Source: Cupriavidus pauculus
Lineage (GTDB): Bacteria; Pseudomonadota; Gammaproteobacteria; Burkholderiales; Burkholderiaceae
Assembly: GCF_008801835.1 (NCBI RefSeq)
Contig: NZ_VZOW01000017.1
Span: 1-64,000 of the forward strand
Length of the DNA stretch: 64,000 bases
Direction: 5' to 3'
Shown piece by piece: positions 1 to 64,000 of this stretch (the first letter of the stretch is position 1; each line of letters begins with the position of its first letter). The notes beneath the pieces were generated by a model. It made no database searches. It was not told the origin of the DNA and saw only the letters and a program-made list of their open reading frames with translations. The position numbers and the translations under genes were made by a program.

Positions 1-1
1 A

Positions 2-2272
2 GGACCGGGCGCCCTGCCCGTCGCCGCCGGGGCCACCGGGGCTTCCGCGTCCGCCGCACCATCGGCCGCGCCGGCCTCGGCCGCCGTCGCCATGCCGGGC
101 GCCGCGAGCGCCGTCAGCGATGCGCTGAACGCGGCGCAGGCACCGGGCAAGCGCTACGCCGACGCGTCGCCGACCAATGTCGAGGACGCCTACAACGCGC
201 TGAAGACGTACCTGATGCTCGGCGACAAGCGCCACGTCGAAGTGGCGCATCTGACCGACCAGGTCACGCGTTTCTGGCGCAGCTGGCTCGAAGAGAACCG
301 CGGCAACATGCCGCGCGAGCAGATGATCCGCTCCGCCGAACGCAACATCTCGTTCTTCCTGGGCCGCGTCAACGATGACAACTGGCCGTTGCTCGAAGGC
401 AACCTGTCGCTGATCGACCAGACGCGCGACAACCTGCGGCGCGTGGTGCGCGGCATGCCTGCGCGCGAACGCGCCTATGCCGAGATCAAGGCACGCGCGG
501 CGACGCGCTTCGCACCGATGACCGTCGCGCGTATCGTCGGCGACAACGGTGCGCGCATCGTGGCCGGCAGCTACGCCGTACCGGGCACGTTCACGCGCGA
601 AGCCTGGCAGCAGTATGTGCAGCCCGCCATCCGCGACGCCGCCAACAAGGAGCTGCAGACCAAGGACTGGGTGCTGAACGTGGCCGCGCGCGACGACCTG
701 ACGCTCGAAGGCAGCCCCGAGCAGATCCAGAAGGCGCTGGTGACGATGTACAAGACCGAGTACGCGCGCGAGTGGCAACGCTTCATGCAGGGCGTGGCGG
801 TGCAGGAGTTCACCAGTTTCGACCAGGCCGTCACCGCGATGAACCTGCTTGGCGATCCGGTCAACTCGCCGATCCGCAAGCTGTTCGATACCGCCTACGA
901 CCAGACGTCGTGGGACAACCCGTCGCTCGTCAATGCCGGCCTCAAGCAGGCGCGCAGCGGTGCGTTCAGCTGGATCACGCGCTGGTTCACCAACCGCGCG
1001 CCGTCCGGCGTGGATGTCGATCCAAACGCCATCGCCGCCGCAGCCAACGACGCCACGTCCGGCAATCCCGTGCCCGTCGGTCCGGTCGGCAAGGAGTTCG
1101 CCGGACTGGCCAAGATCGTCGTCATGCACGACAACAGCTCGCTGCTGCGCGGCTATATGGAATCGCTGTCCAAGGTGCGCACCCGATTCAACACCATCAA
1201 GAACCAGGGCGATCCGGGACCTGGCGCGCGCCAGCTGATGCAGCAGACGCTGGAAGGCAACGGGTCCGAGCTGGCCGATTCGCTCAAGTATGTCGACGAG
1301 CAGATGCTGACCGGCATGACCGACAGCCAGCGCGGCACGCTGCGTCCGATCCTGGTGCGGCCGCTGCTGCAGTCGTATGCGGTGACGATGCGCCCCGCCG
1401 CGCTCGAGATCAACAAGGTGTGGAATGCGCAGGTGTTCCAGCCGTTCATGCAGACGCTGGCCACCAAGTATCCATTTGCCGCCGACGCCAAGATCGAAGC
1501 CAGCTCGGCCGAGATCGCGCAGGTGTTCGGCCCCGAAGGCACCATTGCGCGCTTTGCCGGATCGACGATCGGCCCGCTGTCGGTACGCCGCGGCGACATG
1601 ATTGCGGCACGCACCTGGGGCGACCTGGGCCTGACCTTCGTGCCCGAGTTCGTGACCAACTTCACGCGCTGGATCGCGCCGCTGACCGGCGGCGCGGCGG
1701 CGGGCGGCCAGGGTGCCGCGGCGGCGCAGCAGACAGTGTTCCAGATCCTGCCGTCGCCGGCCCAGGGCACCACCGAATACACGGTCGAGATCGACGGTCA
1801 GCAGCTGCGCTATCGCAACACGCCGCCGCAGTGGACCAACTTCGTCTGGCCCAATCCGCAGGGATCGCCGGGCGCGCGCATCACCGCCACCACGTTTGAC
1901 GGCCGCACCGTGGAAGTGCTCAGCGAGCCCGGGCGTTTCGGCCTGGAGCGCCTGATCTCCACGGCGCAGCGCAAGCGCCGGCCCGATGGCGCGTTCGATC
2001 TGTCGTGGACCCAGGGCGGCACCACGGTAGCCGTGGCGCTGCGCATCGTCAGCAGTCCGCAGACACAGGCCAATTCGGATGCGCCGCAAGGCCAGGGCCT
2101 GCGCGGCATGAAGCTGCCTGCCACGATCGCCGATGCGGCCGTGCCGACGCCGTCCGCACCCACCACTCCCAACCCTGCGCCCGGCGCCGCCACGGCGGCG
2201 CTGCCGCCGCTCACGCCCGCGCCCGTGCCATCGCAAACCGTGCAGACCGTCCATGCGGGAGGCGCGCAATGA
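2..2272 (+). CDS. tssM: Type VI secretion protein TssM (IcmF), C-terminal part
   Basis: The frame is open from the first bases of the window, so this is the C-terminal part of a longer gene. TssM is the inner-membrane and periplasmic component of the T6SS membrane complex, working with TssL and TssJ. The visible roughly 750 residues start in an Ala/Pro-rich linker and run through the large periplasmic region typical of IcmF C-termini; no membrane helix or NTPase region is visible, as expected because those lie upstream. The end is Pro/Ala-rich. The stop codon overlaps the start of tagF (ATGA), implying translational coupling. The assignment rests on family resemblance plus T6SS neighbours. 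Confidence 0.85.
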   Translation, partial: GPGALPVAAGATGASASAAPSAAPASAAVAMPGAASAVSDALNAAQAPGKRYADASPTNVEDAYNALKTYLMLGDKRHVEVAHLTDQVTRFWRSWLEENRGNMPREQMIRSAERNISFFLGRVNDDNWPLLEGNLSLIDQTRDNLRRVVRGMPARERAYAEIKARAATRFAPMTVARIVGDNGARIVAGSYAVPGTFTREAWQQYVQPAIRDAANKELQTKDWVLNVAARDDLTLEGSPEQIQKALVTMYKTEYAREWQRFMQGVAVQEFTSFDQAVTAMNLLGDPVNSPIRKLFDTAYDQTSWDNPSLVNAGLKQARSGAFSWITRWFTNRAPSGVDVDPNAIAAAANDATSGNPVPVGPVGKEFAGLAKIVVMHDNSSLLRGYMESLSKVRTRFNTIKNQGDPGPGARQLMQQTLEGNGSELADSLKYVDEQMLTGMTDSQRGTLRPILVRPLLQSYAVTMRPAALEINKVWNAQVFQPFMQTLATKYPFAADAKIEASSAEIAQVFGPEGTIARFAGSTIGPLSVRRGDMIAARTWGDLGLTFVPEFVTNFTRWIAPLTGGAAAGGQGAAAAQQTVFQILPSPAQGTTEYTVEIDGQQLRYRNTPPQWTNFVWPNPQGSPGARITATTFDGRTVEVLSEPGRFGLERLISTAQRKRRPDGAFDLSWTQGGTTVAVALRIVSSPQTQANSDAPQGQGLRGMKLPATIADAAVPTPSAPTTPNPAPGAATAALPPLTPAPVPSQTVQTVHAGGAQ

Positions 2273-3258
2273 CGCCCTCCACGCAACTGAACCTGGCCTA
2301 TTTCGGCAAGCTGCCTTCGCGCGGCGACTTCGTGAAAAGCGAGAACAACACGCAGTTGCTCGGCACGCTGGACCATTGGCTGTCGCAAAGCATGGAACTG
2401 CTGTCCGAGGATCCGGGCTGGAAGAGCGTTTATGACGCGTGGCAGCCGGTGCAGTTTGCGATCGTCGGCTCGCAAAGCCGCATCGCCGTGGCCGGCTGCA
2501 TCATGGCCAGCAGCGACCAGTCGACGCGGCGCTTTCCGTTCCTGACGGCGGCCACGCTGCCGGTAGACAAGCCGCTCGGCTTCATGGCGCGCAGCCCGCT
2601 GGCCTTGGCGCGGCTATGGACGCGCGCCGGCCAGCAGATGCGTGCGCTGGTGGCCGACAGCGACCCCGCCGAGGGACTGCGCGCGCTGGCGCAAACGCCG
2701 CTGGCGCTGGAAACCGGCGCGGGCGCGCAGGCCTACGACGCCAGCTTCGCGGACTTCATCGACTTCCAGACCGTGGCCGGGCTCGAACACATGCTGCAGA
2801 CACAAGGCCAGACGCTGCGCCTGCGCAATACGCTGCTGGCGCTGGGGCTGCTGCTGGAGCCGGTGTTCGCGTCGGGCGCGGCGCGCCTGGAGAAAGGACT
2901 GACGCTGCCGCTGCCGACCGATCCGGTCTATCGCAGCCTGGTGGCCAGCTTCTGGCTGGACCTGGTATCGGGCTTCCTGCGGCGCGGCGATTGCGAACTG
3001 GCGTTCTTCCTGTGCAACGTGGGCGGCCGCGACCGGCTCGTGATCGGCTTCAATGGCGCGTCGTCGCGCACGCTGCATGGCGTGATGTCGCCGCTGGCGT
3101 ACGCCGCGGTGAACATCGACATCGACGATCCGGCCTGGGTGGAGCAGCACGCCGAAGGCAAACAGGGTGTGGCCAAGCTGGCCAGCTATCTGGAACAACC
3201 GCAGCTGTCGCTGCGCGCGGCGATCGACACGTTCCGCGAAGTGTTCCTCGGAGAATGA
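2269..3258 (+). CDS. tagF: Type VI secretion-associated protein TagF
   Basis: This 329-residue protein begins with a YFGKLPSRGDFVK segment near residue 10, the hallmark N-terminus of the TagF/DUF2094 family. TagF proteins are accessory post-translational regulators of T6SS assembly, known to act negatively in some species. The start ATG overlaps the tssM stop by four bases and its own stop overlaps the next ATG, so tssM, tagF and the OmpA-family gene are co-translated. An in-frame upstream extension exists but lies inside tssM coding sequence and is not used here. Family membership is well supported; the direction of regulation in this organism is unknown. Confidence 0.88.
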   Translation: MTPSTQLNLAYFGKLPSRGDFVKSENNTQLLGTLDHWLSQSMELLSEDPGWKSVYDAWQPVQFAIVGSQSRIAVAGCIMASSDQSTRRFPFLTAATLPVDKPLGFMARSPLALARLWTRAGQQMRALVADSDPAEGLRALAQTPLALETGAGAQAYDASFADFIDFQTVAGLEHMLQTQGQTLRLRNTLLALGLLLEPVFASGAARLEKGLTLPLPTDPVYRSLVASFWLDLVSGFLRRGDCELAFFLCNVGGRDRLVIGFNGASSRTLHGVMSPLAYAAVNIDIDDPAWVEQHAEGKQGVAKLASYLEQPQLSLRAAIDTFREVFLGE

Positions 3259-4070
3259 GCATGGGTTTTTCGATGTCCCCTCGCGCGCTGGCCGTGGCGT
3301 GCGCGTTGTTCTGCCTGGCTGGCGCGGCACCGGCACAGCAGGCTTCCGCCCCCGCGACGCCGGCCGCTGGCGCAGCCGCGGGCCGCGTGGTGGCCGGTGG
3401 CGCCGTGCCCGACGAAGCCACCAAGTCCGAGGTGCTGGCACGCCTGCGCGAGCTGTATGGGCCGGCCAATGTCGTCGACCAGATCGAAGTGGGCGGCGTG
3501 GTGTCGCCGCCCAACTGGACCGCCAGCGTGAAGAAGGTGCTCTCCCCGCAGATCAAGGAAGTCACGCGCGGCCAGCTCAGCATCGATGGCACGCAGATCT
3601 CACTGTTTGGCGATGTGCCGACCGAAAGCCGGCGCCAGCAGCTGGCGGCGGAACTGTCCAACGGGCTGGGCCAGCAATACACGATCAAAAACGGCCTGAG
3701 CGTGCCGGCATCGGGACAGAACCTGCTGGATCAGACGCTGGCCAACCGCATCGTCGAATTCGAAACCGGCAGCGCCACGCTGACGCCGAAGGGACGGACG
3801 CTGCTCGACGAGATGGCGGGCGTGCTGCCCAAGCTGGCCGGCAAGCGTATCGAGATCGTCGGCCATACCGACAATTCGGGCAGCCGCGCGCTGAATCTTG
3901 CGCTCAGCCAGTCGCGCGCGGAGACGGTGAAGAGTTATCTGGCCGGCAAGGGGATCAACCCGGCCACGCTAAGCGCGGTGGGCGTCGGCCCAGACCAGCC
4001 CGTGGCGCCCAATGACAAGGAAGAAAACCGCGCGCGCAACCGGCGCATCGAATTCCGGGCCAGCCAGTAA
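3255..4070 (+). CDS. OmpA-family peptidoglycan-binding protein of the T6SS cluster
   Basis: The 271-residue protein has an N-terminal signal peptide (hydrophobic stretch, cleavage near AAPAQQ), an Ala/Pro linker, a middle domain of about 90 residues that resembles a BON-like module, and a C-terminal OmpA domain from about residue 160. The OmpA domain shows EIVGHTDNSGS and the ARNRRIEF peptidoglycan-binding signature. It probably anchors part of the secretion apparatus, or a separate envelope structure, to peptidoglycan. The ATGA overlap with tagF ties it to the T6SS operon. A second possible start lies six bases downstream. It is not TssL itself, because the cytoplasmic DotU domain is missing. 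Confidence 0.8.
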   Translation: MSMGFSMSPRALAVACALFCLAGAAPAQQASAPATPAAGAAAGRVVAGGAVPDEATKSEVLARLRELYGPANVVDQIEVGGVVSPPNWTASVKKVLSPQIKEVTRGQLSIDGTQISLFGDVPTESRRQQLAAELSNGLGQQYTIKNGLSVPASGQNLLDQTLANRIVEFETGSATLTPKGRTLLDEMAGVLPKLAGKRIEIVGHTDNSGSRALNLALSQSRAETVKSYLAGKGINPATLSAVGVGPDQPVAPNDKEENRARNRRIEFRASQ

Positions 4071-4119
4071 GCGCAGACCGGCGGGCAGCGTGTTGCGCAG
4101 CCCACCGGCGCAAGGCACA

Positions 4120-5217
4120 TCACGAATTGCCGTCGGCTGACGGGTCCTGCTGCATGCCGAGCAGTTCCTCCAGTTGCGAGAGCGTGGCATCGTCCTTGAC
4201 CACGGTGCGCAGCCATTCATGCAGCGGCATATCGCCCCAGCGTGCAGCGCGGGCCGCGAGATAGGCCACCGGGCTGTGCGGCTCGGTGCGGCGGAAAAAC
4301 TCGGCCACTTCGCGCAGTTGCGCCAGCGCCTGCTGCCGCGAGCGCAGCGGACCGCCCGCGCCGTTGCCGGCCGATCCTTGACCTGCGGCCGGCGCGAACG
4401 TCGGCTCCTGGCGCACCGCCGGTCCGCCCTGCACCGACGCCTTGTCTTCCGCGGGGGTCGTCGGTTTTTCCACCCATCGCTCGACCAGATTCTTGACCGC
4501 ATCGAGCGCTTCCAGCGCCTGCCGGAAGCTGGGCGAATGCTCGCCAGCCTTGTCGTCCAGCACATCGGCAAGCCGCTGAACGGCTTCTATGCAACGGGCG
4601 ATGTCCGCCAGCGTCGCCGCGTGGAATGCGGCCGGCGTGGACTTGCGCGCAGCGTCGAACATGTCCAGCGTGGTCTTGCCGGCCGCCAGCGCATCGGCGT
4701 TATCGGGGTCGCGCCGAATCGCCTCGGCCAGGTTGGCGCCCGCCTCCCAGTCGATAAAGCTGTAGCCGCCGCTTCCTTGATCGACCAGCGGAACCTCGCG
4801 GATCAACTGGCGCGAACGGCCCGCCAGCCATGCGGCGCTGCCGGTCCGGTATTCGACGTCGTCGGCATCGGCCTGCGGATGCATGCCATCCCAGAACTGC
4901 TCGCACAGCCCCGCCGTCAGCAGATAGCCGTCGCGCAGGCCGGCAAAACCGTTGGTCTTGGAGAGCGCCTCGGTCATCCACACGGCTACGCGCAAATCCT
5001 TGGTCTTGCTGCCCAGCAGCGACGTACCAATCTTGACCACCTCGCGCCAGTCGGCTTCCTTGAGGTCTGTCACCCATTCGCCTTGATCGAGCGATGGATC
5101 GTCGAAACGACGCGCCTCCTGAATGCGATCGAATTCCGCGGAAAAGAGCATGTCTTCACCATATGGCGAATCGCCAGGAATGGGCGCAAGCAGGTGATCG
5201 AGAATAACGTTGGCCAT
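4120..5217 (-). CDS. tssA: Type VI secretion protein TssA (ImpA family)
   Basis: The 365-residue protein carries the ImpA N-terminal domain at about residues 8-130 (LLAPIPGDSPYGEDM and a WREVVKIG segment), followed by a variable Ala/Gln-rich linker and a C-terminal domain ending near LEELLGMQQD. TssA coordinates sheath and tube assembly at the baseplate. The gene is convergent with the OmpA-family gene, with 49 bp between stops. The start is placed at MANVILDHL because longer in-frame extensions read through low-complexity sequence without family resemblance. Confidence 0.85.
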   Translation of the reverse strand: MANVILDHLLAPIPGDSPYGEDMLFSAEFDRIQEARRFDDPSLDQGEWVTDLKEADWREVVKIGTSLLGSKTKDLRVAVWMTEALSKTNGFAGLRDGYLLTAGLCEQFWDGMHPQADADDVEYRTGSAAWLAGRSRQLIREVPLVDQGSGGYSFIDWEAGANLAEAIRRDPDNADALAAGKTTLDMFDAARKSTPAAFHAATLADIARCIEAVQRLADVLDDKAGEHSPSFRQALEALDAVKNLVERWVEKPTTPAEDKASVQGGPAVRQEPTFAPAAGQGSAGNGAGGPLRSRQQALAQLREVAEFFRRTEPHSPVAYLAARAARWGDMPLHEWLRTVVKDDATLSQLEELLGMQQDPSADGNS

Positions 5218-5487
5218 GAGGTGAACCGGTGACGGAAACCGCGCCAGTTTACCGTTACGTGTCGTCAAACGGGCGGTTTTGTGCGAGCGCGCAAGAGATC
5301 GTCGGCAGCGATCTTTTGCGCCGTCTTCGGGATGGCGAGACCTCGCATCAAGGCCCCGCGCCCCGGAGCGCGAGGAAACCTCGCTTGCGATGCGTGACAA
5401 AGAAATCAGCGGCGATTTTCTGGCGCGATCGCCCTTGCGCACTGGCCCAGGCGATATCGCGAATGGCCGCGACGCACCCGTGTGCCG

Positions 5488-5916
5488 TCAGGCCATTTCC
5501 TCGACAGCCTCGCCGGCCAGCGCGACTTCGGTCTCGGCAGCCACCTTGGCTTTCGCCGTCGCTTCGTCGACTTCGGAAACCATGTCGCCCAGACCGATGA
5601 CAACCGTGATATTCGGCGTCCAGTCCTTGCGATCGGTACTGACATCGGCAAAGGTGGTCACCGTTGCGGTGTAGCCCTGCGCCCGGAGATCGTCGGCGAG
5701 CCGTTGCGCGCGCGGCTCCAGCGCGGCTTGCGGATTGTCTTCGGTGATGTCGAGCACCAGCCTGGTCTCGAATTCTTCCTTGCCTTTCTGGATGGCCGCT
5801 TGCATGGCCTTGAGCTGCTTGTTCGCAAGCGCGACGAGCTTGCTGTACTTCGATTCTTCCTGGCTGGCGCGCAGTGCCTTGGCGGCGTTGACGATTTCGG
5901 TGCGGTCCACGAACAT
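5488..5916 (-). CDS. Conserved hypothetical protein, 142 residues
   Basis: I do not recognise the family. The product is acidic and largely helical, with an N-terminal half rich in Lys/Ala/Gln (LVALANKQLKAMQAAIQKGK) and a C-terminal half with alternating hydrophobic strands (NITVVIGLGD). It ends in an Ala/Glu-rich tail. The start at MFVDRTEIV is chosen because GAAAGG lies about six bases upstream; 18 further in-frame codons upstream have no ribosome site. It lies alone between tssA and the LysR gene, with about 270 bp of featureless sequence between it and tssA. No signal peptide or membrane segment is visible. Confidence 0.6.
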   Translation of the reverse strand: MFVDRTEIVNAAKALRASQEESKYSKLVALANKQLKAMQAAIQKGKEEFETRLVLDITEDNPQAALEPRAQRLADDLRAQGYTATVTTFADVSTDRKDWTPNITVVIGLGDMVSEVDEATAKAKVAAETEVALAGEAVEEMA

Positions 5917-6095
5917 GATTGCCTTTCGGAGGTGGAGAGAAAAAACGCAGGCGCCGTACGGCCTTGGCATGAGCCAGATTTCCGGTTGCGGCGAGCACTG
6001 TATAAATATACAGTAGTCATCAGCGAACCGGCAAGCGGTAAAGAGGCGGAGTCGTAATCTCGGGAGTATTCAGCGGGACCGGGCATCTGACCGGC

Positions 6096-6995
6096 TCACT
6101 GAATGTACGCCTTCAAACCTTCGGCGAGCGCGGCGAAAGTCACTGCACAGCGCGCGCTTTCGCGCAGGTCCTCGTGCATGGCGATCCAGGTATCCATCTT
6201 CAGCGAGAACTCGCTCCGTAGCACGCGTACCAGCGCTTTGTCCCGTGCGGCCAACGCCGATTGGCAAACGCCAATGCCCAAGCCCGCCCGGATAACCCCT
6301 AACTGGGCGAGGTCGCTGTCGGCACGGAACGCAAGGGCCGCGCGCGAGAACATCGGGAATTGATCGAGCAGTCGGCGAATGTACGCGTTCTCGTGGTCAA
6401 AGCCGATGAGCGTGTGGTGGGATAACGCTTCCAGCGATTTCGGCGTGCCGTGCGCGGCCAGATAGCGTTTGTGCGCATGTAAACCAAGTTCGATACCGCC
6501 TATGCGCTTGGCGACCAATGCGTCCTGCGTGGGCCGGAGCATGCGCACCGCGATGTCCGCCTCGCGATGCAACAGATCGTCCACCTTGTTCGACAGAACG
6601 AGCTCAATGATCAGTTCCGGGTACTCATTTCTCAGCTTGGCGAGGATCGGCGGCAGTACTTCTACGCCAATCACCTCGCTGGCGCTCAGGCGCACCGTGC
6701 CGCGAACCCCTGAGCCGTGGCTGCTGGCCACTCGGAGGATCGCCGCGGAGGTAGCGGCCACGCTGGCCGCATAGGGCTTGAGTTCGAGTGCAGCCGAGGT
6801 GGGCGCGAAGCCATCGAACGAGCGCGTAAAAAGCTTCAATGCCAACGCCGATTCAAGGCTATCGATGTGTCGGCCGACGGTCGGTTGGGTCAGACCCATC
6901 GCGCGCCCCGCCGCCGACAGCGAACCAGTCTCCAGCACCGTCAGAAAGGTCCGGTACCACTCCCAGTTCGGTTCGCTTTGCGTCATGGTATGCAT
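6096..6995 (-). CDS. LysR-family transcriptional regulator
   Basis: The 299-residue protein has the typical LysR layout: a winged helix-turn-helix at about residues 12-70 (TGSLSAAGRAMGLTQPTVGR) and a periplasmic-binding-protein-like effector domain from about residue 95. It is divergent from the NAD-epimerase gene at 7101, with 105 bp between starts, the usual arrangement for a LysR regulator and its target. The start at MHTMTQ is preferred; the internal MTQ start would only remove three residues. The effector is unknown. Long in-frame extension upstream overlaps the divergent gene on the other strand and is unlikely to be coding. Confidence 0.88.
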   Translation of the reverse strand: MHTMTQSEPNWEWYRTFLTVLETGSLSAAGRAMGLTQPTVGRHIDSLESALALKLFTRSFDGFAPTSAALELKPYAASVAATSAAILRVASSHGSGVRGTVRLSASEVIGVEVLPPILAKLRNEYPELIIELVLSNKVDDLLHREADIAVRMLRPTQDALVAKRIGGIELGLHAHKRYLAAHGTPKSLEALSHHTLIGFDHENAYIRRLLDQFPMFSRAALAFRADSDLAQLGVIRAGLGIGVCQSALAARDKALVRVLRSEFSLKMDTWIAMHEDLRESARCAVTFAALAEGLKAYIQ

Positions 6996-7021
6996 TTTTC
7001 TATAGCGGCGATGCGATTCTA

Positions 7022-7038
7022 GGCAATTTTCGTTTGCC
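7022..7038. promoter_or_regulatory. Candidate LysR-type binding site
   Basis: GGCAA-N7-TTGCC is an interrupted dyad in the 105-bp space between the divergent LysR and epimerase genes. LysR regulators usually bind such short interrupted dyads near their own start. The arms are only five bases long, so chance is not excluded. Confidence 0.3.
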
Positions 7039-7100
7039 CGTCCATTTGGCAATCTACGGCTTCCAACGGCGCAATCAATCGAAGTCCCAGGAGAACCGTC

Positions 7101-8066
7101 ATGTCCAAAGTAGCCCTGTTCGGCGCCGCAGGCGTCATCGGTCAAAGCATCGCCGCCGCTCTCAGTCGCGAGGGGCGTCGCTATCGCGTGGTCGGCCGGA
7201 GCGAACCCAGCCTGCGCGAGGCGTTCGGCGCCGATCCGCTCGCCGAGATCGTCACGTGGAACCCGAACTCGCCCGCGTCGGTGCAGGCGGCGGCCGAAGG
7301 CATCGAGACGCTCGTGTACATGGTCGGCGTGAACTACTGGCAGTTCGAGTTGCATCCCGAACTGATGCAAAGAACGATTGAGGGCGCCGTCGCGGCGGGA
7401 GTCAAGAACATCATCCTTATCGGCACCGTGTACCCATACGGCAGGGCAAGATCCAATCCGGTGCGCGAGGACCACCCGCGAGCGCCGCACACGTTCAAGG
7501 GCCGCATGCGCAAGGCGCAGGAAGACTTGCTGATGCAAGCGCATAAAGCCGGCCGCATCAAGGCGACCGTCCTGCGCTTGCCGGACTTCTACGGCCCGGG
7601 CGTGGAAGCCAGCCTGCTGCACCGCGCAGCGCTGGCGGCGGTGAATGGCGGCACCGCAGACATGGTCGGGCCGATCGACTGCCCGCACGAGTTCGTCTTC
7701 GTGCCCGACGTGGGACCGGTCGTCGCCCGGCTGCTCGATACGCCCGCTGCGTTCGGAAAGATCTGGAATTTGGCCGGTGCGGGCGTCACGACGCAGCGCG
7801 AGCTGGTGTCGGAGATGGAGCGGCTGACGGGCAGAAAGCTCAAATTACGCGTGGCGGGCAAGACGATGCTGCGCCTGATCGGTCTGTTCAACCCATTCAT
7901 GCGAGAGATGGTGGAGATGAACTATCTGATGACCGAGCCGTTGATCATGGACGATTCAGCGCTGCGGCAACTGATCGGCCCGATTCGCAAGACGTCCTAT
8001 CAGGAAGGCATCCGGCAGACACTGGCAGCTGTGGCGAGGACCGGCGCCCTGGCGACTGCAGCGTGA
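7101..8066 (+). CDS. NAD(P)-dependent epimerase/dehydratase-family protein
   Basis: The 321-residue protein starts with a Rossmann glycine motif (FGAAGVIGQ at residues 7-15). It continues as an extended/atypical SDR, with Tyr in a VYPYGRAR context near residue 112 and FKGRMRKAQE shortly after, matching the YxxxK-type active-site region only loosely. It probably reduces or epimerises a small substrate; the substrate cannot be read from the sequence. A ribosome site (AGGAGAA) lies just upstream of the ATG. It is divergent from the LysR gene, which probably controls it. Confidence 0.75.
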   Translation: MSKVALFGAAGVIGQSIAAALSREGRRYRVVGRSEPSLREAFGADPLAEIVTWNPNSPASVQAAAEGIETLVYMVGVNYWQFELHPELMQRTIEGAVAAGVKNIILIGTVYPYGRARSNPVREDHPRAPHTFKGRMRKAQEDLLMQAHKAGRIKATVLRLPDFYGPGVEASLLHRAALAAVNGGTADMVGPIDCPHEFVFVPDVGPVVARLLDTPAAFGKIWNLAGAGVTTQRELVSEMERLTGRKLKLRVAGKTMLRLIGLFNPFMREMVEMNYLMTEPLIMDDSALRQLIGPIRKTSYQEGIRQTLAAVARTGALATAA

Positions 8067-8133
8067 GGGAGGTTGAGCTTTCGATTGCCATTTACGGCGG
8101 CGGGATCACAGTGGACCGCATGCCGGCAAAATC

Positions 8134-8147
8134 CTCGCTTAAGCGAG
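8134..8147. promoter_or_regulatory. 14-bp perfect palindrome upstream of the ABC exporter
   Basis: CTCGCTTAAGCGAG is a perfect palindrome 43 bp before the ATP-binding gene, in an otherwise non-coding 123-bp gap. It may be an operator, or a hairpin ending the upstream transcript, although no T-run follows it. Confidence 0.35.
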
Positions 8148-8189
8148 AGCAGGTATCCTATGCGTCCCACCTACAGCGTCTAGCGCCAG

Positions 8190-8801
8190 ATGGACGGCCA
8201 CCTCCACATCCGCCAACTCGCCGGCCACGGCCGCGGCCCGTTTGACTTCGACGTACTCAGCGGACGGTGCACGACCCTATCGGGCCCATCGGGATCTGGA
8301 AAGAGTCTGCTGTTGAGGATGATCGCGGATCTGATTCCGAGTACGGGCGACGTCCGCATCGGCAGCATGTCTCGCGACAGCCTGAGCGGCCCGGCCTGGC
8401 GTCGCCAGGTTACATACGTTGCCGCGGAATCCGGCTGGTGGGCCGACGATGTTCTGAGCCATTTCGATACCTGCACGCCGTCGGCGCTGGCGCCGTTGCT
8501 GGTCAAGCTGCGTCTGCGCACCGATATCCTGACCGCGCACGTCAGCCATCTCTCGACCGGAGAGCGCCAACGACTGGCGTTGCTGAGAGCAATCGTCCTC
8601 GGTCCACGGTTCCTGCTACTGGATGAACCGACCTCGGGCCTCGATGAGGATTCCACCTTGGCGGTGGAAGCACTACTGAAGGGGCTGATGGCCGACGGGA
8701 CCGGATTGCTTGTCGTCACGCACAGTCCTGAACAGGCCATCCGTTTGCAGGGCGATCGCGTTCGTCTTTGCGCCACCGGCCTTGAGAGGGTCTCCGCATG
8801 A
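8190..8801 (+). CDS. fetA: ABC transporter ATP-binding protein, FetA-like
   Basis: This short (203 residues) ABC ATPase shows Walker A GPSGSGKS at about residue 32, the signature LSTGERQRLA at about 120, Walker B FLLLDEPTSGLD at about 145, and the switch His in VVTHS. Its length and pairing with the downstream UPF0014-type permease match FetA/YbbL, which with FetB forms an iron exporter linked to oxidative-stress tolerance in Escherichia coli. The stop overlaps the fetB start (ATGA). No strong ribosome site precedes the ATG, so the start is the least certain part. Confidence 0.8.
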   Translation: MDGHLHIRQLAGHGRGPFDFDVLSGRCTTLSGPSGSGKSLLLRMIADLIPSTGDVRIGSMSRDSLSGPAWRRQVTYVAAESGWWADDVLSHFDTCTPSALAPLLVKLRLRTDILTAHVSHLSTGERQRLALLRAIVLGPRFLLLDEPTSGLDEDSTLAVEALLKGLMADGTGLLVVTHSPEQAIRLQGDRVRLCATGLERVSA

Positions 8802-9595
8802 ATCCCATTTTGCTTACCTCAGGAGACCTGGTTCTGGCGAGCCTGCTTATCGTCGCCGGAGCTGCACTGTCGGTGGCGTTGTCCCTGGGGATCCATCGCA
8901 TGCTGCTGCTCGGCGCGGTTCGCATGGTTGTGCAATTGCTTCTCGTCGGCCTGGTGTTGCGCGCCGTATTCGCCATCGCATCTCCCTGGATCACCCTCCT
9001 GCTCGTCGTTGCAATGATTCTTGCCGCGGCCCGCGAAGCGGGAAGCCGGCAGGAGCGGCGTCTGGACCGTCGCTGGCAATTCCTCTTGGGGCTGGCCACG
9101 GTGAGCGCCCCGACAATCCTCATTACCGTACTGGCCCTGGTGACAGCGCTGCGCCCTTCCCCTTGGTACGACGCTCGCCACGCCATCCCACTGGCCGGCA
9201 TCATCCTTGGCAATGCGATGAATGCAGCGAGCCTGACGTTGCAGACGACGTTCAATGCCGCCTGGTATCAACGTCAGGCCATCGACGCGCGGCTGGCACT
9301 CGGTGCCGACCGGCAGACCGCGCTCCGCCCGATTCTGCGGCAGGCAGTTCGAAGTGGACTGCTACCGACCATCAACACGATGGCCGCCGCCGGCATCATT
9401 ACCCTTCCAGGGATCATGACCGGCCAGATCCTGGCGGGTATGGACCCGATCGAGGCAGCTCGTTACCAGATTCTGCTGATGTTCCTGCTATCGGGGGGAA
9501 GCATTCTCGCAGTTGTATTAGCCGCATGGCTAGCGCTATGGCGGCTGACGGATTCACGCCACCGACTGCGTCTGGACAGACTTGAGGCGCGTTAG
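8798..9595 (+). CDS. fetB: ABC transporter permease, FetB/UPF0014 family
   Basis: The 265-residue polytopic membrane protein has about six to seven hydrophobic segments and conserved FetB family blocks: a VRMVVQLLLVG helix near residue 45, GIILGNAMNAASL near 140, and LPGIMTGQILAGMDPIEAARYQ near 210. With FetA it forms a small exporter; iron is the known substrate in E. coli, so metal export is the working assumption here. The start overlaps the fetA stop by four bases. Hydrophobic segments span most of the chain and the C-terminus is basic and cytoplasmic-like. Confidence 0.85.
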   Translation: MNPILLTSGDLVLASLLIVAGAALSVALSLGIHRMLLLGAVRMVVQLLLVGLVLRAVFAIASPWITLLLVVAMILAAAREAGSRQERRLDRRWQFLLGLATVSAPTILITVLALVTALRPSPWYDARHAIPLAGIILGNAMNAASLTLQTTFNAAWYQRQAIDARLALGADRQTALRPILRQAVRSGLLPTINTMAAAGIITLPGIMTGQILAGMDPIEAARYQILLMFLLSGGSILAVVLAAWLALWRLTDSRHRLRLDRLEAR

Positions 9596-9871
9596 TGCGA
9601 TCGCTCCTCGCCGCCTTTCGGTCCCCCCGGGACGCACAGGAGGGCGTGGCCGACCCGCATGAATCGGTCGGCTAGAGGCATCCCGACCTCCTGAACAACT
9701 TTCTGGCACCTGCGCTAAAGTCTTAGCTTTTTCAGCCGATGACATGGTAGGCCAGATTTTATGCTGGCATTCCATTTGTTATTCGTTGAGGCCTGCCAAC
9801 GTTACATACGTGCTTGGCTAAATGTTCCAGAGTGTTCAACTTTTTAAAAGTAGATCCAGAAAGGAAAAGAG

Positions 9872-10243
9872 GTGAACCAGAAATTCGAAGAGGTGCGAAT
9901 AGAGGAACTGGCTACATCAGCTGCCGAAGAGGTAGATGCGCTCCCATTCGGCGTAATCGGATTTACGCTGGACGGGACTGTTACCGTCTATAACGCCACC
10001 GAGTCGACAAACGCGGGCTTGAGTCCGAAGCGAGTGCTAGGCAAGCATTTTTTTGAAGAAGTCGCGCCGTGCATGAACAACTTCATGGTTGCGCAACGAT
10101 TCGACGACGCGGACGAGCTCGACGACATCATTCCCTACGTCCTGACCTTGCGCATGCGTCCGACGCCGGTACGGTTGAGGCTGCTGAAAGCGCTCGGCTG
10201 CGCGACCCATTTTGTCCTGATCGAGCGGAGGACAGCAAATTGA
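9872..10243 (+). CDS. Photoactive yellow protein-like PAS protein
   Basis: The 123-residue single-domain protein matches the length of photoactive yellow protein (125). It aligns over the core: LPFGVIGFTLDGTVTVYNA at 24-42, then KHFFEEVAPC ending at 67, then RMRPTPV at 94-100. Tyr40, Glu44 and Cys67 fall at exactly the spacing of PYP Tyr42, Glu46 and Cys69, the chromophore-contacting and p-coumarate-attaching residues. PYP Arg52 and Thr50 are replaced by Leu and Ala, and the loop after Cys67 is about three residues shorter. It starts with GTG behind AGGAAAAGAG. It is translationally coupled to a GGDEF gene, so it is probably the input for c-di-GMP control. Whether it binds a chromophore is untested. 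Confidence 0.8.
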   Translation: MNQKFEEVRIEELATSAAEEVDALPFGVIGFTLDGTVTVYNATESTNAGLSPKRVLGKHFFEEVAPCMNNFMVAQRFDDADELDDIIPYVLTLRMRPTPVRLRLLKALGCATHFVLIERRTAN

Positions 10244-11604
10244 GCGGGCCGAATACCGACAAGAACGACGTGGAGTCCGAGTACGAATCCTTGCTCTCAT
10301 TCATGTATCTATCGCCGGTCGGGATTGTTCGCTGCGACAAATCTGGCCGCGTTGACATGATGAATCCGCTTGCCGCGCAACTGCTCATGCCTCTGGTAAA
10401 AGGCGGGAACATCGAGAATATTTTCGACAGCCTTGCGTCGGTGGCCCCAGAGCTGCGCCATCTGGCGGCCAGTTTCGAAGCGGAGCGGGGGCCTGTGTGT
10501 GAAAACCATCGGGTTTTCGTAACCCCGGCCAAGGATGGCGCAGTCGTCCTGGCATGTTCCATCATCAAAGTGAATGTGGATGTGCTGATGATGGTGTTGA
10601 CGGACATCTCCCGCCAGGTTGCCGCTGAGCGCCGAGCACGACAAACCGAGTCATGGCTTGCCGGAATCTATACCGGCGTCAACGATTTTGCGTTTTTTAC
10701 GCTCGATGCCCACGGCTGCATCGATAGCTGGAATCCATCTGTTGAGCGCTTGACGGGTTTTCGTGAGGCGGAAGTTGTCGGGCATACGCTGTCGCGCTTT
10801 TATGCCAACGATGAGATTGTTTTGCACCGTTCACCCGAGCACATCGCGCTGACGCGCGAAGATGGTTGGCACGTAGAGGAGTTCTGGTGCGAATCGAAAG
10901 CGGGTCGGCGCTATTGGGGGCAAGTTCTCGTTTCTGTGCTTCGTGAGGAGGACGACGAGATTTCCGGGTATTCGGTGGTGTTGAGGGACATTACGGAACG
11001 AAAAGTTCACAGCGACAACCTCGCGCGGCTTCTTACAACAGATCACCTGACCGGCGTAACGAACCGCGCTCACTTCTTTGAAATCGGGGAGTCCGAAGTT
11101 GCACGGGCCGAACGCCACCGCCGGGCATTGTCGCTGGTTATGCTGGACGCCGACCACTTCAAGCGGATCAATGACACGGGCGGCCATCAGGCTGGCGACG
11201 AGGTTTTGAAGCGGATTGCTGGTGAAGCAAAAGCGCTTCTGGGAAGGTCCGACATTGTCGCGAGACTCGGAGGAGAGGAATTCGTCCTGCTGCTTCCGTC
11301 CACCACAGCAGAGGAAGCAATGGCGGTCGCGGAGCGACTGCGCATCGCCGTCGAGCAAGCACTTATTGACACGGCTGTCGGACAATTCAAAGCGACTATC
11401 AGTCTTGGCGTAGCGAGTCTCGGTGATGAAAACCCGACACTGCAAGCCCTGTTGGCTGCCGGTGACCGCGCCCTCTATGCCGCAAAACAAGCGGGGCGAA
11501 ATTGTGTGCGCGGCGCCACTGCGGGGCCGAAGGACGTAGCGCTTTCTGTCAGAGAAGAAGGCACCCGCTCCAACTCCACGGGTGCCGGGCCACGGCGCCG
11601 GTAG
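10240..11604 (+). CDS. PAS-PAS-GGDEF diguanylate cyclase
   Basis: The start is read as TTG, overlapping the PYP-like stop (TTGA), with GGAGG about nine bases upstream; this gives 454 residues. A first PAS-like region spans about 15-125, a second PAS with PAC tail about 138-255 (WNPSVERLTGFREAEVVG, then DITERK), and a GGDEF domain about 262-430. The active loop is GGEEF at 344-348, with metal Asp303 in LDADHFKRIND, so cyclase activity making c-di-GMP is expected. The RxxD inhibitory site nine residues before the loop is absent (Gly at that position). No membrane segment is visible, so it is cytosolic and may be driven by the PYP-like partner. Confidence 0.9.
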   Translation: MSGPNTDKNDVESEYESLLSFMYLSPVGIVRCDKSGRVDMMNPLAAQLLMPLVKGGNIENIFDSLASVAPELRHLAASFEAERGPVCENHRVFVTPAKDGAVVLACSIIKVNVDVLMMVLTDISRQVAAERRARQTESWLAGIYTGVNDFAFFTLDAHGCIDSWNPSVERLTGFREAEVVGHTLSRFYANDEIVLHRSPEHIALTREDGWHVEEFWCESKAGRRYWGQVLVSVLREEDDEISGYSVVLRDITERKVHSDNLARLLTTDHLTGVTNRAHFFEIGESEVARAERHRRALSLVMLDADHFKRINDTGGHQAGDEVLKRIAGEAKALLGRSDIVARLGGEEFVLLLPSTTAEEAMAVAERLRIAVEQALIDTAVGQFKATISLGVASLGDENPTLQALLAAGDRALYAAKQAGRNCVRGATAGPKDVALSVREEGTRSNSTGAGPRRR

Positions 11605-11644
11605 GTGCAATCCCAAACAGAAAATAGAAACGGCGCAAAGAGAA

Positions 11645-12436
11645 ATGGCTTCTTTCAAGATTCATGGCCACGACGCTGTGGCCAGTCAATCGAATAGATG
11701 TTCTGGATGCAAGGACACGAAACCCCTGCCAGTTGAGATCGATTTCGCATTTCAGCCAATCGTCGACGTGAACGCCAGAGCGGTGTTCGCGTACGAGGCG
11801 CTGGTACGGGGTGCAAACGGGGAATCTGCGCATTCGGTGCTATCGCAAATCGACGATGCAACGAAATACCAGTTCGACCAACAGTGCCGGCAGACTGCAA
11901 TCGCCAGTGCTGCGGCGTTAGGTCTGGACGCGTTTCTGTCAATCAATTTCATGCCCAACGCGGTCTATCGGCCGGAGGTCTGCATACGAAGCACCCTGGA
12001 CGCGGCGCAGGCGAATGGTTTCCCGATTGAAAGAATCATCTTCGAGACGGTCGAGGGTGAACATCTTGCGGACCGAAATCACCTGGTCGATATTTTTAGA
12101 GCCTACAAGGAATACGGCTTTCTCACTGCAATCGATGATTTTGGGTCGGGTTACTCGGGACTTGCGCTTCTGGTAGATTTTCAGCCCGACATCATCAAGC
12201 TCGATATGGGACTTCTCCGCGGCATCGACACTGACAGCGTGCGTCAGCGCGTCGTGCGAAGTGTCATATCGATGTGCCACGACCTCGGCATCCGCGTGGT
12301 TGCGGAAGGCATCGAAACCAAAGGCGAGCGTGATTTCTTTGTTGCGCATGGAGTGCGTCTGATGCAAGGCTATTTTTTCGCAAAACCGGCTTTTAAAGCG
12401 ATTCCAACCATCGATGAAATGTTGTACTCCGCCTAG
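11645..12436 (+). CDS. EAL-domain c-di-GMP phosphodiesterase
   Basis: The 263-residue protein is an almost bare EAL domain with a short N-terminal tail containing Cys19 and Cys22 in a CSGC pair. Catalytic positions are all present: Glu51 in EALVR, Asn101, Glu134, Asp164-Asp165 in DDFGSGYSG, Lys185, Glu221 in AEGIET and Gln241 in MQGYF. An active phosphodiesterase degrading c-di-GMP is therefore expected. It follows the diguanylate cyclase by 40 bp on the same strand. It resembles the EAL domains of BluF-type proteins, some of which are inactive regulators, but here the active site is intact. The ribosome site is weak. Confidence 0.88.
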   Translation: MASFKIHGHDAVASQSNRCSGCKDTKPLPVEIDFAFQPIVDVNARAVFAYEALVRGANGESAHSVLSQIDDATKYQFDQQCRQTAIASAAALGLDAFLSINFMPNAVYRPEVCIRSTLDAAQANGFPIERIIFETVEGEHLADRNHLVDIFRAYKEYGFLTAIDDFGSGYSGLALLVDFQPDIIKLDMGLLRGIDTDSVRQRVVRSVISMCHDLGIRVVAEGIETKGERDFFVAHGVRLMQGYFFAKPAFKAIPTIDEMLYSA

Positions 12437-12660
12437 CGGGATTGCGCGGGCGGGTCATGGAGTCAGCCCAGAAGGAAAACTGCGGCCCGATGCCAGGACC
12501 AGATCGAAACCCGGCTGTACAGTTCTCACAGCCAGTAACGCATCATGCTGCTCATCCGCCCGAGGGCGAGAGCTTGTTTGAGGGTCCTATGAGGGGAATC
12601 TTCCACTCAAATGACTAATAGAAAGATAATGGACCCCTCGCTGTCTCGCCTTAACACCTC

Positions 12661-14046
12661 ATGACACCCCTGGATATTCAATTGTTGCTGACCGCCCTCG
12701 TCAGCGTACTCGTGCTCGTCGCGCTCATCGTGTCGCGAATCAAGATGCACCCGCTCTTGGCGCTGCTCATCGTTTCCATTGGCGTCGGCTTCGCAACTGG
12801 CATGGCCCCGGAAAGCATCGTCAAGCATCTAGTCGATGGTGCAGGCAAAACGCTCGGCGCGGTGGGTGTAGTGATTGCGCTCGGCGCCATGCTCGGCAAG
12901 ATTCTTGCTGATGCCGGGACCACAGAGCAGATTGCAGATGCGATTCTGAAGCGCACTTCGGATCGGATGATCCCGTGGGCGATGACACTGGTGGCCTTTG
13001 TCGTCGGCATTCCCATGTTCTTCGAAGTCGGTCTGGTGGTGATGCTGCCGTTGATCTTCAGTGTCGCCCGCAAACTGGAGAGCAACAGCCGCTTCAAGGG
13101 TTCGGCCTATGTCTATGTGGGGGTCCCGGTCATTTCCGCGCTGGCCGCCATGCATGGCATGGTGCCGCCCCACCCCGGTCCGCTGACGGCCATCGCCAGT
13201 CTGAAAGCATCCGTGGGGCCCACGATGCTGTACGGCTTTATCGCGGCGATTCCCGCCATGATTCTTGGCGGTCCACTTTACGGCGCCTTCATTTCGCCGC
13301 GCATGAATACCCGGCCCGACCAGGCTCTCCTGGACCAGTTCACCCTCCCGGAGAAAGCGGCCGCCGCCCGGCAGCCCGGCGTCGGGACCGGCGTGCTCGC
13401 AGCATTGCTGCCCGCGATCTTGATGCTCGCGCATGCGATTGCCGAAACGGTGCTGCCCAAGGGGAGCGCCGTGCTGCATGTGGCAAGCTTCCTCGGCAAT
13501 CCGTTGATTGCCATGTTGCTGGGCGTGATGTTCGCGATTGTGGCGCTGGTGCTCTCGCGCGGCGGCGATGCCGAGAAACTGCGCGGCGCGCTGGGCAGCA
13601 GCCTCAAGCCGATTGCCTCGATCATCATGATCATCGCGGGCGGCGGCGCGTTTCAGCAGATGCTCACCAGCGCTAAAGTGGGCGACGCCATCGTACATCT
13701 GACGCAGCAACTCGCATTCCCGCCGCTTATCCTTGGCTGGCTGATCGCGATGCTGCTATCGGTCTCGACCGGGTCCGCCACCGTTGGCATCGTCGGCGCC
13801 GCGGGCCTGCTGGCACCGCTCGCCGGCAGCGATCCGAGCCTCAATCTGCCACTGCTCGCATTGTCGATCGGTTGCGGATCGCTGTTCTTCAACTACGCCA
13901 ATCACGCGGGTTTCTGGATGGTCAAGGAATCGTTCGGCATGACCATGAGCGAAGCGACAAAGACCATCTCGGTGGTCCAGTCGATCGTTGCGGCTGTCGG
14001 ACTGATCATGGTGCTGATCCTCAATGCCGCGATTCCCGTGCATTGA
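12661..14046 (+). CDS. GntP-family gluconate/organic acid:H+ symporter
   Basis: The 461-residue inner-membrane permease has about 12 to 14 hydrophobic segments and GntP family blocks such as HPLLALLIVSIGVGFATG near residue 30, HGMVPPHPGPLTAIA near 165 and STGSATVGIVGAAGL near 365. Gluconate is the classic substrate, but members also carry fructuronate, glycerate and other hydroxy acids. It stands alone on the plus strand and is convergent with the LacI regulator gene (103 bp between stops); no catabolic gene is fused or overlapping. The ATG directly follows an A/T-rich leader with a poor ribosome site. Confidence 0.85.
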   Translation: MTPLDIQLLLTALVSVLVLVALIVSRIKMHPLLALLIVSIGVGFATGMAPESIVKHLVDGAGKTLGAVGVVIALGAMLGKILADAGTTEQIADAILKRTSDRMIPWAMTLVAFVVGIPMFFEVGLVVMLPLIFSVARKLESNSRFKGSAYVYVGVPVISALAAMHGMVPPHPGPLTAIASLKASVGPTMLYGFIAAIPAMILGGPLYGAFISPRMNTRPDQALLDQFTLPEKAAAARQPGVGTGVLAALLPAILMLAHAIAETVLPKGSAVLHVASFLGNPLIAMLLGVMFAIVALVLSRGGDAEKLRGALGSSLKPIASIIMIIAGGGAFQQMLTSAKVGDAIVHLTQQLAFPPLILGWLIAMLLSVSTGSATVGIVGAAGLLAPLAGSDPSLNLPLLALSIGCGSLFFNYANHAGFWMVKESFGMTMSEATKTISVVQSIVAAVGLIMVLILNAAIPVH

Positions 14047-14149
14047 ATGACGGGCGGCGGGTCCCTACGTTGCATTCCATGCGCGTTTTGAGCCGGCATG
14101 CGCGCTGCACTCGCCCCCGTAGCCGCCGCGCGAACCCGCTTCACCTGCG

Positions 14150-15211
14150 CTAGCTGGCTGCCGGGGGTGCCGCGGTGGACCCGCGCACCACCAGCTCCGG
14201 CCGTAATTCGACGACGACGCTGGCGGTAAGTGGCTTGGCGATCCGGCGCAGCAGCAGCTCTGCGGCCTGCTCGCCCATGTCGTGTACGGGGATGCGGATG
14301 GTGGTAAGCGGCGGCGTCAGCGCATCGACGAACGGCATGTCGTTGTGACCGACGATGGAAACGTCATCCGGGCAGCGGATGCCGTGCTCGCGCAGATAGT
14401 CGTAGCACCCCATCGCTACCAGATCATTGCCAGCGGCGATGGCGGTCAGGCCGGGCAAGGCTTCAAACAACTGCGCGCAGGCCTTGCGACCTGCTTCGCG
14501 GCCATAGCTTTCCGCCTCGACGACCACATACTGGGCGCGGCGCAGGCGATGCCGCTTCACTGCATGCAGGAAGCCCTCCCGGCGCGACTCGCCTGTCGAC
14601 GTACTGGCCGGGCCGGCGATATGCCCGATGCATCGATGGCCCAGCGACACCAGGTGATCGACCGTCAGCCCCATGGCCAGCGCACTGTCACTGACTACGC
14701 ATGACGCCCTTCCCGTCGGTTCGCCGCGATTGACCATCACCACGGGGATGCCCACCTTCACGCAGTATTCGAGCAGCGGATCGTCGCGCTCGGCTGTCGC
14801 CAGGATCAGCCCTTCCACCTGGCGAGCCAGCATCTGGTCCACGACGAAGCGCTGGCGCGCGCGCTCGGTGCCGGCATTCACGACGATCGGTACATAGCCC
14901 ATCCGTGAAAGCACCGATTCGATGCCCGCCAGGATTGGCGGGAACACCGGGTTGGCGATATCGGGAAGGATCACCCCGACCAGCCCGGAGCGCTGCGTGC
15001 GCAGCCCGGCTGCGATGCGGTTGGGGCGGAAACCGCGCGCCTCGGCCAACTTCAGGATACGAGCGGCCACCTCTTCGGCCACCAAGTGGCGCGTTGCCGG
15101 GTTCATCACACGCGACACCGTGGAATAATGCACGTCGACCTCCGCGGCAAGGTCTTTGATGGTCACGCGTTTGCGCTCGGACATGGGACGGCGGACGCCA
15201 GGCTGGTTCAT
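14150..15211 (-). CDS. LacI-family transcriptional regulator of the catabolic unit
   Basis: The 353-residue protein has an N-terminal LacI helix-turn-helix (VTIKDLAAEVDVHYSTVSRV at about 18-38) and a periplasmic-binding-type effector domain (SGLVGVILPDIANPVFP near 78). It is the last gene of a minus-strand series running down from the dioxygenase. The most likely targets are the two palindromes sharing TGCAAACGTTTGCA upstream of the dioxygenase and of the porin, so it is probably an autogenous repressor released by a pathway intermediate. The start MNQPG is preferred because GGAC lies upstream; MSERKR, nine residues later, lacks a ribosome site. Confidence 0.88.
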   Translation of the reverse strand: MNQPGVRRPMSERKRVTIKDLAAEVDVHYSTVSRVMNPATRHLVAEEVAARILKLAEARGFRPNRIAAGLRTQRSGLVGVILPDIANPVFPPILAGIESVLSRMGYVPIVVNAGTERARQRFVVDQMLARQVEGLILATAERDDPLLEYCVKVGIPVVMVNRGEPTGRASCVVSDSALAMGLTVDHLVSLGHRCIGHIAGPASTSTGESRREGFLHAVKRHRLRRAQYVVVEAESYGREAGRKACAQLFEALPGLTAIAAGNDLVAMGCYDYLREHGIRCPDDVSIVGHNDMPFVDALTPPLTTIRIPVHDMGEQAAELLLRRIAKPLTASVVVELRPELVVRGSTAAPPAAS

Positions 15212-15250
15212 TGAGGTCCGCCATTCTAGCGTCTGCCGTGCCTGCACCCT

Positions 15251-16249
15251 TTACTCCCCGGCGCGCACGCCCGACTGCCTGACCACCGGCGCCAGCTTGA
15301 CGATTTCGGCCTGGATATAGCTGGCAAACTCCTGCGGGGTACTGGGTCGGGGTTCCGCGCCCTGCGCTGCCAGGCGCTCGCGCACGTCCGGCGCCGCCAG
15401 CGCCTTGCCGATTTCGGCGTTGATCGCGTTGACGATCTCCTTGGGCGTCGAAGCTGGCGCGAGCACGCCAAACCAGGAGTCGAAGGCATAGTGCGGCAGC
15501 CCGGACTCCGCCACGGTTGGGACATCCGGCAGCGCGGCGGCCCGTTTGGGCGTGGTCACCGCCAGCGCGCGGAGCTTGCCCTGGCGGACAAATGGCATCG
15601 CCGACACGGTCGGCGCGAACATCATGTCGCCGCGCCCCGCCATCACATCGGTCAATCCTTCACCCGTGCCCTTGTATGGGATGTGCATGATGTCGATGCC
15701 CGCCTGGATCTTGAACATCTCGCCGCTCAGGTGCGTGGAACTGCCCGATCCGGCCGAATTGAAATTCATCGCACCCGGCCGGGCCTTGGCCGCCGCGACA
15801 ATGTCACGGACCGACTTGTACTGGCTGGCCGCATTGACCACCAGCACATTTGGGACCGACGCCACCAGCGATACGGGCGCGAAGTCCTTCACCGTGTCAT
15901 AAGCCAGCTTCGGATAGAGCGTGGCGTTAATGGCGTGCCCCACGGACACCAGGATCAGCGTGTAGCCGTCAGGGGCCGACTTGGCAACCGTAGTGGCGCC
16001 CAGCGTGCCGCCCGCGCCCGGACGGTTGTCGACGACGACCTGCCAATGGCCGCCCTCCCCCATCTTGGTGGCGATGATGCGCGCCAGGATGTCGGTGGCG
16101 CTGCCCGCGGAAAACGGCACCACCAGCCGGATCGGCTTGGCAGGAAACTGCGGCTGCGCGCCAGCCATTGTCGGTACAGCCACCGCTGCCGCCAGCGCGA
16201 ACGCGGCAAGGGGCTGGAGCGTACGGGGGCGGAAAAGCTGTCGAATCAT
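15251..16249 (-). CDS. Tripartite tricarboxylate transporter-type substrate-binding protein (Bug/TctC family)
   Basis: The 332-residue periplasmic protein has a signal peptide (basic start, long Ala-rich hydrophobic segment, cleavage near MAGAQ) and the TctC fold motifs KPIRLVVPFSAGSATDILAR near residue 37 and VVVDNRPGAGG near 70. This family is greatly expanded in Burkholderiales and binds carboxylates, often aromatic or organic acids. GAGGAGA precedes the start. It lies 34 bp after the porin and 39 bp before the LacI gene. No TctA/TctB membrane partners are nearby, which is common for orphan Bug proteins; the ligand is probably the pathway substrate. Confidence 0.88.
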   Translation of the reverse strand: MIRQLFRPRTLQPLAAFALAAAVAVPTMAGAQPQFPAKPIRLVVPFSAGSATDILARIIATKMGEGGHWQVVVDNRPGAGGTLGATTVAKSAPDGYTLILVSVGHAINATLYPKLAYDTVKDFAPVSLVASVPNVLVVNAASQYKSVRDIVAAAKARPGAMNFNSAGSGSSTHLSGEMFKIQAGIDIMHIPYKGTGEGLTDVMAGRGDMMFAPTVSAMPFVRQGKLRALAVTTPKRAAALPDVPTVAESGLPHYAFDSWFGVLAPASTPKEIVNAINAEIGKALAAPDVRERLAAQGAEPRPSTPQEFASYIQAEIVKLAPVVRQSGVRAGE

Positions 16250-16283
16250 GATGGTCTCCTCGCAACAGTGACGTGTCGTGGCG

Positions 16284-17405
16284 TCAGAAGAAATGCCGCA
16301 TGCCGAGCGCAAACGTCTGCGGATCGGCGCCGGCCTTGACGCCAAGCTCGTTGATGGCAAAGTCGTAGATCGCGTTTTTCTTGTTGTTGATGCGGCTGTA
16401 GTAGGCAAATAGCGCCGTCCGCTTTGAAAGCGGATAGTCGTAGCCCACGGTGAACTGCATGGCACCGGTTTCCGGGCCGCTTCGGAAGAAGCCGATCGTG
16501 TCAGTGGACGATCCGGTCCCGTTCGGTGCGAAGGCAAAGCCCACGCGAACGCTGCCCGGGCCGAGCTTCTGCACCAGGGACGCGTAGTAGCCGTTGCGCT
16601 GCAGATCCCCGGTATCGGTGCGGTAGTGCAGATGTTCGTAGACCGCAGCGATACGGGTGCCCGGCAGCAACTGGTAGGCCAGCGCCACCTTCAGGGCATC
16701 GTCGTTGCGCCCGGCCGCCTGGTAATGCTGGTGGATTTCGTATGCGAACGTCGCGCTAAGCGGCCCCTGGTCGTAGACCAGCGCCGCCGAGTACAGCGCC
16801 GGGTTCCTCGGGACGGTGGTCTTCTCCTCCGGCAGCCCCCAGCCCAGCCACAGGCTGGCACCCCAGAGCTGGGGCGAGCGGTACTGCACGATGTTCTTCT
16901 GGCGCCGGTCGAAGGAACTGGTGTCCTGCACGTTGTCGGAGCTGGACGTCGATCCGTTGCCAATCAGCGCCATGTAGCCAGCCGTTGTTGGGTAGTACGG
17001 ATCGTAGCTGGCGGTTGATTCGGTGTAGGGCGTCTGCCAGTGCCCCATGAACACCAGGCCGTAGTCGCCCTGCAGTCCCACACGGGAGTTGCGCCCCGCG
17101 ATCTGCCCCTGGCCGGTATCGAGCGAGACATTGCTTTCGATCTGCCAGACGGCCTTGAGCGAGCCAAACAGATCCTCCTCGCCCCGAAACCCGAACACCG
17201 AGCGGTTGTTGGTCAGCCGCGCCCTGCCGCCAAGCCTGGTGCCATCGGTGGACGTGCTGGCACTGGAGTATTCGATGGCCGTATTGAGCCGGCCGTAGAT
17301 GGTGACGCTGTTTTCTGCCATGGCCGGCGCTACAACACCGGCCGACATCAGCGCCAGCGGCGCCAGCGGCACTAGACGGCGACGTTGGAAAGCTCTTCTT
17401 TGCAT
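16284..17405 (-). CDS. Gram-negative outer-membrane porin
   Basis: The 373-residue protein has a signal peptide ending near APAMAEN, then VTIYGRLNTAIEYSS, the conserved first strand of Burkholderiales trimeric porins. It shows repeated beta-strand periodicity and ends in a C-terminal Phe (GMRHFF), the outer-membrane insertion signal. GGAGGAGA lies upstream of the ATG. A 24-bp palindromic operator lies 42 bp before the start, so it can be regulated separately from the five upstream enzyme genes while answering to the same LacI regulator. It likely admits the pathway substrate. Confidence 0.9.
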   Translation of the reverse strand: MQRRAFQRRRLVPLAPLALMSAGVVAPAMAENSVTIYGRLNTAIEYSSASTSTDGTRLGGRARLTNNRSVFGFRGEEDLFGSLKAVWQIESNVSLDTGQGQIAGRNSRVGLQGDYGLVFMGHWQTPYTESTASYDPYYPTTAGYMALIGNGSTSSSDNVQDTSSFDRRQKNIVQYRSPQLWGASLWLGWGLPEEKTTVPRNPALYSAALVYDQGPLSATFAYEIHQHYQAAGRNDDALKVALAYQLLPGTRIAAVYEHLHYRTDTGDLQRNGYYASLVQKLGPGSVRVGFAFAPNGTGSSTDTIGFFRSGPETGAMQFTVGYDYPLSKRTALFAYYSRINNKKNAIYDFAINELGVKAGADPQTFALGMRHFF

Positions 17406-17446
17406 CCTGGGTCTCCTCCTTTGTTATGGGTCGTGGCGGATGACGC

Positions 17447-17470
17447 GGATCTGCAAACGTTTGCAGATCC
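17447..17470. promoter_or_regulatory. LacI-type operator upstream of the porin gene
   Basis: This is a perfect 24-bp inverted repeat with half-site GGATCTGCAAAC, centred on a CG step typical of LacI/PurR-family operators. It lies between the cupin stop and the porin start. Its 14-bp core is identical to the palindrome at 21505-21518, which makes both the likely targets of the LacI regulator at 14150-15211. Confidence 0.8.
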
Positions 17471-17480
17471 GCTAAAAAAA

Positions 17481-17831
17481 CTAAGGCACGGCGCGCGGCG
17501 GATACGGCATGGCCAGCAGCAGCATGGCTGGCAGGTTGGACGGATTGGATACCTGGCGGGCTTCCCCCGGCGCCAGCCGCACGGAGTCGAACCGCCCCAG
17601 GGTGACGGTCTCCGACGGGGTGCGGATACAGACCGTGCCTTCCAGCACGACATAGTGCTTCTCAACGGGCGACGCATCGAGCGACGTATGGCCGCCCGGG
17701 AGGATCACTGAGACGCCCATCCACAGCGCCTCCGACGGGCCCGCCTCGTGCCCTTGCAGCCGCAGGCAATGCATGCCGTCGTGGTTGGCCGGATGGTAGG
17801 CCGGTGCCTCGGCAAATCGGGTCGTGTTCAT
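17481..17831 (-). CDS. Small cupin-domain protein
   Basis: The 116-residue protein folds as a single cupin: strands around GVSVILPGGHTSLDASPVEK give His48 and Glu57 as possible metal ligands, with EGTVCIRT and a PGEARQVSN segment forming the second half. Such stand-alone cupins in catabolic clusters act as small dioxygenases, isomerases or decarboxylase helpers; nothing here decides which. Its start overlaps the stop of the upstream dehydrogenase gene (ATGA on the minus strand), so it is translationally coupled to that gene. It is the last gene before the operator that separates the enzyme genes from the porin. Confidence 0.75.
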   Translation of the reverse strand: MNTTRFAEAPAYHPANHDGMHCLRLQGHEAGPSEALWMGVSVILPGGHTSLDASPVEKHYVVLEGTVCIRTPSETVTLGRFDSVRLAPGEARQVSNPSNLPAMLLLAMPYPPRAVP

Positions 17832-18805
17832 GGCGTCAGCACCACGCGTTCGGGGGCGCCCTGCAGCACCGCGCGATAGGCGTCCTTGGCGTCGGCCAGC
17901 GCATAGGTATAGTCGGGCAGCACCGGAAACGGCTTGAGTTGCCCGGCGGCGAACATCGGCGCCAGGGCGTCGAGGATCTTGGCGCAGGCCTGGCTGTCCA
18001 TTGCCAGCGTGTCCACGCCCACATAGGTGTGCTGCCCCCGGTAGAACGCGAAGATATCGAAGGGCACAGGCTTCTCGATGGTCGAGATAAAGATCTGCGT
18101 GGCGCCAATCGCCATGGCCAGGTTGGCCTGCTCGAAATAGGGGCTGCCCACCGTGTTGTAAACGATGTCCGCGCCATGGCCGCCGGTTTCGTCGCGCACC
18201 ACCTCGGCAATGGCTTCCCGGCTGGCATCGATCATGCGCACCGCGCTACTGGCGTGGCCACGGTACGGCTCCGACTTGCGTTCCACCGCGAACACCCGTG
18301 CGCCGAGCGCGGTGGCAATCTGGATCGTGGCCTGGCCAACCTTGCCATTGCCGCCGGCGACCAGCACCACGTCGCCCGCCTTGGGCATGCCGGCGCGGCG
18401 CAGGCCTTCATAAGCCGTAATGAACGGCACGCCCACGGCACCGGCTTCGATCAGCGAGATGGCGTGCGGCTTGGCGCGCACGGCCTCCGCGCTGATGCGC
18501 AGGTACTTGCCGTGCGTACCGTCGCGGCGAATGCCAAGCTCGCCGCCACTGCCCCACACTTGCTGCCCGATCAACTGGCCAGGGCCATCGATAACAACGC
18601 CTGCGTAGTCGCGTCCCGGCGTACGTGGCCAGACGGCATGCGGCATCAGGCCGAGCGTGGCCTTGACATCGCTGGGATTCACGCCCGCGCTAACCACTTC
18701 GACAATGCACTCGCCCGCGCCCGCCTCTGGCCGCGGCATCCCGACCAGCGACAGCTCGAGCGCGTCGATGGTCGAAGCTTTCCGTTGAACCTGAATGGTG
18801 TTCAT
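17828..18805 (-). CDS. Zinc-type alcohol dehydrogenase-like (MDR) oxidoreductase
   Basis: The 325-residue medium-chain dehydrogenase/reductase has a GroES-like N-terminal half (GVNPSDVKATLGL and PGRDYAGVV) and a Rossmann half with VLVAGGNGKVGQATIQIA near residue 150. The structural-zinc Cys cluster is absent, so it is closer to quinone oxidoreductase/enoyl reductase-like members than to true zinc alcohol dehydrogenases. It likely reduces an unsaturated or keto intermediate with NADPH. The start follows the BKACE stop by 41 bp, and its stop overlaps the cupin start. Confidence 0.8.
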   Translation of the reverse strand: MNTIQVQRKASTIDALELSLVGMPRPEAGAGECIVEVVSAGVNPSDVKATLGLMPHAVWPRTPGRDYAGVVIDGPGQLIGQQVWGSGGELGIRRDGTHGKYLRISAEAVRAKPHAISLIEAGAVGVPFITAYEGLRRAGMPKAGDVVLVAGGNGKVGQATIQIATALGARVFAVERKSEPYRGHASSAVRMIDASREAIAEVVRDETGGHGADIVYNTVGSPYFEQANLAMAIGATQIFISTIEKPVPFDIFAFYRGQHTYVGVDTLAMDSQACAKILDALAPMFAAGQLKPFPVLPDYTYALADAKDAYRAVLQGAPERVVLTP

Positions 18806-18846
18806 GATGTATGGATGATCAGTAATGTTTAAAAAGTGCGCGGCGC

Positions 18847-19731
18847 TCAGGCTTCGCGCAGACCCAACTGCGCGCGCGCCTCGGATGCCGATGCGATCGC
18901 TCCGCCCAGCGACTTGACGATGTCCCGCGCCTTGGCCACCAGCGCAGCATTGCTCGGCGCCAGCACGCCTTTTTCCAGGTAGATGTTGTCTTCCAGGCCC
19001 ACTCGCACGTGGCCGCCGGCCAGCCAGGCCTGTGCGACGATCGGAAACTCGGCCCGGCCGACGCCGAACGCGGACCATTGAGCACCTGCCGGTAGCATGT
19101 TGCGGGCATAGAAGATCGTCTCGGGCGTGGCCGCGAAGCCATACTTCACACCGAGCACGAAGGTCCACAAACCCGGGCCCTCGAGCACCCCCTCACGCAT
19201 GAAATCGAGCGCCATGTTCAAGTCCCCGGAATCGAAGATTTCCAGCTCCGGCATGACGCCCGCGCCGCGAATCACTTCGGCCATTTTGCGGACGTTGGCG
19301 GGTGTATTGATGACGACGTCACCGCCCGAGTTCATGGTGTTGAGGTCGAGCGAACACACATCGGGGCGCAAGGCGGCAATATGCTCGACGCGCTTGAGCG
19401 GGTGCTGCAGCGTCGTGCCTGCCGCGGCGACGCGCGGTTCGTTCTCGTCGGGCACGAAGCGCCCGCCTGGCCCCGTCGTGAGATTGATGATCAGGCTGCG
19501 ATTGCGCGCGCGGATCCTGTCGATGACATCGGCGTAGTAGTCGAGCGACATCGACGGCCGCCCCGTTTGCGGATCGCGAACGTGAATGTGCGCCGCGGCC
19601 GCCCCCGCTTCAGCCGCCTCAAGCGCCGCGTCGGCAATCTGGGCCGGCGTCACTGGGAGTCCGGGGTGCTGCTCGGGGGTCACGATATTGCCGGTCACCG
19701 CGCAGGTGATGATGGTCTTTCTTGCGTGCAT
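18847..19731 (-). CDS. BKACE-family beta-keto acid cleavage enzyme (DUF849)
   Basis: The 294-residue protein belongs to the Kce/BKACE family, zinc-dependent enzymes that use acetyl-CoA to cleave a beta-keto acid into acetoacetate and a shortened acyl-CoA. The N-terminus TIITCAVTGN, zinc ligands His48 and His50 in AAHIHVRDP, the NLTTGPGG strand, and VGLEDNIYL with the third metal Glu near residue 245 are all present. Substrate specificity varies widely in the family (3-keto-5-aminohexanoate, beta-ketoadipate, dehydrocarnitine and others). Its place after a ring-cleaving dioxygenase and an SDR suggests a dicarboxylic beta-keto acid, but this is inference. Confidence 0.85.
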   Translation of the reverse strand: MHARKTIITCAVTGNIVTPEQHPGLPVTPAQIADAALEAAEAGAAAAHIHVRDPQTGRPSMSLDYYADVIDRIRARNRSLIINLTTGPGGRFVPDENEPRVAAAGTTLQHPLKRVEHIAALRPDVCSLDLNTMNSGGDVVINTPANVRKMAEVIRGAGVMPELEIFDSGDLNMALDFMREGVLEGPGLWTFVLGVKYGFAATPETIFYARNMLPAGAQWSAFGVGRAEFPIVAQAWLAGGHVRVGLEDNIYLEKGVLAPSNAALVAKARDIVKSLGGAIASASEARAQLGLREA

Positions 19732-19763
19732 GGAAGAATGGAAGTTAAGGGCCTGAGAAAGTA

Positions 19764-20513
19764 CTAGCCAAGCTGGCGGCCGCCATCGACCACAATCGTG
19801 GTACCCGTGGCGAACCGCAGCGAGGTCGCGCACGCGACGATGGCATCGGCCACGTCCTCCGCATGGCCAATGCGGCGCAGCGGCGTGGTCTTGGCGGCCC
19901 GCTCGTTGAACGTGCTGTCGCGCCCCGGAACGAAGGCCGTATCGACCACTCCCGGAGAGACATTGAGGACGCGGATCTCGGGCGCCAGCGCGCGACCCAG
20001 CGACATCGCCATCACGTCCAGCCCCGCCTTCGCGGCGCAGTAGGCCACGTTGCTGCCCTGCCCCGTGCGCCCGGCAATCGACCCGACATTGACGACCAAG
20101 CCGGCACCACTGGCTCGCAATGCCGGCGCAAAGGCACGAATGGCGGCAAACTGGCCGCGCCAATTAACGGCAAAGAGCTCGTCGATCAGGTCGTCGTCGA
20201 GCGCATCGAGATCGCCATGTGGAATGGCGCGTGTGAAGCCCGATGTGTTGACGAGAATGTCCACGCGGCGGTAATGGTGCTGCACGTCGGCAGCCAGCTT
20301 GCGCAGCGAGGCGCTGTCGGCCACCTCGGCATACGCTGCCATGTGGTTGCCGGCGGGCAGCCCTTCGACCGTCTTCGCGGTACGCGCGGCATCGCGCCCG
20401 GTCAGCACGACGCTGGCGCCCAGATCGGCCAGGGCGCGGCCAGCGGCAAAACCGATGCCGCCGGTGCCGCCGATGATGACGGCAATCTTGCCGGATAGTG
20501 AGTGAGTGGTCAT
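19764..20513 (-). CDS. Short-chain dehydrogenase/reductase (classical SDR)
   Basis: The 249-residue protein shows the classical SDR pattern: GGTGGIGFAAG (residues 15-25, cofactor binding), the NTSG variant of NNAG near 90, catalytic Ser in NVGSIAGRTG near 142 and YCAAK near 156, and SPGVVDTAF. It is an NAD(P)H-dependent oxidoreductase of the FabG type. The genes upstream and downstream are 35 and 32 bp away on the same strand, so it belongs to the catabolic operon and plausibly handles a keto/hydroxy step after ring cleavage. Confidence 0.85.
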   Translation of the reverse strand: MTTHSLSGKIAVIIGGTGGIGFAAGRALADLGASVVLTGRDAARTAKTVEGLPAGNHMAAYAEVADSASLRKLAADVQHHYRRVDILVNTSGFTRAIPHGDLDALDDDLIDELFAVNWRGQFAAIRAFAPALRASGAGLVVNVGSIAGRTGQGSNVAYCAAKAGLDVMAMSLGRALAPEIRVLNVSPGVVDTAFVPGRDSTFNERAAKTTPLRRIGHAEDVADAIVACATSLRFATGTTIVVDGGRQLG

Positions 20514-20548
20514 GGTATGGCGCGGTAAATAGGCGTTCAGCCGTGTGG

Positions 20549-21487
20549 TCAATCGATGGGAGGGGTCGGAAAGGTTTGCTCGCCTGGCTCTAGCGTGAAG
20601 TCGAACTTCAGCGTGTAGAACGGCGCCGGCAGGTCGCCCCACGGGCTGCGCCCCACCTCGACACGCTGAAACGCGCCGACCAGTTGCCGATGCACGCCGA
20701 ACGTGACATCGGTCTCAAGAATGTCGGAGTCGTCGGCAAAGACCTGCGTCACCAACGTGCGGTAGCCGGGTGCGGCCACGATGAAATGAATATGCGCGGG
20801 GCGGTACGGATGGCGACGCTGGGCGGCCAGCAACGTGCCCACCGGGCCATTGGTCGGCACGGGGTAGCCCGCGGGACGCACGGTACGGAAGTGATAGTTG
20901 CCGTCGGCATCTGTATGAAACACGCCGCGCAGGTTGCGGTCAGGCTGGCGCGGGTCCTGGTTGTCGTACAGGCCCACCGGCGACGCCTGCCAGACCTCCA
21001 CCATCGCGCCGGGCAGCGCCGAACCGTCAGTGGCGCGCACCGTGCCGCTGACGAACAGCGGCAGGCCAGGCGACTCGTCTTGCACGACGCAGTCGCCACA
21101 CGCATAACGCGGCGCGTTGGCGCGATAGAACGGCCCCAGCAACGCGCCGGGCGTGCGTCCGCCATTCGTGTTGTTGTTGATCGTCGTGACCAGCGTCGAC
21201 AAGCCAAGCACATCGGCTGCCAGCACCACTTCGTTATTCGTGGCATGCGTGGCGTGGCCGAGGGCGGCGATGAACGCCAGCGCCCCCTCAAATTCCTCGT
21301 CGGTCGGCCGGACCTCACGCAGGAAGGCGTGCAAGTGCGATACCAGCGCAGCCATCACGCCGCGCAGGCGCAGGTCCTCCGTTCCCGCCATCGCCTGCAG
21401 GACGACCTCGGTTATCGAATCCTCATCTTCGATCAGCGACAGCGCGCTGACCGGCTTCGGTGCTGGCCGGGCTTCTTGCGTCTCCAT
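20549..21487 (-). CDS. Intradiol ring-cleavage dioxygenase (catechol/hydroxyquinol 1,2-dioxygenase-like)
   Basis: The 312-residue enzyme has the N-terminal dimerisation helices of catechol dioxygenases (to about 120) and the catalytic beta-sandwich. Fe(III) ligands are visible as Tyr174 (GLYDNQ), Tyr198 (GNYHFRT), His232 and His234 (RPAHIHF). The LLGPFYRANAPR and NGGRTPGALLGPF segments resemble hydroxyquinol 1,2-dioxygenases more than catechol enzymes, but the ring substrate is not proven. It is the first gene of the minus-strand unit and has a LacI-type palindrome 18 bp before its start. It would open an ortho-dihydroxylated ring to a muconate or maleylacetate. Confidence 0.88.
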   Translation of the reverse strand: METQEARPAPKPVSALSLIEDEDSITEVVLQAMAGTEDLRLRGVMAALVSHLHAFLREVRPTDEEFEGALAFIAALGHATHATNNEVVLAADVLGLSTLVTTINNNTNGGRTPGALLGPFYRANAPRYACGDCVVQDESPGLPLFVSGTVRATDGSALPGAMVEVWQASPVGLYDNQDPRQPDRNLRGVFHTDADGNYHFRTVRPAGYPVPTNGPVGTLLAAQRRHPYRPAHIHFIVAAPGYRTLVTQVFADDSDILETDVTFGVHRQLVGAFQRVEVGRSPWGDLPAPFYTLKFDFTLEPGEQTFPTPPID

Positions 21488-21504
21488 ATTTGAACTCCTT
21501 CTTT

Positions 21505-21518
21505 TGCAAACGTTTGCA
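21505..21518. promoter_or_regulatory. LacI-type operator upstream of the dioxygenase gene
   Basis: TGCAAACGTTTGCA, a perfect 14-bp palindrome, lies 18 bp before the dioxygenase ATG. It equals the core of the 24-bp operator at 17447-17470, supporting coordinate control by the LacI regulator encoded at the end of the unit. Confidence 0.78.
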
Positions 21519-21838
21519 TTATGGGCAATTTGCGGTCGAAGGCAAGTACAGACGCGTCAACATAAAGTGAATAAAAATTCACTAAAAATTAGAAAACCCA
21601 ACGAAATCAAGTCGTCCGGGGCGACATCCGGTCAATCCCTAAGGGACGTCGATGGTGCGTCGGAATGCGCTGGTTTCGGAGCGTATGCGGGATGCGGTCG
21701 ATGAGGTGAGCACCGTTACCCAATCGAGAATGCGATAGCGGTTTGCATAGCTTATAGAAGCCCAAGCTCTGAGACGCTGCATGTTGAACCCGTAAGCCGT
21801 GGAATGCTGGCGGGACGCATCGTAGCGAGCCTTTGCGA
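21519..21838. other. Intergenic stretch between the catabolic unit and the integration scar
   Basis: This contains the upstream flank of the dioxygenase gene, with an A/T-rich patch around 21560-21605 that may hold its promoter. I see no convincing gene, RNA or repeat. GC content drops relative to the operon. Confidence 0.4.
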
Positions 21839-22126
21839 CTAGTGGGCGAACGCCATGTCTGTCCGCTTCGTTCGCTCAGCCACCGCAACGCCACAGGCGC
21901 TCAAGCTGCAATAGCGGCGTCGTTGCTCGCCCGATGGACTGGAACACCCCGGGGCAACTGTTGGCGCGTCGGGGCGGTCTGCCTCGGGATATTTTTCGAA
22001 GCAACTTGGGCCTCGCAGGAACGCGCGGGCGCGCACGGCACCGTAGCTGGCAGGGCTGGCGGTACGTCGCTTGATGTCGCTTGGTCGGCGGAAGTAATCG
22101 ACGCCGTTTCGGCGGGTGATGTGCAT
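21839..22126 (-). pseudogene. Remnant of a DUF6538-type tyrosine integrase, N-terminus only
   Basis: From the ATG at 22126 the frame reads MHITRRNGVDYFRR, nearly the same as the start of the intact integrase at 34494-35672 (MHITRRNGVYYFRK). Including the leader, 22088-22178 matches 35634-35724 with five mismatches in 91 positions. Beyond about 15 codons the similarity is lost and the catalytic domain is missing, so it cannot be functional. It sits just outside the left tRNA duplication, as an integrase of an older or tandem element would. Confidence 0.7.
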
Positions 22127-22189
22127 CGCTGCCTCTCCCTCGGTGTAAGTGACACGCGGAAGGTGCAGCGGTGAAAGGGTGTTTTCCAA

Positions 22190-22224
22190 AAAACAAAACC
22201 CCGGAAGACCGCGATCTTCCGGGG
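22190..22224 (-). terminator. Rho-independent terminator, minus strand
   Basis: A 10-bp perfect stem (CCCCGGAAGA with its complement, 22199-22208 and 22215-22224) and 6-nt loop is followed on the minus strand by a T-rich tract. It lies 22 bp beyond the 3' end of the left tRNA-Ser copy and would end a transcript reading through it. Confidence 0.75.
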
Positions 22225-22245
22225 TTCGCCGCCAATACGATGTAG

Positions 22246-22324
22246 TGGCGGAGACGGAGGGATTCGAACCCTCGATCCAGGTTTTGGCCCGGATGCTCCC
22301 TTAGCAGGGGAGTGCCTTCGACCT
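22246..22324. repeat. Left copy of the 79-bp tRNA-Ser duplication (candidate attL)
   Basis: It is identical base for base to 35783-35861. It corresponds to the tRNA 3' part from D loop to CCA, the usual crossover segment for tyrosine integrases that target tRNA genes. Confidence 0.8.
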
Positions 22325-22387
22325 GTAGGCCTTGCTGCGCAAGGCTTTGCGGCTCGTTACACTCGCCGCTCCCTCGGCCACGTCTCT
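22246..22387 (-). pseudogene. tRNA-Ser(GCU)-like gene interrupted by a 48-nt insertion in the D arm
   Basis: On the minus strand this reads as tRNA-Ser(GCU). Its 3' 79 bases (22246-22324, including CCA) are identical to the intact gene at 35783-35876. Then 48 extra bases (22325-22372) interrupt the D arm, and the 5' piece GAGACGTGGCCGAG (22373-22386) resumes. The first base is A instead of G, breaking the first acceptor pair. The insertion can fold into two hairpins (stems GCGGC/GCCGC and GCCTTGC/GCAAGGC). It is most simply an attachment-site relic and probably yields no working tRNA. Confidence 0.7.
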
Positions 22388-22572
22388 TATTCGACTGTTA
22401 CACCACGCAGTCCGCGTGGAAGGCTTTAGTGTAGCAGTATCCCGGATTCCAGAGGCTCCATAGCGCGGGCACAATTCGCCTACCTGCGGCCGATGGCGCG
22501 GGCTATAAACTGCACCGAGGAACGGGGCGCAAAGCACCAAGTACCGTGCATCCACTTACAAGGATGACGTAC

Positions 22573-23637
22573 ATGGGCACCATCATTGAACGCTTCACCA
22601 AGCGCAACGAGGCTCGCTTCCAGGCGAAGATTCGACTCACGGGCATGCCGATAACATCAAAGGTCTTCAGCAGCCGAGAGGAAGCGGAGACATGGATACG
22701 CGCCACGACGCCGGAACTACGGGCACGCTCCCGGGTGACGGCGCGAGAGCAAGCTCAGGCGAAGATGCTCAAAAAGTTCAGAGACCGCCCACGCATCGTG
22801 GCTGACCTCCTCCACCGCCGCCTAACTGATGAGACGGGCAGCAAGAAGGGAGCAGAGGCGGAGACTAATCACATCCGCAGCATCCTGAAGTACCCACTAG
22901 CCCGCATGCACTTGACGAACCTGACCCGCCATGACATCAATGAATGGCGGGACCAGAGATTGCAAGACGTTGCGCCGAGCACCGTCAATCGGGAACTGAA
23001 CATCCTCAACGCAGTATTCAAGCTGGCGGTCTACGAATGGGATGTATCTCTCTGCAAGAGCGTGCTGGTGTCAGTACGACGCCCCAAGAACCCGCATGGC
23101 CGGGAGCGTCGTCTTCAGCCCGGAGAGGAAGAAGCTTTGCGGGCTGCTGGGGAAGCCGCAAGAAATCCCTTCGTGCTACCCATCTTGGACTTGGCCCTTG
23201 AGACGGCCATGCGTCGGAGTGAAATTCTCAACCTCGAATGGGAGCGGATCAACTTCCAGAACCGCGCTATCCAGTTGATCGACACGAAAAATGGCAAGCC
23301 GCGAGGCGTCCCGCTGTCGAAGCGAGCAATGGCGGCATTGGACTCGCTTCGGCGTGTCGCTGCCCGCCATCTTGGACGTGACGGGGAAATCGGCACCGGC
23401 CCAGTATTTCCCGGCCTCACCGTCAACGCCTTCAAACTAGCGTTTGATCGCACGGTGAAACGCGCCGAACTGAAGAACTTCCGCTTCCACGACTTGCGCC
23501 ACGAGGCCACCAGCCGGCTTTTTGAGAAAGGGCTGTCCGAGATGCAAGTGGCGAAGATAACGGGCCATACCGACCCCCGAATGCTCGCCCGATACACACA
23601 TTTGCGCGTAAAAGACCTAGCCGAACAGTTGGATTGA
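22573..23637 (+). CDS. Tyrosine recombinase (phage-type integrase), left-end
   Basis: The 354-residue protein has an N-terminal arm/core-binding region (about 1-165) and a C-terminal catalytic domain. Catalytic residues are visible as Arg in ETAMRRSEIL, HDLRHE, GHTDPRMLARYTH with the second His and nucleophilic Tyr near the end. The ATG at 22573 is chosen because AAGGA lies eight bases upstream; GTG and ATG codons at 22546 and 22564 are alternatives. It lies 186 bp inside the left tRNA copy, the expected position for the integrase using that attachment site. It is convergent with the Mrr-like gene (7 bp between). Confidence 0.9.
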   Translation: MGTIIERFTKRNEARFQAKIRLTGMPITSKVFSSREEAETWIRATTPELRARSRVTAREQAQAKMLKKFRDRPRIVADLLHRRLTDETGSKKGAEAETNHIRSILKYPLARMHLTNLTRHDINEWRDQRLQDVAPSTVNRELNILNAVFKLAVYEWDVSLCKSVLVSVRRPKNPHGRERRLQPGEEEALRAAGEAARNPFVLPILDLALETAMRRSEILNLEWERINFQNRAIQLIDTKNGKPRGVPLSKRAMAALDSLRRVAARHLGRDGEIGTGPVFPGLTVNAFKLAFDRTVKRAELKNFRFHDLRHEATSRLFEKGLSEMQVAKITGHTDPRMLARYTHLRVKDLAEQLD

Positions 23638-23644
23638 CGCGGAG

Positions 23645-24592
23645 TTATGAAGCGCGGGGGAGCGTGAATCTGCACACGGGAAACGTCTCGCACCCCCAAA
23701 ACGCCTTACCCTTGCCACTACGCTCAACCATCTTCGCCCCGCAAGCCGCGCATGTCGGCGTCCGGTAGTCCCCCTTAAATGCCTGCGCCAGCAGCGTTGC
23801 CTGCTTGTATTGGTCCAGCGCGCGAATCCGCTCAATGATCGCCGGGCCGTCAAGCAACTGGATACCGGCCCGCTCCGCCGACTCCTGCACCGGTCGCCCC
23901 ACATAGCCAGACAGGGACCAGAACACGCCCCTGCGCACCTTGTGCTCATGCATTACGCCAGCCAATGCGCGAACCTCAACCACCTTAACTGGTTTGCTCC
24001 AAGCCTTGCATTGCACGACGGCAACCGGGGCGTCCAGCCCTGCTTTGTATAGCGTGGCGTCGATTCCGCCGTCCGGGCCATGCGGCACTGTCTTGACGGT
24101 GAACCCCATCGCCTCGTAGTAGCCGACACACAGCAACTCGAATCGCTTCCACTCCAGAATCTTGAGCGCGTCTAGTGTCCAGCCATTAAATTCCGGCTTC
24201 TCTGCTGGCGATACTGGTCGCTGGGAGGCGGTTGATTTATCGGGCGCCCTGGCTCGCTGCCTTGGCTCCGACGGAGTTGGCCTGGCCTGACGTGGCTGTC
24301 TTACAGATGAGCGCCGCTCTCTAGGCTCCGGCTGCTCCCGTGCGCTACCGTTGTTCTGCCGCCTCTCGCGGATGAACGACAACAGCCCCAAGAATGCGAA
24401 CATCGTTGCTGGAACCCATGCCAGCGACTGGCTCATCATCACGATGCCCGCGAGGAAGGGATTCGATGCGAACGAAGCGGGCAAGGCCCAGCGAAAGACA
24501 ATGTACGCGCCCACGGCCAGTGCTGCGGACACCCACCAAGGCGAATCCAACAATACGTCGCTCAGCGACGGCTCCTTTCTCCTACGTCCCAT
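23645..24592 (-). CDS. Membrane-anchored Mrr-type restriction endonuclease with topoisomerase-type zinc finger
   Basis: The 315-residue protein has two N-terminal hydrophobic helices (about 16-35 and 42-72), a Pro/Arg/Ser-rich linker to about 135, an Mrr-like nuclease domain about 150-255, and a C-terminal Cys4 zinc ribbon (CAACGAK ... WGCETFPVC). The nuclease core shows Asp in GPDGGIDATLY and the Gln-x-Lys in VVQCKAW. Mrr enzymes cut modified or foreign DNA, so a defence role is likely. The membrane anchor would place cleavage at the inner face of the membrane, where phage DNA enters; that is inference. Confidence 0.8.
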   Translation of the reverse strand: MGRRRKEPSLSDVLLDSPWWVSAALAVGAYIVFRWALPASFASNPFLAGIVMMSQSLAWVPATMFAFLGLLSFIRERRQNNGSAREQPEPRERRSSVRQPRQARPTPSEPRQRARAPDKSTASQRPVSPAEKPEFNGWTLDALKILEWKRFELLCVGYYEAMGFTVKTVPHGPDGGIDATLYKAGLDAPVAVVQCKAWSKPVKVVEVRALAGVMHEHKVRRGVFWSLSGYVGRPVQESAERAGIQLLDGPAIIERIRALDQYKQATLLAQAFKGDYRTPTCAACGAKMVERSGKGKAFWGCETFPVCRFTLPRAS

Positions 24593-24797
24593 CGACCCGA
24601 CCTCATTTATCGTTCTGTGTTCGTGCGAGGCGGCACTCGGGCCGAAGCCCGCGCCACCCCATCTACGAATCTAACCGAGAACGCCTTCCGCCTCGTTGCT
24701 CTCTCCCAACACCCCACCACCGATGGGTGCCGAGGAAAGAACGGCGAGCCGAGACAGCGCGAGGCCCGCCTATTCGCCATCGCAACAACTGACTGCG

Positions 24798-27167
24798 TCA
24801 ATCAATGAGAATACCGGCCTTACGCATGGCTTGCTTTCGCTTCTCCTCGAATCCTTGCGGATCGAGGGTCGGGGATTTCGCAGACACCTCGGCCTTGCGC
24901 GTACCGCGCTCTTTGGTGAGGCGGGAGATTTCATCAGCCACAGGCTGAGGAAGGAGGTTCACAATTGTTGGCCCCAGCGTCGCGGCCTTCGTGGCGTCCT
25001 TCGGGAACATGAAGACGGTCAGCATGCCGTTGCCGACTTGCTGCCCGCTGCGAATCACGAAATCGTCGGGGCTGAAATTCGACATGTCGCCGCCTGCCGC
25101 CTTCACGCCAGCCGTAAGCTGTGCGTTGATGAGGTTCCGCACTGCCGTTTGGTACACCTCAGTGGACTGCACGCCTACGCCGGGAAGAATGCGGTTCACC
25201 GCCGCGTTGAGCGACCGGTCGCCTTGCACGTTGCGCTGTGCCGGGATGATCGTGCCGGGTAGCAAGTCCGCGTTCTTCAGCGTGTCCGCCAGTTTGATCT
25301 TTGTCGCCGTCTCCAGCGGCACGTTGTACGCGGTCGCATAGCGCACGGCATCCGGTGCCACAGACTTCTCCAGGTTCGCTACCGTCTCGTCCGTCAGCTT
25401 GTACCTCGACAGCATGCCTTGCCCGCCGAGGAACGGGACCAACTGCTTCAGCCAGCCGGGGTTCTCGGACTGGATGACCGAACGCACCTTCTTGCGCTCG
25501 TCCCCCGTAGGTGAAATGTCGGGGCGGCCCTTCTGCATCGCGGCGCGGAACTCCACAACCTCCTTCGGGTCGTTCAGGTCCGTGCCGCTGTTCAGGAAGC
25601 CGGCCACCTTCGCGGCCTTCTCTGCGCCGAGGTAGTTCACCAACGCCTCTGGCCCATTGTCGCCCGACTGATACAGCGCCCCCGCCCAGGCTAACGCCTG
25701 AATCTGCTCCTTCGTCGGCGCGGCACTGCCGCCCGTAAGAAAACCATTGATGCCGGTCTGAAGCATCTGCTCCAACTTCGGACTGCGCATGCTCTCGGCC
25801 ACAGACACCTGCGCTGCGCGACGGAAGTAATTCGTGACGCGCGCGGGGTCGTTGCTTCCGACTTCGCGGTCGAACGCCTCGTTCATCGTGTCGGCCACGG
25901 CCTTACCGTCCAACTCCAGCCCCTTCAGCACGGAGTAGTTGCCCGTAGCGAAGGCTTGGCTGACTACGTTCGCCGAATCGACGTACTTGCCGTCTGCCGC
26001 CGCAGCGGACGCCGTGGCCTTCTGCATGGCCGCTTGGCCTGCAAGCCACTGCTTGTGCAGGGCCGCTCGCTTGGCGTTGTCGATAAGCGGTGCGCCTGCG
26101 CCAGTGCGCTGCGAGAACCTGTCGTTGTACTGGTCGATGTGCGCGTCCAGCTCACGTTCGGTCGTGATTCCCGATGAACCGTGAGCGAGCGTGAACTCGA
26201 AGCCCGCGAGGTTGTTCGTCAGACTCGTGATCGCGGGATTCTGATGCGCGTCCTTCATGACAAACTGAGGCATGTTCTCCTCAATCTGCTCGCGTACCTT
26301 CACGTTGATCTGGTTCCACAGCGGGCTGGCCTTGATCGCCTCGTAGTGGTCGAAATTGCCGTTCTGTAGCGAGGCGACAAGCGACTGCGCCATTCCACGG
26401 TTCCACGAATCCTGAGACTGCCCCGGAGCCGGCGCGGCGGCGGCCACGGCATTCGCGTAGGCGGCCTCCTTCTCAGCCGGGTCCCAGCCGGTGGAGTTCG
26501 CGTTGCGTTGCGCGCGCATGCCGTTGCCGATGGACAGGTTCAGGTTGGTCTGCTTCTCCAGCATGTCCTGCTGCTGCCACGCGAGGTGTTCCCGCATGTG
26601 GGTCTTCAGCATCGGACCCCACGATTCGGCCAGCTTCGACTGCACTGTGGCGTCCACGAGAGGATCGCCCGTGTTGCCCAGGTTCGTCGCCTGCTGCACG
26701 AGGAACTGCCTCACCTGATCGGGCGACTGCCGGCGCAGCGTGTCCATGTTGGACAGGAAGTCCGTCTCTGCCTGCTGGAGCGCAGTGGTTGCCGTCATGG
26801 CCTGTGCGCCACGCACCGTGGCCGAGGGGCCGAAGATGTTCATGTACCACGGGTCGTCTTTGACAACCTGCTGGAGCGTTTGCCCCTGAACCACCTTCGA
26901 CATACCCTCGAAATACTGCCGCTTCTCCATGCGCTCAACGTAAGGCTTGAGCACACCGTCAGCCAGCTTGTTCACCGCTTCGAGCGAGCGCAGGCCCGTA
27001 TCGGCGATACCGTTCCAATCGGTGGGCGCGAGTTGTGCACCTATTGCCTGGGGTACGGTCGTTGAGGCCGAGCCGTTGATCTGCGTGGCTGGGGCGCTTG
27101 TCTGCACTGCGTCCTGTAGAACTACTCCGCCGTCGGAGTTGAGAGCGAAAGAGTCGGGAACTGCCAT
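24798..27167 (-). CDS. Podovirus-like internal virion (ejection) protein
   Basis: The 789-residue protein is helical and Gln/Ala-rich without membrane segments. An N-terminal region with EKRQYFEGMSKVVQGQTL and DDPWYMNIFGPSATVRGAQA is reminiscent of T7 gp15-type internal virion proteins (length 747 in T7), which are ejected into the cell envelope at infection. The similarity is by pattern and length, not alignment. No tail, capsid or gp16 transglycosylase gene accompanies it, so it is an orphan. CAGGAGA precedes the ATG. It may be a leftover, or a part a satellite contributes to helper virions. Confidence 0.6.
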   Translation of the reverse strand: MAVPDSFALNSDGGVVLQDAVQTSAPATQINGSASTTVPQAIGAQLAPTDWNGIADTGLRSLEAVNKLADGVLKPYVERMEKRQYFEGMSKVVQGQTLQQVVKDDPWYMNIFGPSATVRGAQAMTATTALQQAETDFLSNMDTLRRQSPDQVRQFLVQQATNLGNTGDPLVDATVQSKLAESWGPMLKTHMREHLAWQQQDMLEKQTNLNLSIGNGMRAQRNANSTGWDPAEKEAAYANAVAAAAPAPGQSQDSWNRGMAQSLVASLQNGNFDHYEAIKASPLWNQINVKVREQIEENMPQFVMKDAHQNPAITSLTNNLAGFEFTLAHGSSGITTERELDAHIDQYNDRFSQRTGAGAPLIDNAKRAALHKQWLAGQAAMQKATASAAAADGKYVDSANVVSQAFATGNYSVLKGLELDGKAVADTMNEAFDREVGSNDPARVTNYFRRAAQVSVAESMRSPKLEQMLQTGINGFLTGGSAAPTKEQIQALAWAGALYQSGDNGPEALVNYLGAEKAAKVAGFLNSGTDLNDPKEVVEFRAAMQKGRPDISPTGDERKKVRSVIQSENPGWLKQLVPFLGGQGMLSRYKLTDETVANLEKSVAPDAVRYATAYNVPLETATKIKLADTLKNADLLPGTIIPAQRNVQGDRSLNAAVNRILPGVGVQSTEVYQTAVRNLINAQLTAGVKAAGGDMSNFSPDDFVIRSGQQVGNGMLTVFMFPKDATKAATLGPTIVNLLPQPVADEISRLTKERGTRKAEVSAKSPTLDPQGFEEKRKQAMRKAGILID

Positions 27168-27218
27168 TGTTAATCTCCTGTATTGGACGCGCTACTTGAG
27201 CGCGCCAAGAAATGAAAA

Positions 27219-27237
27219 CCCCGACACGACGCCGGGG
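27219..27237 (-). terminator. Probable minus-strand terminator
   Basis: CCCCG and CGGGG arms with a 9-nt loop are followed on the minus strand by TTTTC. It lies downstream of the 79-residue gene and would separate the small genes from the virion-like gene. The short stem makes it weak. Confidence 0.45.
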
Positions 27238-27276
27238 ATTAGAGGTGAGTTGGGGGCCGCTACTGCGGTGCGTTGA

Positions 27277-27516
27277 CTAGCCCCAAAACGGCTCGCAGGT
27301 ATCGGTAACTAGCGAAACGAGGCCCAGGGGTGCGTTGTATTTCCCCGCAATTTCCTGTGTACTCATCCCCGCAAGCCTGTCCTCAATCATGGCGGCGTTC
27401 CGGGTTGCCGCTTGACTCAGCGACACACTCAGGTCCGCATCACGAATCGCCTTACTTCGTCGCGCTTCACGCGCTCGCACCGTCTGCGTCGTGGGCTTGT
27501 GGAAGCGGCGCGTCAT
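27277..27516 (-). CDS. Small phage-like protein, 79 residues
   Basis: I do not recognise the family. It is basic at the N-terminus (MTRRFHKPTTQTVRARE), with a helical middle and a MSTQEIAGKYNAPLGLVSL segment that could be a helix-turn-helix, so a small DNA-binding role is possible. Its ATG directly abuts the stop of the upstream gene, implying coupled translation. Confidence 0.55.
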   Translation of the reverse strand: MTRRFHKPTTQTVRAREARRSKAIRDADLSVSLSQAATRNAAMIEDRLAGMSTQEIAGKYNAPLGLVSLVTDTCEPFWG

Positions 27517-27732
27517 TCAGCGGCCTCGTCGATTGGTTACGTCAAGCGTGGGCCGTTCTGCGCTGGACTTGCGCCCCGGCGTCTTGCGAGCGGCCCATGT
27601 GGGCAGGTAGCCGGTCAGCTTCTCCGTAAGGCGGCGGTACTGGCCTACTGCGTTGCTATGCTGCGAGATGCGCTCGAAGTACTCGCGTTCGCTCGCGTCG
27701 TTTTCCAGCGGGTGTGTCTTTGTGTTGCTCAT
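27517..27732 (-). CDS. Small hypothetical protein, 71 residues
   Basis: The family is unknown. It is charged and helical in the first half (NDASEREYFERISQHSNAV), with a very basic C-terminus (RGR end). The start at MSNTKTH is taken because longer extension runs into the upstream gene. Its stop abuts the next start on the minus strand and 11 bp separate it from the zinc-ribbon gene upstream, so the small genes form one transcript. Confidence 0.5.
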   Translation of the reverse strand: MSNTKTHPLENDASEREYFERISQHSNAVGQYRRLTEKLTGYLPTWAARKTPGRKSSAERPTLDVTNRRGR

Positions 27733-27743
27733 GCTCTTTGCCT

Positions 27744-28325
27744 TCAATCGATAGACCATCCAGCGCGGCGCAGCACCTCCACAAACATGGGATGCTGATG
27801 CAGTAACTGGAATAGTCGGGTTGGATGTATCGCCCGCAAGTCGGGGCATTTGAGGTCCGGGGGCTGGGTTATCTCCAGCCGTCCGTCCGGGTGCTCATGG
27901 GCAGTGATGTCGCCCTGAGTGATGCTATTGAATTCGCCGGCTCGTGTGCGCCGTCGTATGTCCTGCTGATCCAGCCAGCCGTCTCTACTGCGCTTCCCAC
28001 CAACGTACCCGCGACCCGCTCGAATGGCATCCCATACCTCCGGCTTTCGGTAGCGCGTACTCCAGCACGTCCAGCAGGCCCGGTCATACACGCGCCGATG
28101 CGGACTGCCACAACGCGGGCATGGTGTCTCGCTCCAGAAGATGCCCCGACCGGCTACCAGCGCGTCAATCCGGGCTGGCTCGGTTCGCTTCCGTAGTTCA
28201 TCAGCAAACGCCGTGTCTCGGATGGCAATCTCCCGAATGCGTTTGGTAAGTACGCGTGCTCGGGGCTGCTGGTGGTGCATCTGCCATCGGCGATCGTGCT
28301 TCCGGGTGCCTTGTCCCTTGGGCAT
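27744..28325 (-). CDS. Zinc-ribbon phage-like hypothetical protein
   Basis: The 193-residue protein is strongly basic. Near residue 70 it has CPRCGSPHRRVYDRACWTC, four cysteines in a CxxC-N12-CxxC spacing that suggests a zinc ribbon, as found in many phage DNA-binding or HNH-adjacent proteins. No HNH or nuclease motif is clear. The C-terminal half (FQLLHQHPMFVEVLRRAGW) is helical. Three bases separate its start from the stop of the upstream HTH gene. The function is unknown. Confidence 0.55.
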   Translation of the reverse strand: MPKGQGTRKHDRRWQMHHQQPRARVLTKRIREIAIRDTAFADELRKRTEPARIDALVAGRGIFWSETPCPRCGSPHRRVYDRACWTCWSTRYRKPEVWDAIRAGRGYVGGKRSRDGWLDQQDIRRRTRAGEFNSITQGDITAHEHPDGRLEITQPPDLKCPDLRAIHPTRLFQLLHQHPMFVEVLRRAGWSID

Positions 28326-28328
28326 GGC

Positions 28329-29132
28329 TCAGTGCAGACCGGATACGTACTTGCGCACGGTGCTCTCGTGCATACCGACCCGGCGCGCAACTTCCCGCTT
28401 GGAGATTCCCGGCTCCGCTGCAAGGATCGCTCGGGCCTTTTCCTTCCAATCAAGTCCTGCGTCCTTTGCGTCAAGGCGGACGTTAGCGCGGGCCACATCC
28501 GCCTCGGCGACGGCAAGACGTGCCTCCAGCGCGTCCATGCGAGCTTGCATCGCTCGCTTCTCGCGGGTGAACTGCGAGCCAGAGAACAGCAATTCGGCTA
28601 GACCCCGGTACGTGGCGTTCCTCAGGGCGGATTGATGAGTTTGCGTGAACATGTGGTTTCCCTTCAGGTCTTGGATAACAGGGTGCTGTTGCTGGGCCTT
28701 CAGCGACTTTCCCATTCGCTTGGGCTGCTTGCTATTTGCCACCCTGTCGGCCCACTCGGGCGAGTACCCCTGTTGCTCGGCGTACTCCCGGACCAGAGGA
28801 TTCACAGTGGGCTTCGCCCCCAAGTCCACGGTGTCAAGGATGGTCTCTACGATGTAGTCGTGATCCTTCTGTGACGCGCGGTGCGTCCTGAGTCCTCGGG
28901 CGCTGCGCTCGCGGAAGTACCGCATACGCTCGGCGTGCTGCTGGGCATGGAACTGCTGCGGAGACATTCCACGTGCTCCGTCGCCTTCAAGATACTTCCG
29001 CACCTCCGCCTGCTTGCTGGGCGATACGCCATCAATAGAGATGGCCCCGCTCTGGACGAGTTTGCCAAGGGCAGCGATTTCCTTGGCGCGCTCTGCGTGT
29101 GCCTGAGCACTGTCTTTTACCTCGTTTATCAT
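28329..29132 (-). CDS. Coiled-coil protein with C-terminal resolvase-type helix-turn-helix
   Basis: The 267-residue protein (from ATG 29132; a GTG at 29177 is possible) is helical, with a coiled-coil stretch near 205-235 (ARMDALEARLAVAEADVARA). It ends in a helix-turn-helix, ISKREVARRVGMHESTVRKY. The same kind of C-terminal HTH (IAETARHFGTSESTVKRAV) ends the serine resolvase at 30624. A recombinase catalytic domain is missing, so it is probably a regulator or DNA-packaging/replication accessory. The compound GTAC dyad site 17-69 bp upstream of its start is a natural candidate for its operator. Confidence 0.55.
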   Translation of the reverse strand: MINEVKDSAQAHAERAKEIAALGKLVQSGAISIDGVSPSKQAEVRKYLEGDGARGMSPQQFHAQQHAERMRYFRERSARGLRTHRASQKDHDYIVETILDTVDLGAKPTVNPLVREYAEQQGYSPEWADRVANSKQPKRMGKSLKAQQQHPVIQDLKGNHMFTQTHQSALRNATYRGLAELLFSGSQFTREKRAMQARMDALEARLAVAEADVARANVRLDAKDAGLDWKEKARAILAAEPGISKREVARRVGMHESTVRKYVSGLH

Positions 29133-29148
29133 TTGATTGCCCTTGGTC

Positions 29149-29201
29149 AGGTACAAAGTACCTATTGAGGAGTCCACGAAAGAGTGCGTACCGAGTACGC
29201 A
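29149..29201. promoter_or_regulatory. Compound dyad site A (two GTAC-N3-GTAC palindromes)
   Basis: AGGTAC-AAA-GTACCT (29149-29163) and TGCGTAC-CGA-GTACGCA (29185-29201) lie 37 bp centre to centre, directly upstream of the HTH gene. A closely similar site B lies at 30554-30607, so this is a repeated, structured binding site rather than chance. Confidence 0.6.
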
Positions 29202-29393
29202 GCACGCCTAAGTCCAGACGGCACAACCCCGCCCCGTGAGGGATGGGTGTGTGTCTCAGTCAGAGGACGAAATAGACGTTGGGTGTTCGCCTCGGTGTAG
29301 CACCGATGGCGTTAGTTATCTTGTCGTAGGACGAAAAGGACGTCGGGTATTGTCTGTGTCGTGCAACGAAAAGATCGGCACATGTTCCAGCCC
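29202..29393. repeat. Gene-free stretch with a repeated GGACGAAA-type element
   Basis: GGACGAAATAGACGTTGGG (29265-29283, continuing to 29287) and GGACGAAAAGGACGTCGGG (29329-29347, continuing to 29351) are imperfect direct repeats, 19 of 23 positions equal and 64 bp apart. A third, shorter ACGAAAAGATCG copy lies at 29366-29377. No coding frame is convincing. The element may be a promoter or operator for the minus-strand phage-like genes. Confidence 0.4.
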
Positions 29394-29425
29394 AAAAAAA
29401 GGGCCGGCTGATAGGCCAGCCCTTT
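29394..29425 (-). terminator. Rho-independent terminator of the 165-residue gene
   Basis: An 11-bp stem (AAAGGGCCGGC with GCCAGCCCTTT, one internal mismatch) and short loop is followed on the minus strand by a run of T. It lies 26 bp beyond the stop of the gene at 29452. Confidence 0.75.
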
Positions 29426-29451
29426 GGGTACTACCGGCGCGGGCCGGTAGG

Positions 29452-29949
29452 TCAGGCGGGGATGAAGTGAGAAGCGTGGTGCCAGCCTTCGGTGTCGCCG
29501 CTGTCGTCCGTGATAACCAGAATCACGCATGCTCCGCGTTCAGTATCGAGCGCGCCGCCTTCAACGGCGTTCACCCGGTACGTCTTACCAAGCGTCAGCC
29601 AGTCTTCGGCGTCCTCCACGTCGATGCACAACACGGTGTCCCCGGCAGCGATGGCCGTCCGCGATTCCACCGTCAACTCGTGCAGCCCGTAGCGGTCGTC
29701 CGCCTCGTCATAGAAGCCGGCCAACATCGACGGCAGCAGTCCATGACCATCCGCGCTCATGCTGGCGATGAAGTCCCGTGCGCACTTGTCCCGCCAATCC
29801 CGCAGCGTGCTGCCCGATGGCATAGCCTTGCGTGCGGCAGGCCAGTACTTCGCGCCGAACTGGCCGAGGCCGTAGGCGGCATCGTGCTCGTCCTGGCTGT
29901 AGATGGGGGAGTTGGAATGCTGAGTGGTGTGGGTTACTGCGTGGCGCAT
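29452..29949 (-). CDS. Hypothetical phage-like protein, 165 residues
   Basis: The family is not recognised. The protein is acidic, with a helical first half (EHDAAYGLGQFGAKYW and LRDWRDKCARDFIASM) and a beta-rich second half (AAGDTVLCIDVEDAEDWLTLG). The start MRHAVTH is supported by GGAGG seven bases upstream; an alternative start 16 codons further upstream lacks one. It has its own terminator and is separated from other genes by more than 300 bp on both sides, so it is a single-gene unit. Confidence 0.6.
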   Translation of the reverse strand: MRHAVTHTTQHSNSPIYSQDEHDAAYGLGQFGAKYWPAARKAMPSGSTLRDWRDKCARDFIASMSADGHGLLPSMLAGFYDEADDRYGLHELTVESRTAIAAGDTVLCIDVEDAEDWLTLGKTYRVNAVEGGALDTERGACVILVITDDSGDTEGWHHASHFIPA

Positions 29950-30553
29950 GATGCGGCCTCCTATTGAGAGAGTGGAGGTCTGCCGCGCATCGGCCAAGAT
30001 GGGGGCGGCGGACCGGAAGCGAGGTTGGCCGACCGGTCAATAGGAAACCGGCACACCCGAAGGTGTCCCCGCCCCGGCCCGCCATTGAAGGGGCGTGCTG
30101 AGGCAACGCACAAATGATAATGCCGCCCGTGGCGGAAGTGCGCCTATTGATCCCGAGCGGCCAAGCCCGTTCGCGTTTGTCTACGCGAGGACCGCATCCT
30201 AGGCTGGCTCCCGCATCCCTTTCAATAGCAATCGATGTACCACGCATGGGTACATTTCGAGGCAGCAGACACGGAGATTCCACGCGCCGTCACGCTGCGA
30301 GTATTCGGGGGTAATGAAGGAAACGGCTCTACTACGCGGGTTTCCGGGTAGGTGAAGTGAGGGAAATCCTCCGGCCCCTGGCAAAGTCCCAACCCGCTTG
30401 TGTCAACTATCGAACATTTTTGTAACAGCGGCAGCGCGTTGCACACAGCGGGGTGAGCGTCCTATCAATCTGTACGGGGTGGCCGCGCCCGGTCGCCCCC
30501 GTGCTTGCGCTTTCACGCCGCCGTAGCCGCAGGGCGAGCTATCCACGCTCCAC
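29950..30553. other. Non-coding stretch with repeated CCTATTGA octamers
   Basis: About 600 bp hold no convincing gene on either strand. The octamer CCTATTGA occurs at 29960-29967 and 30143-30150, and in reverse at 30037-30044. Another copy lies within dyad site A (29161-29168), and a one-base variant, CCTATCGA, lies in site B. The stretch may be a control region, or an origin, for the phage-like part of the island. Confidence 0.4.
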
Positions 30554-30607
30554 TAGGTACGTAGTACCTATCGAAAAGTCCGAGAAAACAGTGCGTACTC
30601 GGTACGC
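30554..30607. promoter_or_regulatory. Compound dyad site B (two GTAC-N3-GTAC palindromes)
   Basis: TAGGTAC-GTA-GTACCTA (30554-30570) and GCGTAC-TCG-GTACGC (30593-30607) have nearly the same spacing (38 bp centre to centre) and orientation as site A. The bases between also match (AGTCC and GAAA blocks). It lies just beyond the resolvase stop. Confidence 0.6.
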
Positions 30608-30623
30608 GCGCTGCGCCAGACTG

Positions 30624-31202
30624 TTACCCCCTCACGGCTCGCTTCACAGTGCTCTCAGACGTGCCGAAGTGCCGGGCAGTCTCTGCAATGCTGGCCTTGT
30701 TCTGGGTGCGCCATGCTGCGATGGAAGCGGCGTCATGCTCCACTGGTCGCCCGAGGCTGGCCTTACCCCGATGTGTACGGCCTGTGGCTGCCAAACTGGC
30801 CCGCGCCACGGCTCGCCCTGCCTCTGTGCGTTCCCTAATGCGCTCTCGCTCCAACTCAGCCATCTGCGCCATGAGTGCCAACAGCAGACCACCCGCACCC
30901 GTTGCGCTTATCTGACCCAGCCCCCGGACTTCCACCATCACACCTTTGTCTAGGAGGACGCGCACGGTCTGCTGTACGTCGATGCTGTCCCGGCCAAGCC
31001 GGTCGATGGCGTACACGTGCAGGCTGTCACCCTTACGGATGAACTCAAGCAGCTTCGCAAAGCCGGGGCGCTTCGCCGCTTGTGTTGCCCCGGACACGCC
31101 CTCGTCCATGAACTCATGGTCAAAGCCCCCGCCTAGTGCAGCGCGCTGTGCCTCTATGGACTGGTCGGCGGTGGACACGCGGTAGTAGGCGATTCGGGTC
31201 AT
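30624..31202 (-). CDS. Serine recombinase (resolvase/invertase family)
   Basis: The 192-residue protein shows the small serine recombinase layout. IAYYRVSTADQ carries catalytic Ser10 and Arg8, DRLGRDS carries the conserved Arg pair near residue 67, the E-helix follows (LLLALMAQMAELERERIRERTEAG), and a C-terminal Hin-type helix-turn-helix ends in STVKRAVRG. It may resolve cointegrates or invert a segment. GGAG precedes the start. Several copies of a TTYTGRCCCA motif directly upstream (31213-31329) are candidate recombination or operator subsites. The closest known roles are plasmid and transposon resolvases. Confidence 0.9.
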   Translation of the reverse strand: MTRIAYYRVSTADQSIEAQRAALGGGFDHEFMDEGVSGATQAAKRPGFAKLLEFIRKGDSLHVYAIDRLGRDSIDVQQTVRVLLDKGVMVEVRGLGQISATGAGGLLLALMAQMAELERERIRERTEAGRAVARASLAATGRTHRGKASLGRPVEHDAASIAAWRTQNKASIAETARHFGTSESTVKRAVRG

Positions 31203-31212
31203 GGCTGCTCCA

Positions 31213-31329
31213 TTGGGTCAGAAGATACACTGCATTCTGGCCCACAGAGCATTAAGCGTCAATCGTAACTTTTGACCCAAGCAGGAGAGGCCCGCCCGGC
31301 CCGGTTCATAACCGTGAACTTCTGGCCCA
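31213..31329. promoter_or_regulatory. Candidate resolvase res/operator region
   Basis: Motif TTYTGRCCCA occurs as TTCTGGCCCA at 31235-31244 and 31320-31329, as TTTTGACCCA at 31270-31279, and inverted (TGGGTCAGAA) at 31214-31223. The first two copies form an inverted pair around 11 bp. Serine resolvases usually bind several such subsites just upstream of their own gene. Confidence 0.5.
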
Positions 31330-31529
31330 CTGGATACCCGCCCTGCACCGGCTCGTTGCGCGGCCCTGCCACTCCGGCTGGGCGCGCTATGCATTTCATG
31401 CGGGCGCGGACGCGACGTGAATCATGCGCGCACCCGCATCAGTTCGCGGGCGCGTTCGGGAGGGTGCACACGGGGGGAATCGGCCTCGCGCGCGCCGTGT
31501 GTAGCCCCGCAAAAATGCCAATCAAAATT

Positions 31530-31558
31530 TTGGCCAACACCTTAATAACAGCTATACT
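31530..31558 (+). promoter_or_regulatory. Sigma-70-type promoter of the ImmA operon with overlapping palindrome
   Basis: TTGGCC (31530-31535), a 17-bp spacer and TATACT (31553-31558) form a good promoter. The 10-bp palindrome CAAAATTTTG (31523-31532) overlaps the -35, where the XRE-type regulator encoded downstream could bind. Confidence 0.6.
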
Positions 31559-31571
31559 AAGCAGCACTTCG

Positions 31572-32291
31572 ATGCAAAACGAAGAAAAGATAGGGTCAAA
31601 TCCGAGTCTCATGTCGATGGAGCGTCACTTGAATCTGCAAGTTGTCGAGCGTCCGATGAAGGACCAGCTTATCCAGTACATCGCGTCGCGGACGCCGGCC
31701 CTGTTCTTCCAACAAGTAGTGGAAGAAATTGAAACCGCGCACTTTGTGGCGCACCAAGCGGCCAGCACATACGAGGAACCTGAGCGTTTCAGGGTGCTGC
31801 CGCAGCTTCAGCACTACGGGTCAAACGCGGCGCTGCGCAAGGCTGCTGTGGTAGCGGGCATGGAGGCCGCCGCCCCGCACACGGAACCGAAAGGTGAGCG
31901 GTTCAGTCTCGTTGCTTGCGGGGAGATCCGTTTCGGGCAGATTTGTGTGCCCTTCAACAACTGCACTCCGCGGCCTGCCAAGCATCGCAATGCAATTGCA
32001 GCGGTCAATGGCCCCCTCGAACCGACGCAATCCGATCTCTTCAATGGTCTCAAGAATCCAATCCCCGAAGGTCTTGGCTGTCTAATAGTTGCGGTCCGGC
32101 AACATCGAGGACAACCCCAGTCAGTCCCGTTCAGTGTGATGGTAGGAGTGCCCTACTCAAATCTGCGCGACTGGCATTTGTTTGTACCGGTCTCGGAGAT
32201 CATGGCCGCGTACCACCCCGCCGAGCAAATCGACGTACCCGACTTGGCATTCGGGAAGTTGAAACGCCGTATGGGCGATTCTGAAGGTTAA
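31572..32291 (+). CDS. Unrecognised 239-residue partner of the XRE-ImmA gene
   Basis: I do not recognise the family. There is no signal peptide or membrane segment. The N-terminal third is helical (MKDQLIQYIASRTPALFFQQVVEEIE), and the rest alternates strands, with PEGLGCLIVAVRQHRG and PFSVMVGVPYSNLRDWHLFVPVSE. ATG 31572 lies only about 7 nt after the expected transcription start, so ATG 31611 (MSMERHL) may be the true start. Its stop overlaps the next gene's ATG by one base (TAATG), implying coupling. Pairing with an XRE-ImmA peptidase suggests a target, sensor or toxin that the peptidase controls. GC is lower than in the flanking chromosome. Confidence 0.6.
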   Translation: MQNEEKIGSNPSLMSMERHLNLQVVERPMKDQLIQYIASRTPALFFQQVVEEIETAHFVAHQAASTYEEPERFRVLPQLQHYGSNAALRKAAVVAGMEAAAPHTEPKGERFSLVACGEIRFGQICVPFNNCTPRPAKHRNAIAAVNGPLEPTQSDLFNGLKNPIPEGLGCLIVAVRQHRGQPQSVPFSVMVGVPYSNLRDWHLFVPVSEIMAAYHPAEQIDVPDLAFGKLKRRMGDSEG

Positions 32292-33502
32292 TGATGCGTA
32301 CAGGAGTAGCAGGCTTTCAGCCTGAACGCCTAACACAGGCCCGCCTTTGCAAAGGACTGACGCAGACCGCGTTGGCGGCGAAGGTCGGTCGGTCGTCGGG
32401 CACAGTTTCGAAGTGGGAGAAAGGAGATCAGGTTCCCGAGGCAGACGCCCTGGAACGGATAGCGGAGGAACTTTGCATGCCTAGCTCATGGTTCCTTGCC
32501 AAGGTGCCGGAGTACGGTGACAAAGTTTGCTTCTACAGGAGCACTGCCTCCGTTACGAAAGAAGCTCAAACGATCGCAGACATTCGACTGAAGTGGTTGA
32601 ACGAAATCAGTCTGGTGCTGCAAGAATGGGTAGATTGGCCTGCCATAAATGTCCCGCGTCTCGGTGCGAACGACCATCTCAAGATCACCGACGCGGACAT
32701 TGAACAGGCAGCGGCAGAGTGCCGCCGCATGTGGAATTTGGGGCTTGGCCCCATCTCGGATGTCGTGCTCGCAATGGAGAACGCTGGTGTTATCTGTGTG
32801 CGTGAAGAACTTGGTTTCACGCGCATGGACGGCGCGTCTCAATGGTTCGACACAGATGGGCGACCGTACGTATTCCTGGCGGCCGACAAGGCTAATGGTG
32901 TAAGGAGCCGATTCGATGCAGCGCACGAACTTGGCCACCTTGTCTTGCATCGCGACATCGACAACATCGAGTTCCAGACACGTTACCCCGAGATTGAACG
33001 CCAAGCGCATTTGTTTGCTGCGGCGTTCCTATTACCCGCTGAAACATTTGCGGCTGAATTGATCCGCCCCAGCTTGGATACCTTCGTCGCGCTGAAGGCC
33101 CGCTGGAAGGTGTCAATTGGTGCCATGATTATGCGGTGCAAACAACTCGACATCATTGACGAGGAGTACGCTGTGCGGCTGTGGAAGAACTACAGTGCTC
33201 GTGGCTGGCGTAAAGGTGAGCCTCTAGATGAGCGCGTAGGCTTTGAGCAGATTCGCTTGCTGCCCCGCACCGTCAACCTACTCCTCTCTGATGGCGGCTT
33301 AACTAAGGGCGGACTTCTGGACGCGATCGGCTTCGGCGCAGATGCTACTGAGCCACTGTGCAGCTTACCTTCAGGCTTCTTTAGCCAGCAATCAAGCGTG
33401 TCCTCTCTGGACGCTGTGCGGCTGAAGAGAGATGCTCCGCAGATCGAGCAGACTCGCCCCAGCGCAGGAGCGCAAGTAATCGCCTTTCCTCCGGCGAAGT
33501 AG
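32291..33502 (+). CDS. XRE-family regulator fused to an ImmA/IrrE metallopeptidase
   Basis: The 403-residue protein has an N-terminal Cro/C1-type HTH at about 12-66 (LTQTALAAKVGRSSGTVSKW). Its ImmA/IrrE zinc peptidase domain carries HELGH at 212-216 and a downstream ERQAHLFAAAFLLP helix that supplies the third ligand region. The C-terminus, about 100 residues past the peptidase, is unassigned. Such fusions control mobile elements and toxin or defence modules by binding and cleaving a partner repressor. GAAGG precedes the start, which overlaps the previous stop. It is followed after 88 bp by the TIR gene. Confidence 0.88.
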   Translation: MMRTGVAGFQPERLTQARLCKGLTQTALAAKVGRSSGTVSKWEKGDQVPEADALERIAEELCMPSSWFLAKVPEYGDKVCFYRSTASVTKEAQTIADIRLKWLNEISLVLQEWVDWPAINVPRLGANDHLKITDADIEQAAAECRRMWNLGLGPISDVVLAMENAGVICVREELGFTRMDGASQWFDTDGRPYVFLAADKANGVRSRFDAAHELGHLVLHRDIDNIEFQTRYPEIERQAHLFAAAFLLPAETFAAELIRPSLDTFVALKARWKVSIGAMIMRCKQLDIIDEEYAVRLWKNYSARGWRKGEPLDERVGFEQIRLLPRTVNLLLSDGGLTKGGLLDAIGFGADATEPLCSLPSGFFSQQSSVSSLDAVRLKRDAPQIEQTRPSAGAQVIAFPPAK

Positions 33503-33590
33503 CGCCGTGAGCGCGATGTCAATGCTGCCGATGGTGGTATGCCGACATCACGCTACGTACCCCATTTGAAAAGAAACCAACGATACGCAG

Positions 33591-34424
33591 ATGAGTGAGA
33601 ACAACAGTCAGAAAGTCTTTCGACAGATCAAAGAGATTATCGAAGACCCCTATGCAAATCGTGTCCGCGAGAAGCACCCGTCGCTGGCCGCCCGTTGGCC
33701 GGTGGTATCTGGATGCAATCTCCTGGTTGGTCAATTTTGCGGGTGGTTCATAATCATCTTCAAACATACAGGCTCAACCGCCATGCGCTTGCATGACGGC
33801 ATGGGTGTCCTCACGCCGGAGATCGTCGGAGCGGCAACGATAACTGAAGAAAACAAGGAAGCCATCCGCCGCCGCTTGATCGAGATGCATCGTCTAACGC
33901 TTGAAGATGCGCTCGTCTTTTGCCCGCCGAGTGGATTCACGGATGAGGAATTCGAAGTAATGATGCGCCGGCACGAGATGGCGCTTGGATTGACACCAAT
34001 GAAGATTTTTCTGAGCCATAAGTCGGCCGATAAGCCGCTTGTACGGCAATTCAAGCAGACGCTGGGCGAATTGGGCTTCGACCCCTGGCTGGATGAAGAC
34101 GCGATGAACGCTGGCGCGGAACTTGAAAGATCGCTGCTTAAGGGCTTCTCGGATTCTTGCGCAGCCGTGTTCTTCATAACGCCCAACTATAGGGATGAGA
34201 ACTATCTTGCGTCCGAAGTTGACTACGCAATTCAAGAAAAGCGCAAGAAGGGAGAGCAGTTCCAGATCATTACGTTGGTGTTCTCTGAAGATGGCAAAAC
34301 AGGCGCTGTTCCTGAATTATTGCGTCGGTATGTGTACAAGGAACCCGCAAGTCAATTGCTTGCGTTCAACGAAGTCTTGAAGGCCTTGCCTCTTCGGGTC
34401 GGCTCGCCCTATTGGCGAAAGTAA
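33591..34424 (+). CDS. TIR-domain protein, probable NADase effector
   Basis: The 277-residue protein has a C-terminal TIR domain from about 137. KIFLSHKSADKPLVRQF is strand A with box 1, followed by GFDPWLDEDAM, SCAAVFFITPNY and NYLASEVDYAI, where Glu209 is in the position of the catalytic Glu of TIR NADases. Residues 1-136 are a helical, unassigned region. The first 64 residues read less like protein, and ATG 33783 (MRLHDG) is a plausible alternative start. Bacterial TIR proteins often act as abortive-infection effectors that deplete NAD. Its position next to the ImmA operon in an island fits a defence role, not yet shown. Confidence 0.8.
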   Translation: MSENNSQKVFRQIKEIIEDPYANRVREKHPSLAARWPVVSGCNLLVGQFCGWFIIIFKHTGSTAMRLHDGMGVLTPEIVGAATITEENKEAIRRRLIEMHRLTLEDALVFCPPSGFTDEEFEVMMRRHEMALGLTPMKIFLSHKSADKPLVRQFKQTLGELGFDPWLDEDAMNAGAELERSLLKGFSDSCAAVFFITPNYRDENYLASEVDYAIQEKRKKGEQFQIITLVFSEDGKTGAVPELLRRYVYKEPASQLLAFNEVLKALPLRVGSPYWRK

Positions 34425-34493
34425 AACGTCAAAATTCGGGAGTGTCGCCGCCAGGTGTCATTCCCGAAACGCCTGTGCCCGGAGAAACTCTCT

Positions 34494-35672
34494 CTATAAC
34501 GCTTTGAGTTTCCCAATGCAGTCAGCCAAGAGCGGCGCCGGGAGGTCGCCACTGCCGTAGGCTCCCGAAGCTCCTTGCTCCGCATGACCAAGGATGGCAT
34601 GCCGCACAACGTCGGCTACGCCAGCAATGCGAAGCATGTCCGCCATTCCGTGCCGCAGACTGTGAAACGTCAGCCGGCTATCCGCGATTTTCAGCTTTGC
34701 ACGCAACAGTTTCCCGAACCACTTGCTTGTGCTGTCCGAAACCACTCCATACTTGTTTGGCTTCAGCCCAAAGATGGGGCCGGGTGGCAGCGTCGCAGCC
34801 CACTCAGCGAACGAGTTTAGGGACGGGTGCAAAGGCACCCAACGCCGCGAAGCAGCGTTCTTCAACGTCATTGGCACGCCCGGCATGTACTCGCCGTAAT
34901 CGGTTAACTGAAGGCCGCAGAAGCCCTCCTTGTTCAGGATGTCATAAGTGCGAAGCTGGCAAAGCTCGTTGAGCCGCGCTCCCGTGAGATAGCCCAAGCG
35001 GGGAATCCAGAACTTCGCCGGCTCGGTGTCCCGATACTCGGCAGTCGCAGAGAGGATGGCAGTTACCTGCCTCGTTGAGAACGGCTGCCGCAGTTCCACT
35101 GCGCGAGTATCCGCAGGTAAGGCCATCCCCTCCGCAGGATTGCTTTCGATGAGGCCGCGATTGCGGCCCACTGTCAGAAGCAGACGGATGAAGCCGACCT
35201 TCTTGGTGACGGTCGAAGCGGTGTTACCCCGCTCCAGCCACCTATCCCGCATGGCAGCCACGGTCGCCCGCGTGATCGTTCCGATGTGGGGGTTGCCCAC
35301 CTCGGATACTGCGCGAGCCACCGCGTCCGCAGTCTTGTCAGTGGGATTGTTCTCGCGCCGCCAGATGGGGATAAGGCAGGCCAGCGTGACCTTGTTCGAC
35401 TTCGGCGCTCGCCGCTCGGCTGCGCCCTGCGTGCTCAGAGGCGCAGTCTGGTCCGGCGTTACAGCAATCCGCTCGGGAGGCACCGGCTCACCGCGCTTCA
35501 GGCTGAACTCGTCATCAAGCTGGACGGCAGCACGAAGCGCAAGGCGGGCCGCCATAGGACGATCTTTGGTGCGGAGGCTGTAGATGATCTCTCGCTTGCC
35601 GTAGATGGCAACGAGGTCAGCGGGGATTTTCTTGCGGAAGTAGTAGACGCCGTTTCGGCGGGTGATGTGCAT
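34494..35672 (-). CDS. Tyrosine recombinase with DUF6538-type N-terminus, right-end integrase
   Basis: The 392-residue integrase starts MHITRRNGVYYFRKKIP, the N-terminus common in tRNA-targeting elements of Burkholderiales, behind GGGAGAG. The catalytic domain shows TGARLNEL (Arg), FHSLRHGM (HxxR), ILGHAEQGASGAYGSG (second His and Tyr nucleophile). It reads away from the intact tRNA-Ser, with its start 111 bp from the tRNA 3' end. It is unrelated in sequence to the left-end integrase at 22573. A nearly identical leader and first codons recur as the remnant at 21839-22178. Confidence 0.9.
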   Translation of the reverse strand: MHITRRNGVYYFRKKIPADLVAIYGKREIIYSLRTKDRPMAARLALRAAVQLDDEFSLKRGEPVPPERIAVTPDQTAPLSTQGAAERRAPKSNKVTLACLIPIWRRENNPTDKTADAVARAVSEVGNPHIGTITRATVAAMRDRWLERGNTASTVTKKVGFIRLLLTVGRNRGLIESNPAEGMALPADTRAVELRQPFSTRQVTAILSATAEYRDTEPAKFWIPRLGYLTGARLNELCQLRTYDILNKEGFCGLQLTDYGEYMPGVPMTLKNAASRRWVPLHPSLNSFAEWAATLPPGPIFGLKPNKYGVVSDSTSKWFGKLLRAKLKIADSRLTFHSLRHGMADMLRIAGVADVVRHAILGHAEQGASGAYGSGDLPAPLLADCIGKLKAL

Positions 35673-35741
35673 CGCTGACTCTCCCTCGGTGTAAGTGACA
35701 CGCGGAAGGTGCAGCGGTGTAAGACTGTCTCCTAGCGGATT

Positions 35742-35765
35742 CCCCAGCCCCCTCAAGGGCTGGGG
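35742..35765. repeat. Hairpin between tRNA-Ser and the right-end integrase
   Basis: CCCCAGCCC and GGGCTGGGG arms with a 6-nt loop lie 18 bp past the tRNA 3' end. There is no T-run on either side, so termination is uncertain. Confidence 0.4.
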
Positions 35766-35782
35766 TCCACATTCGCCATTAC

Positions 35783-35861
35783 TGGCGGAGACGGAGGGAT
35801 TCGAACCCTCGATCCAGGTTTTGGCCCGGATGCTCCCTTAGCAGGGGAGTGCCTTCGACCT
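35783..35861. repeat. Right copy of the 79-bp tRNA-Ser duplication (candidate attR)
   Basis: It is identical to 22246-22324 and lies inside the intact tRNA-Ser gene. Together the two copies mark the limits of the island. Confidence 0.8.
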
Positions 35862-35876
35862 CTCGGCCACGTCTCC
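35783..35876 (-). tRNA. tRNA-Ser(GCU), intact
   Basis: This is a 94-nt class II tRNA including an encoded CCA. The acceptor stem is GGAGACG with CGTCTCC, the anticodon loop is CTGCTAA with anticodon GCU, there is a long variable arm, and the T arm is GAGGGTTCGAATCCCTC. It reads AGC and AGU codons. Its 3' 79 bases form the right attachment segment of the island; the gene is restored at this end. It lies 133 bp upstream of lysC on the same strand. Confidence 0.95.
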
Positions 35877-36009
35877 CAAACTTGCGTTGTGCGAGGGAGC
35901 CGCACAACGAAGCGCGTATTCTAGCGAGGGTGCTGTAGCTGGTCAATGAAATTTCGATGACCGAGCGCAAAATCCACAACAATCCCGCCAGAAAAAAATC
36001 AGAGTCGGA

Positions 36010-37260
36010 TCACGCCTGATCCAGCTCGAATACCTTGTGCAGCGCGCGCACGGCGAGCTCCATGTACTTCTCGTCGATCAGCACCGAGATCTTGATTTCG
36101 GACGTCGAGATCATCTGGATGTTGATGCCCTCTTCGGACAGCGTGCGGAACATCTTGCTGGCGATGCCGACGTGCGAACGCATGCCGACGCCCACCACCG
36201 ATACCTTGGACACCTTCGGGTCGCCCGACACGCTGCCGGCGCCGATGTGCGACTTCACGCCGTCGTTCAGGATCGTCAGCGCGCGCTGGTATTCGCCGCG
36301 CGGCACGGTGAAGGTGAAGTCGGTCTTGCCGTCCACCGACTGGTTCTGGATGATCATGTCGACGTCGATGTTGGCGTCGGCGATCGGGCCCAGGATCTGG
36401 TAGGCGATGCCCGGCTTGTCCGGCACGCCCAGCACAGTGATCTTGGCTTCGTCACGGGCAAAGGCGATGCCAGAGATGACGGCTGCTTCCATATCAGACT
36501 CTTCCTCAAAAGTAATCAGCGTGCCCGAATGCATTTCCTGTTCGAGCGGCATCAGGGGGTCGGTCAGCGACGACAGCACGCGGGTCTTCACGCGGTACTT
36601 GCCGGCAAACTCCACCGAGCGGATCTGCAGCACCTTGGAGCCCAGGCTGGCCATTTCCAGCATTTCCTCGAAGGTGATCTTGTCCAGCCGGCGGGCGTCC
36701 TCGACCACGCGCGGATCGGTCGTGTACACGCCGTCCACGTCGGTGTAGATCAGGCATTCGTCAGCCTCGATGGCCGCGGCGATGGCAACTGCCGAGGTGT
36801 CCGAGCCGCCGCGCCCCAGCGTCGTGATGTTGCCTTCCTCGTCGATACCCTGGAAGCCGGTGATGACCACCACCTTGCCGGCGTCGAGATCGCCGCGGAT
36901 GCGCTCGTCGTCGATCGACTGGATGCGCGCCTTGGTATAGGCCGAATCGGTCTTCACCGGAACCTGCCAGCCGGTATAGCTCACCGCATCGATGCCCTCG
37001 CCGTGCAGCGCGATGGCCAGCAGGGCCACACTGGCCTGCTCGCCGGTCGATGCCAGCATGTCGAGTTCGCGCGGGTCCGGCTGCGCGGAAATTTCCTTGG
37101 CAAGACCCAGCAGGCGATTGGTCTCGCCCGACATGGCCGAAGGCACCACAACAACGCGGTGACCGGCGCGATGCCACTTGGCTACGCGCTTGGCGACATT
37201 CTTGATGCGTTCCGTGGAACCCATCGAAGTGCCGCCGTATTTGTGAACGATGAGAGCCAT
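36010..37260 (-). CDS. lysC: Aspartate kinase
   Basis: The 416-residue enzyme phosphorylates aspartate, the first step toward lysine, threonine, methionine and diaminopimelate. It begins [16 protein letters not shown], the kinase substrate-binding motif, shows [16 protein letters not shown] near residue 170, and has two C-terminal ACT repeats (about 265-410) for feedback control, including [18 protein letters not shown]. Length matches the single-function class of Proteobacteria and Corynebacteria; an internal start giving a separate beta subunit is possible. It lies next to tRNA-Ser, the integration hotspot. Confidence 0.96.
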
Positions 37261-37375
37261 CTTCTAGTCGACGCCGACGATTGTGCAAAGCCGAAGAAAT
37301 TACACCAAGACTGGCTGCTGGTAAAGGCCGAAAGGGTCAAAATGGGCAAAAACGTGGCGGATTTGCTGTCATTTT

Positions 37376-37396
37376 TATGTGAAAAATACTCACATA
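37376..37396. repeat. AT-rich hairpin between tilS and lysC
   Basis: TATGTGA and TCACATA arms with a 7-nt loop, flanked by A and T runs, lie in the 153-bp gap. It may end the tilS transcript. Confidence 0.4.
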
Positions 37397-37413
37397 AAAA
37401 AATAGATCTGTCC

Positions 37414-38904
37414 CTATTTTCCGTGGCCCGGCGGTTGCGGCGGCGCGGAATCGATGTGCGCGATCCACTCCACGCGCCAGCGCGGCGCATGCGATAAATC
37501 TGCCGGCCAGCGCCGATGCATGCCCAGTCCGGCCGCCAGCACAAGCGTCTGCTCCCGCCATAGCAGCGGCAGATGCGCGCGCCGCCACGCAGGGATGTCC
37601 GCCTCCTGGTAGGCCTGCTTGAGCGCTCGCGCCGGGCCGCCCGGACGCAGCACGATGCGCTCGCCCCCTGCCCTGCCCGTGAGCCTCAACGGTCCGCGCA
37701 ACACGTCTTCGGGGACGCCGAAAGAGTCGTCGCGCGCGAAGTGCAGTTCGCCGTGCCATGCGGGCACCACGATGCGCGTCTCGCCGCGCCACTCGAACGA
37801 GAACGGCGCGGGCGACGCCACCGGCGCGGCCCGGCACGCCAGCACGCGATCGCGGAAACGGCGCAGTACCAGGCCGTCGTGCGCGATGGCAGGCTCGCCG
37901 CCGTGGTGCTCGATCAGTTGCGCACGCATCGCCGCCAGGCGCGCCGTCGATGGCGGCTGCACGCCAAGATCGCGCAGCCAGTGGCGCAGCACCGCATCGC
38001 CATGTTCGGCGGGCAAGGCGCGCAGACCGGCAAGGTCGAGTTCGGAAAAGGTGTCGGCGTCGCGCCCTGCGCGCACCAGCGCGGCCAGCGACTGCTGCGC
38101 CAGTGCGTCGAGCATGCCGGCCGCCTGCGCGAAATGCGCAGCCGCCTGCGCGACGTTATCGTGAAGTGCGGGGAACGCCTGCAGCAGCGCGGGCAGATGC
38201 GCGCGCAGCGCGTTGCGCGCGAAGCGGGTGTCGGCGTTGGAAGGATCGTCGATCCATTGCAGCCGGTTTTGCGCGCAATAGTCGTCGATTTGCGCGCGCG
38301 GAATGTCGATCCAGGGACGGAGCAGTTGCACATCGCCGCGTGCATCGAGCGGACGCCGTGCCGGCATGCCCGCCATGCCGGCCACGCCCGTGCCGCGAAA
38401 CAAGCGCATCAGCACGGTTTCGATCTGGTCGTCGCGATGATGCGCGAACAGCAGCAGCCCGGCGCCATGTTCGCGACACATGCGCCCGAGGGCCTCGTAA
38501 CGGGCGCGCCGCGCCGCCGCCTCGATGCCCTCTCCAGCAGCTGGCGCGACCGTCACGCGCGCGCTGGCCAGCGGCACCTGCCATCCATCGCACAGCGTCT
38601 GGCAAAACGCCGTCCAGGCGTCGGCCTGCGGCTGCAGGCCGTGATGCACGTGCAGCGCCACCAGTCGCGCCGCCGGCCAGCCCTCGCGCAGCGCGGCGCG
38701 CGTGGCGTGGAGCAAGGCTACGGAATCGCGTCCGCCGGACAACGCCACCGCAATCGCCGCCGGCGCCGACGCGCCAGAAACAACAAAGGCCGCACCGGCC
38801 TGCAGAGCCTGTGCGACCTTTGCGGTCAGTTGCGCGAGCGTATCGGGCGCGGAACCTGCGGCGCTCACATCATTCCTGCGCGCCGGTTTCCTTGAACTTG
38901 CCAT
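37414..38904 (-). CDS. tilS: tRNA(Ile)-lysidine synthetase
   Basis: The enzyme converts C34 of the CAU-anticodon tRNA-Ile to lysidine so that it reads AUA. The 496-residue frame has the ATP PP-loop SGGRDS at 56-61 and the N-type ATPase domain to about 240 with [20 protein letters not shown] central helical TilS domain and a C-terminal domain follow. The ATG start overlaps accA by 35 bp; a GTG at 38865 right after the accA stop (CAGGAA upstream) is an alternative that removes 13 residues. The order cysS, alkA-like, accA, tilS on one strand is typical of this family. Confidence 0.93.
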
Positions 38905-39841
38905 ACGCCATCAGCCGTTCGTGACGGCGCGCCTGCAGTTCCTTGACGCTCATGCCCTGGAACTGACGCAGCGATTCCGCCAGCGTGCGCTTCAACATCG
39001 TGGCCATCGCCTTCGGATCGCGGTGCGCGCCACCGAGCGGCTCGTTCACGATCTTGTCGATCAGACCCAGCGCCTTCAGACGATGCGCAGTCAGGCCCAG
39101 CGCTTCGGCGGCTTCGGGGGCCTTCTCGGCGGTCTTCCACAGGATCGACGCGCAACCTTCCGGCGAGATCACCGCGTAGGTGGCGAACTGCAGCATCTGC
39201 ACGACGTCGCCCACGGCGATTGCCAGGGCGCCGCCCGAGCCGCCTTCACCAATGATGGTGGCGATCAGCGGCACCTTCAGTCCGGCCATCACGTAGAGGT
39301 TGTGGCCGATGGCTTCCGACTGGCCACGCTCTTCTGCGTCGATGCCGGGGAATGCGCCGGGCGTATCGACAAACGTGAAGATCGGCAGGCCGAACTTGTC
39401 GGCCAGCTCCATCAGGCGCTTTGCCTTGCGATAGCCCTCGGGCTTGGACATGCCGAAGTTGCGCAGCGCGCGTTCCTTCGTGTCGCGGCCCTTCTGGTGG
39501 CCGATCACCATGCACGCCTGGCCATTGAAGCGCGCCAGGCCGCCCACGATCGAAAGATCGTCGGCAAAGGCGCGATCGCCATGCAGTTCATGGAAGTCGG
39601 TAAAGATCTCGCGCACATAGTCCAGCGTGTAAGGACGCTGCGGGTGACGCGCGATCTGCGCAACCTGCCACGGGGTCAGGCTGGCGTAGATATCCTTGGT
39701 CAGCTGCTGGCTCTTGCCGGCCAGCCGCGAAATCTCTTCGGAAATGTCGACAGCCGAATCGTCCTGCACAAAACGCAGTTCTTCGATTTTTGCCTCGAGC
39801 TCGGCAATCGGCTGCTCGAAATCCAGGAAGGTGGTTTTCAT
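38870..39841 (-). CDS. accA: Acetyl-CoA carboxylase carboxyltransferase subunit alpha
   Basis: The 323-residue subunit pairs with AccD to transfer the carboxyl group from biotin to acetyl-CoA, giving malonyl-CoA for fatty-acid synthesis. It starts [20 protein letters not shown] and has the crotonase-like core ([18 protein letters not shown], then [20 protein letters not shown], then [15 protein letters not shown]). Length is normal. Its stop lies within the tilS 5' region, implying co-transcription. Confidence 0.97.
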
Positions 39842-39976
39842 AAAGACGCGGACCTGTCTGTGAAGGGGCGCATTCTACCGGAAAATATTCAGGTTTCCGC
39901 CACCCATTAAGTTGATTACAGCGCACTTAGAACGGAAATCAACACTGTTTTTGCTTCCAAACACCCTGCTACGTCA

Positions 39977-40825
39977 CTAATACGTCACTGGCAAGGGATC
40001 GAGGCTGCGCCACATGTACCAAGTGGCAACCGTTCGCCAGGGTTCCCAGTTGGCGGCCACCTCGCGCGCCTCGCTACGGGTCACGGGCTCGCCGCTGAAG
40101 TAGTTGGCGGAAATCGCGTTGATCAGCCCGACATCGTCGAGCGGCAGCACGTTCGGCCGCATCAGATTGAACATCAGGAACATCTCCGCCGTCCACCGGC
40201 CAATGCCGCGGATCTGGGTGAGTTCCGCAATCACGGCCTCGTCGTCCATGCCGGACCACTCATTGACATGGACGCTGCCGGCCTTGAAATGTTCAGCGAG
40301 ATCGGTGATGTACTCGGCCTTGCGCTTGGACAGGCCGCAGCCGGCCAGTTGGTCGGTGCCGGCCTTCAGAAACTGCGCCGGCGTCAGCCGTGGACAGAGC
40401 GTCACCAGGCGCTCCCAGACCGACTGGGCTGCCTTGACGGAAATCTGCTGGCCGACGATCGAACGCGCCAGCGTGACGAATGGGTCGCCGCGCGACACGA
40501 GGTGCGCCGGGCCGTACGTCGGGATCATCTTGCGCAGGATGCGGTCGCGCTTCATCAGGTCCGCGCAGGCTTCGTCCCAATAGGCGGGACGCACGGCGTC
40601 GACCACGGTCTCGACCGGCAGCGGCACGGCGCTGGCTTCCGGCAGTTCGGGCTTGCGGCCCTTGCCGGCGCCGGCCCTGGCAGGAGCAGCCGCCTTGGCA
40701 GCGACCTTTGCCGCGGATTTGGCGGACACCTTCGGCGCCTGCTTTGCCGCCGTCTTGCCCGCTGGCCTGGGGCCGGCGGCGGCAGTTTTCGGCTTGCGCG
40801 CGACAGCGTTCAAGCACGCCTCCAT
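39977..40825 (-). CDS. DNA-3-methyladenine glycosylase II (HhH-GPD family)
   Basis: The 282-residue protein has an Ala/Lys-rich N-terminal extension of about 70 residues, then an HhH-GPD glycosylase domain. The helix-hairpin-helix is [19 protein letters not shown] near 200 and the catalytic Asp is in VLPLDDVGL near 223; [19 protein letters not shown] is typical of AlkA-like enzymes. It removes alkylated purines in base-excision repair. The basic Ala/Lys tail is unusual and likely binds DNA nonspecifically. The start overlaps the cysS stop by 16 bp. Confidence 0.9.
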
Positions 40826-42198
40826 TCGGTGACGCCGCCCGGTTTGTCTTCCAGCACGACGCCCGATTCGAGCAGTTCGGCGCGGATGCGGTCAGCCTGC
40901 GCGAAATCGCGTTCCGCCTTGGCGGCCTTGCGCGCGGCGATCTTCGCCTCGATGTCGTCCGCCGACAGGCCATCGGCCATCTTGCCGCCTTGCAGAAACG
41001 TGTGCGGATCGCGCTCGAGCAGGCCCAGCGTGCCGGCCAGCGCCTTGAGCTGATGCGCGGACGCCAGCGACCCGGTGCGGTTCACTTCGCTGGCCAGGTC
41101 GAACAGCACCGACACCGCGATCGGCGTATTGAAATCGTCGCTCATCGCCTCGGCAAAACGCCTGGCGTGAGGCTCGTCCCAATCGACCGCGCAGCCGCCG
41201 GGCTGGGTTTCCTTCAGCGCCGTGTACAGGCGCGTCAGCGCATGTCGAGCGTCGTCGAGATGCGCATCGCTGTAGTTCAGCGGGCTGCGGTAGTGCGCGC
41301 GCAGGATGAAAAAGCGCACGACTTCCGCATCGTATTGCTTGAGCACTTCGCGGATCGTGAAAAAATTGCCGAGCGATTTCGACATCTTTTCGTCGTTGAT
41401 GCGCACGAAGCCGTTGTGCATCCAGACATTGACGAACGGCTTGCCGCTGGCGCCTTCCGATTGCGCGATCTCGTTCTCGTGATGCGGAAACTGCAGGTCC
41501 GCGCCGCCGCCGTGGATGTCGAAATGTTCGCCCAGCAGCGTGCAGCTCATGGCGGAGCATTCAATATGCCAGCCGGGACGGCCGCTGCCCCACTTCGAAT
41601 CCCACTTCGATTCCGGCGGCTCGTTTTCCTTGGCCGATTTCCAGAGCACGAAGTCGAGCGGATCCTGCTTGGCGTCGTTGGCACTCACGCGTTCGCCGGC
41701 GCGCAAGTCTTCCAGCGACTTGCCGGACAGCTTGCCGTAGCCGGCAAACTTGCGCACCGAATAATTCACGTCGCCATCGGGCGCATGATAGGCCAGTCCC
41801 TTGGCTTCGAGCTTTTCGATGATGTTGAGCATTTGCGGCACGTACTCGGTGGCGCGCGGCTCGTAGTCGGGGCGGATGATATTGAGCGCCGCCGCATCCT
41901 CATGCATGAACTGGATGAAGCGCGTGGTCAACTGGCCGATCGTCTCGCCGTTTTCTGCGGCGCGACGGATGATCTTGTCGTCGATATCGGTAATGTTCTG
42001 CACGTACGTCACATCGTAGCCAGCCGCGCGCAGCCAGCGATGCACCATGTCGAACACCACCATCACGCGCGCATGCCCGACGTGACAGTAGTCGTACACG
42101 GTCATGCCGCACACATACATGCGTACCTTGCCGGGTTCGATGGGCACGAAAGGCTGCTTTTCACGCGCAAGCGTGTTGTAGATGTTCAGTTGCTGCAT
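40810..42198 (-). CDS. cysS: Cysteinyl-tRNA synthetase
   Basis: The 462-residue class I synthetase charges tRNA-Cys. It shows [19 protein letters not shown] (zinc Cys and the HIGH-type motif), GWHIECSAM with another zinc ligand, [10 protein letters not shown], and the KMSKS loop in [13 protein letters not shown]. The start at MQQLNIYN fits the family; a longer upstream frame has no family resemblance. It is the first gene of the cysS-alkA-accA-tilS series. Confidence 0.97.
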
Positions 42199-42383
42199 GT
42201 AGCGATGTGATTGGATGACGATGCCGGACGCGCGCGAGACGTCGCGCGGGCCCCATATCTTACCGGAAGCTTTCTGGTCCGGCCTGATGCGCAACCGCCA
42301 TTGCCGGGGACAGACCGTGCGGCCGCTGCTGCACGCCCTGCCGCTTTGCTAGAATGCCGCGGAGTATAACGGACCGCCCTTAC

Positions 42384-43061
42384 ATGAGCCTGCTTCTGCC
42401 CATCCCGACCATTGCCTCTGCCCGTCGCGGCGGAACCCTTTCCGCGCTGACGTGCTCGCTGGCGATGGCGGCGGCCCTGCTTGCCGCGCCGGCGCTGGCG
42501 CAGAACGGCCCGCTGTCGCTGTCCGCGCCCCCCGCGCCGCCGTCTGGACCGATCTCGTCGGACCCGGGCATGGCGCCGGCCCAGAAGGCCGTGAACGAGA
42601 AGCGATATAGCGACGCGATCGCGGCCTTCGACAAGGTGCTGGCCAGCAACCCGCGCAATGCCCAGGCGCGATTCCAGCGCGCGTGGGCGATGGCCAAGCT
42701 CGGCCGCGACGACGACGCGATCCAGGCTTTCGCCGAAATGGCGCAGGATTTCCCCGAGTTGCCGGAGCCCCACAACAACCTGGCGCTGCTGTACGCCAAG
42801 CGCGGCGACCTGAAGCGCGCCGAGGCCGAACTGCTGCTGGCCATCGACGCCAAGCCCGACTACGCCATCGCGTACAGCAACCTTGGCGACGTGTACCGCC
42901 GCCTGGCCGAACAGGCCTACGGCAACGCGGTGCGCCGCAATCCGGGCGACGGCCGCGCGGCGGCAAGCCTGCGCCAGCTGCAGGGCTCGCAGAACGCCGA
43001 CGCGCCTGCCGCAACGCCAGAGACACGCAAGGCCCCGGCCAGCGCGCCGCGGGCGCGCTAG
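42384..43061 (+). CDS. Exported TPR-repeat protein
   Basis: The 225-residue protein has a signal peptide (hydrophobic core SLAMAAALLAAPALAQ) and a Pro/Ser linker. It then has three to four tetratricopeptide repeats between about 65 and 180 (NEKRYSDAIAAFDKVLASNP, NAQARFQRAWAMAKLGRDDD, PHNNLALLYAKRGDLKRAE). It ends in an Ala/Pro-rich tail. It likely scaffolds a periplasmic complex. It lies divergent from cysS and upstream of two cyclophilin genes, a common Burkholderiales order, but no specific role is known to me. Confidence 0.82.
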   Translation: MSLLLPIPTIASARRGGTLSALTCSLAMAAALLAAPALAQNGPLSLSAPPAPPSGPISSDPGMAPAQKAVNEKRYSDAIAAFDKVLASNPRNAQARFQRAWAMAKLGRDDDAIQAFAEMAQDFPELPEPHNNLALLYAKRGDLKRAEAELLLAIDAKPDYAIAYSNLGDVYRRLAEQAYGNAVRRNPGDGRAAASLRQLQGSQNADAPAATPETRKAPASAPRAR

Positions 43062-43167
43062 GCTCGTTTCGCTTCGTCTGCCCGCCCGTTTTGGCGCACC
43101 CCGGTGCGTCGTTCGCGGCGACAAGGCGGCACCCCGATCTGCCTCACCTGAATCACGGAGTCCAGAC

Positions 43168-43773
43168 ATGACCCTTTCCCGTCGCATCGTCCTGGCCGGC
43201 CTGATGGCCGCCACCACCCTGGCCCCGCTGGCCGCCCTGGCGCAGGCCGCGAGCCCCGCCGCGGCCGCGGCGAAGACCGAGCGCGTGCAGTTCGCCACCA
43301 CCGCCGGCAAGTTCACCATCGAGGTCTATCCCGACGCCGCGCCGAAGACCGTCGCCAACTTCATGGAATATGTGAAGAGCGGGTTCTATTCCGGCACCAT
43401 CTTCCATCGTGTGATCAATGGATTCATGGTGCAGGGCGGCGGCTACGACCGCGACATGAAGGAAAAACCTACCCGCGCGCCGATTCCGCTGGAAGCCCAG
43501 AACGGCCTGAAGAACAAGGCGGGCACCGTCGCCATGGCGCGCACGTCGAATCCGAACTCCGCCACCGCGCAGTTCTTCGTCAATGTGGTGGATAATCCGA
43601 ACCTCGACTACCCGCAGCCCGATGGCAACGGTTATGCCGTCTTCGGCAAAGTGGTGGAAGGCATGGACACGATCGACAAGATCAAGACCACGCCGACCAC
43701 GGCGTACGGCGCCATGCGCAACGTGCCCGCCGCGCCGATCGTGATCGAGTCCGCCACGGTCGTCACCAAGTAA
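43168..43773 (+). CDS. ppiA: Periplasmic peptidyl-prolyl cis-trans isomerase (cyclophilin)
   Basis: The 201-residue protein has a signal peptide ([19 protein letters not shown]) and a bacterial cyclophilin domain with [35 protein letters not shown] and [13 protein letters not shown], the active-site Arg-Phe-Gln set included. It speeds prolyl isomerisation during folding in the periplasm. It is followed 49 bp later by a cytosolic paralogue. The start is fixed by the signal peptide. Confidence 0.93.
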
Positions 43774-43822
43774 GCACCCGCGCCTGGCGCGCGGCAATCA
43801 CCGTCACCGCACAGAGGTAACC

Positions 43823-44323
43823 ATGAGCAAGGTACAACTCCAAACGACGCAAGGCGTCATCACCATCGAACTGGACGCCGAAAAGGCGCCCAAGACCGTG
43901 GAGAATTTTCTGTCGTACGTGCGCAAGGGCCACTATGACAACACCGTCTTTCACCGCGTGATCAAGAACTTCATGATCCAGGGCGGCGGCTTCGAGCCGG
44001 GCATGAAGCAGAAGGACACCGATGCGCCGATCGAGAACGAAGCCGGCAACGGCCTGAAGAACGATCGCTACACCGTTGCCATGGCGCGCACCAACGCGCC
44101 GCACTCGGCCACGGCCCAGTTCTTCATTAACGTGGTCGACAACGACTTCCTGAACTTCAGCTCGCCCACGCCGCAGGGCTTCGGCTACGCCGTGTTCGGC
44201 AAGGTCGTGGAAGGCACCGAGGTGGTCGACGCCATCAAGGGCGTGCGCACCGGCAGCTCGGGCTTCCACCAGGACGTGCCGCTGGAAGACGTGGTGATCG
44301 AGAAGGCAACGATCGTCGAGTAA
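43823..44323 (+). CDS. ppiB: Cytosolic peptidyl-prolyl cis-trans isomerase B
   Basis: The 166-residue cyclophilin lacks a signal peptide. It has [38 protein letters not shown] and [13 protein letters not shown], all active-site residues present. GAGGTAACC precedes the ATG. It is a close paralogue of the gene just upstream, evidently a tandem duplication with one copy exported. It folds cytosolic proteins. Confidence 0.96.
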
Positions 44324-44389
44324 ATCGACTCCCTCGTTCCGACCGGACCGCGGCATGCCGCTCAAGGTGAACGTAGCCATCCGACGCGC

Positions 44390-45199
44390 ATGACCGCATC
44401 CACCCGCACGCCGGCGGACGCACCGATCGCGGTGCCTTCGCCGGCGTGGTTCATTTCCGACCTGCACCTGACGCCGGGCATGCCGCGCACGCTCGCGGCG
44501 TTCCAGCGCGTGCTGGACCTGGCCCGCGTGCAGGCGCGGGCGCTGTTCATACTCGGGGATTTCTTCGAATTCTGGGTCGGCGACGAAGAGACCGACACCC
44601 CGTTTGCCGCAGACGTGGCAGCCGCGTTGCGTGCGCTGTCCGCTTCCGGCGTGGCCGTCTACCTGATGCACGGCAATCGCGATTTCCTGATCGGCCAGCG
44701 CTTTGCGGCCGCCGCCGGCGCCACGCTGCTGCCCGACCCGACCGTCATTGTCTGCGCCGGCCAGCGCATCGTGCTCAGCCACGGCGACATGCTGTGCACC
44801 GACGACGCGCGCTATATGCGCTTTCGCCGCTGGACGCGCAAGCGCTGGGTGCAGCGGCTATTCCTGCTGCTGCCGCTTGCGGCCCGGCAGGCCATCGCGC
44901 GGCGCCTGCGCGCCGACAGCGAAGCCGGGCGCGCCCGCCACGACAAGGACGCCGCCCCGCCCACCTACGGCGACGCCGCGCCTGGCGAGGTCGATGCCCT
45001 GCTGGCCGCACACGAAGCGCCGATCCTGATTCATGGCCACACGCATCGGCCCGCACGCCACCAGCACGCGGGCGGCGTGCGCTGGGTGCTGACCGATTGG
45101 GATCTGGATGGCCATCATCCCCGGGCCGCGGTGCTGGTGCTCGACGCCGACGGATTCAGCGTGCTGCCGCAGACGGCAAACACGGCGCAGGCGGACTAA
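44390..45199 (+). CDS. lpxH: UDP-2,3-diacylglucosamine diphosphatase
   Basis: The 269-residue calcineurin-type phosphoesterase hydrolyses UDP-2,3-diacylglucosamine to lipid X, the fourth step of lipid A synthesis. Metal-binding motifs are all visible: FISDLHL at about 21, LGDFFEFWVGDE, MHGNRDFL, SHGDMLCTDD and IHGHTHRPARH. It is slightly longer at both ends than the E. coli enzyme. It is a peripheral membrane enzyme. It follows ppiB by 66 bp on the same strand. Confidence 0.95.
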   Translation: MTASTRTPADAPIAVPSPAWFISDLHLTPGMPRTLAAFQRVLDLARVQARALFILGDFFEFWVGDEETDTPFAADVAAALRALSASGVAVYLMHGNRDFLIGQRFAAAAGATLLPDPTVIVCAGQRIVLSHGDMLCTDDARYMRFRRWTRKRWVQRLFLLLPLAARQAIARRLRADSEAGRARHDKDAAPPTYGDAAPGEVDALLAAHEAPILIHGHTHRPARHQHAGGVRWVLTDWDLDGHHPRAAVLVLDADGFSVLPQTANTAQAD

Positions 45200-45253
45200 C
45201 AGCCATGCGCATCCGCGGGCCTGCAGCACCGCGCCGCACGGCGTGCCAGTCGG

Positions 45254-45997
45254 TCACTTCATCAGCTTGCGCAGCTCGCTTGCGTCGAAACGATCGTTCG
45301 GGGTGTTCTCGAGATGTTCGCCGAGGCGGTCGAGCGCGGCCAGCACGGCCTCGATGCGGTCATGCTGTTTGGCCGCGTTGTCGATCAGGCTCTTGAGCGC
45401 CAGCGACACGGGATCGTCGGCATTCGGCGTAATGCCGTAGGCAGAGAATTCCTGCTTGGCGGCCTGCTGGGTCGCCGGCGCATCGGGCATGATGATGCGC
45501 GCCGGGATTCCCACGGCGGTGGCGCCCGGCGGCACCGGCTTGAGCACCACGGCGTTCGATCCCACGCGCGCGCCTTCGCCCACTTCGAATCCGCCCAGCA
45601 CCTTCGCCCCGGCGCTGACCACCACGCCTGCGCCCAGCGTGGGATGGCGCTTCTGGCCCTTGTAGAGCGACGTGCCGCCCAGCGTCACGCCCTGATAGAT
45701 GGTGCAGTCGTCGCCAATCTCGGCGGTCTCGCCGATCACCACGCCCATGCCGTGATCGATGAACACGCGACGTCCGAGTTTGACCGCGGGATGAATCTCG
45801 ATGCCGGTCAGCCAGCGCGACCAATGCGAGATCCAGCGCCCCAACCAGTGAAATCCGGCGCGCCAGCACGCATTGGCCACGCGATGAAAGATCACGGCAT
45901 GCAAGCCGGGATAGCACGTCAGCACTTCGAGGCGGCTGCGGGCGGCGGGGTCGCGCCGCATGATGGCGTCGATATCTTCCTTCAGGCGAGTGAACAT
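45254..45997 (-). CDS. cysE: Serine O-acetyltransferase
   Basis: The 247-residue enzyme makes O-acetylserine from serine and acetyl-CoA, the committed step of cysteine synthesis. It has the N-terminal helical region ([20 protein letters not shown]) and left-handed beta-helix hexapeptide repeats ([20 protein letters not shown]). [19 protein letters not shown] and [19 protein letters not shown] follow. The C-terminal extension is longer than in the plant-type enzymes. The start MFTRL fits the family better than the longer in-frame alternatives. It is convergent with lpxH. Confidence 0.93.
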
Positions 45998-46303
45998 CTT
46001 TGTCGTGTCGTGTTGCCATGCCTTGAGCGCCGTTGGCACGCGGAGCATGCGAACGGTCGCCGGCGCGGTCATAAGCCGGTCATGCGCGGGTTGCTGGATC
46101 TGGGGGACAGCCGGGGCGCGTGCGAGCAGGGAGTGTAAGAGATTTATGCGCCTGCCGCCGGCCATGTGGCCATCAGGGCTTTTCGGAACGCCGCGGCTTC
46201 AACATCGCGCCAGACGCCGTGCGCAGCCATGCGCGCCCCGCCCGCCGCGTGCTGCGGGGTCGGAGCCGACCTGTCTGGAACCTGCCTGAATCGAAATCAC
46301 GGA
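45998..46303. other. Intergenic stretch between trmJ and cysE
   Basis: About 300 bp hold the cysE upstream region on the minus strand. I see no further gene, hairpin or clear promoter hexamers in it. Confidence 0.35.
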
Positions 46304-47221
46304 TCAGCCTTTATCGTTGCCGATTATCCGGGGCTCGTCGTGGCCACCATCGTCGTCACCGGCGCCTTTGCCATCGTGCGGCGCGCGCGCCAGCAGCATG
46401 CACTTGGCCACGCCGCGCAGAATGTTGACCTCCTCGCGCTCGAGGCCCGCGCGCGCAAACATGCGCCGCAGCCGCGGCATCAGCTTGCGCGGATTGGCGG
46501 GATCGAGGAAGCCGATCGCCGCCAGCCCGGCCTGCAGATGACCGAACATCGATTCGATCTGTTCCGCCGTGGCCGGCTCGCCAGCATAGCCGATATTGGG
46601 CAGGCCGTCCGACGCGGCACCCGGCGCTTCCTGGGCCTCCAGCAACGCCAGCCGCATCTCGTAGGCGATCAGTTGCACGGCCTGCGCCAGGTTCAGCGAC
46701 GCGTAGGCCGGATTGGCCGGGATATGGGTCACCGCCGAGCAGCGCAGCACCGCATCGTTGGGCAGGCCGTAGCGCTCGTTGCCGAACACGAAGGCGATTT
46801 CCGCGGCGCGGTCGGCGACCAGCATCTTGCGCGCCTGCGCCGCAGCCATGCGCGGCAGCAGGCGCGGCGGGCCAAATTCGCGCTGCCGCGCGGTCATCGC
46901 CACGGCAAACGCGGTGCCCGCCAGCGCGGTCTCGAGCGAATCGACGATGCGCGCGCCAGCGAGCACGTCGTCGGCGCCACTGGCCATGGCGACGGCGTCC
47001 GGATGCGACTGCACGTCGGGCTCGCGCGGCGAGATCAGCACCAGGCTGCCCGGCACATCGCCGAAACCCATCGTCTTCATGGCGCGCGCCACCGAGCCGA
47101 CGTTGCCGGGATGGCTGGTCTCGACCAGCACCACGCGGACACGCGAAAAAATGTCCGACGGATCACTCGAAACGGCCGGCGCCGGCGGCTGGCCTGGCTG
47201 GGAATTCAATGCTTCAGTCAT
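46304..47221 (-). CDS. trmJ: tRNA (cytidine/uridine-2'-O-)-methyltransferase TrmJ
   Basis: The 305-residue SPOUT enzyme methylates the 2'-OH of position 32 in tRNAs. Knot motifs are visible: VLVETSHPGNVGSVARAMKT near residue 37, EIAFVFGNERYGLPNDAV near 140 and ASLNLAQAVQLIAYEM near 175. The N-terminal 25 residues are Pro/Ser-rich and the C-terminus ends in an Asp/Gly-rich tail beyond the usual length. It is divergent from suhB (228 bp between starts), a common pairing in Burkholderiales. Confidence 0.94.
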   Translation of the reverse strand: MTEALNSQPGQPPAPAVSSDPSDIFSRVRVVLVETSHPGNVGSVARAMKTMGFGDVPGSLVLISPREPDVQSHPDAVAMASGADDVLAGARIVDSLETALAGTAFAVAMTARQREFGPPRLLPRMAAAQARKMLVADRAAEIAFVFGNERYGLPNDAVLRCSAVTHIPANPAYASLNLAQAVQLIAYEMRLALLEAQEAPGAASDGLPNIGYAGEPATAEQIESMFGHLQAGLAAIGFLDPANPRKLMPRLRRMFARAGLEREEVNILRGVAKCMLLARAPHDGKGAGDDDGGHDEPRIIGNDKG

Positions 47222-47449
47222 TCGGGTAGGGTCCGTCCGCAACGATGCGCAAGCGTCGACTCGTGCGACGGGCCGGGTTCCTATACAATGCAGCCTTCAA
47301 ATTGCGGCGCGGCGCCTTGACTGGCGACGCGCCTCGTTCTTCTACAATCCGTTGTGTTGTTCGGCCGATGCCGGGCAGATCGTGCGCATACGCCATGCCT
47401 GGCGCTGCTTTGCGCCGAGACGCGCCCCATCCGCCGCCTGGAGAGATTC

Positions 47450-48283
47450 ATGCATCCGATGCTCAATATCGCCGTCAAGGCGGCCCGCAAGGCGGGTTCC
47501 ATCATCAACCGCGCGTCCATCGACGTCGATCTGGTGCGCGTTTCGCGCAAACAACACAACGATTTCGTGACCGAGGTCGATCGCGCCGCCGAGGCGAACA
47601 TCATCGAGGTCATCCGCACCGCCTACCCCGAGCACGCCATTCTAGCGGAAGAGTCCGGCCAGTCCTGGGCCGAGGGCGAAGAGCAGAACGAATACACCTG
47701 GGTGATCGATCCGCTGGACGGCACCACCAACTTCATTCACGGCTTTCCGCAATATGCAGTGTCGATCGGCCTGCTGCACAAGGGCGTGCCCTCGCAGGCC
47801 GTGGTCTATGACCCGACCCGCGACGAGCTGTTCACCGCCAGCAAGGGCGCCGGCGCGTTTTTGAACAACCGCCGCATCCGCGTGACGCGCCGCGACAAGC
47901 TGGCCGATTGCCTGATCGGCACCGGCTTTCCGTTCCGCGATCTCGAAGGCGTCGAGGAATACCTGGAGATGTTCGCGCTGATGACGCGCAGCTGCGCCGG
48001 TCTGCGCCGCCCGGGCGCGGCCGCGCTGGATCTGGCCTACGTGGCGTGCGGCCGTCTCGACGGTTTCTTCGAGCGCGGCCTGAAGCCGTGGGACATGGCG
48101 GCCGGCATGCTGCTGATCACCGAAGCCGGCGGCCTGGTCGGCAACTACGCGGGCGAATCGCGCCAGATGGAACAGGGCGAGGTGCTCGCCGGCAATCCGA
48201 AGGCGTTCGCCCAGATGGTGCGTCTGCTGTCGCCCTATTCGCTGGACAACGCCAAACCGGCGGCCAAGCCGCTCGCCGAGTAA
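47450..48283 (+). CDS. suhB: Inositol-1-monophosphatase family protein SuhB
   Basis: The 277-residue Mg-dependent phosphatase shows Glu-Glu in [26 protein letters not shown] (metal Asp pair) and [17 protein letters not shown] near the C-terminus. In E. coli, SuhB also assists rRNA transcription antitermination and folding. GAGAG precedes the ATG, which lies 228 bp from the divergent trmJ start. Confidence 0.94.
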
Positions 48284-48734
48284 TCGAGTCACGGCGCATC
48301 CTTGCGGGCAGCGGCACGGCTGCCCGTGCGCCACGGTCCAGACCAGCAAAAGCGCACTCGGTGCAATGCCGACGATCGTCGCCAAGAAGGTCAGTGCGAT
48401 CCACGCAAACTCGCTGAAAACGCCGCCCCGCGCGCGACATTCCCCGCCAGCCCGCTGCCGCTGACCGATTTCAAACACGGCGCGTCCGAGTGGCAAACCC
48501 GCCCCGCCGTCGACGCAACATCCCCGGCACCGGTCCAGAATCCAAAAAAAAGCGAAGAATCTCATTCGAGAATGAGACTCGGGGATCGGTCGGCGGTCGT
48601 GGGCTGGCAGTAAAATGCCGCTTTGCGTCGCGGCCCGGCCGGGAGCGCTGCCGGCACAGCCGCAGCGCCCGGCCAGGATCCGCGGCTACCGATATATCGG
48701 CAACCCCATTCGGGGCGTTGCCCGCGAGGAATGC
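48284..48734. other. Gene-free stretch upstream of mutS
   Basis: About 450 bp contain only short, low-quality frames. The run of A near 48545 and the following A/T-rich patch may belong to the mutS promoter. I see no RNA gene or repeat. Confidence 0.35.
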
Positions 48735-51530
48735 ATGTCCGCAGAAACCCTTTCCAATCCCGCCGCGCCAGCGGATGAACCGCTCGACAACGCCGACGGC
48801 GCGTTTTCCGCCGCCGCGCTGGCGGCCGCCGAAGGCGCCGACAACGGCACGAGCGGCCCGCGCGGCACGAAGTCCACCAAGGCAGACAAGGCGGACAAGG
48901 CCGACAAGCAGACGCCAATGATGCAGCAATACATGCGCATCAAAGCGGACCACCCGGACACGCTGCTGTTCTACCGGATGGGCGACTTCTACGAACTGTT
49001 CCACGACGACGCCGAGAAGGCTGCCCGGCTGCTCGACATCACGCTGACCGCGCGCGGCCAGTCGGGCGGCGTGCCGATCCGCATGGCGGGCATCCCGTTT
49101 CATTCGGTCGACCAGTACCTCGCCCGGCTGGTCAAGCTTGGCGAATCGGTGGCCATCTGCGAACAGATTGGCGACCCGGCAACCAGCAAGGGGCCGGTGG
49201 AACGCAAGGTCGTGCGCATCGTCACGCCCGGCACGCTGACCGACGCCGCGCTGTTGCCCGACAAGGTCGACACCTACCTGATGGCCGTGCATCAGCAGAC
49301 CACGCGGCGCGGTGTCGGCAAAACCGGCCTGGCATGGCTGAATCTGGCCAGCGGCGAACTGCGCCTGATGGAGTGCGAAGCCGGCGTTCTCGCACGGGAG
49401 CTCGAGCGCGTGCGCCCGGCCGAGCTGCTGTATGCGGACGGCATCGAGCTGCCCGCGCTGACCTGCGCCCGCACGCGGCTGCCGGAATGGCACTTCGACC
49501 AGGAAGCCGGCACGCGCCGTCTGCGCGAGCAGATCGGCGTAGCCAGCCTGGAGCCGTTCGGCTGCACCGGGCTGGGCGCGGCGCTCGGCGCGGCCGGCGC
49601 GCTGCTGAACTACGCGGCGACCACGCAGGGACAATCGCTGCGCCATGTACAAGGCGTGATCGTCGAGCGCGAGTCCGAGTTCGTGGGGCTCGACAGCGCC
49701 ACGCGTCGCAACCTGGAACTGACCGAGACGCTGCGCGGCGGCGAATCCCCTACCCTGTTCTCGTTGCTGGACACCTGCTCGACCACCATGGGCAGCCGTG
49801 CGCTGCGTCACTGGCTGCATCATCCGCTGCGCGACCCGGCGTTGCCGCGCGCACGACAACAGGCAATCGGCACGCTGATCGCCCAGGGCCCGGACACCGT
49901 ACGCACGGCGCTGCGCAAGCTTTCCGATGTGGAACGCATCACGGCCCGGCTGGCGCTGCTGTCGGCGCGCCCCAGGGATCTTTCGTCGTTGCGCGACACA
50001 TTGCGCGCGCTGCCAGCGGTGCAGGGTTGCATCACCAACGCCGAAGAATCGGCATTGCTGGCGCAGACGCTGGAAGAACTCGAAATACCGAAGGACTGCC
50101 TGGACCTGCTGATCCGCGCCGTGGCCGAGGAACCGTCGACCGTGATCCGCGATGGCGGCGTCATCGCGCGAGGCTACGATGCCGATCTCGACGAACTGCG
50201 CGACATTTCCGAAAACTGCGGGCAGTTCCTCATCGATCTCGAAACACGCGAGCGCGAACGCACCGGCATCGCGAACCTGCGCGTCGAATACAACCGCGTG
50301 CATGGCTTCTACATCGAAGTCACCAATGGGCAGGCCGACAAGGTGCCGGACGACTACCGTCGCCGCCAGACGCTCAAGAACGCCGAGCGCTACATCACGC
50401 CTGAACTGAAAGCCTTCGAGGACAAGGCGCTGTCCGCGCAGGACCGCGCATTGGCGCGCGAGAAGCAGTTGTACGAGGCATTGCTGCAAGCGCTGTTGCC
50501 GCATATTGGCAGCCTGCGCCGGGTGGCGGGCGCGCTGGCGCGCCTCGATGTACTGGCTACGCTGGCCGAGCGCGCGCAGACGCTTGACTGGACCCAGCCG
50601 GAACGGGTGAGCGAAAACGTCATCGACATTTCACAGGGCCGTCACCCGGTGGTCGAAGGCCAGCTCGCCGCGGAATCGGTCGCGTTCATCGCCAACGACT
50701 GCCATCTGACAGAAGCGCGCAAGCTGCTGCTGATCACCGGCCCCAACATGGGCGGTAAATCGACGTTCATGCGCCAGACCGCGCTGATCGTGCTGCTGGC
50801 GTGTGTCGGCGCGTGGGTGCCGGCTCGTCACGCGATCATCGGCCCGGTGGATCGCATCTTCACGCGGATTGGCGCGGCCGACGATCTGGCCGGCGGTCGT
50901 TCCACGTTCATGGTCGAGATGACCGAGGCCGCCGGCATTCTCCACAACGCCACGCCGTCGAGCCTGGTGCTGATGGATGAAATCGGCCGCGGCACTTCCA
51001 CGTTCGACGGCCTTGCACTGGCTTGGGCCATCGCGCGGCATCTGCTGTCGCACAATCGCAGCCACACGCTTTTCGCCACGCACTACTTCGAACTGACACA
51101 ACTGCCACAGGAATTTCCGCAAGCGGCCAATGTGCACTTGTCGGCGGTGGAGCACGGCGACGGCATCGTTTTCCTGCACGCCGTCCAGGACGGACCGGCC
51201 AGCCAGAGCTATGGCTTGCAGGTCGCGCAACTGGCGGGCGTTCCGCAGCCGGTGATACGTGCCGCGCGCAAGCATCTGGCATGGCTGGAACAGCAATCGG
51301 CCGACGCGACGCCGACGCCCCAGATGGATCTGTTCGCCGCGCCAGCCGCGCCGCCCGACGAGGACATCGACGACGTAGCCGGCGGCACCGCCGATCACCG
51401 CCTGTCGGCGGAACAGGCCGCCGCTTTCGAAGCATTGGCCGATCTCGACCCGGACAGCCTGTCGCCTCGCGATGCGCTCGACGCGTTGTACCGGCTCAAG
51501 GCGCTGGCGGAGACCGCGCGCAAGGTATGA
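48735..51530 (+). CDS. mutS: DNA mismatch repair protein MutS
   Basis: The 931-residue protein recognises mismatches and starts MutL-dependent repair. After a 60-residue Ala-rich N-terminal extension, the mismatch-binding domain shows [13 protein letters not shown] with the Phe-x-Glu wedge. The connector, lever and clamp regions follow. The ATPase has Walker [35 protein letters not shown] and [10 protein letters not shown]. The C-terminal tail carries the dimerisation/clamp region. The upstream extension is unusual but translated in frame from an ATG behind GCGAGGA. Its stop overlaps the next gene's ATG. Confidence 0.97.
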
Positions 51531-52573
51531 GCGCCCGGCATCCGGTCCCGCAGGCCGTCGTCATGGCGGTCTTCCTGGCCTGCGCCGCAGCGGCTGCGGC
51601 GCCCGTTTTCGCTGCGCGCGCCAGCAAAGTGGCACCGCCGGCCAAGGCAGCCGCGCCGATCACCCGGCTGGCGCTGATTGCCGACGTGCCCCAATGGCCG
51701 GCGGCCGAGGACCAGATGACCGCGCTGTTCGATTCGATAAATGCGCAGCAAGTGTCGCTGATCGTGCATGCCGGCGGCATCAAGGGCGATACGGAATCTT
51801 GCGGCGACGCGGTGCTGGGCGCGCGCCTGCGCGTGCTCGATGACTCGCCGTTACCGCTGCTCTACGTTCCAGGCGAGACCGACTGGGCGGAATGCCAGAA
51901 ACCGATCAATGGCCGATTCGATGCGGTGGAACGGCTGAACCGGCTGCGCGAGTTGTTCTTCCCGATCGACAACACGCTGGGGCGGCGCACCTTGCCCGTG
52001 GTGCGCCAGTCGGACCAGGCGATGTTCCGGAGCTTTCGCGAGAACGTTCGCTTGGTCATCGGCGATGTGCTCGTGGTGGGGTTGAATCTACCCGGCGACA
52101 ACAATCACTATCGCAGCGAAGGCGGCCGCAACGGCGAATTCGAAGACCGCCGCGAAGCCAATCGCCAATGGCTGAGCCGCGCATTCTCGGTGGCGGCGCA
52201 GCGCGATTTACCTGGCATCGTCGTGATTGCGCATGCCGATCCGCTGTTTGGCAACGGGTGGGAAAAATACGGCAAGCCTTCGTTGCTCGACGGCTTTCTG
52301 CGCAGGAAGTCGCGCGATGGATACCTGGAGTTCAAACGGCAACTGCGGGAACTGGCGACGAAGTATGCGGGGCAGGTATTGCTCGTCCATGCCAGCGACA
52401 ACGGTTTCAGCGTCGACAAACCCCTGCGCGATGCGTCGGGAAAGGTCGTCAACAATTTCACACGTGTCGCGTTGCCGATTGGCACGCCATCGCGCTGGAC
52501 CGAACTGGTCATCACGCCGGACACACGATCCGTCTTTCAGGTGGAACTGCAGGATGCGCCGGGAGCAAAATAG
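51527..52573 (+). CDS. Exported metallophosphoesterase-like protein coupled to mutS
   Basis: The 348-residue protein has a signal peptide ([20 protein letters not shown]) and a fold reminiscent of calcineurin-type phosphoesterases: [53 protein letters not shown] and [11 protein letters not shown]. The usual GDxxD, GNHD and GHxH metal motifs are replaced ([18 protein letters not shown]), so activity is doubtful. The ATGA overlap with mutS is a translational coupling without an obvious functional reason. The substrate is unknown. Confidence 0.65.
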
Positions 52574-52594
52574 CCGGAGCGTCACGGCCGCTTG

Positions 52595-52664
52595 CCGTAT
52601 GACATTCGCCGTATGACACTCGCCGTTTGACACTCGCTCAATGACGTCCGCCCTATGACGCTCA
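52595..52664. repeat. Five tandem 14-bp units
   Basis: Units run 52595-52608, 52609-52622, 52623-52636, 52637-52650 and 52651-52664. The first is CCGTATGACATTCG; later ones diverge at three to six positions. They lie between the phosphoesterase stop and a terminator and are likely a slipped-strand expansion. Confidence 0.7.
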
Positions 52665-52737
52665 TTGTATTGCCCGCCATTTCATCTGATCTGCCTCAAG
52701 AGTTGGCATGGGTCGCGAGCGGGGGCCAAGTATAGAA

Positions 52738-52761
52738 AAAGCCGGCAAAATTGCCGGCTTT
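52738..52761. terminator. Bidirectional rho-independent terminator
   Basis: An 11-bp perfect stem (AAAGCCGGCAA with TTGCCGGCTTT) with a 2-nt gap has A/T flanks on both sides. It lies between the convergent phosphoesterase and slyD genes and can end both transcripts. Confidence 0.8.
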
Positions 52762-52818
52762 CTCATGTCCGCGATGACCTGTCGCGTATCGCCCAGATTA
52801 GCTTGTAGGGATCAGGGA

Positions 52819-53352
52819 TCAGTGCAGGGTTCGCGGGCTTTCCTGGTCGCCGTCTTCGTCTTCGTCGACCACTTCGATTCCCGATGCGCCATGCGCGTGG
52901 CCGTGCTCGACTTCCTCGGCCGTGGCTTCGCGCACCTCGGAAACCTTGAGCCAGAAGCGCAGCGCCATGCCGGCCAGCGGATGGTTGCCGTCGAGCACCA
53001 CCTTGTCTTCGGCAACGTCAGTCACCGTGTAGACGATCGAATCCTCGTCATCGCCGTCCTCGGGCACGCCCTCGAACTGCATGCCGACTTCGAGCGGCTC
53101 CGGGAAGCGATCGCGCGGCTCGACCTTCACGAGTTCCGCATCGTAGTCACCGAACGCATCGTCGGGTTCGAGCTGCAACTGGGTCTCGAAGCCAGCATCG
53201 TGGCCGTCCAGCGCTTCCTCGATCTTGGGGAACGTGCCATCATAGCCGCCGTGCAAGTAGACCATGGGCTCATCGGACTCTTCGATCAGATTGCCCTGCG
53301 CGTCCGACAGCTTGTACACCACGGACACCACCGTGTTCTTAGCGATTTTCAA
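52819..53352 (-). CDS. slyD: FKBP-type peptidyl-prolyl isomerase SlyD
   Basis: The 177-residue protein has the FKBP core split by the IF chaperone insert: VVSVVYKLSDAQGNLIEESD, MVYLHGGYDGTFPKIEEALD and DGNHPLAGMALRFWLKV. The C-terminal tail is short and acidic, with only two tail His (EVEHGHAHGASG), so it is a weaker metal store than the E. coli protein. The start is read as TTG (KIAKNTVVS) because GGAG lies eight bases upstream and family members begin there; the upstream ATG would add nine residues overlapping the divergent roxA start. Confidence 0.9.
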   Translation of the reverse strand: MKIAKNTVVSVVYKLSDAQGNLIEESDEPMVYLHGGYDGTFPKIEEALDGHDAGFETQLQLEPDDAFGDYDAELVKVEPRDRFPEPLEVGMQFEGVPEDGDDEDSIVYTVTDVAEDKVVLDGNHPLAGMALRFWLKVSEVREATAEEVEHGHAHGASGIEVVDEDEDGDQESPRTLH

Positions 53353-53363
53353 TTCTTGACTCC

Positions 53364-54572
53364 ATGAGCGATTCCGCATTATACGCGCAGGCCTTGCCTG
53401 CGGGACCCATTGATCCCGACGCGCCGCTCACGCTGCTCGGGGGCATGACCCCCGCGGCCTTCATGCGTGATATCTGGCACCGCAAACCATTGCTGATTCG
53501 ACAGGCTGTGCCTGGAATCGTGCCACCTGTGTCGCGCGAAGCGCTTTTTGATCTGGCCGATCAAGAGGATGTTGAATCACGACTGGTGTCGTACTTTCGC
53601 AACCGTTGGAAGCTCGAGCACGGTCCCTTCGCCGAAGACAATCTCCCGTCGCGCAAGACCGGCAAATGGACCCTGCTGGTGCAGGGCGTCAATCTTCACA
53701 ATCAGGCTGCGGCCGACCTGATGAGCCAGTTCCGCTTCATACCCGACGCGCGGCTCGACGACGTCATGATCAGCTATGCAACCGATGGCGGCGGCGTGGG
53801 GCCGCACTTCGATTCCTACGACGTGTTCCTGCTGCAAGTATCGGGCCGCCGCCATTGGCGGATTTCGTCACAGACCAAGCTGGATCTGATTCCGGACATG
53901 CCGCTGAAGATCCTCGCCGACTTCAGCGCCGAGCAGGAATGGGTACTCGAACCGGGCGACATGCTTTACCTGCCGCCGCAGTACGCGCATGACGGCGTCG
54001 CGCAGGGCGAATGCATGACCGCCTCGATCGGCTTCCGGGCCCCCGCCTATCGCGAGCTGGCAGGCCATTTTCTGGCCTGGCTTTCGGAGACCGTGGAAGG
54101 CAACGAGGGACTTGACGGCCGCTACGCGGACGCAGGCGAGGCCGCGACCTCCACCCCAGCGCAACTGCCTCCCGGGCTGGCCCGCGCCGTGTCCGAAAAG
54201 TTGCAGGCGCTCAAGTGGAATTCCGGTATGGTGTCCGAGTTCCTCGGGTCGTATCTGTCGGAGCCCAAGCAGTCGGTGCACTTCAACGACGTTGCAGAAA
54301 TTACGCTCAAGCAGTTCGCAAAACTTGCCAAACAACATGGCGTGGTACTTGCTCCCGGAACGATTGCGCTCTACGATCGCACGCATTTCTTTTTGAACGG
54401 CGAAGCGTACGAGCCGCCCGCCCCACTTGCCAAGTGGCTACGGCGGCTGGCAGATCAACGCCAACTGACCGCGGACGAAGTCGATGCTTGCGCTGCCCTG
54501 CCCGATCTGATGGATACGCTCCACGACTGGGCGATGGAAGGGTGGATGCAATTTGCGCCGGTACGGGTGTAA
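53364..54572 (+). CDS. roxA: Ribosomal protein L16 arginine hydroxylase-like JmjC/cupin oxygenase
   Basis: The 402-residue 2-oxoglutarate oxygenase has the YcfD/ROX layout: a cupin/JmjC domain with Fe ligands His and Asp in VGPHFDSYDVFLLQ near 147 and the distal His in PPQYAHDGVA near 209. A dimerisation and winged-helix C-terminal region follows. The N-terminal MTPAAFMRDIWHRKPLLIRQA is typical. Related YcfD hydroxylates Arg81 of ribosomal protein L16 in E. coli. The start is 11 bp from the divergent slyD TTG, so the two promoters overlap. Confidence 0.88.
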   Translation: MSDSALYAQALPAGPIDPDAPLTLLGGMTPAAFMRDIWHRKPLLIRQAVPGIVPPVSREALFDLADQEDVESRLVSYFRNRWKLEHGPFAEDNLPSRKTGKWTLLVQGVNLHNQAAADLMSQFRFIPDARLDDVMISYATDGGGVGPHFDSYDVFLLQVSGRRHWRISSQTKLDLIPDMPLKILADFSAEQEWVLEPGDMLYLPPQYAHDGVAQGECMTASIGFRAPAYRELAGHFLAWLSETVEGNEGLDGRYADAGEAATSTPAQLPPGLARAVSEKLQALKWNSGMVSEFLGSYLSEPKQSVHFNDVAEITLKQFAKLAKQHGVVLAPGTIALYDRTHFFLNGEAYEPPAPLAKWLRRLADQRQLTADEVDACAALPDLMDTLHDWAMEGWMQFAPVRV

Positions 54573-54608
54573 TAATGCGTAACAGAGTGAACCGGCAAAT
54601 TTCGACTG

Positions 54609-54637
54609 TACACAAGGCGGGAAAACGCGGATATAAT
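54609..54637 (+). promoter_or_regulatory. Candidate sigma-70 promoter of the small lipoprotein gene
   Basis: TACACA (54609-54614), a 17-bp spacer and TATAAT (54632-54637) lie in the gap after roxA. They would give a leader of about 130 nt. Confidence 0.5.
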
Positions 54638-54711
54638 CGCCCGCTGGCTAGTACTGTGGACCACTGCACTGTCGGCACCCGGGAGAGCCTCATATTTGCA
54701 GTACAAGAGCG

Positions 54712-54729
54712 ATAATTACCGGTAATTAT
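54712..54729. promoter_or_regulatory. 18-bp perfect palindrome upstream of the small lipoprotein gene
   Basis: Half-site ATAATTACC lies 43 bp before the lipoprotein ATG. It is an operator or RNA-stem candidate in an A/T-rich leader. Confidence 0.45.
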
Positions 54730-54771
54730 TCATCGCCTGTTTTCGTTTTATTAAAAGTTAAAGGACGAACA

Positions 54772-55008
54772 ATGAAGAAGTCTCTCCTGATCGCATCCCT
54801 GCTGGCTGCTGTTGCCCTGGCCGCTTGCGGCAAGAAGGAAGAAGCCGCCGCTCCGGCCGCTGACACCGCTGCTTCGGCTCCGGCCGCTGCCGCTCCTGCT
54901 GCTGACGCATCGGCTCCTGCCGCTGCTCCGGCTGCTGATGCATCGGCCCCGGCTGCTGACGCCTCGGCTCCGGCTGCTGACGCTTCGGCTCCGGCTGCCA
55001 AGCAGTAA
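54772..55008 (+). CDS. Small Ala/Pro-rich lipoprotein, 78 residues
   Basis: The signal peptide ends in a lipobox LAAC with Cys19, so the protein is lipid-anchored. The mature part starts GKKEEAAAPAADTAAS and continues as PAADASA repeats (four to five copies) to the end; it has no folded domain. GGACGAAC, with AAAGGA just before it, precedes the ATG. Such tiny repeat lipoproteins are abundant envelope proteins in Burkholderiales; a spacer or cushioning role is possible. A strong UUCG-loop terminator follows. Confidence 0.8.
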   Translation: MKKSLLIASLLAAVALAACGKKEEAAAPAADTAASAPAAAAPAADASAPAAAPAADASAPAADASAPAADASAPAAKQ

Positions 55009-55055
55009 TCGGTTTTTAACCGATTGAAAAAGCCGACCTTCGGGTCGGCTTTTTT
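55007..55055 (+). terminator. Double-hairpin rho-independent terminator
   Basis: A first A/T-rich hairpin (AATCGG/CCGATT, 55007-55025) is followed by AGCCGACC-TTCG-GGTCGGCT (55031-55050) and a T-run. The UUCG tetraloop and perfect stem make it very strong. Confidence 0.9.
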
Positions 55056-55109
55056 ATTTCCCGCGATTATCCGGGCCTCCCCACATTCGTGGGGTCAAGG
55101 TTTCGGCGA

Positions 55110-55898
55110 TTATGGCCGCACCGGCTGCCAGTCCAATCCTTCGGCCTGATCCGCGATCAGGATCTCCTCGGGCGACACGCCCAGCACTGTAGCCAGCGCT
55201 CCCGATGCCAGTTCACGGGTATTGTTTTGCTTGCTCAGATGCGCCGCCACAACGCGCGACAGCTTGTCGTGCAGTACCTGCGAAAGAATACTTGCGGCAA
55301 TATCGTTGGCCAGATGGCCGAAATCCCCACCAATGCGACGCTTCAGTGAAAACGGATAGGCCGAATTACGCAGCATTTCACGGTCGTGATTGCATTCCAG
55401 GATCAATGCGTCGACGCCTGCCAGCCGCGCGGTGACATAAGGCGTCTCCATACCTGCATCGGTCAGCACGCCAAGCTTCGCTGCGCCGTCAGTGAGTACA
55501 AACTGCAATGGCTCGCGTGCATCGTGCGGCACCGTGTAGGGATGGATCTCGATTCCGCCGATCGCGAATGGATGATCGGCGCAGCACACGCGCACGTCAG
55601 CCCGATCCGCGCCGCGCATGTGCGACGTTGCCAGCCAAGTGCCGTGGCTGGTATGGACCGGCAGCGCATGGCGCGCGGCAAAGGCGTAAGCGGAGCCGAC
55701 ATGGTCGCCATGCTCGTGCGTCACCAGCACAGCGTCGAGCTGGTCGGGTGTCACGCCCAGGCGCGCAAGACGTAACGCCGTCTCCTTGATGCCAAAGCCG
55801 CAATCGAGCAGCACGCGCGTCACGGTTGTGCCATCGCTGGCCTCGATCAGCAGCGAATTGCCTTCACTGCCGCTGCCCAAAAAAGCAAAGCGCATCAT
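55110..55898 (-). CDS. MBL-fold metallohydrolase (WalJ/YycJ-like)
   Basis: The 262-residue enzyme has the beta-lactamase-fold signature THEHGDHVGSAYAF near residue 60, FAFLGSGSEGNSLLIE at the start, and Asp/His in LTDAGMETPY and LECNHDREML. Members are nucleases or small-molecule hydrolases; YycJ/WalJ of Gram-positives acts in DNA damage and mismatch repair. The start is 70 bp beyond the bamC stop on the same strand, typical of the dapA-bamC-mbl order in Burkholderiales. The substrate is unknown. Confidence 0.85.
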   Translation of the reverse strand: MMRFAFLGSGSEGNSLLIEASDGTTVTRVLLDCGFGIKETALRLARLGVTPDQLDAVLVTHEHGDHVGSAYAFAARHALPVHTSHGTWLATSHMRGADRADVRVCCADHPFAIGGIEIHPYTVPHDAREPLQFVLTDGAAKLGVLTDAGMETPYVTARLAGVDALILECNHDREMLRNSAYPFSLKRRIGGDFGHLANDIAASILSQVLHDKLSRVVAAHLSKQNNTRELASGALATVLGVSPEEILIADQAEGLDWQPVRP

Positions 55899-55968
55899 TG
55901 ATGCGCTCGCTTGAGGCGATGCCCGACGGCGGGCGCCGTCGGCATCGTTTCGGCTGCATTTGCAGCCA

Positions 55969-57225
55969 TCAGTGCAGCTGTTCGTCCAGCAGCGACAGAA
56001 TGCGCTTGCTGATGTCGGTATTTTCCGGTTGGCCGGCGTCGTTGAGCACCGTCACCGTGGTGCCGGTGCCACTGCCCTTGAGCGCCACGCGGTACTTCTT
56101 CGCGGTCTTGCCGTCGTTGGCCTTGGTGAAGATCTTCGAGAAGAAACCACGATCGTCCACGGCCTGCTTCGGATCCACATAGCGGACGTAGTACAGGCCT
56201 TGCGCGCGATCGCGATCCTCGACGGTGAAGTTCACGCGATCGAGCGACAGTCCCACCGAGCGCCATGCGCGGTCGAACGGCTCGGGCAACTGCAATGCCG
56301 GGGTGCCATTAACCTGGCTCAGGAACGACTTGCTGTCCGCGCTCGCCGCTGCGCCGGTGGCCGCTGCGGCAGCCGCGCCAGCCGTGGCGGCGGCCGGCGC
56401 CGAGGCGCCATTCGCGGGAGCGGCGCCGATGCCGGCCGGCGTCGGATTCTTCGCCATCATGTCGGCCTGCTCCTTCTGCACGCCCAGGCGCTGGGCCAGG
56501 CGCGACAGGAATTCGGCTTCGAGCTCGGGATCGGCGGGACGCGGCGTCCAGACCGTGGTGGACTTGTCGATGCCGGTCAGCTGTTCCTGGGCACCGCGAT
56601 GGCTGATAAACACTTCAAGCTGACCGTTCTGTGCACGCTCCACGCGCGTACGGAACTTGTCGCGCTCGGAGGTCGAGTACAGGCCGTCGAAAACCTTGCC
56701 GATCGTGTTGCGGATGATGTCCTGCGGAATCTTGGCGCGATTCTCCGCCCAGTCGGTTTCCATGATCCCGGTCTGCGGCGAATCCTGCGTCAGCAGGAAG
56801 CCGTTTTCCTGCCAGAAACCGCGCAGCGACTCCCACAGTTGGTCGGCGCGCATGCCGTTGCTGATCACCAGCCAGCGCTGATTGCCGTCTCGCTCCATGC
56901 GGATGCCCTGGGCGCTCGGCAGCACGTTGTTGGCCGGTTCCGCTTCACGCGTCTTGTTGGCCTGCTGGTAGGTCGACAGCGTCGAGGTACCGGCCGCGTC
57001 GGGCACGGTATAGCGGCGATCGCCTTCCAGCTTGGTCAGGTCCGGCGGAATGTCCAGCGATGCGGTCTTCTTGCCCTGGGACTTGTAGTCGATCTTGTCG
57101 GGCTGCATAGCCTCGTTGATGCTGCTGCAGCCGGCAATCAGCGTCAGCGCCAACACGGGCGCAACCACTGCGACGCGGCGAACTTGCGTCGCGGCGCGAC
57201 GGTTAAGCTTCTGTTTCATTGACAC
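55969..57225 (-). CDS. bamC: Outer-membrane assembly lipoprotein BamC
   Basis: The 418-residue lipoprotein has a lipobox IAGC with Cys33, then the unstructured BamC segment (DKIDYKSQ and KKTASLDIPPDLTKLEGDRR), which binds BamD. Two helix-grip domains follow, separated by an Ala-rich linker (about 265-300) that is longer than in E. coli. It is part of the BamABCDE complex, which folds outer-membrane beta-barrels. It follows dapA by 52 bp, an arrangement known from E. coli (nlpB next to dapA). Confidence 0.93.
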   Translation of the reverse strand: MSMKQKLNRRAATQVRRVAVVAPVLALTLIAGCSSINEAMQPDKIDYKSQGKKTASLDIPPDLTKLEGDRRYTVPDAAGTSTLSTYQQANKTREAEPANNVLPSAQGIRMERDGNQRWLVISNGMRADQLWESLRGFWQENGFLLTQDSPQTGIMETDWAENRAKIPQDIIRNTIGKVFDGLYSTSERDKFRTRVERAQNGQLEVFISHRGAQEQLTGIDKSTTVWTPRPADPELEAEFLSRLAQRLGVQKEQADMMAKNPTPAGIGAAPANGASAPAAATAGAAAAAATGAAASADSKSFLSQVNGTPALQLPEPFDRAWRSVGLSLDRVNFTVEDRDRAQGLYYVRYVDPKQAVDDRGFFSKIFTKANDGKTAKKYRVALKGSGTGTTVTVLNDAGQPENTDISKRILSLLDEQLH

Positions 57226-57277
57226 GTAATCCTGGTTTCAAGAATCGGCAAATAGCCGAACGTTCAGCCGGCGAATT

Positions 57278-58162
<885 letters not shown>

Positions 58163-58309
58163 AGCTCTGGGAAGTCGGAATTTCGAACAACCGGGATTGT
58201 ACCGGAACCCTTAGTACGTTCGCGCCCCCTATCAATGAGGGAAAACGTTAGCGCAGGTAACGTGTGGCGACGCGGTGGCGCTGACACCGCCCGGGCCGGC
58301 GCGCAGGCG

Positions 58310-58897
58310 TCACACGAGCAGCTGGTAGCGCGCCGGCGGCACTTGCCGGCCGGCCTCGGGCGTGGCGCCGAGGTCTTCACTCACGGCGCAGATGCGCTGC
58401 ACGAAAGCCACGCGCGGCGCTTCCAGTGTGCCGTCCTCATAGCCGATCACGCGCAGGGTCCCGCGCACCACATCGAGCAGTTCACCGGGATTGAGCAGGA
58501 AATCCGGGCGCGACGGCTTGCCCACGGTTTCGTTGCCCGCCGCAAAGGTCTCGTAGATCAACACGCCGCCCGGCGCCACGGCCCGCAGCAGATGCGGCCA
58601 GAGCGGACGATGCAGATAGTTCGTGACGACCACCGCATCGAAAGGACCGGCATCGTCAAGCGGCCACGCGCCCTGCTCCAGATCGGCCACGCGACCCTCG
58701 ACGCCGTCCGGCAGGCTGCCAACTGCCGCGGCGTCGCGATCGACGGCCAGCACGGCAAAGCCGCGCTGCGCCAGCCATGCGGCGTGCCTGCCGCTGCCGC
58801 AGGCGAGATCGAGCACGCGGCCGCCGGGCCGGATCAGATGCGCCCAGCGGGTCAGCCAGGTGGAAGGTGCGCCAGTTGGGAAGTGTGTCGGAATCAT
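58310..58897 (-). CDS. Class I SAM-dependent methyltransferase
   Basis: The 195-residue protein has the SAM-binding VLDLACGSGRHAAWLAQRG near residue 32, AVDRD for ribose binding and FDAVVVTNYLHRPLWP near 85. It resembles TehB/UbiE-type small methyltransferases without a clear substrate region. It lies 147 bp upstream of dapA on the same strand. The substrate cannot be read from sequence. Confidence 0.82.
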   Translation of the reverse strand: MIPTHFPTGAPSTWLTRWAHLIRPGGRVLDLACGSGRHAAWLAQRGFAVLAVDRDAAAVGSLPDGVEGRVADLEQGAWPLDDAGPFDAVVVTNYLHRPLWPHLLRAVAPGGVLIYETFAAGNETVGKPSRPDFLLNPGELLDVVRGTLRVIGYEDGTLEAPRVAFVQRICAVSEDLGATPEAGRQVPPARYQLLV

Positions 58898-59007
58898 GCG
58901 GGACTAACAGTCGGCAACGGGATTGCGCAGGCCGGCACGAGTGAACCGGGAACAGGCAAACCGGAAACAGGGAACAGGTGCCCCGGCGACACGCGAACCG
59001 ATGGCCG

Positions 59008-59673
59008 TCACTGCAGCACCATCAGCACCGGCCGCAGCATCAGTTCGACGAGCGACAGCAACGCGGTCATCACCGGCTGCATCCAGATCTGCGTGATGAC
59101 GCCAGCCGCCACCAGCGCCAGCACGATGAAGATGCCGTAGGGTTCGATGCGGGCGACTGCTTCGGCGGCCCGGCGCGGCAGAAACGCCGTCAGCACGCGT
59201 CCGCCATCAAGCGGCGGAATCGGAAACAGATTAAACGCGGCAACGACCGTATTCACGATCACGCCGGCCCGCACCATCTGACTCCAGAACGGCTCCTGGA
59301 CCTGCGCCAACGAAAGCCCCACGGCCACCAGCGCCCAGAAAAACGCCTGCACGATATTGCTGGCGGGGCCAGCCAGCGCCACCCACATGCCATGCCAGCG
59401 CGGGTTGCGCAGATGGCTGAACACCACGGGCACGGGCTTGGCGAAGCCGAACACGAATTGCCCGGCGGTCAGGAAGTAAAGCAGCAACGGCACCGCCACC
59501 GTGCCGATCGGGTCGATATGCCGTATCGGATTGAGGCTGACGCGCCCCAGCCGCCAGGCCGTATCGTCGCCGAAATACTTGGCGACATAACCGTGCGCCG
59601 CCTCGTGCAGCGTGATGGCAAACAACACGGGCAAGGCATAAACAGCGAAAGTCTGGACGAGCGAGGAATCCAT
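59008..59673 (-). CDS. Site-2 protease family (M50) membrane metallopeptidase
   Basis: The 221-residue membrane protein has about six hydrophobic segments. The zinc-binding HEAAHGY is near residue 23 and the third ligand Asp in FNLFPIPPLDGGRVL near 160, the pair typical of minimal M50 proteases that lack PDZ domains. It cleaves within membranes; the target is unknown. It lies 94 bp from the Sua5 gene on the same strand, an order seen in many Burkholderiales (Sua5, M50, tryptophanyl-tRNA synthetase). Confidence 0.88.
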   Translation of the reverse strand: MDSSLVQTFAVYALPVLFAITLHEAAHGYVAKYFGDDTAWRLGRVSLNPIRHIDPIGTVAVPLLLYFLTAGQFVFGFAKPVPVVFSHLRNPRWHGMWVALAGPASNIVQAFFWALVAVGLSLAQVQEPFWSQMVRAGVIVNTVVAAFNLFPIPPLDGGRVLTAFLPRRAAEAVARIEPYGIFIVLALVAAGVITQIWMQPVMTALLSLVELMLRPVLMVLQ

Positions 59674-59767
59674 GCGGCCTATTCTATTGGGCTACCGGAG
59701 CGCCAGGCTGTCCGGTATGTCGGCGTATTGCGCGCCATGTATCAAAAAACGCAGCCATCAGGACAAG

Positions 59768-60406
59768 CTAGGCGGCTGCGGCATTCAGTCCGAATCGTTC
59801 GATGTCGCCGCGCCCCACACGGATCAACTCCGGTTCGCCGCTGGTCAGGTCGATCACCGTGGTCGGCTGGGCTGGCGCGGGGCCGCCGTCGATCACCAGG
59901 TCGAGCCGCTTTTCCAGCCTGGCGCGGATTTCTGACGGATCGTTCATCGGCGCTTCGTCGCCAGGCATCTGCAGCGTGGCCGAAATCAGCGGCTGGCCCA
60001 GTTCGCCCAGCAATGCCAGCGCGACCGCATGCTCGGGCACGCGCACGCCAATCGTCTTGCGCGCCGGATGCGACAGGCGCCGCGGCACTTCCTTGGTGGC
60101 TTCGAGAATGAACACGTAGGGGCCGGGCGTGGCGCCCTTGATCCAGCGGTATTGCCGGTTGTCGACCCGCGCGAAGTTGCCGAGTTCCGAGAGGTCGCTG
60201 CACATCAGCGTCAGATGGTGACGGTCGTCGATTTCGCGCAACCGGCGCAGCCGCTCGACCGCGGCCTTGTCGTCAAGCTGGCAGGCCAGCGCGTAGCTGG
60301 AATCGGTAGGCAGCGCGATCAGGCCGCCCTGGCGCACGATCTGGGCGGCCTGCTTGATCAGCCGCGCCTGCGGGGTGTCCGGATGGATTTCGAAGTACTG
60401 TGACAT
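59768..60406 (-). CDS. Sua5/YciO/YrdC-family protein
   Basis: The 212-residue protein has the YrdC-like fold: LIALPTDSSYALACQLDDKAA near residue 30, KGATPGPYVFILEATKEV near 88 and KTIGVRVPEH near 115. The Lys-x-Arg pair of true threonylcarbamoyl-AMP synthases is not clear, so it is nearer the YciO branch. It is tentatively linked to t6A-related chemistry or nucleotide binding. It follows the PHP gene by 34 bp. Confidence 0.85.
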   Translation of the reverse strand: MSQYFEIHPDTPQARLIKQAAQIVRQGGLIALPTDSSYALACQLDDKAAVERLRRLREIDDRHHLTLMCSDLSELGNFARVDNRQYRWIKGATPGPYVFILEATKEVPRRLSHPARKTIGVRVPEHAVALALLGELGQPLISATLQMPGDEAPMNDPSEIRARLEKRLDLVIDGGPAPAQPTTVIDLTSGEPELIRVGRGDIERFGLNAAAA

Positions 60407-60440
60407 GGGGCGCGGAAATAACCTTGGAAAAGGACGCAGG

Positions 60441-61295
60441 TCACCAATCGTGCCAGACCGGCGTGACGTCGGAGGGCAGCGGCGGCAGCGTGCCGAGCTC
60501 CACGCGGCCTTCGCCGGGACCGTGGAAATCCGACCCGCGCGACGCCATCAGGCCGTAGCGCCGCGCCACGTCGGCATAACGCCGGAACTGGTCGGGCGTG
60601 TGGCTGCCGGTCACGACCTCGACGGCGCGTCCGCCCAGCTCGGTGAATTCGTCGAACAGCGCGTCGTGCTGGGTGTCGGTGTAGTTGTAGCGGCCCGGAT
60701 GCGCCATCACGGCGATGCCGCCCGCGGCGCGGATCCAGCCGACAGCCTCGGACAGGCGTGACCAGCGGTGCGGCACAAAGCCGGGGCGACCTTCCGACAG
60801 ATATTCGCTGAATACGTCGCCGATGGTCTTGCAACGGCCTTCGTCGACCAGCCAGCGTGCAAAGTGGGTGCGCGAGATCAGGTCCGGGTTACCGACATAG
60901 CGCAACGCGCCTTCATAGGCGCCGGGAATCCCGACCTTTGCCAGCGCCTCGCCGATGTCCTGCGCGCGCCGCGCGCGGCCATCGCGGGTCTTGGCCAGTC
61001 CGTCGATCAAATCGGGATGGAACGGGTCGATCTGCAGGCCCACGATGTGCACCGTCTGCCCGGCCCACGTGACCGAAATCTCGACGCCCGGCACATAACG
61101 CATGCCCAGCGCCTCGGCGGCGGCGCGCGCCTCGGCCTGGCCGCCGACTTCGTCGTGGTCGGTCAACGCCCAGAACTGCACACCGCCGGCATGGGCAAGC
61201 GCAGCCACGTCGGACGGCGGCAGCATCCCGTCGGACACGGTCGAATGGCAGTGCAGGTCGGCGTTGATGTCGTGCGCGTTTTTCATGGGGGCCAT
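60441..61295 (-). CDS. PHP-domain phosphoesterase (3',5'-nucleoside bisphosphate phosphatase / RNase AM-like)
   Basis: The 284-residue enzyme has the polymerase and histidinol phosphatase (PHP) metal motifs: ADLHCHSTVSDG near residue 12, TDHDE near 44, VMAHPGRYNY near 200 and GSDFHGPGE near 255. YciV/RNase AM of E. coli trims 5' ends of rRNAs and dephosphorylates pAp. GGGAG supports the ATG at 61295; an internal ATG at 61286 is possible. It is divergent from the ferredoxin-NADP reductase gene. Confidence 0.88.
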   Translation of the reverse strand: MAPMKNAHDINADLHCHSTVSDGMLPPSDVAALAHAGGVQFWALTDHDEVGGQAEARAAAEALGMRYVPGVEISVTWAGQTVHIVGLQIDPFHPDLIDGLAKTRDGRARRAQDIGEALAKVGIPGAYEGALRYVGNPDLISRTHFARWLVDEGRCKTIGDVFSEYLSEGRPGFVPHRWSRLSEAVGWIRAAGGIAVMAHPGRYNYTDTQHDALFDEFTELGGRAVEVVTGSHTPDQFRRYADVARRYGLMASRGSDFHGPGEGRVELGTLPPLPSDVTPVWHDW

Positions 61296-61402
61296 TCTAC
61301 TCCCGACAGGCGTTTTTAGCCCTCCCGGCAAAGGTGGCGTGTCCGGATTGCCGCCCTGTGCAAGGTATGATGGGGCCCTGTTTCAAGACTCCCCAGCCCG
61401 CC

Positions 61403-62470
61403 ATGTCCACCGCTCCCCTCGCCCACCCCCATGAACCCGTCCGGACCGATGTGCTGATCGTCGGCGCGGGGCCGGTGGGCCTGTTCGCGGCGTTCCAGGC
61501 CGGCGTGCTGGGGCTCAAATGCGAACTGATCGACGTGCTGGACCGCGCCGGCGGGCAATGCACCGAGCTCTACCCCGAAAAGCCGATCTACGACATTCCG
61601 GCCGTGCCCGGCTGCCTGGCCCAGGATCTGGTCGATCGGTTGCTCGAACAATGCGCGCCGTTCGCATTTCCGATGCACTTCAGCCAGCGCGCAGATTCTG
61701 TCACCGACATCACGGACGCCGACGGCCATCCCCGCATGCTGGTGACCACCGATGCGGGCAAGCGCTTCGATGTCGCCGCGGTGCTGATCTGCGCCGGCGC
61801 GGGTGCCTTTGCGCCGCAACGCGTGTCGCTGCCGGAAGCCGCCGCGCTCGAAGATCGCCACGTGCATTACGCGGTGCGCGATGTGTCGCGTTTTGCGGGC
61901 AAGCGCGTGATCGTGGCCGGCGGCGGCGATTCCGCACTCGACTGGGCGCTGGCGCTGCGCAAGGTGGCCGCGCGCGTGACATTGCTGCATCGACGCGAGG
62001 GTTTCCGCGCCGCCGATCACACGGTCAATGCGATGCGCGCGGCGGTCGAAGCCGGGGAAATGGATTTCGTGGTCGGCATGCTCGGCAGCCTGCACACCAG
62101 CGACACCGGCGCACTGACGCATGCCGGCATCAAGACGCGCGATGGCGAAAGAATGCTGGAAACCGACGAACTGGTGGCTCTGTACGGGCTGGTTTCCGAG
62201 CCCGGCCCGATCGCCCAATGGGATCTGGACATGCGCGCGGGCCGCATCGCCATTGAAGACACCACCACGTATGAAACCTCGCGCCGCGGCATCTTTGCGG
62301 CGGGCGACATCGCGGTATATCCGAACAAGCAGAAGCTGATCCTGTCGGGCTTCCACGAAGCCGCGCTGGCGCTGCGCAAGGCATACCACTACGCGTTTCC
62401 CAACAAGGCGCTGGTGCATATGCATACCAGCAACAACCCCGCCCTGAAAGAAAAGCTGACCCACGGCTGA
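61403..62470 (+). CDS. Ferredoxin/flavodoxin-NADP+ reductase (TrxB-like)
   Basis: The 355-residue flavoenzyme has two dinucleotide-binding motifs, VGAGPVGLFAAFQAG near residue 22 (FAD) and VAGGGDSALDWALAL near 175 (NADPH), and no CxxC, unlike thioredoxin reductases. It therefore resembles YumC-type ferredoxin-NADP reductases. ECTELYPEKPIYDIPA-like spacing is present (CTELYPEKPIYDIPAVPG). It supplies reduced ferredoxin or flavodoxin. The start MSTAPLA is chosen because the upstream 23 codons read poorly. Confidence 0.9.
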   Translation: MSTAPLAHPHEPVRTDVLIVGAGPVGLFAAFQAGVLGLKCELIDVLDRAGGQCTELYPEKPIYDIPAVPGCLAQDLVDRLLEQCAPFAFPMHFSQRADSVTDITDADGHPRMLVTTDAGKRFDVAAVLICAGAGAFAPQRVSLPEAAALEDRHVHYAVRDVSRFAGKRVIVAGGGDSALDWALALRKVAARVTLLHRREGFRAADHTVNAMRAAVEAGEMDFVVGMLGSLHTSDTGALTHAGIKTRDGERMLETDELVALYGLVSEPGPIAQWDLDMRAGRIAIEDTTTYETSRRGIFAAGDIAVYPNKQKLILSGFHEAALALRKAYHYAFPNKALVHMHTSNNPALKEKLTHG

Positions 62471-62521
62471 GCGGCTTGGCCGCGGCCATTGCGAGCCAGC
62501 GTCCGATGCAACGCGCCGCGC

Positions 62522-63415
62522 TCAGCGCAGAAAATCCTCGATCAGTTTCGCCACGACCTGCGGCTGATCGTGATGCAGCATGTGGCCGGCGTCGTCGACG
62601 AACACTTCACGAAAATCGGGGAACGCGCGAAAGCGCTCGCGGAATTCGTCGATGTCCTGCTTGTGCGCGATGTGCTTGAGAGTTGCCGAATCGCGTGCCT
62701 CCACATGCAGCACCGGCGCCGTGACCTTGGCCCAGATGGCCATGATCTCGTCGATGCGGTACAGCGTCGGATTCGTCATCTTGTGCGCGGCGTCGCCGAG
62801 GATCTCCCAACGTCCCTGCTCATTGCGGCGCGACCAGTGCGCGGCCAGAAACGCGGCGCGGTCGTCCGGCAGGCGCGGATTGGTCTTCTGCAACCGTGCC
62901 GCCACCGCGGCCTCGCTGTCGTAGGTCTTCAGCGCGGGCGGCTCGCGCATCTCGTCGAGCCAGCGCAGCAGGCGTCCCGGCGCCTGCTCGGGCCGCGTGC
63001 GCGTCAGCCCAAAACCTTCCAGATCGACCACGCGCCGTACGCGCTCCGGCCGCACGCCCGCATAAATGCAGGCGACATTGGCGCCCATGCTGTGTCCGAC
63101 CAGATCCACCTGGCCATCGGGCTGATAGTGGTCCAGCAGCGCCTCCAGATCGGCCACATAGTCGGGAAACCAGTATGACTGCGTGCCCGGATAGCGCGTG
63201 GGATGGTCCGTTTCGCCAAACCCGCGCCAATCCATCGCGATCACATGCCAGTCGTGCTGAAATGCGTCGACCAGGAACTGGAACGACGCCGCCACATCCA
63301 TCCAGCCGTGCAGCATGAACAACTTCGGCGCACCGGCTTGCCCCCATTGGCGCACGTGCGTGCGCAGGCCGCGCAGCGTGATAAATTCGGAACGCGAAGT
63401 TTCCGTGATGGTCAT
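62522..63415 (-). CDS. Alpha/beta-hydrolase fold protein
   Basis: The 297-residue hydrolase has FMLHGWMDVAASFQFLVD (oxyanion strand) near residue 33, nucleophile elbow VGHSMGAN near 107, DLEGFGL and the late His in DAGHMLHHDQ near 280; an Asp in HVEARDSATL is the likely third triad member. The substrate is unknown, though ester or lactone cleavage is likely. The start is placed at MTITETSRSE; the longer in-frame extension has no ribosome site. It lies divergent from the acyl-CoA synthetase. Confidence 0.85.
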   Translation of the reverse strand: MTITETSRSEFITLRGLRTHVRQWGQAGAPKLFMLHGWMDVAASFQFLVDAFQHDWHVIAMDWRGFGETDHPTRYPGTQSYWFPDYVADLEALLDHYQPDGQVDLVGHSMGANVACIYAGVRPERVRRVVDLEGFGLTRTRPEQAPGRLLRWLDEMREPPALKTYDSEAAVAARLQKTNPRLPDDRAAFLAAHWSRRNEQGRWEILGDAAHKMTNPTLYRIDEIMAIWAKVTAPVLHVEARDSATLKHIAHKQDIDEFRERFRAFPDFREVFVDDAGHMLHHDQPQVVAKLIEDFLR

Positions 63416-63560
63416 GGTGTCTACCCTCTGTGCCCAGGTCTTCTTATGCGCGCACGGCATGGCCACGCGGCGGCCCGGATAAAAATAGAACGATCGTTCG
63501 CTTGCCGGATTATAGCCATAACGCCAAATCCCGCGCAGGCCACAACCATGGAGACATTGC

Positions 63561-64000
63561 ATGACCGCCTTGCCGGCCACGCGTCGTGACGACTATCACG
63601 CGCTGTACGAATCGTTCCGCTGGAACGTGCCCGAGCACTTCAACCTGGCCGATGTCTGCTGCACACGCTGGGCGCGCGACCCGGCCACGGCGTCCCGCAT
63701 CGCGGTCCACACCGAACACGAAGACGGCAGGCGCGCGTCATACACCTACGCCCATATCCAGGCCGAAGCCAACCGGCTGTCGCGCGCGTTGCGCGAAATC
63801 GGCGTGCGGCGCGGCGATCGTGTCGCGATCGTGATGCCGCAGCGTATCGAGACCGTGATCGCCGGGATGGCGGTCTACCAGCTCGGCGCGATTGCCATGC
63901 CGCTGTCGATGCTGTTCGGGCCCGAAGCGCTGGCGTACCGCATCGATCATAGCGAGACGCGCGTGGCAATCGGCGACGAGACGTCGATCGACAACCTGCT
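63561..64000 (+). CDS. AMP-forming acyl-CoA synthetase, N-terminal part
   Basis: The frame stays open to the window edge, giving 146 residues. It begins MTALPATRRDDYHALYESFR and shows WNVPEHFNLADVCCTRW, RGDRVAIVMPQRIET and GAIAMPLSMLFGPEALAYR, the N-terminal features of AMP-binding (ANL) acyl-CoA synthetases of the medium- or branched-chain type. It would activate a carboxylic acid with ATP and CoA. The ATP-binding signature lies beyond the window. GGAG lies seven bases before the ATG. Confidence 0.85.
   Translation, partial: MTALPATRRDDYHALYESFRWNVPEHFNLADVCCTRWARDPATASRIAVHTEHEDGRRASYTYAHIQAEANRLSRALREIGVRRGDRVAIVMPQRIETVIAGMAVYQLGAIAMPLSMLFGPEALAYRIDHSETRVAIGDETSIDNL

Follow-up and report, generated by a model that had tools for sequence, protein, structure and literature searches.

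Photoactive yellow protein (PYP) is very well studied biophysically, and the locus described here raises the question of which partner a single-domain member of this family might signal to. The window, the whole stretch of 64,000 nucleotides of Cupriavidus pauculus that was analyzed, contains a gene for a PYP homologue beside genes for enzymes of c-di-GMP turnover. The signal transduction chain of PYP has been named as an important gap in knowledge (PMC12826048).

According to the ORF map and the Pfam matches, the genes follow each other directly on the forward strand in the order pyp, GGDEF gene and EAL gene. The PYP homologue (9872..10243, 123 aa, GTG start) precedes a predicted PAS1-PAS2-GGDEF diguanylate cyclase (10240..11604, 454 aa), the TTG start of which lies on the PYP stop codon in a 4-bp overlap (TTGA), as had already been noticed in the first-pass annotation. 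After a gap of 40 bp, a stand-alone EAL phosphodiesterase (11645..12436, 263 aa) is predicted. The TTGA overlap was present in all six of the relatives L002-L007, and dN/dS values of 0.10-0.24 in comparisons with L002, L003, L004 and L006 revealed purifying selection on the genes. The single transcript that was initially proposed for the three genes is likely. A promoter scan of positions 9500-12700 returned one site (12651, near the end) with 1.6 expected, and six terminator-like sites were found in the same region with 3.8 expected (sd 2.1), which pinpoints neither the beginning nor the end of a transcript. All three genes reside in a stretch (9601..12600) with a G+C content of 55.9%, compared to 63.0% and 64.3% in the 3-kb flanks. 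A PYP was moreover present in just three of 60 Cupriavidus genomes, and the unit was probably acquired horizontally.

The only NCBIfam match of the 123-aa protein at E<=10 was TIGR02373 (photo_yellow; E 8.4e-20) with 71.1 bits, below the curated cut-off of 143.05 bits. This model was not treated as defining, because it detects only about 20% of PYP homologues (PMC9664959); it assigned 49-78 bits to three further PYPs that belong to clade C or resemble it and 165-185 bits to seven classic PYPs. Among the PDB sequences matched at E<=10, 33 of 34 were PYP or PYP-derived (best E 4e-16), and the PDB PYP alignment ran without gaps from residue 13 to about residue 78, so that Tyr40, Glu44 and Cys67 correspond to PYP Tyr42, Glu46 and Cys69, in agreement with the initial proposal of PYP homology and of these residue equivalences. 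The family has been defined as PYP homologues with Cys69 (PMC9664959), the position occupied here by Cys67. Tyr40 and Glu44, neither of which lies within a search pattern, were present in 81/81 rows compared, while the same count for Cys67 is biased because APCMNNFM, which contains this residue, served as a search pattern. For the AlphaFold2 model (pLDDT 88.1), Foldseek ranks 1-40 were occupied by PYP or PYP-derived entries, and non-PYP PAS domains followed after rank 40 with TM 0.57-0.66. An unrelated PAS domain that resembles PYP by chance could be reconciled with the low TIGR02373 score and with matches to Pfam PAS and PAS_4 that narrowly exceed the cut-off, but most PYPs are filed by Pfam under exactly these two families (PMC9664959), and the PDB matches, the Foldseek ranking and the conservation of Tyr40 and Glu44 all point to PYP, which makes a generic PAS domain exceedingly improbable. 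Judged by sequence and modeled fold, the protein is almost certainly a member of the PYP family. The location of Cys67, Tyr40 and Glu44 in a single pocket, on which the initial proposal made the assignment depend, is supported indirectly by the gap-free alignment and the PYP-like fold.

Clade C of this family is marked by the lack of conservation of Phe92, Phe96 and Trp119 and by the retention of Met100 (PMC9664959). With I87, L91 and F114 in place of the three aromatic residues and M95 at the position of Met100, the homologue is classified as clade C, a placement made by hallmark residues and identity rather than by a tree. Its Ala48 and Leu50 occupy PYP positions 50 and 52, and the change from Thr50 and Arg52 had been taken as a sign of a different chromophore pocket. 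A pocket altered by T50A and R52L was rejected, as both residues represent the consensus of the family (Ala50, Leu52; PMC12826048), with Ala in 77/81 and Leu in 81/81 rows compared. According to the available text of PMC9664959, no clade C PYP has been characterized so far.

The expectation that PYP genes usually accompany histidine kinases or stand alone, and that a c-di-GMP unit would consequently be unusual, had to be abandoned. Clade C PYP genes often adjoin GGDEF genes, and many GGDEF and many EAL genes are reported in their neighborhood (PMC9664959), predicted pyp operons include GGDEF in 29 and EAL in 22 cases (PMC12826048), and a GGDEF gene was located within 2.5 kb downstream in 75/80 related loci, the best 80 of 88 matches. 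Since peptide patterns of this PYP were used to collect these loci, PYPs without this sequence type are not visible among them, and the sample includes few classic (clade A/B) PYP operons. Published clade C loci share with the operon analyzed here the single-domain Burkholderiales PYP with Y42/E46/C69, the loss of F92/F96/W119, the retention of M100 and the downstream GGDEF and EAL genes, and show no basic difference from it (PMC9664959, PMC12826048); the operon is one more case of the known clade C PYP/c-di-GMP sets. In Idiomarina loihiensis, where biofilm formation is reportedly reduced by a PYP in blue light (PMC12826048), the PYP is likewise a single-domain protein with an adjacent GGDEF protein, but belongs to clade A (PMC9664959, PMC12826048). 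Ppd of Thermochromatium tepidum similarly couples PYP to c-di-GMP enzymes, yet does so as one fused PYP-phytochrome-GGDEF-EAL protein (PMC9664959, PMC12826048), in contrast to the separate genes without a phytochrome found here.

Both enzymes carry complete motifs, as first reported. The GGDEF domain (11026..11514; Pfam E 6.9e-44) has a GGEEF motif at aa 344-348, which predicts an active diguanylate cyclase. The RxxD inhibitory site of product-inhibited cyclases is absent, with GRSD at aa 335-338 and the first Arg replaced by Gly; RxxD was present in 59 of the 63 GGEEF cyclases compared, a set that includes this cyclase. The EAL protein (Pfam E 1.3e-45) had its best NCBIfam match, and thus its nearest subfamily, in RimA (NF052265), the EAL protein encoded among the Pseudomonas rim genes. 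It is nonetheless very unlikely that it is a RimA that regulates modification of ribosomal protein S6 with light as input: its score of 395 bits is below the cut-off of 430, and the genome contains no convincing RimK among three RimK-fold matches of 24-38 bits, the best of which is a glutathione synthase over its own cut-off. A link to RimA and RimK was dropped on these grounds. Moreover, relatives of the EAL protein at E<=1e-60 occurred in at least 37 of 299 family genomes with up to eight candidates scored per genome, some of them without PYP or cyclase in the surrounding 2.7-3.8 kb.

The PYP homologue would absorb blue light if p-coumarate is attached to Cys67; as evident chromophore genes are missing from the genome that carries this operon, the source of p-coumarate becomes a question in its own right. 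A search of the genome for TAL and for the PYP-type coumarate-CoA ligase (pCL), which the first-pass annotation had suggested, yielded neither over cut-off: the best pCL candidate reached 96.9 bits compared to the required 334.7, and the only aromatic ammonia lyase was HutH, encoded beside hutU. A p-hydroxycinnamoyl-CoA hydratase/lyase over cut-off was also absent from the genome, which encodes a single PYP. The transfer might have left the chromophore genes behind, so that PYP functions without light in this host, either as apoprotein or with a different ligand that is phenolic or reacts with thiols. Besides the missing pCL and TAL, this explanation can draw on Pandoraea L002, L004 and L006, in which 37 candidates out of 43-48 were scored in each genome without a pCL at E<=1e-60. 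We consider it rather unlikely, since Tyr40, Glu44 and Cys67 are kept in a gene under purifying selection and pCL is far from universal in such genomes. A TIGR02372 search of 38 clade C genomes, drawn from those that carry the 80 loci, with up to 37 candidates scored per genome, found pCL at E<=1e-60 in at least 12, and 32% of pyp operons contain pCL while 5% contain TAL (PMC12826048), which suggests that other CoA ligases or p-coumarate from outside may serve. Light sensing in this strain appears somewhat favored. Near its second PYP, L006 contained an ORF piece resembling pCL.

We tend to prefer a model in which a horizontally acquired clade C operon sets a light-dependent c-di-GMP level. 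The target of light-changed PYP, acting in trans, would be PAS1 in the co-translated cyclase. Synthesis of c-di-GMP would thereby change in one direction or the other, the EAL protein would remove c-di-GMP, and the resulting light-dependent level may influence attachment or motility.

PAS1 (10267..10665), the PAS-like N-terminal domain of the cyclase, precedes PAS2 (10675..11004), an ordinary PAS domain (PAS_9/PAS). In a profile search, neither Pfam nor NCBIfam had a family dedicated to PAS1; its only Pfam match was PAS_8 at aa 25-55, at most a fragment, with 22.5 bits compared to a cut-off of 21.8, and its best E against PDB sequences was 0.21. PAS1 as a PYP paralogue was also considered and found to be unsupported, with an hhalign probability of 7%.

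A PAS1 domain was located within 300 bp after PYP in 80/80 loci (the best 80 of 88 matches). Across a sample of 299 family genomes, with all candidates scored in the listed genomes, the same 21 genomes yielded both PYP and PAS1. The order-wide search placed 21 of 22 PAS1 occurrences within 2 kb of a PYP, although PAS1 without PYP may be missed at up to ten candidates scored per genome, and some of these genomes apparently also contributed to the 80 loci. Outside the order, PAS1 was sampled through the 80 loci and through plasmid and phage collections; PYP adjoined it in 11/11 plasmid records, and the phage records contained no PAS1. None of the seven classic PYPs that scored above the TIGR02373 cut-off was directly followed by PAS1, nor was an eighth one truncated at a contig end. 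Single exceptions in either direction were L224, with a PAS1 cyclase without PYP nearby, and L230, with a clade-C-like PYP without PAS1. Within PYP loci, PAS1 forms the N-terminal part of histidine kinases and GGDEF-EAL proteins as well as of cyclases, so that PYP is tracked by this domain rather than by a particular type of enzyme. The available text of PMC9664959 and PMC12826048 does not mention an N-terminal domain common to PYP partners and tied to PYP, and the tie between PAS1 and clade C PYP is new here.

There is about an even chance that PAS1 provides the contact surface for PYP, and we propose it as a docking domain. Equally balanced is the broader proposal that PAS1 represents a previously undescribed PYP-coupling domain, which evolved together with clade C PYP and acts as an interchangeable adaptor that makes a cyclase, a cyclase-phosphodiesterase or a histidine kinase the target of free PYP. 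Its occurrence on several output proteins offers a concrete partner surface; if real, this would constitute a two-part light switch transferable to different enzymes, and PAS1 would be the missing signaling partner of single-domain PYP.

A possible but less probable alternative is that PAS1 belongs to an old cyclase family inherited with PYP, responds to its own small-molecule ligand and leaves any contact with PYP to another site. The cyclases of the relatives do look like one family, and distances between PYPs and between cyclases were correlated (r 0.81, n=60, 0/999 permutations as high), a correlation that also speaks for a partnership of PYP and cyclase but could come from shared descent, just as operon co-inheritance alone would be expected to lead to co-occurrence of PYP and PAS1. 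Conservation within the cyclases was similar for both domains and only slightly higher for PAS1 (0.65 vs 0.60), and the PAS2 profile is likewise rarely found outside these proteins, as one of its 67 matches of at least 30 bits in the loci lay elsewhere and proved to be a piece of a broken cyclase. In favor of a coupling domain, however, PAS1 was present without PAS2 on GGDEF-EAL proteins in 49/128 and on histidine kinases in 3/128 matches in the 80 PYP loci (best of 88), and additional PAS1 kinases were encoded in L215, L218, L219 and L220.

The three-gene unit of the window is a case of an already known operon type, and what is new here is the tie between photoactive yellow protein (PYP) and PAS1, the first PAS-like domain of the cyclase encoded beside it. 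All three genes lie on the forward strand: a PYP homologue of 123 aa (9872-10243), identified by TIGR02373, PDB matches and an AlphaFold2 model, a PAS1-PAS2-GGDEF cyclase of 454 aa (10240-11604) with a TTG start codon that shares the sequence TTGA with the PYP stop, and an EAL protein of 263 aa (11645-12436), 40 bp past the cyclase gene. PMC12826048 lists predicted pyp operons, 29 with GGDEF and 22 with EAL. Among the best 80 of 88 loci matching peptide patterns of the window PYP, a PAS-type gene started within 300 bp downstream of PYP in all 80, GGDEF followed within 2.5 kb downstream in 75, EAL was encoded on the same strand within 4.5 kb in 60, and all three occurred together in 58. A RimA-like EAL protein (>150 bits to that of the window) was next in order in eight of these best 80 of 88; the one in locus L018 is a weak match (206 bits, 47%). 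In most other EAL-bearing loci, EAL was part of a PAS1-GGDEF-EAL protein encoded by gene 2 or 3.

The photo_yellow family TIGR02373 was the sole NCBIfam match of the PYP homologue at E<=10 (E 8.4e-20; 71.1 bits, cut-off 143), and of the 34 PDB sequences it matched at the same threshold, 33 were PYP or PYP-derived. Foldseek with the AlphaFold2 model (pLDDT 88.1) placed PYP entries or PYP-derived FAST proteins at ranks 1-40, followed by other PAS domains with TM 0.57-0.66. In an ungapped part of the sequence alignment, Tyr40, Glu44 and Cys67 align with Tyr42, Glu46 and Cys69 of PYP. PMC9664959 describes clade C PYPs as mostly from Proteobacteria, Burkholderiales above all, with Met100 kept and Phe92, Phe96 and Trp119 not conserved; the window protein has M95 at the former and I87, L91 and F114 at the latter sites. 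The same paper states that GGDEF genes often adjoin clade C PYPs and that none of these PYPs has been characterised. Ala50 and Leu52 are given as PYP consensus residues in PMC12826048. The window genome holds one PYP copy, that of the clade C unit. Two genomes of the window's genus (L134 and L135) exhibit the PYP motif VAICMNNF, in which Ile stands just before the chromophore Cys, where all 81 rows of our PYP alignment have Pro. The clade C or clade-C-like PYPs of five plasmid records (H1, H2, H3, H6 and H12) are labelled 'phosphonate transporter', a misannotation also noted in PMC9664959.

PAS1 spans the N-terminal aa 10-142 of the cyclase (10267-10665, forward strand), and the order of strands and helices in its predicted model is PAS-like. 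Neither Pfam nor NCBIfam holds a family of its own for this domain. With the full window cyclase, Pfam reported PAS_8 at aa 25-55 (22.5 bits, cut-off 21.8), while among 28 PAS1 domains scanned singly only two had any Pfam match at E<=0.01, namely the window domain with PAS_9 (17.6 bits, cut-off 27) and another that matched an unrelated glycosyltransferase domain (E 0.0031). Against NCBIfam, the 28 gave two single aminotransferase matches (E about 0.005). Mean conservation was 0.65 for PAS1, 0.60 for PAS2 and 0.66 for GGDEF, so PAS1 is not singled out by conservation.

A PAS1 profile built from 60 cyclases detected 130 stretches of at least 20 bits in the best 80 of 88 loci, the next reported scores being at most 1.4 bits. 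Of these, 82 started within 300 bp after a PYP, covering all 80 loci, and the remaining 48 were located within 6 kb further on. Further PYPs in L006, L025, L038 and L071 had no PAS1 within 300 bp; three of them are classic (over the TIGR02373 cut-off) and the fourth is truncated at the edge of its contig. PAS1 was not directly downstream of the classic PYPs of L130, L227, L228 and L229 either. At thresholds of E<=1e-12 for PYP and E<=1e-8 for PAS1, a single draw of 299 genomes from the family had PYP in 21 genomes, from 6 of 25 genera, and PAS1 in exactly those 21. The strong PAS1 places (>=135 bits), 22 in number, all adjoined a PYP, one of these PYPs being split across two frames, and six weaker places (76-84 bits) were about 1.5 kb from PYP, five downstream and one upstream. 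Among 399 genomes drawn from the order, with at most 10 candidates scored per genome, PAS1 turned up in 11, at 22 places in total; 21 of these places lay within 2 kb of a same-strand PYP. The exception (L224:6368-7615, G516 contig 41) is the only PAS1-PAS-GGDEF protein seen without PYP nearby, none being found in the 6.4 kb preceding or the 9.2 kb following it; this genome is 68% complete and carries PYP elsewhere. In 72,556 plasmid records PYP occurred in 13 and PAS1 in 11, the best PAS1 place adjoining PYP in all 11; the two PYP records lacking PAS1 are L227 (classic PYP, 177 bits to TIGR02373) and L230, a Comamonadaceae plasmid whose clade-C-like PYP (4965-5351; 78 bits to TIGR02373) has a very long PAS protein beside it and, some 4 kb beyond, a BLUF gene. 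No PAS1 was found in phage records. A second PYP gene, split over two frames, lies in G186 (contig 2: 1887539-1887903); the adjacent PAS1 cyclase frame is stop-free in the match.

The 128 PAS1 matches of at least 60 bits in the best 80 of 88 loci were distributed over frames with PAS2 and GGDEF (62), GGDEF and EAL (49), two PAS1 copies plus PAS2, GGDEF and EAL (4), a histidine kinase (3), PAS2 only (2), GGDEF only (1) and no other domain found (7, some being pieces of broken genes). By Pfam, PAS1 proteins of L036, L215, L218, L219 and L220 are indeed histidine kinases. The presence of the same PAS1 on unlike enzymes beside PYP argues that PAS1 rather than the enzyme type is the part matching PYP. 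PAS1-PAS proteins directly 3' of PYP in three loci (L041:6297-7454, L067:5871-7418 and L049:2910-3989) had no Pfam match at E<=0.01 in their C-terminal parts, which are a possible fourth output kind.

In the proposed mechanism, PYP would be made together with the cyclase and act as a free protein; most likely, it would bind PAS1 and, when lit, change the cyclase rate, both binding and light response being putative, and the EAL protein would bring c-di-GMP down. PYP regulation of biofilm is described for Idiomarina loihiensis in PMC12826048. The sections covered of the PYP surveys PMC9664959 and PMC12826048 make no mention of a PYP-coupled PAS1 domain, and no paper on one emerged from a search of titles and abstract openings, a scope mostly outside the subscription literature.

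Light sensing also depends on chromophore supply. No PYP-type 4-coumarate:CoA ligase (pCL) exceeded the cut-off in the window genome (best 96.9 of 334.7 bits, 55/55 candidates scored), nor did any p-hydroxycinnamoyl-CoA hydratase/lyase, and the sole aromatic lyase is a histidine ammonia-lyase (HutH; 684 bits, cut-off 539) beside hutU. With neither pCL over cut-off nor tyrosine ammonia lyase (TAL), and only the clade C unit, light sensing in this strain would therefore need another CoA ligase and external p-coumarate, or else the PYP homologue does something else. Among 38 genomes of related loci (at most 37 candidates scored per genome), pCL was detected at E<=1e-60 in 12 and above cut-off in six. 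The fetched stretches of the best 80 of 88 loci contained a pCL-like ORF in 14 and a TAL-like ORF in six, where TAL-like means lyase only, since the TAL query also matches the window genome's HutH. In some relatives, a classic PYP is encoded nearby in addition: Indioceanicola has pyp, pcl, lyase, clade C PYP and PAS1 cyclase consecutively (L228:1016-6161), and in Caballeronia sp. SBC2 (L229:4501-8931) PYP-cyclase-EAL faces an AMP-binding gene and pyp. The two PYPs of each of these clusters perhaps share a chromophore supply. L006 also has a second PYP, past the EAL gene.

The window cyclase has the active-site motif GGEEF and the EAL protein has EALVR, NFMPN, ETVEG, DDFGSG, IIKLD, VVAEGIE and MQGYFF, which we take to be functional motifs, and both enzymes look active by prediction. 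The RxxD inhibitory site, kept in 59 of the 63 GGEEF cyclases compared (window included), reads GRSD here (11242-11253; cyclase aa 335-338), which may weaken feedback by c-di-GMP and let the cyclase escape product inhibition. Comparison with L002, L003, L004 and L006 gave dN/dS values of 0.17-0.24 (PYP), 0.11-0.17 (cyclase) and 0.10-0.12 (EAL gene).

Window positions 14172-19500 share 80.4% identity with Cupriavidus campinensis, which points to Cupriavidus as the probable genus. Within the genus, PYP was present in 3 of 60 genomes, counting the window's own (6.4 Mb, 111 contigs). The closest PYPs (L002-L007, identity 74-84%) belong to Pandoraea, Paraburkholderia and a Burkholderia sp., and G+C is 55.9% in 9601-12600 versus 63.0% and 64.3% in the flanking 3 kb on each side. 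Horizontal acquisition of the unit would be the simplest reading. The flanks (8190-9595 and 12661-14046), with an ABC ATPase and a UPF0014 membrane protein upstream and a GntP permease downstream, look unrelated to the unit. In L007 an IS21-like mobile element (6603-8503) with two ORFs resembling istA and istB, as judged by eye, breaks the cyclase gene within PAS1.
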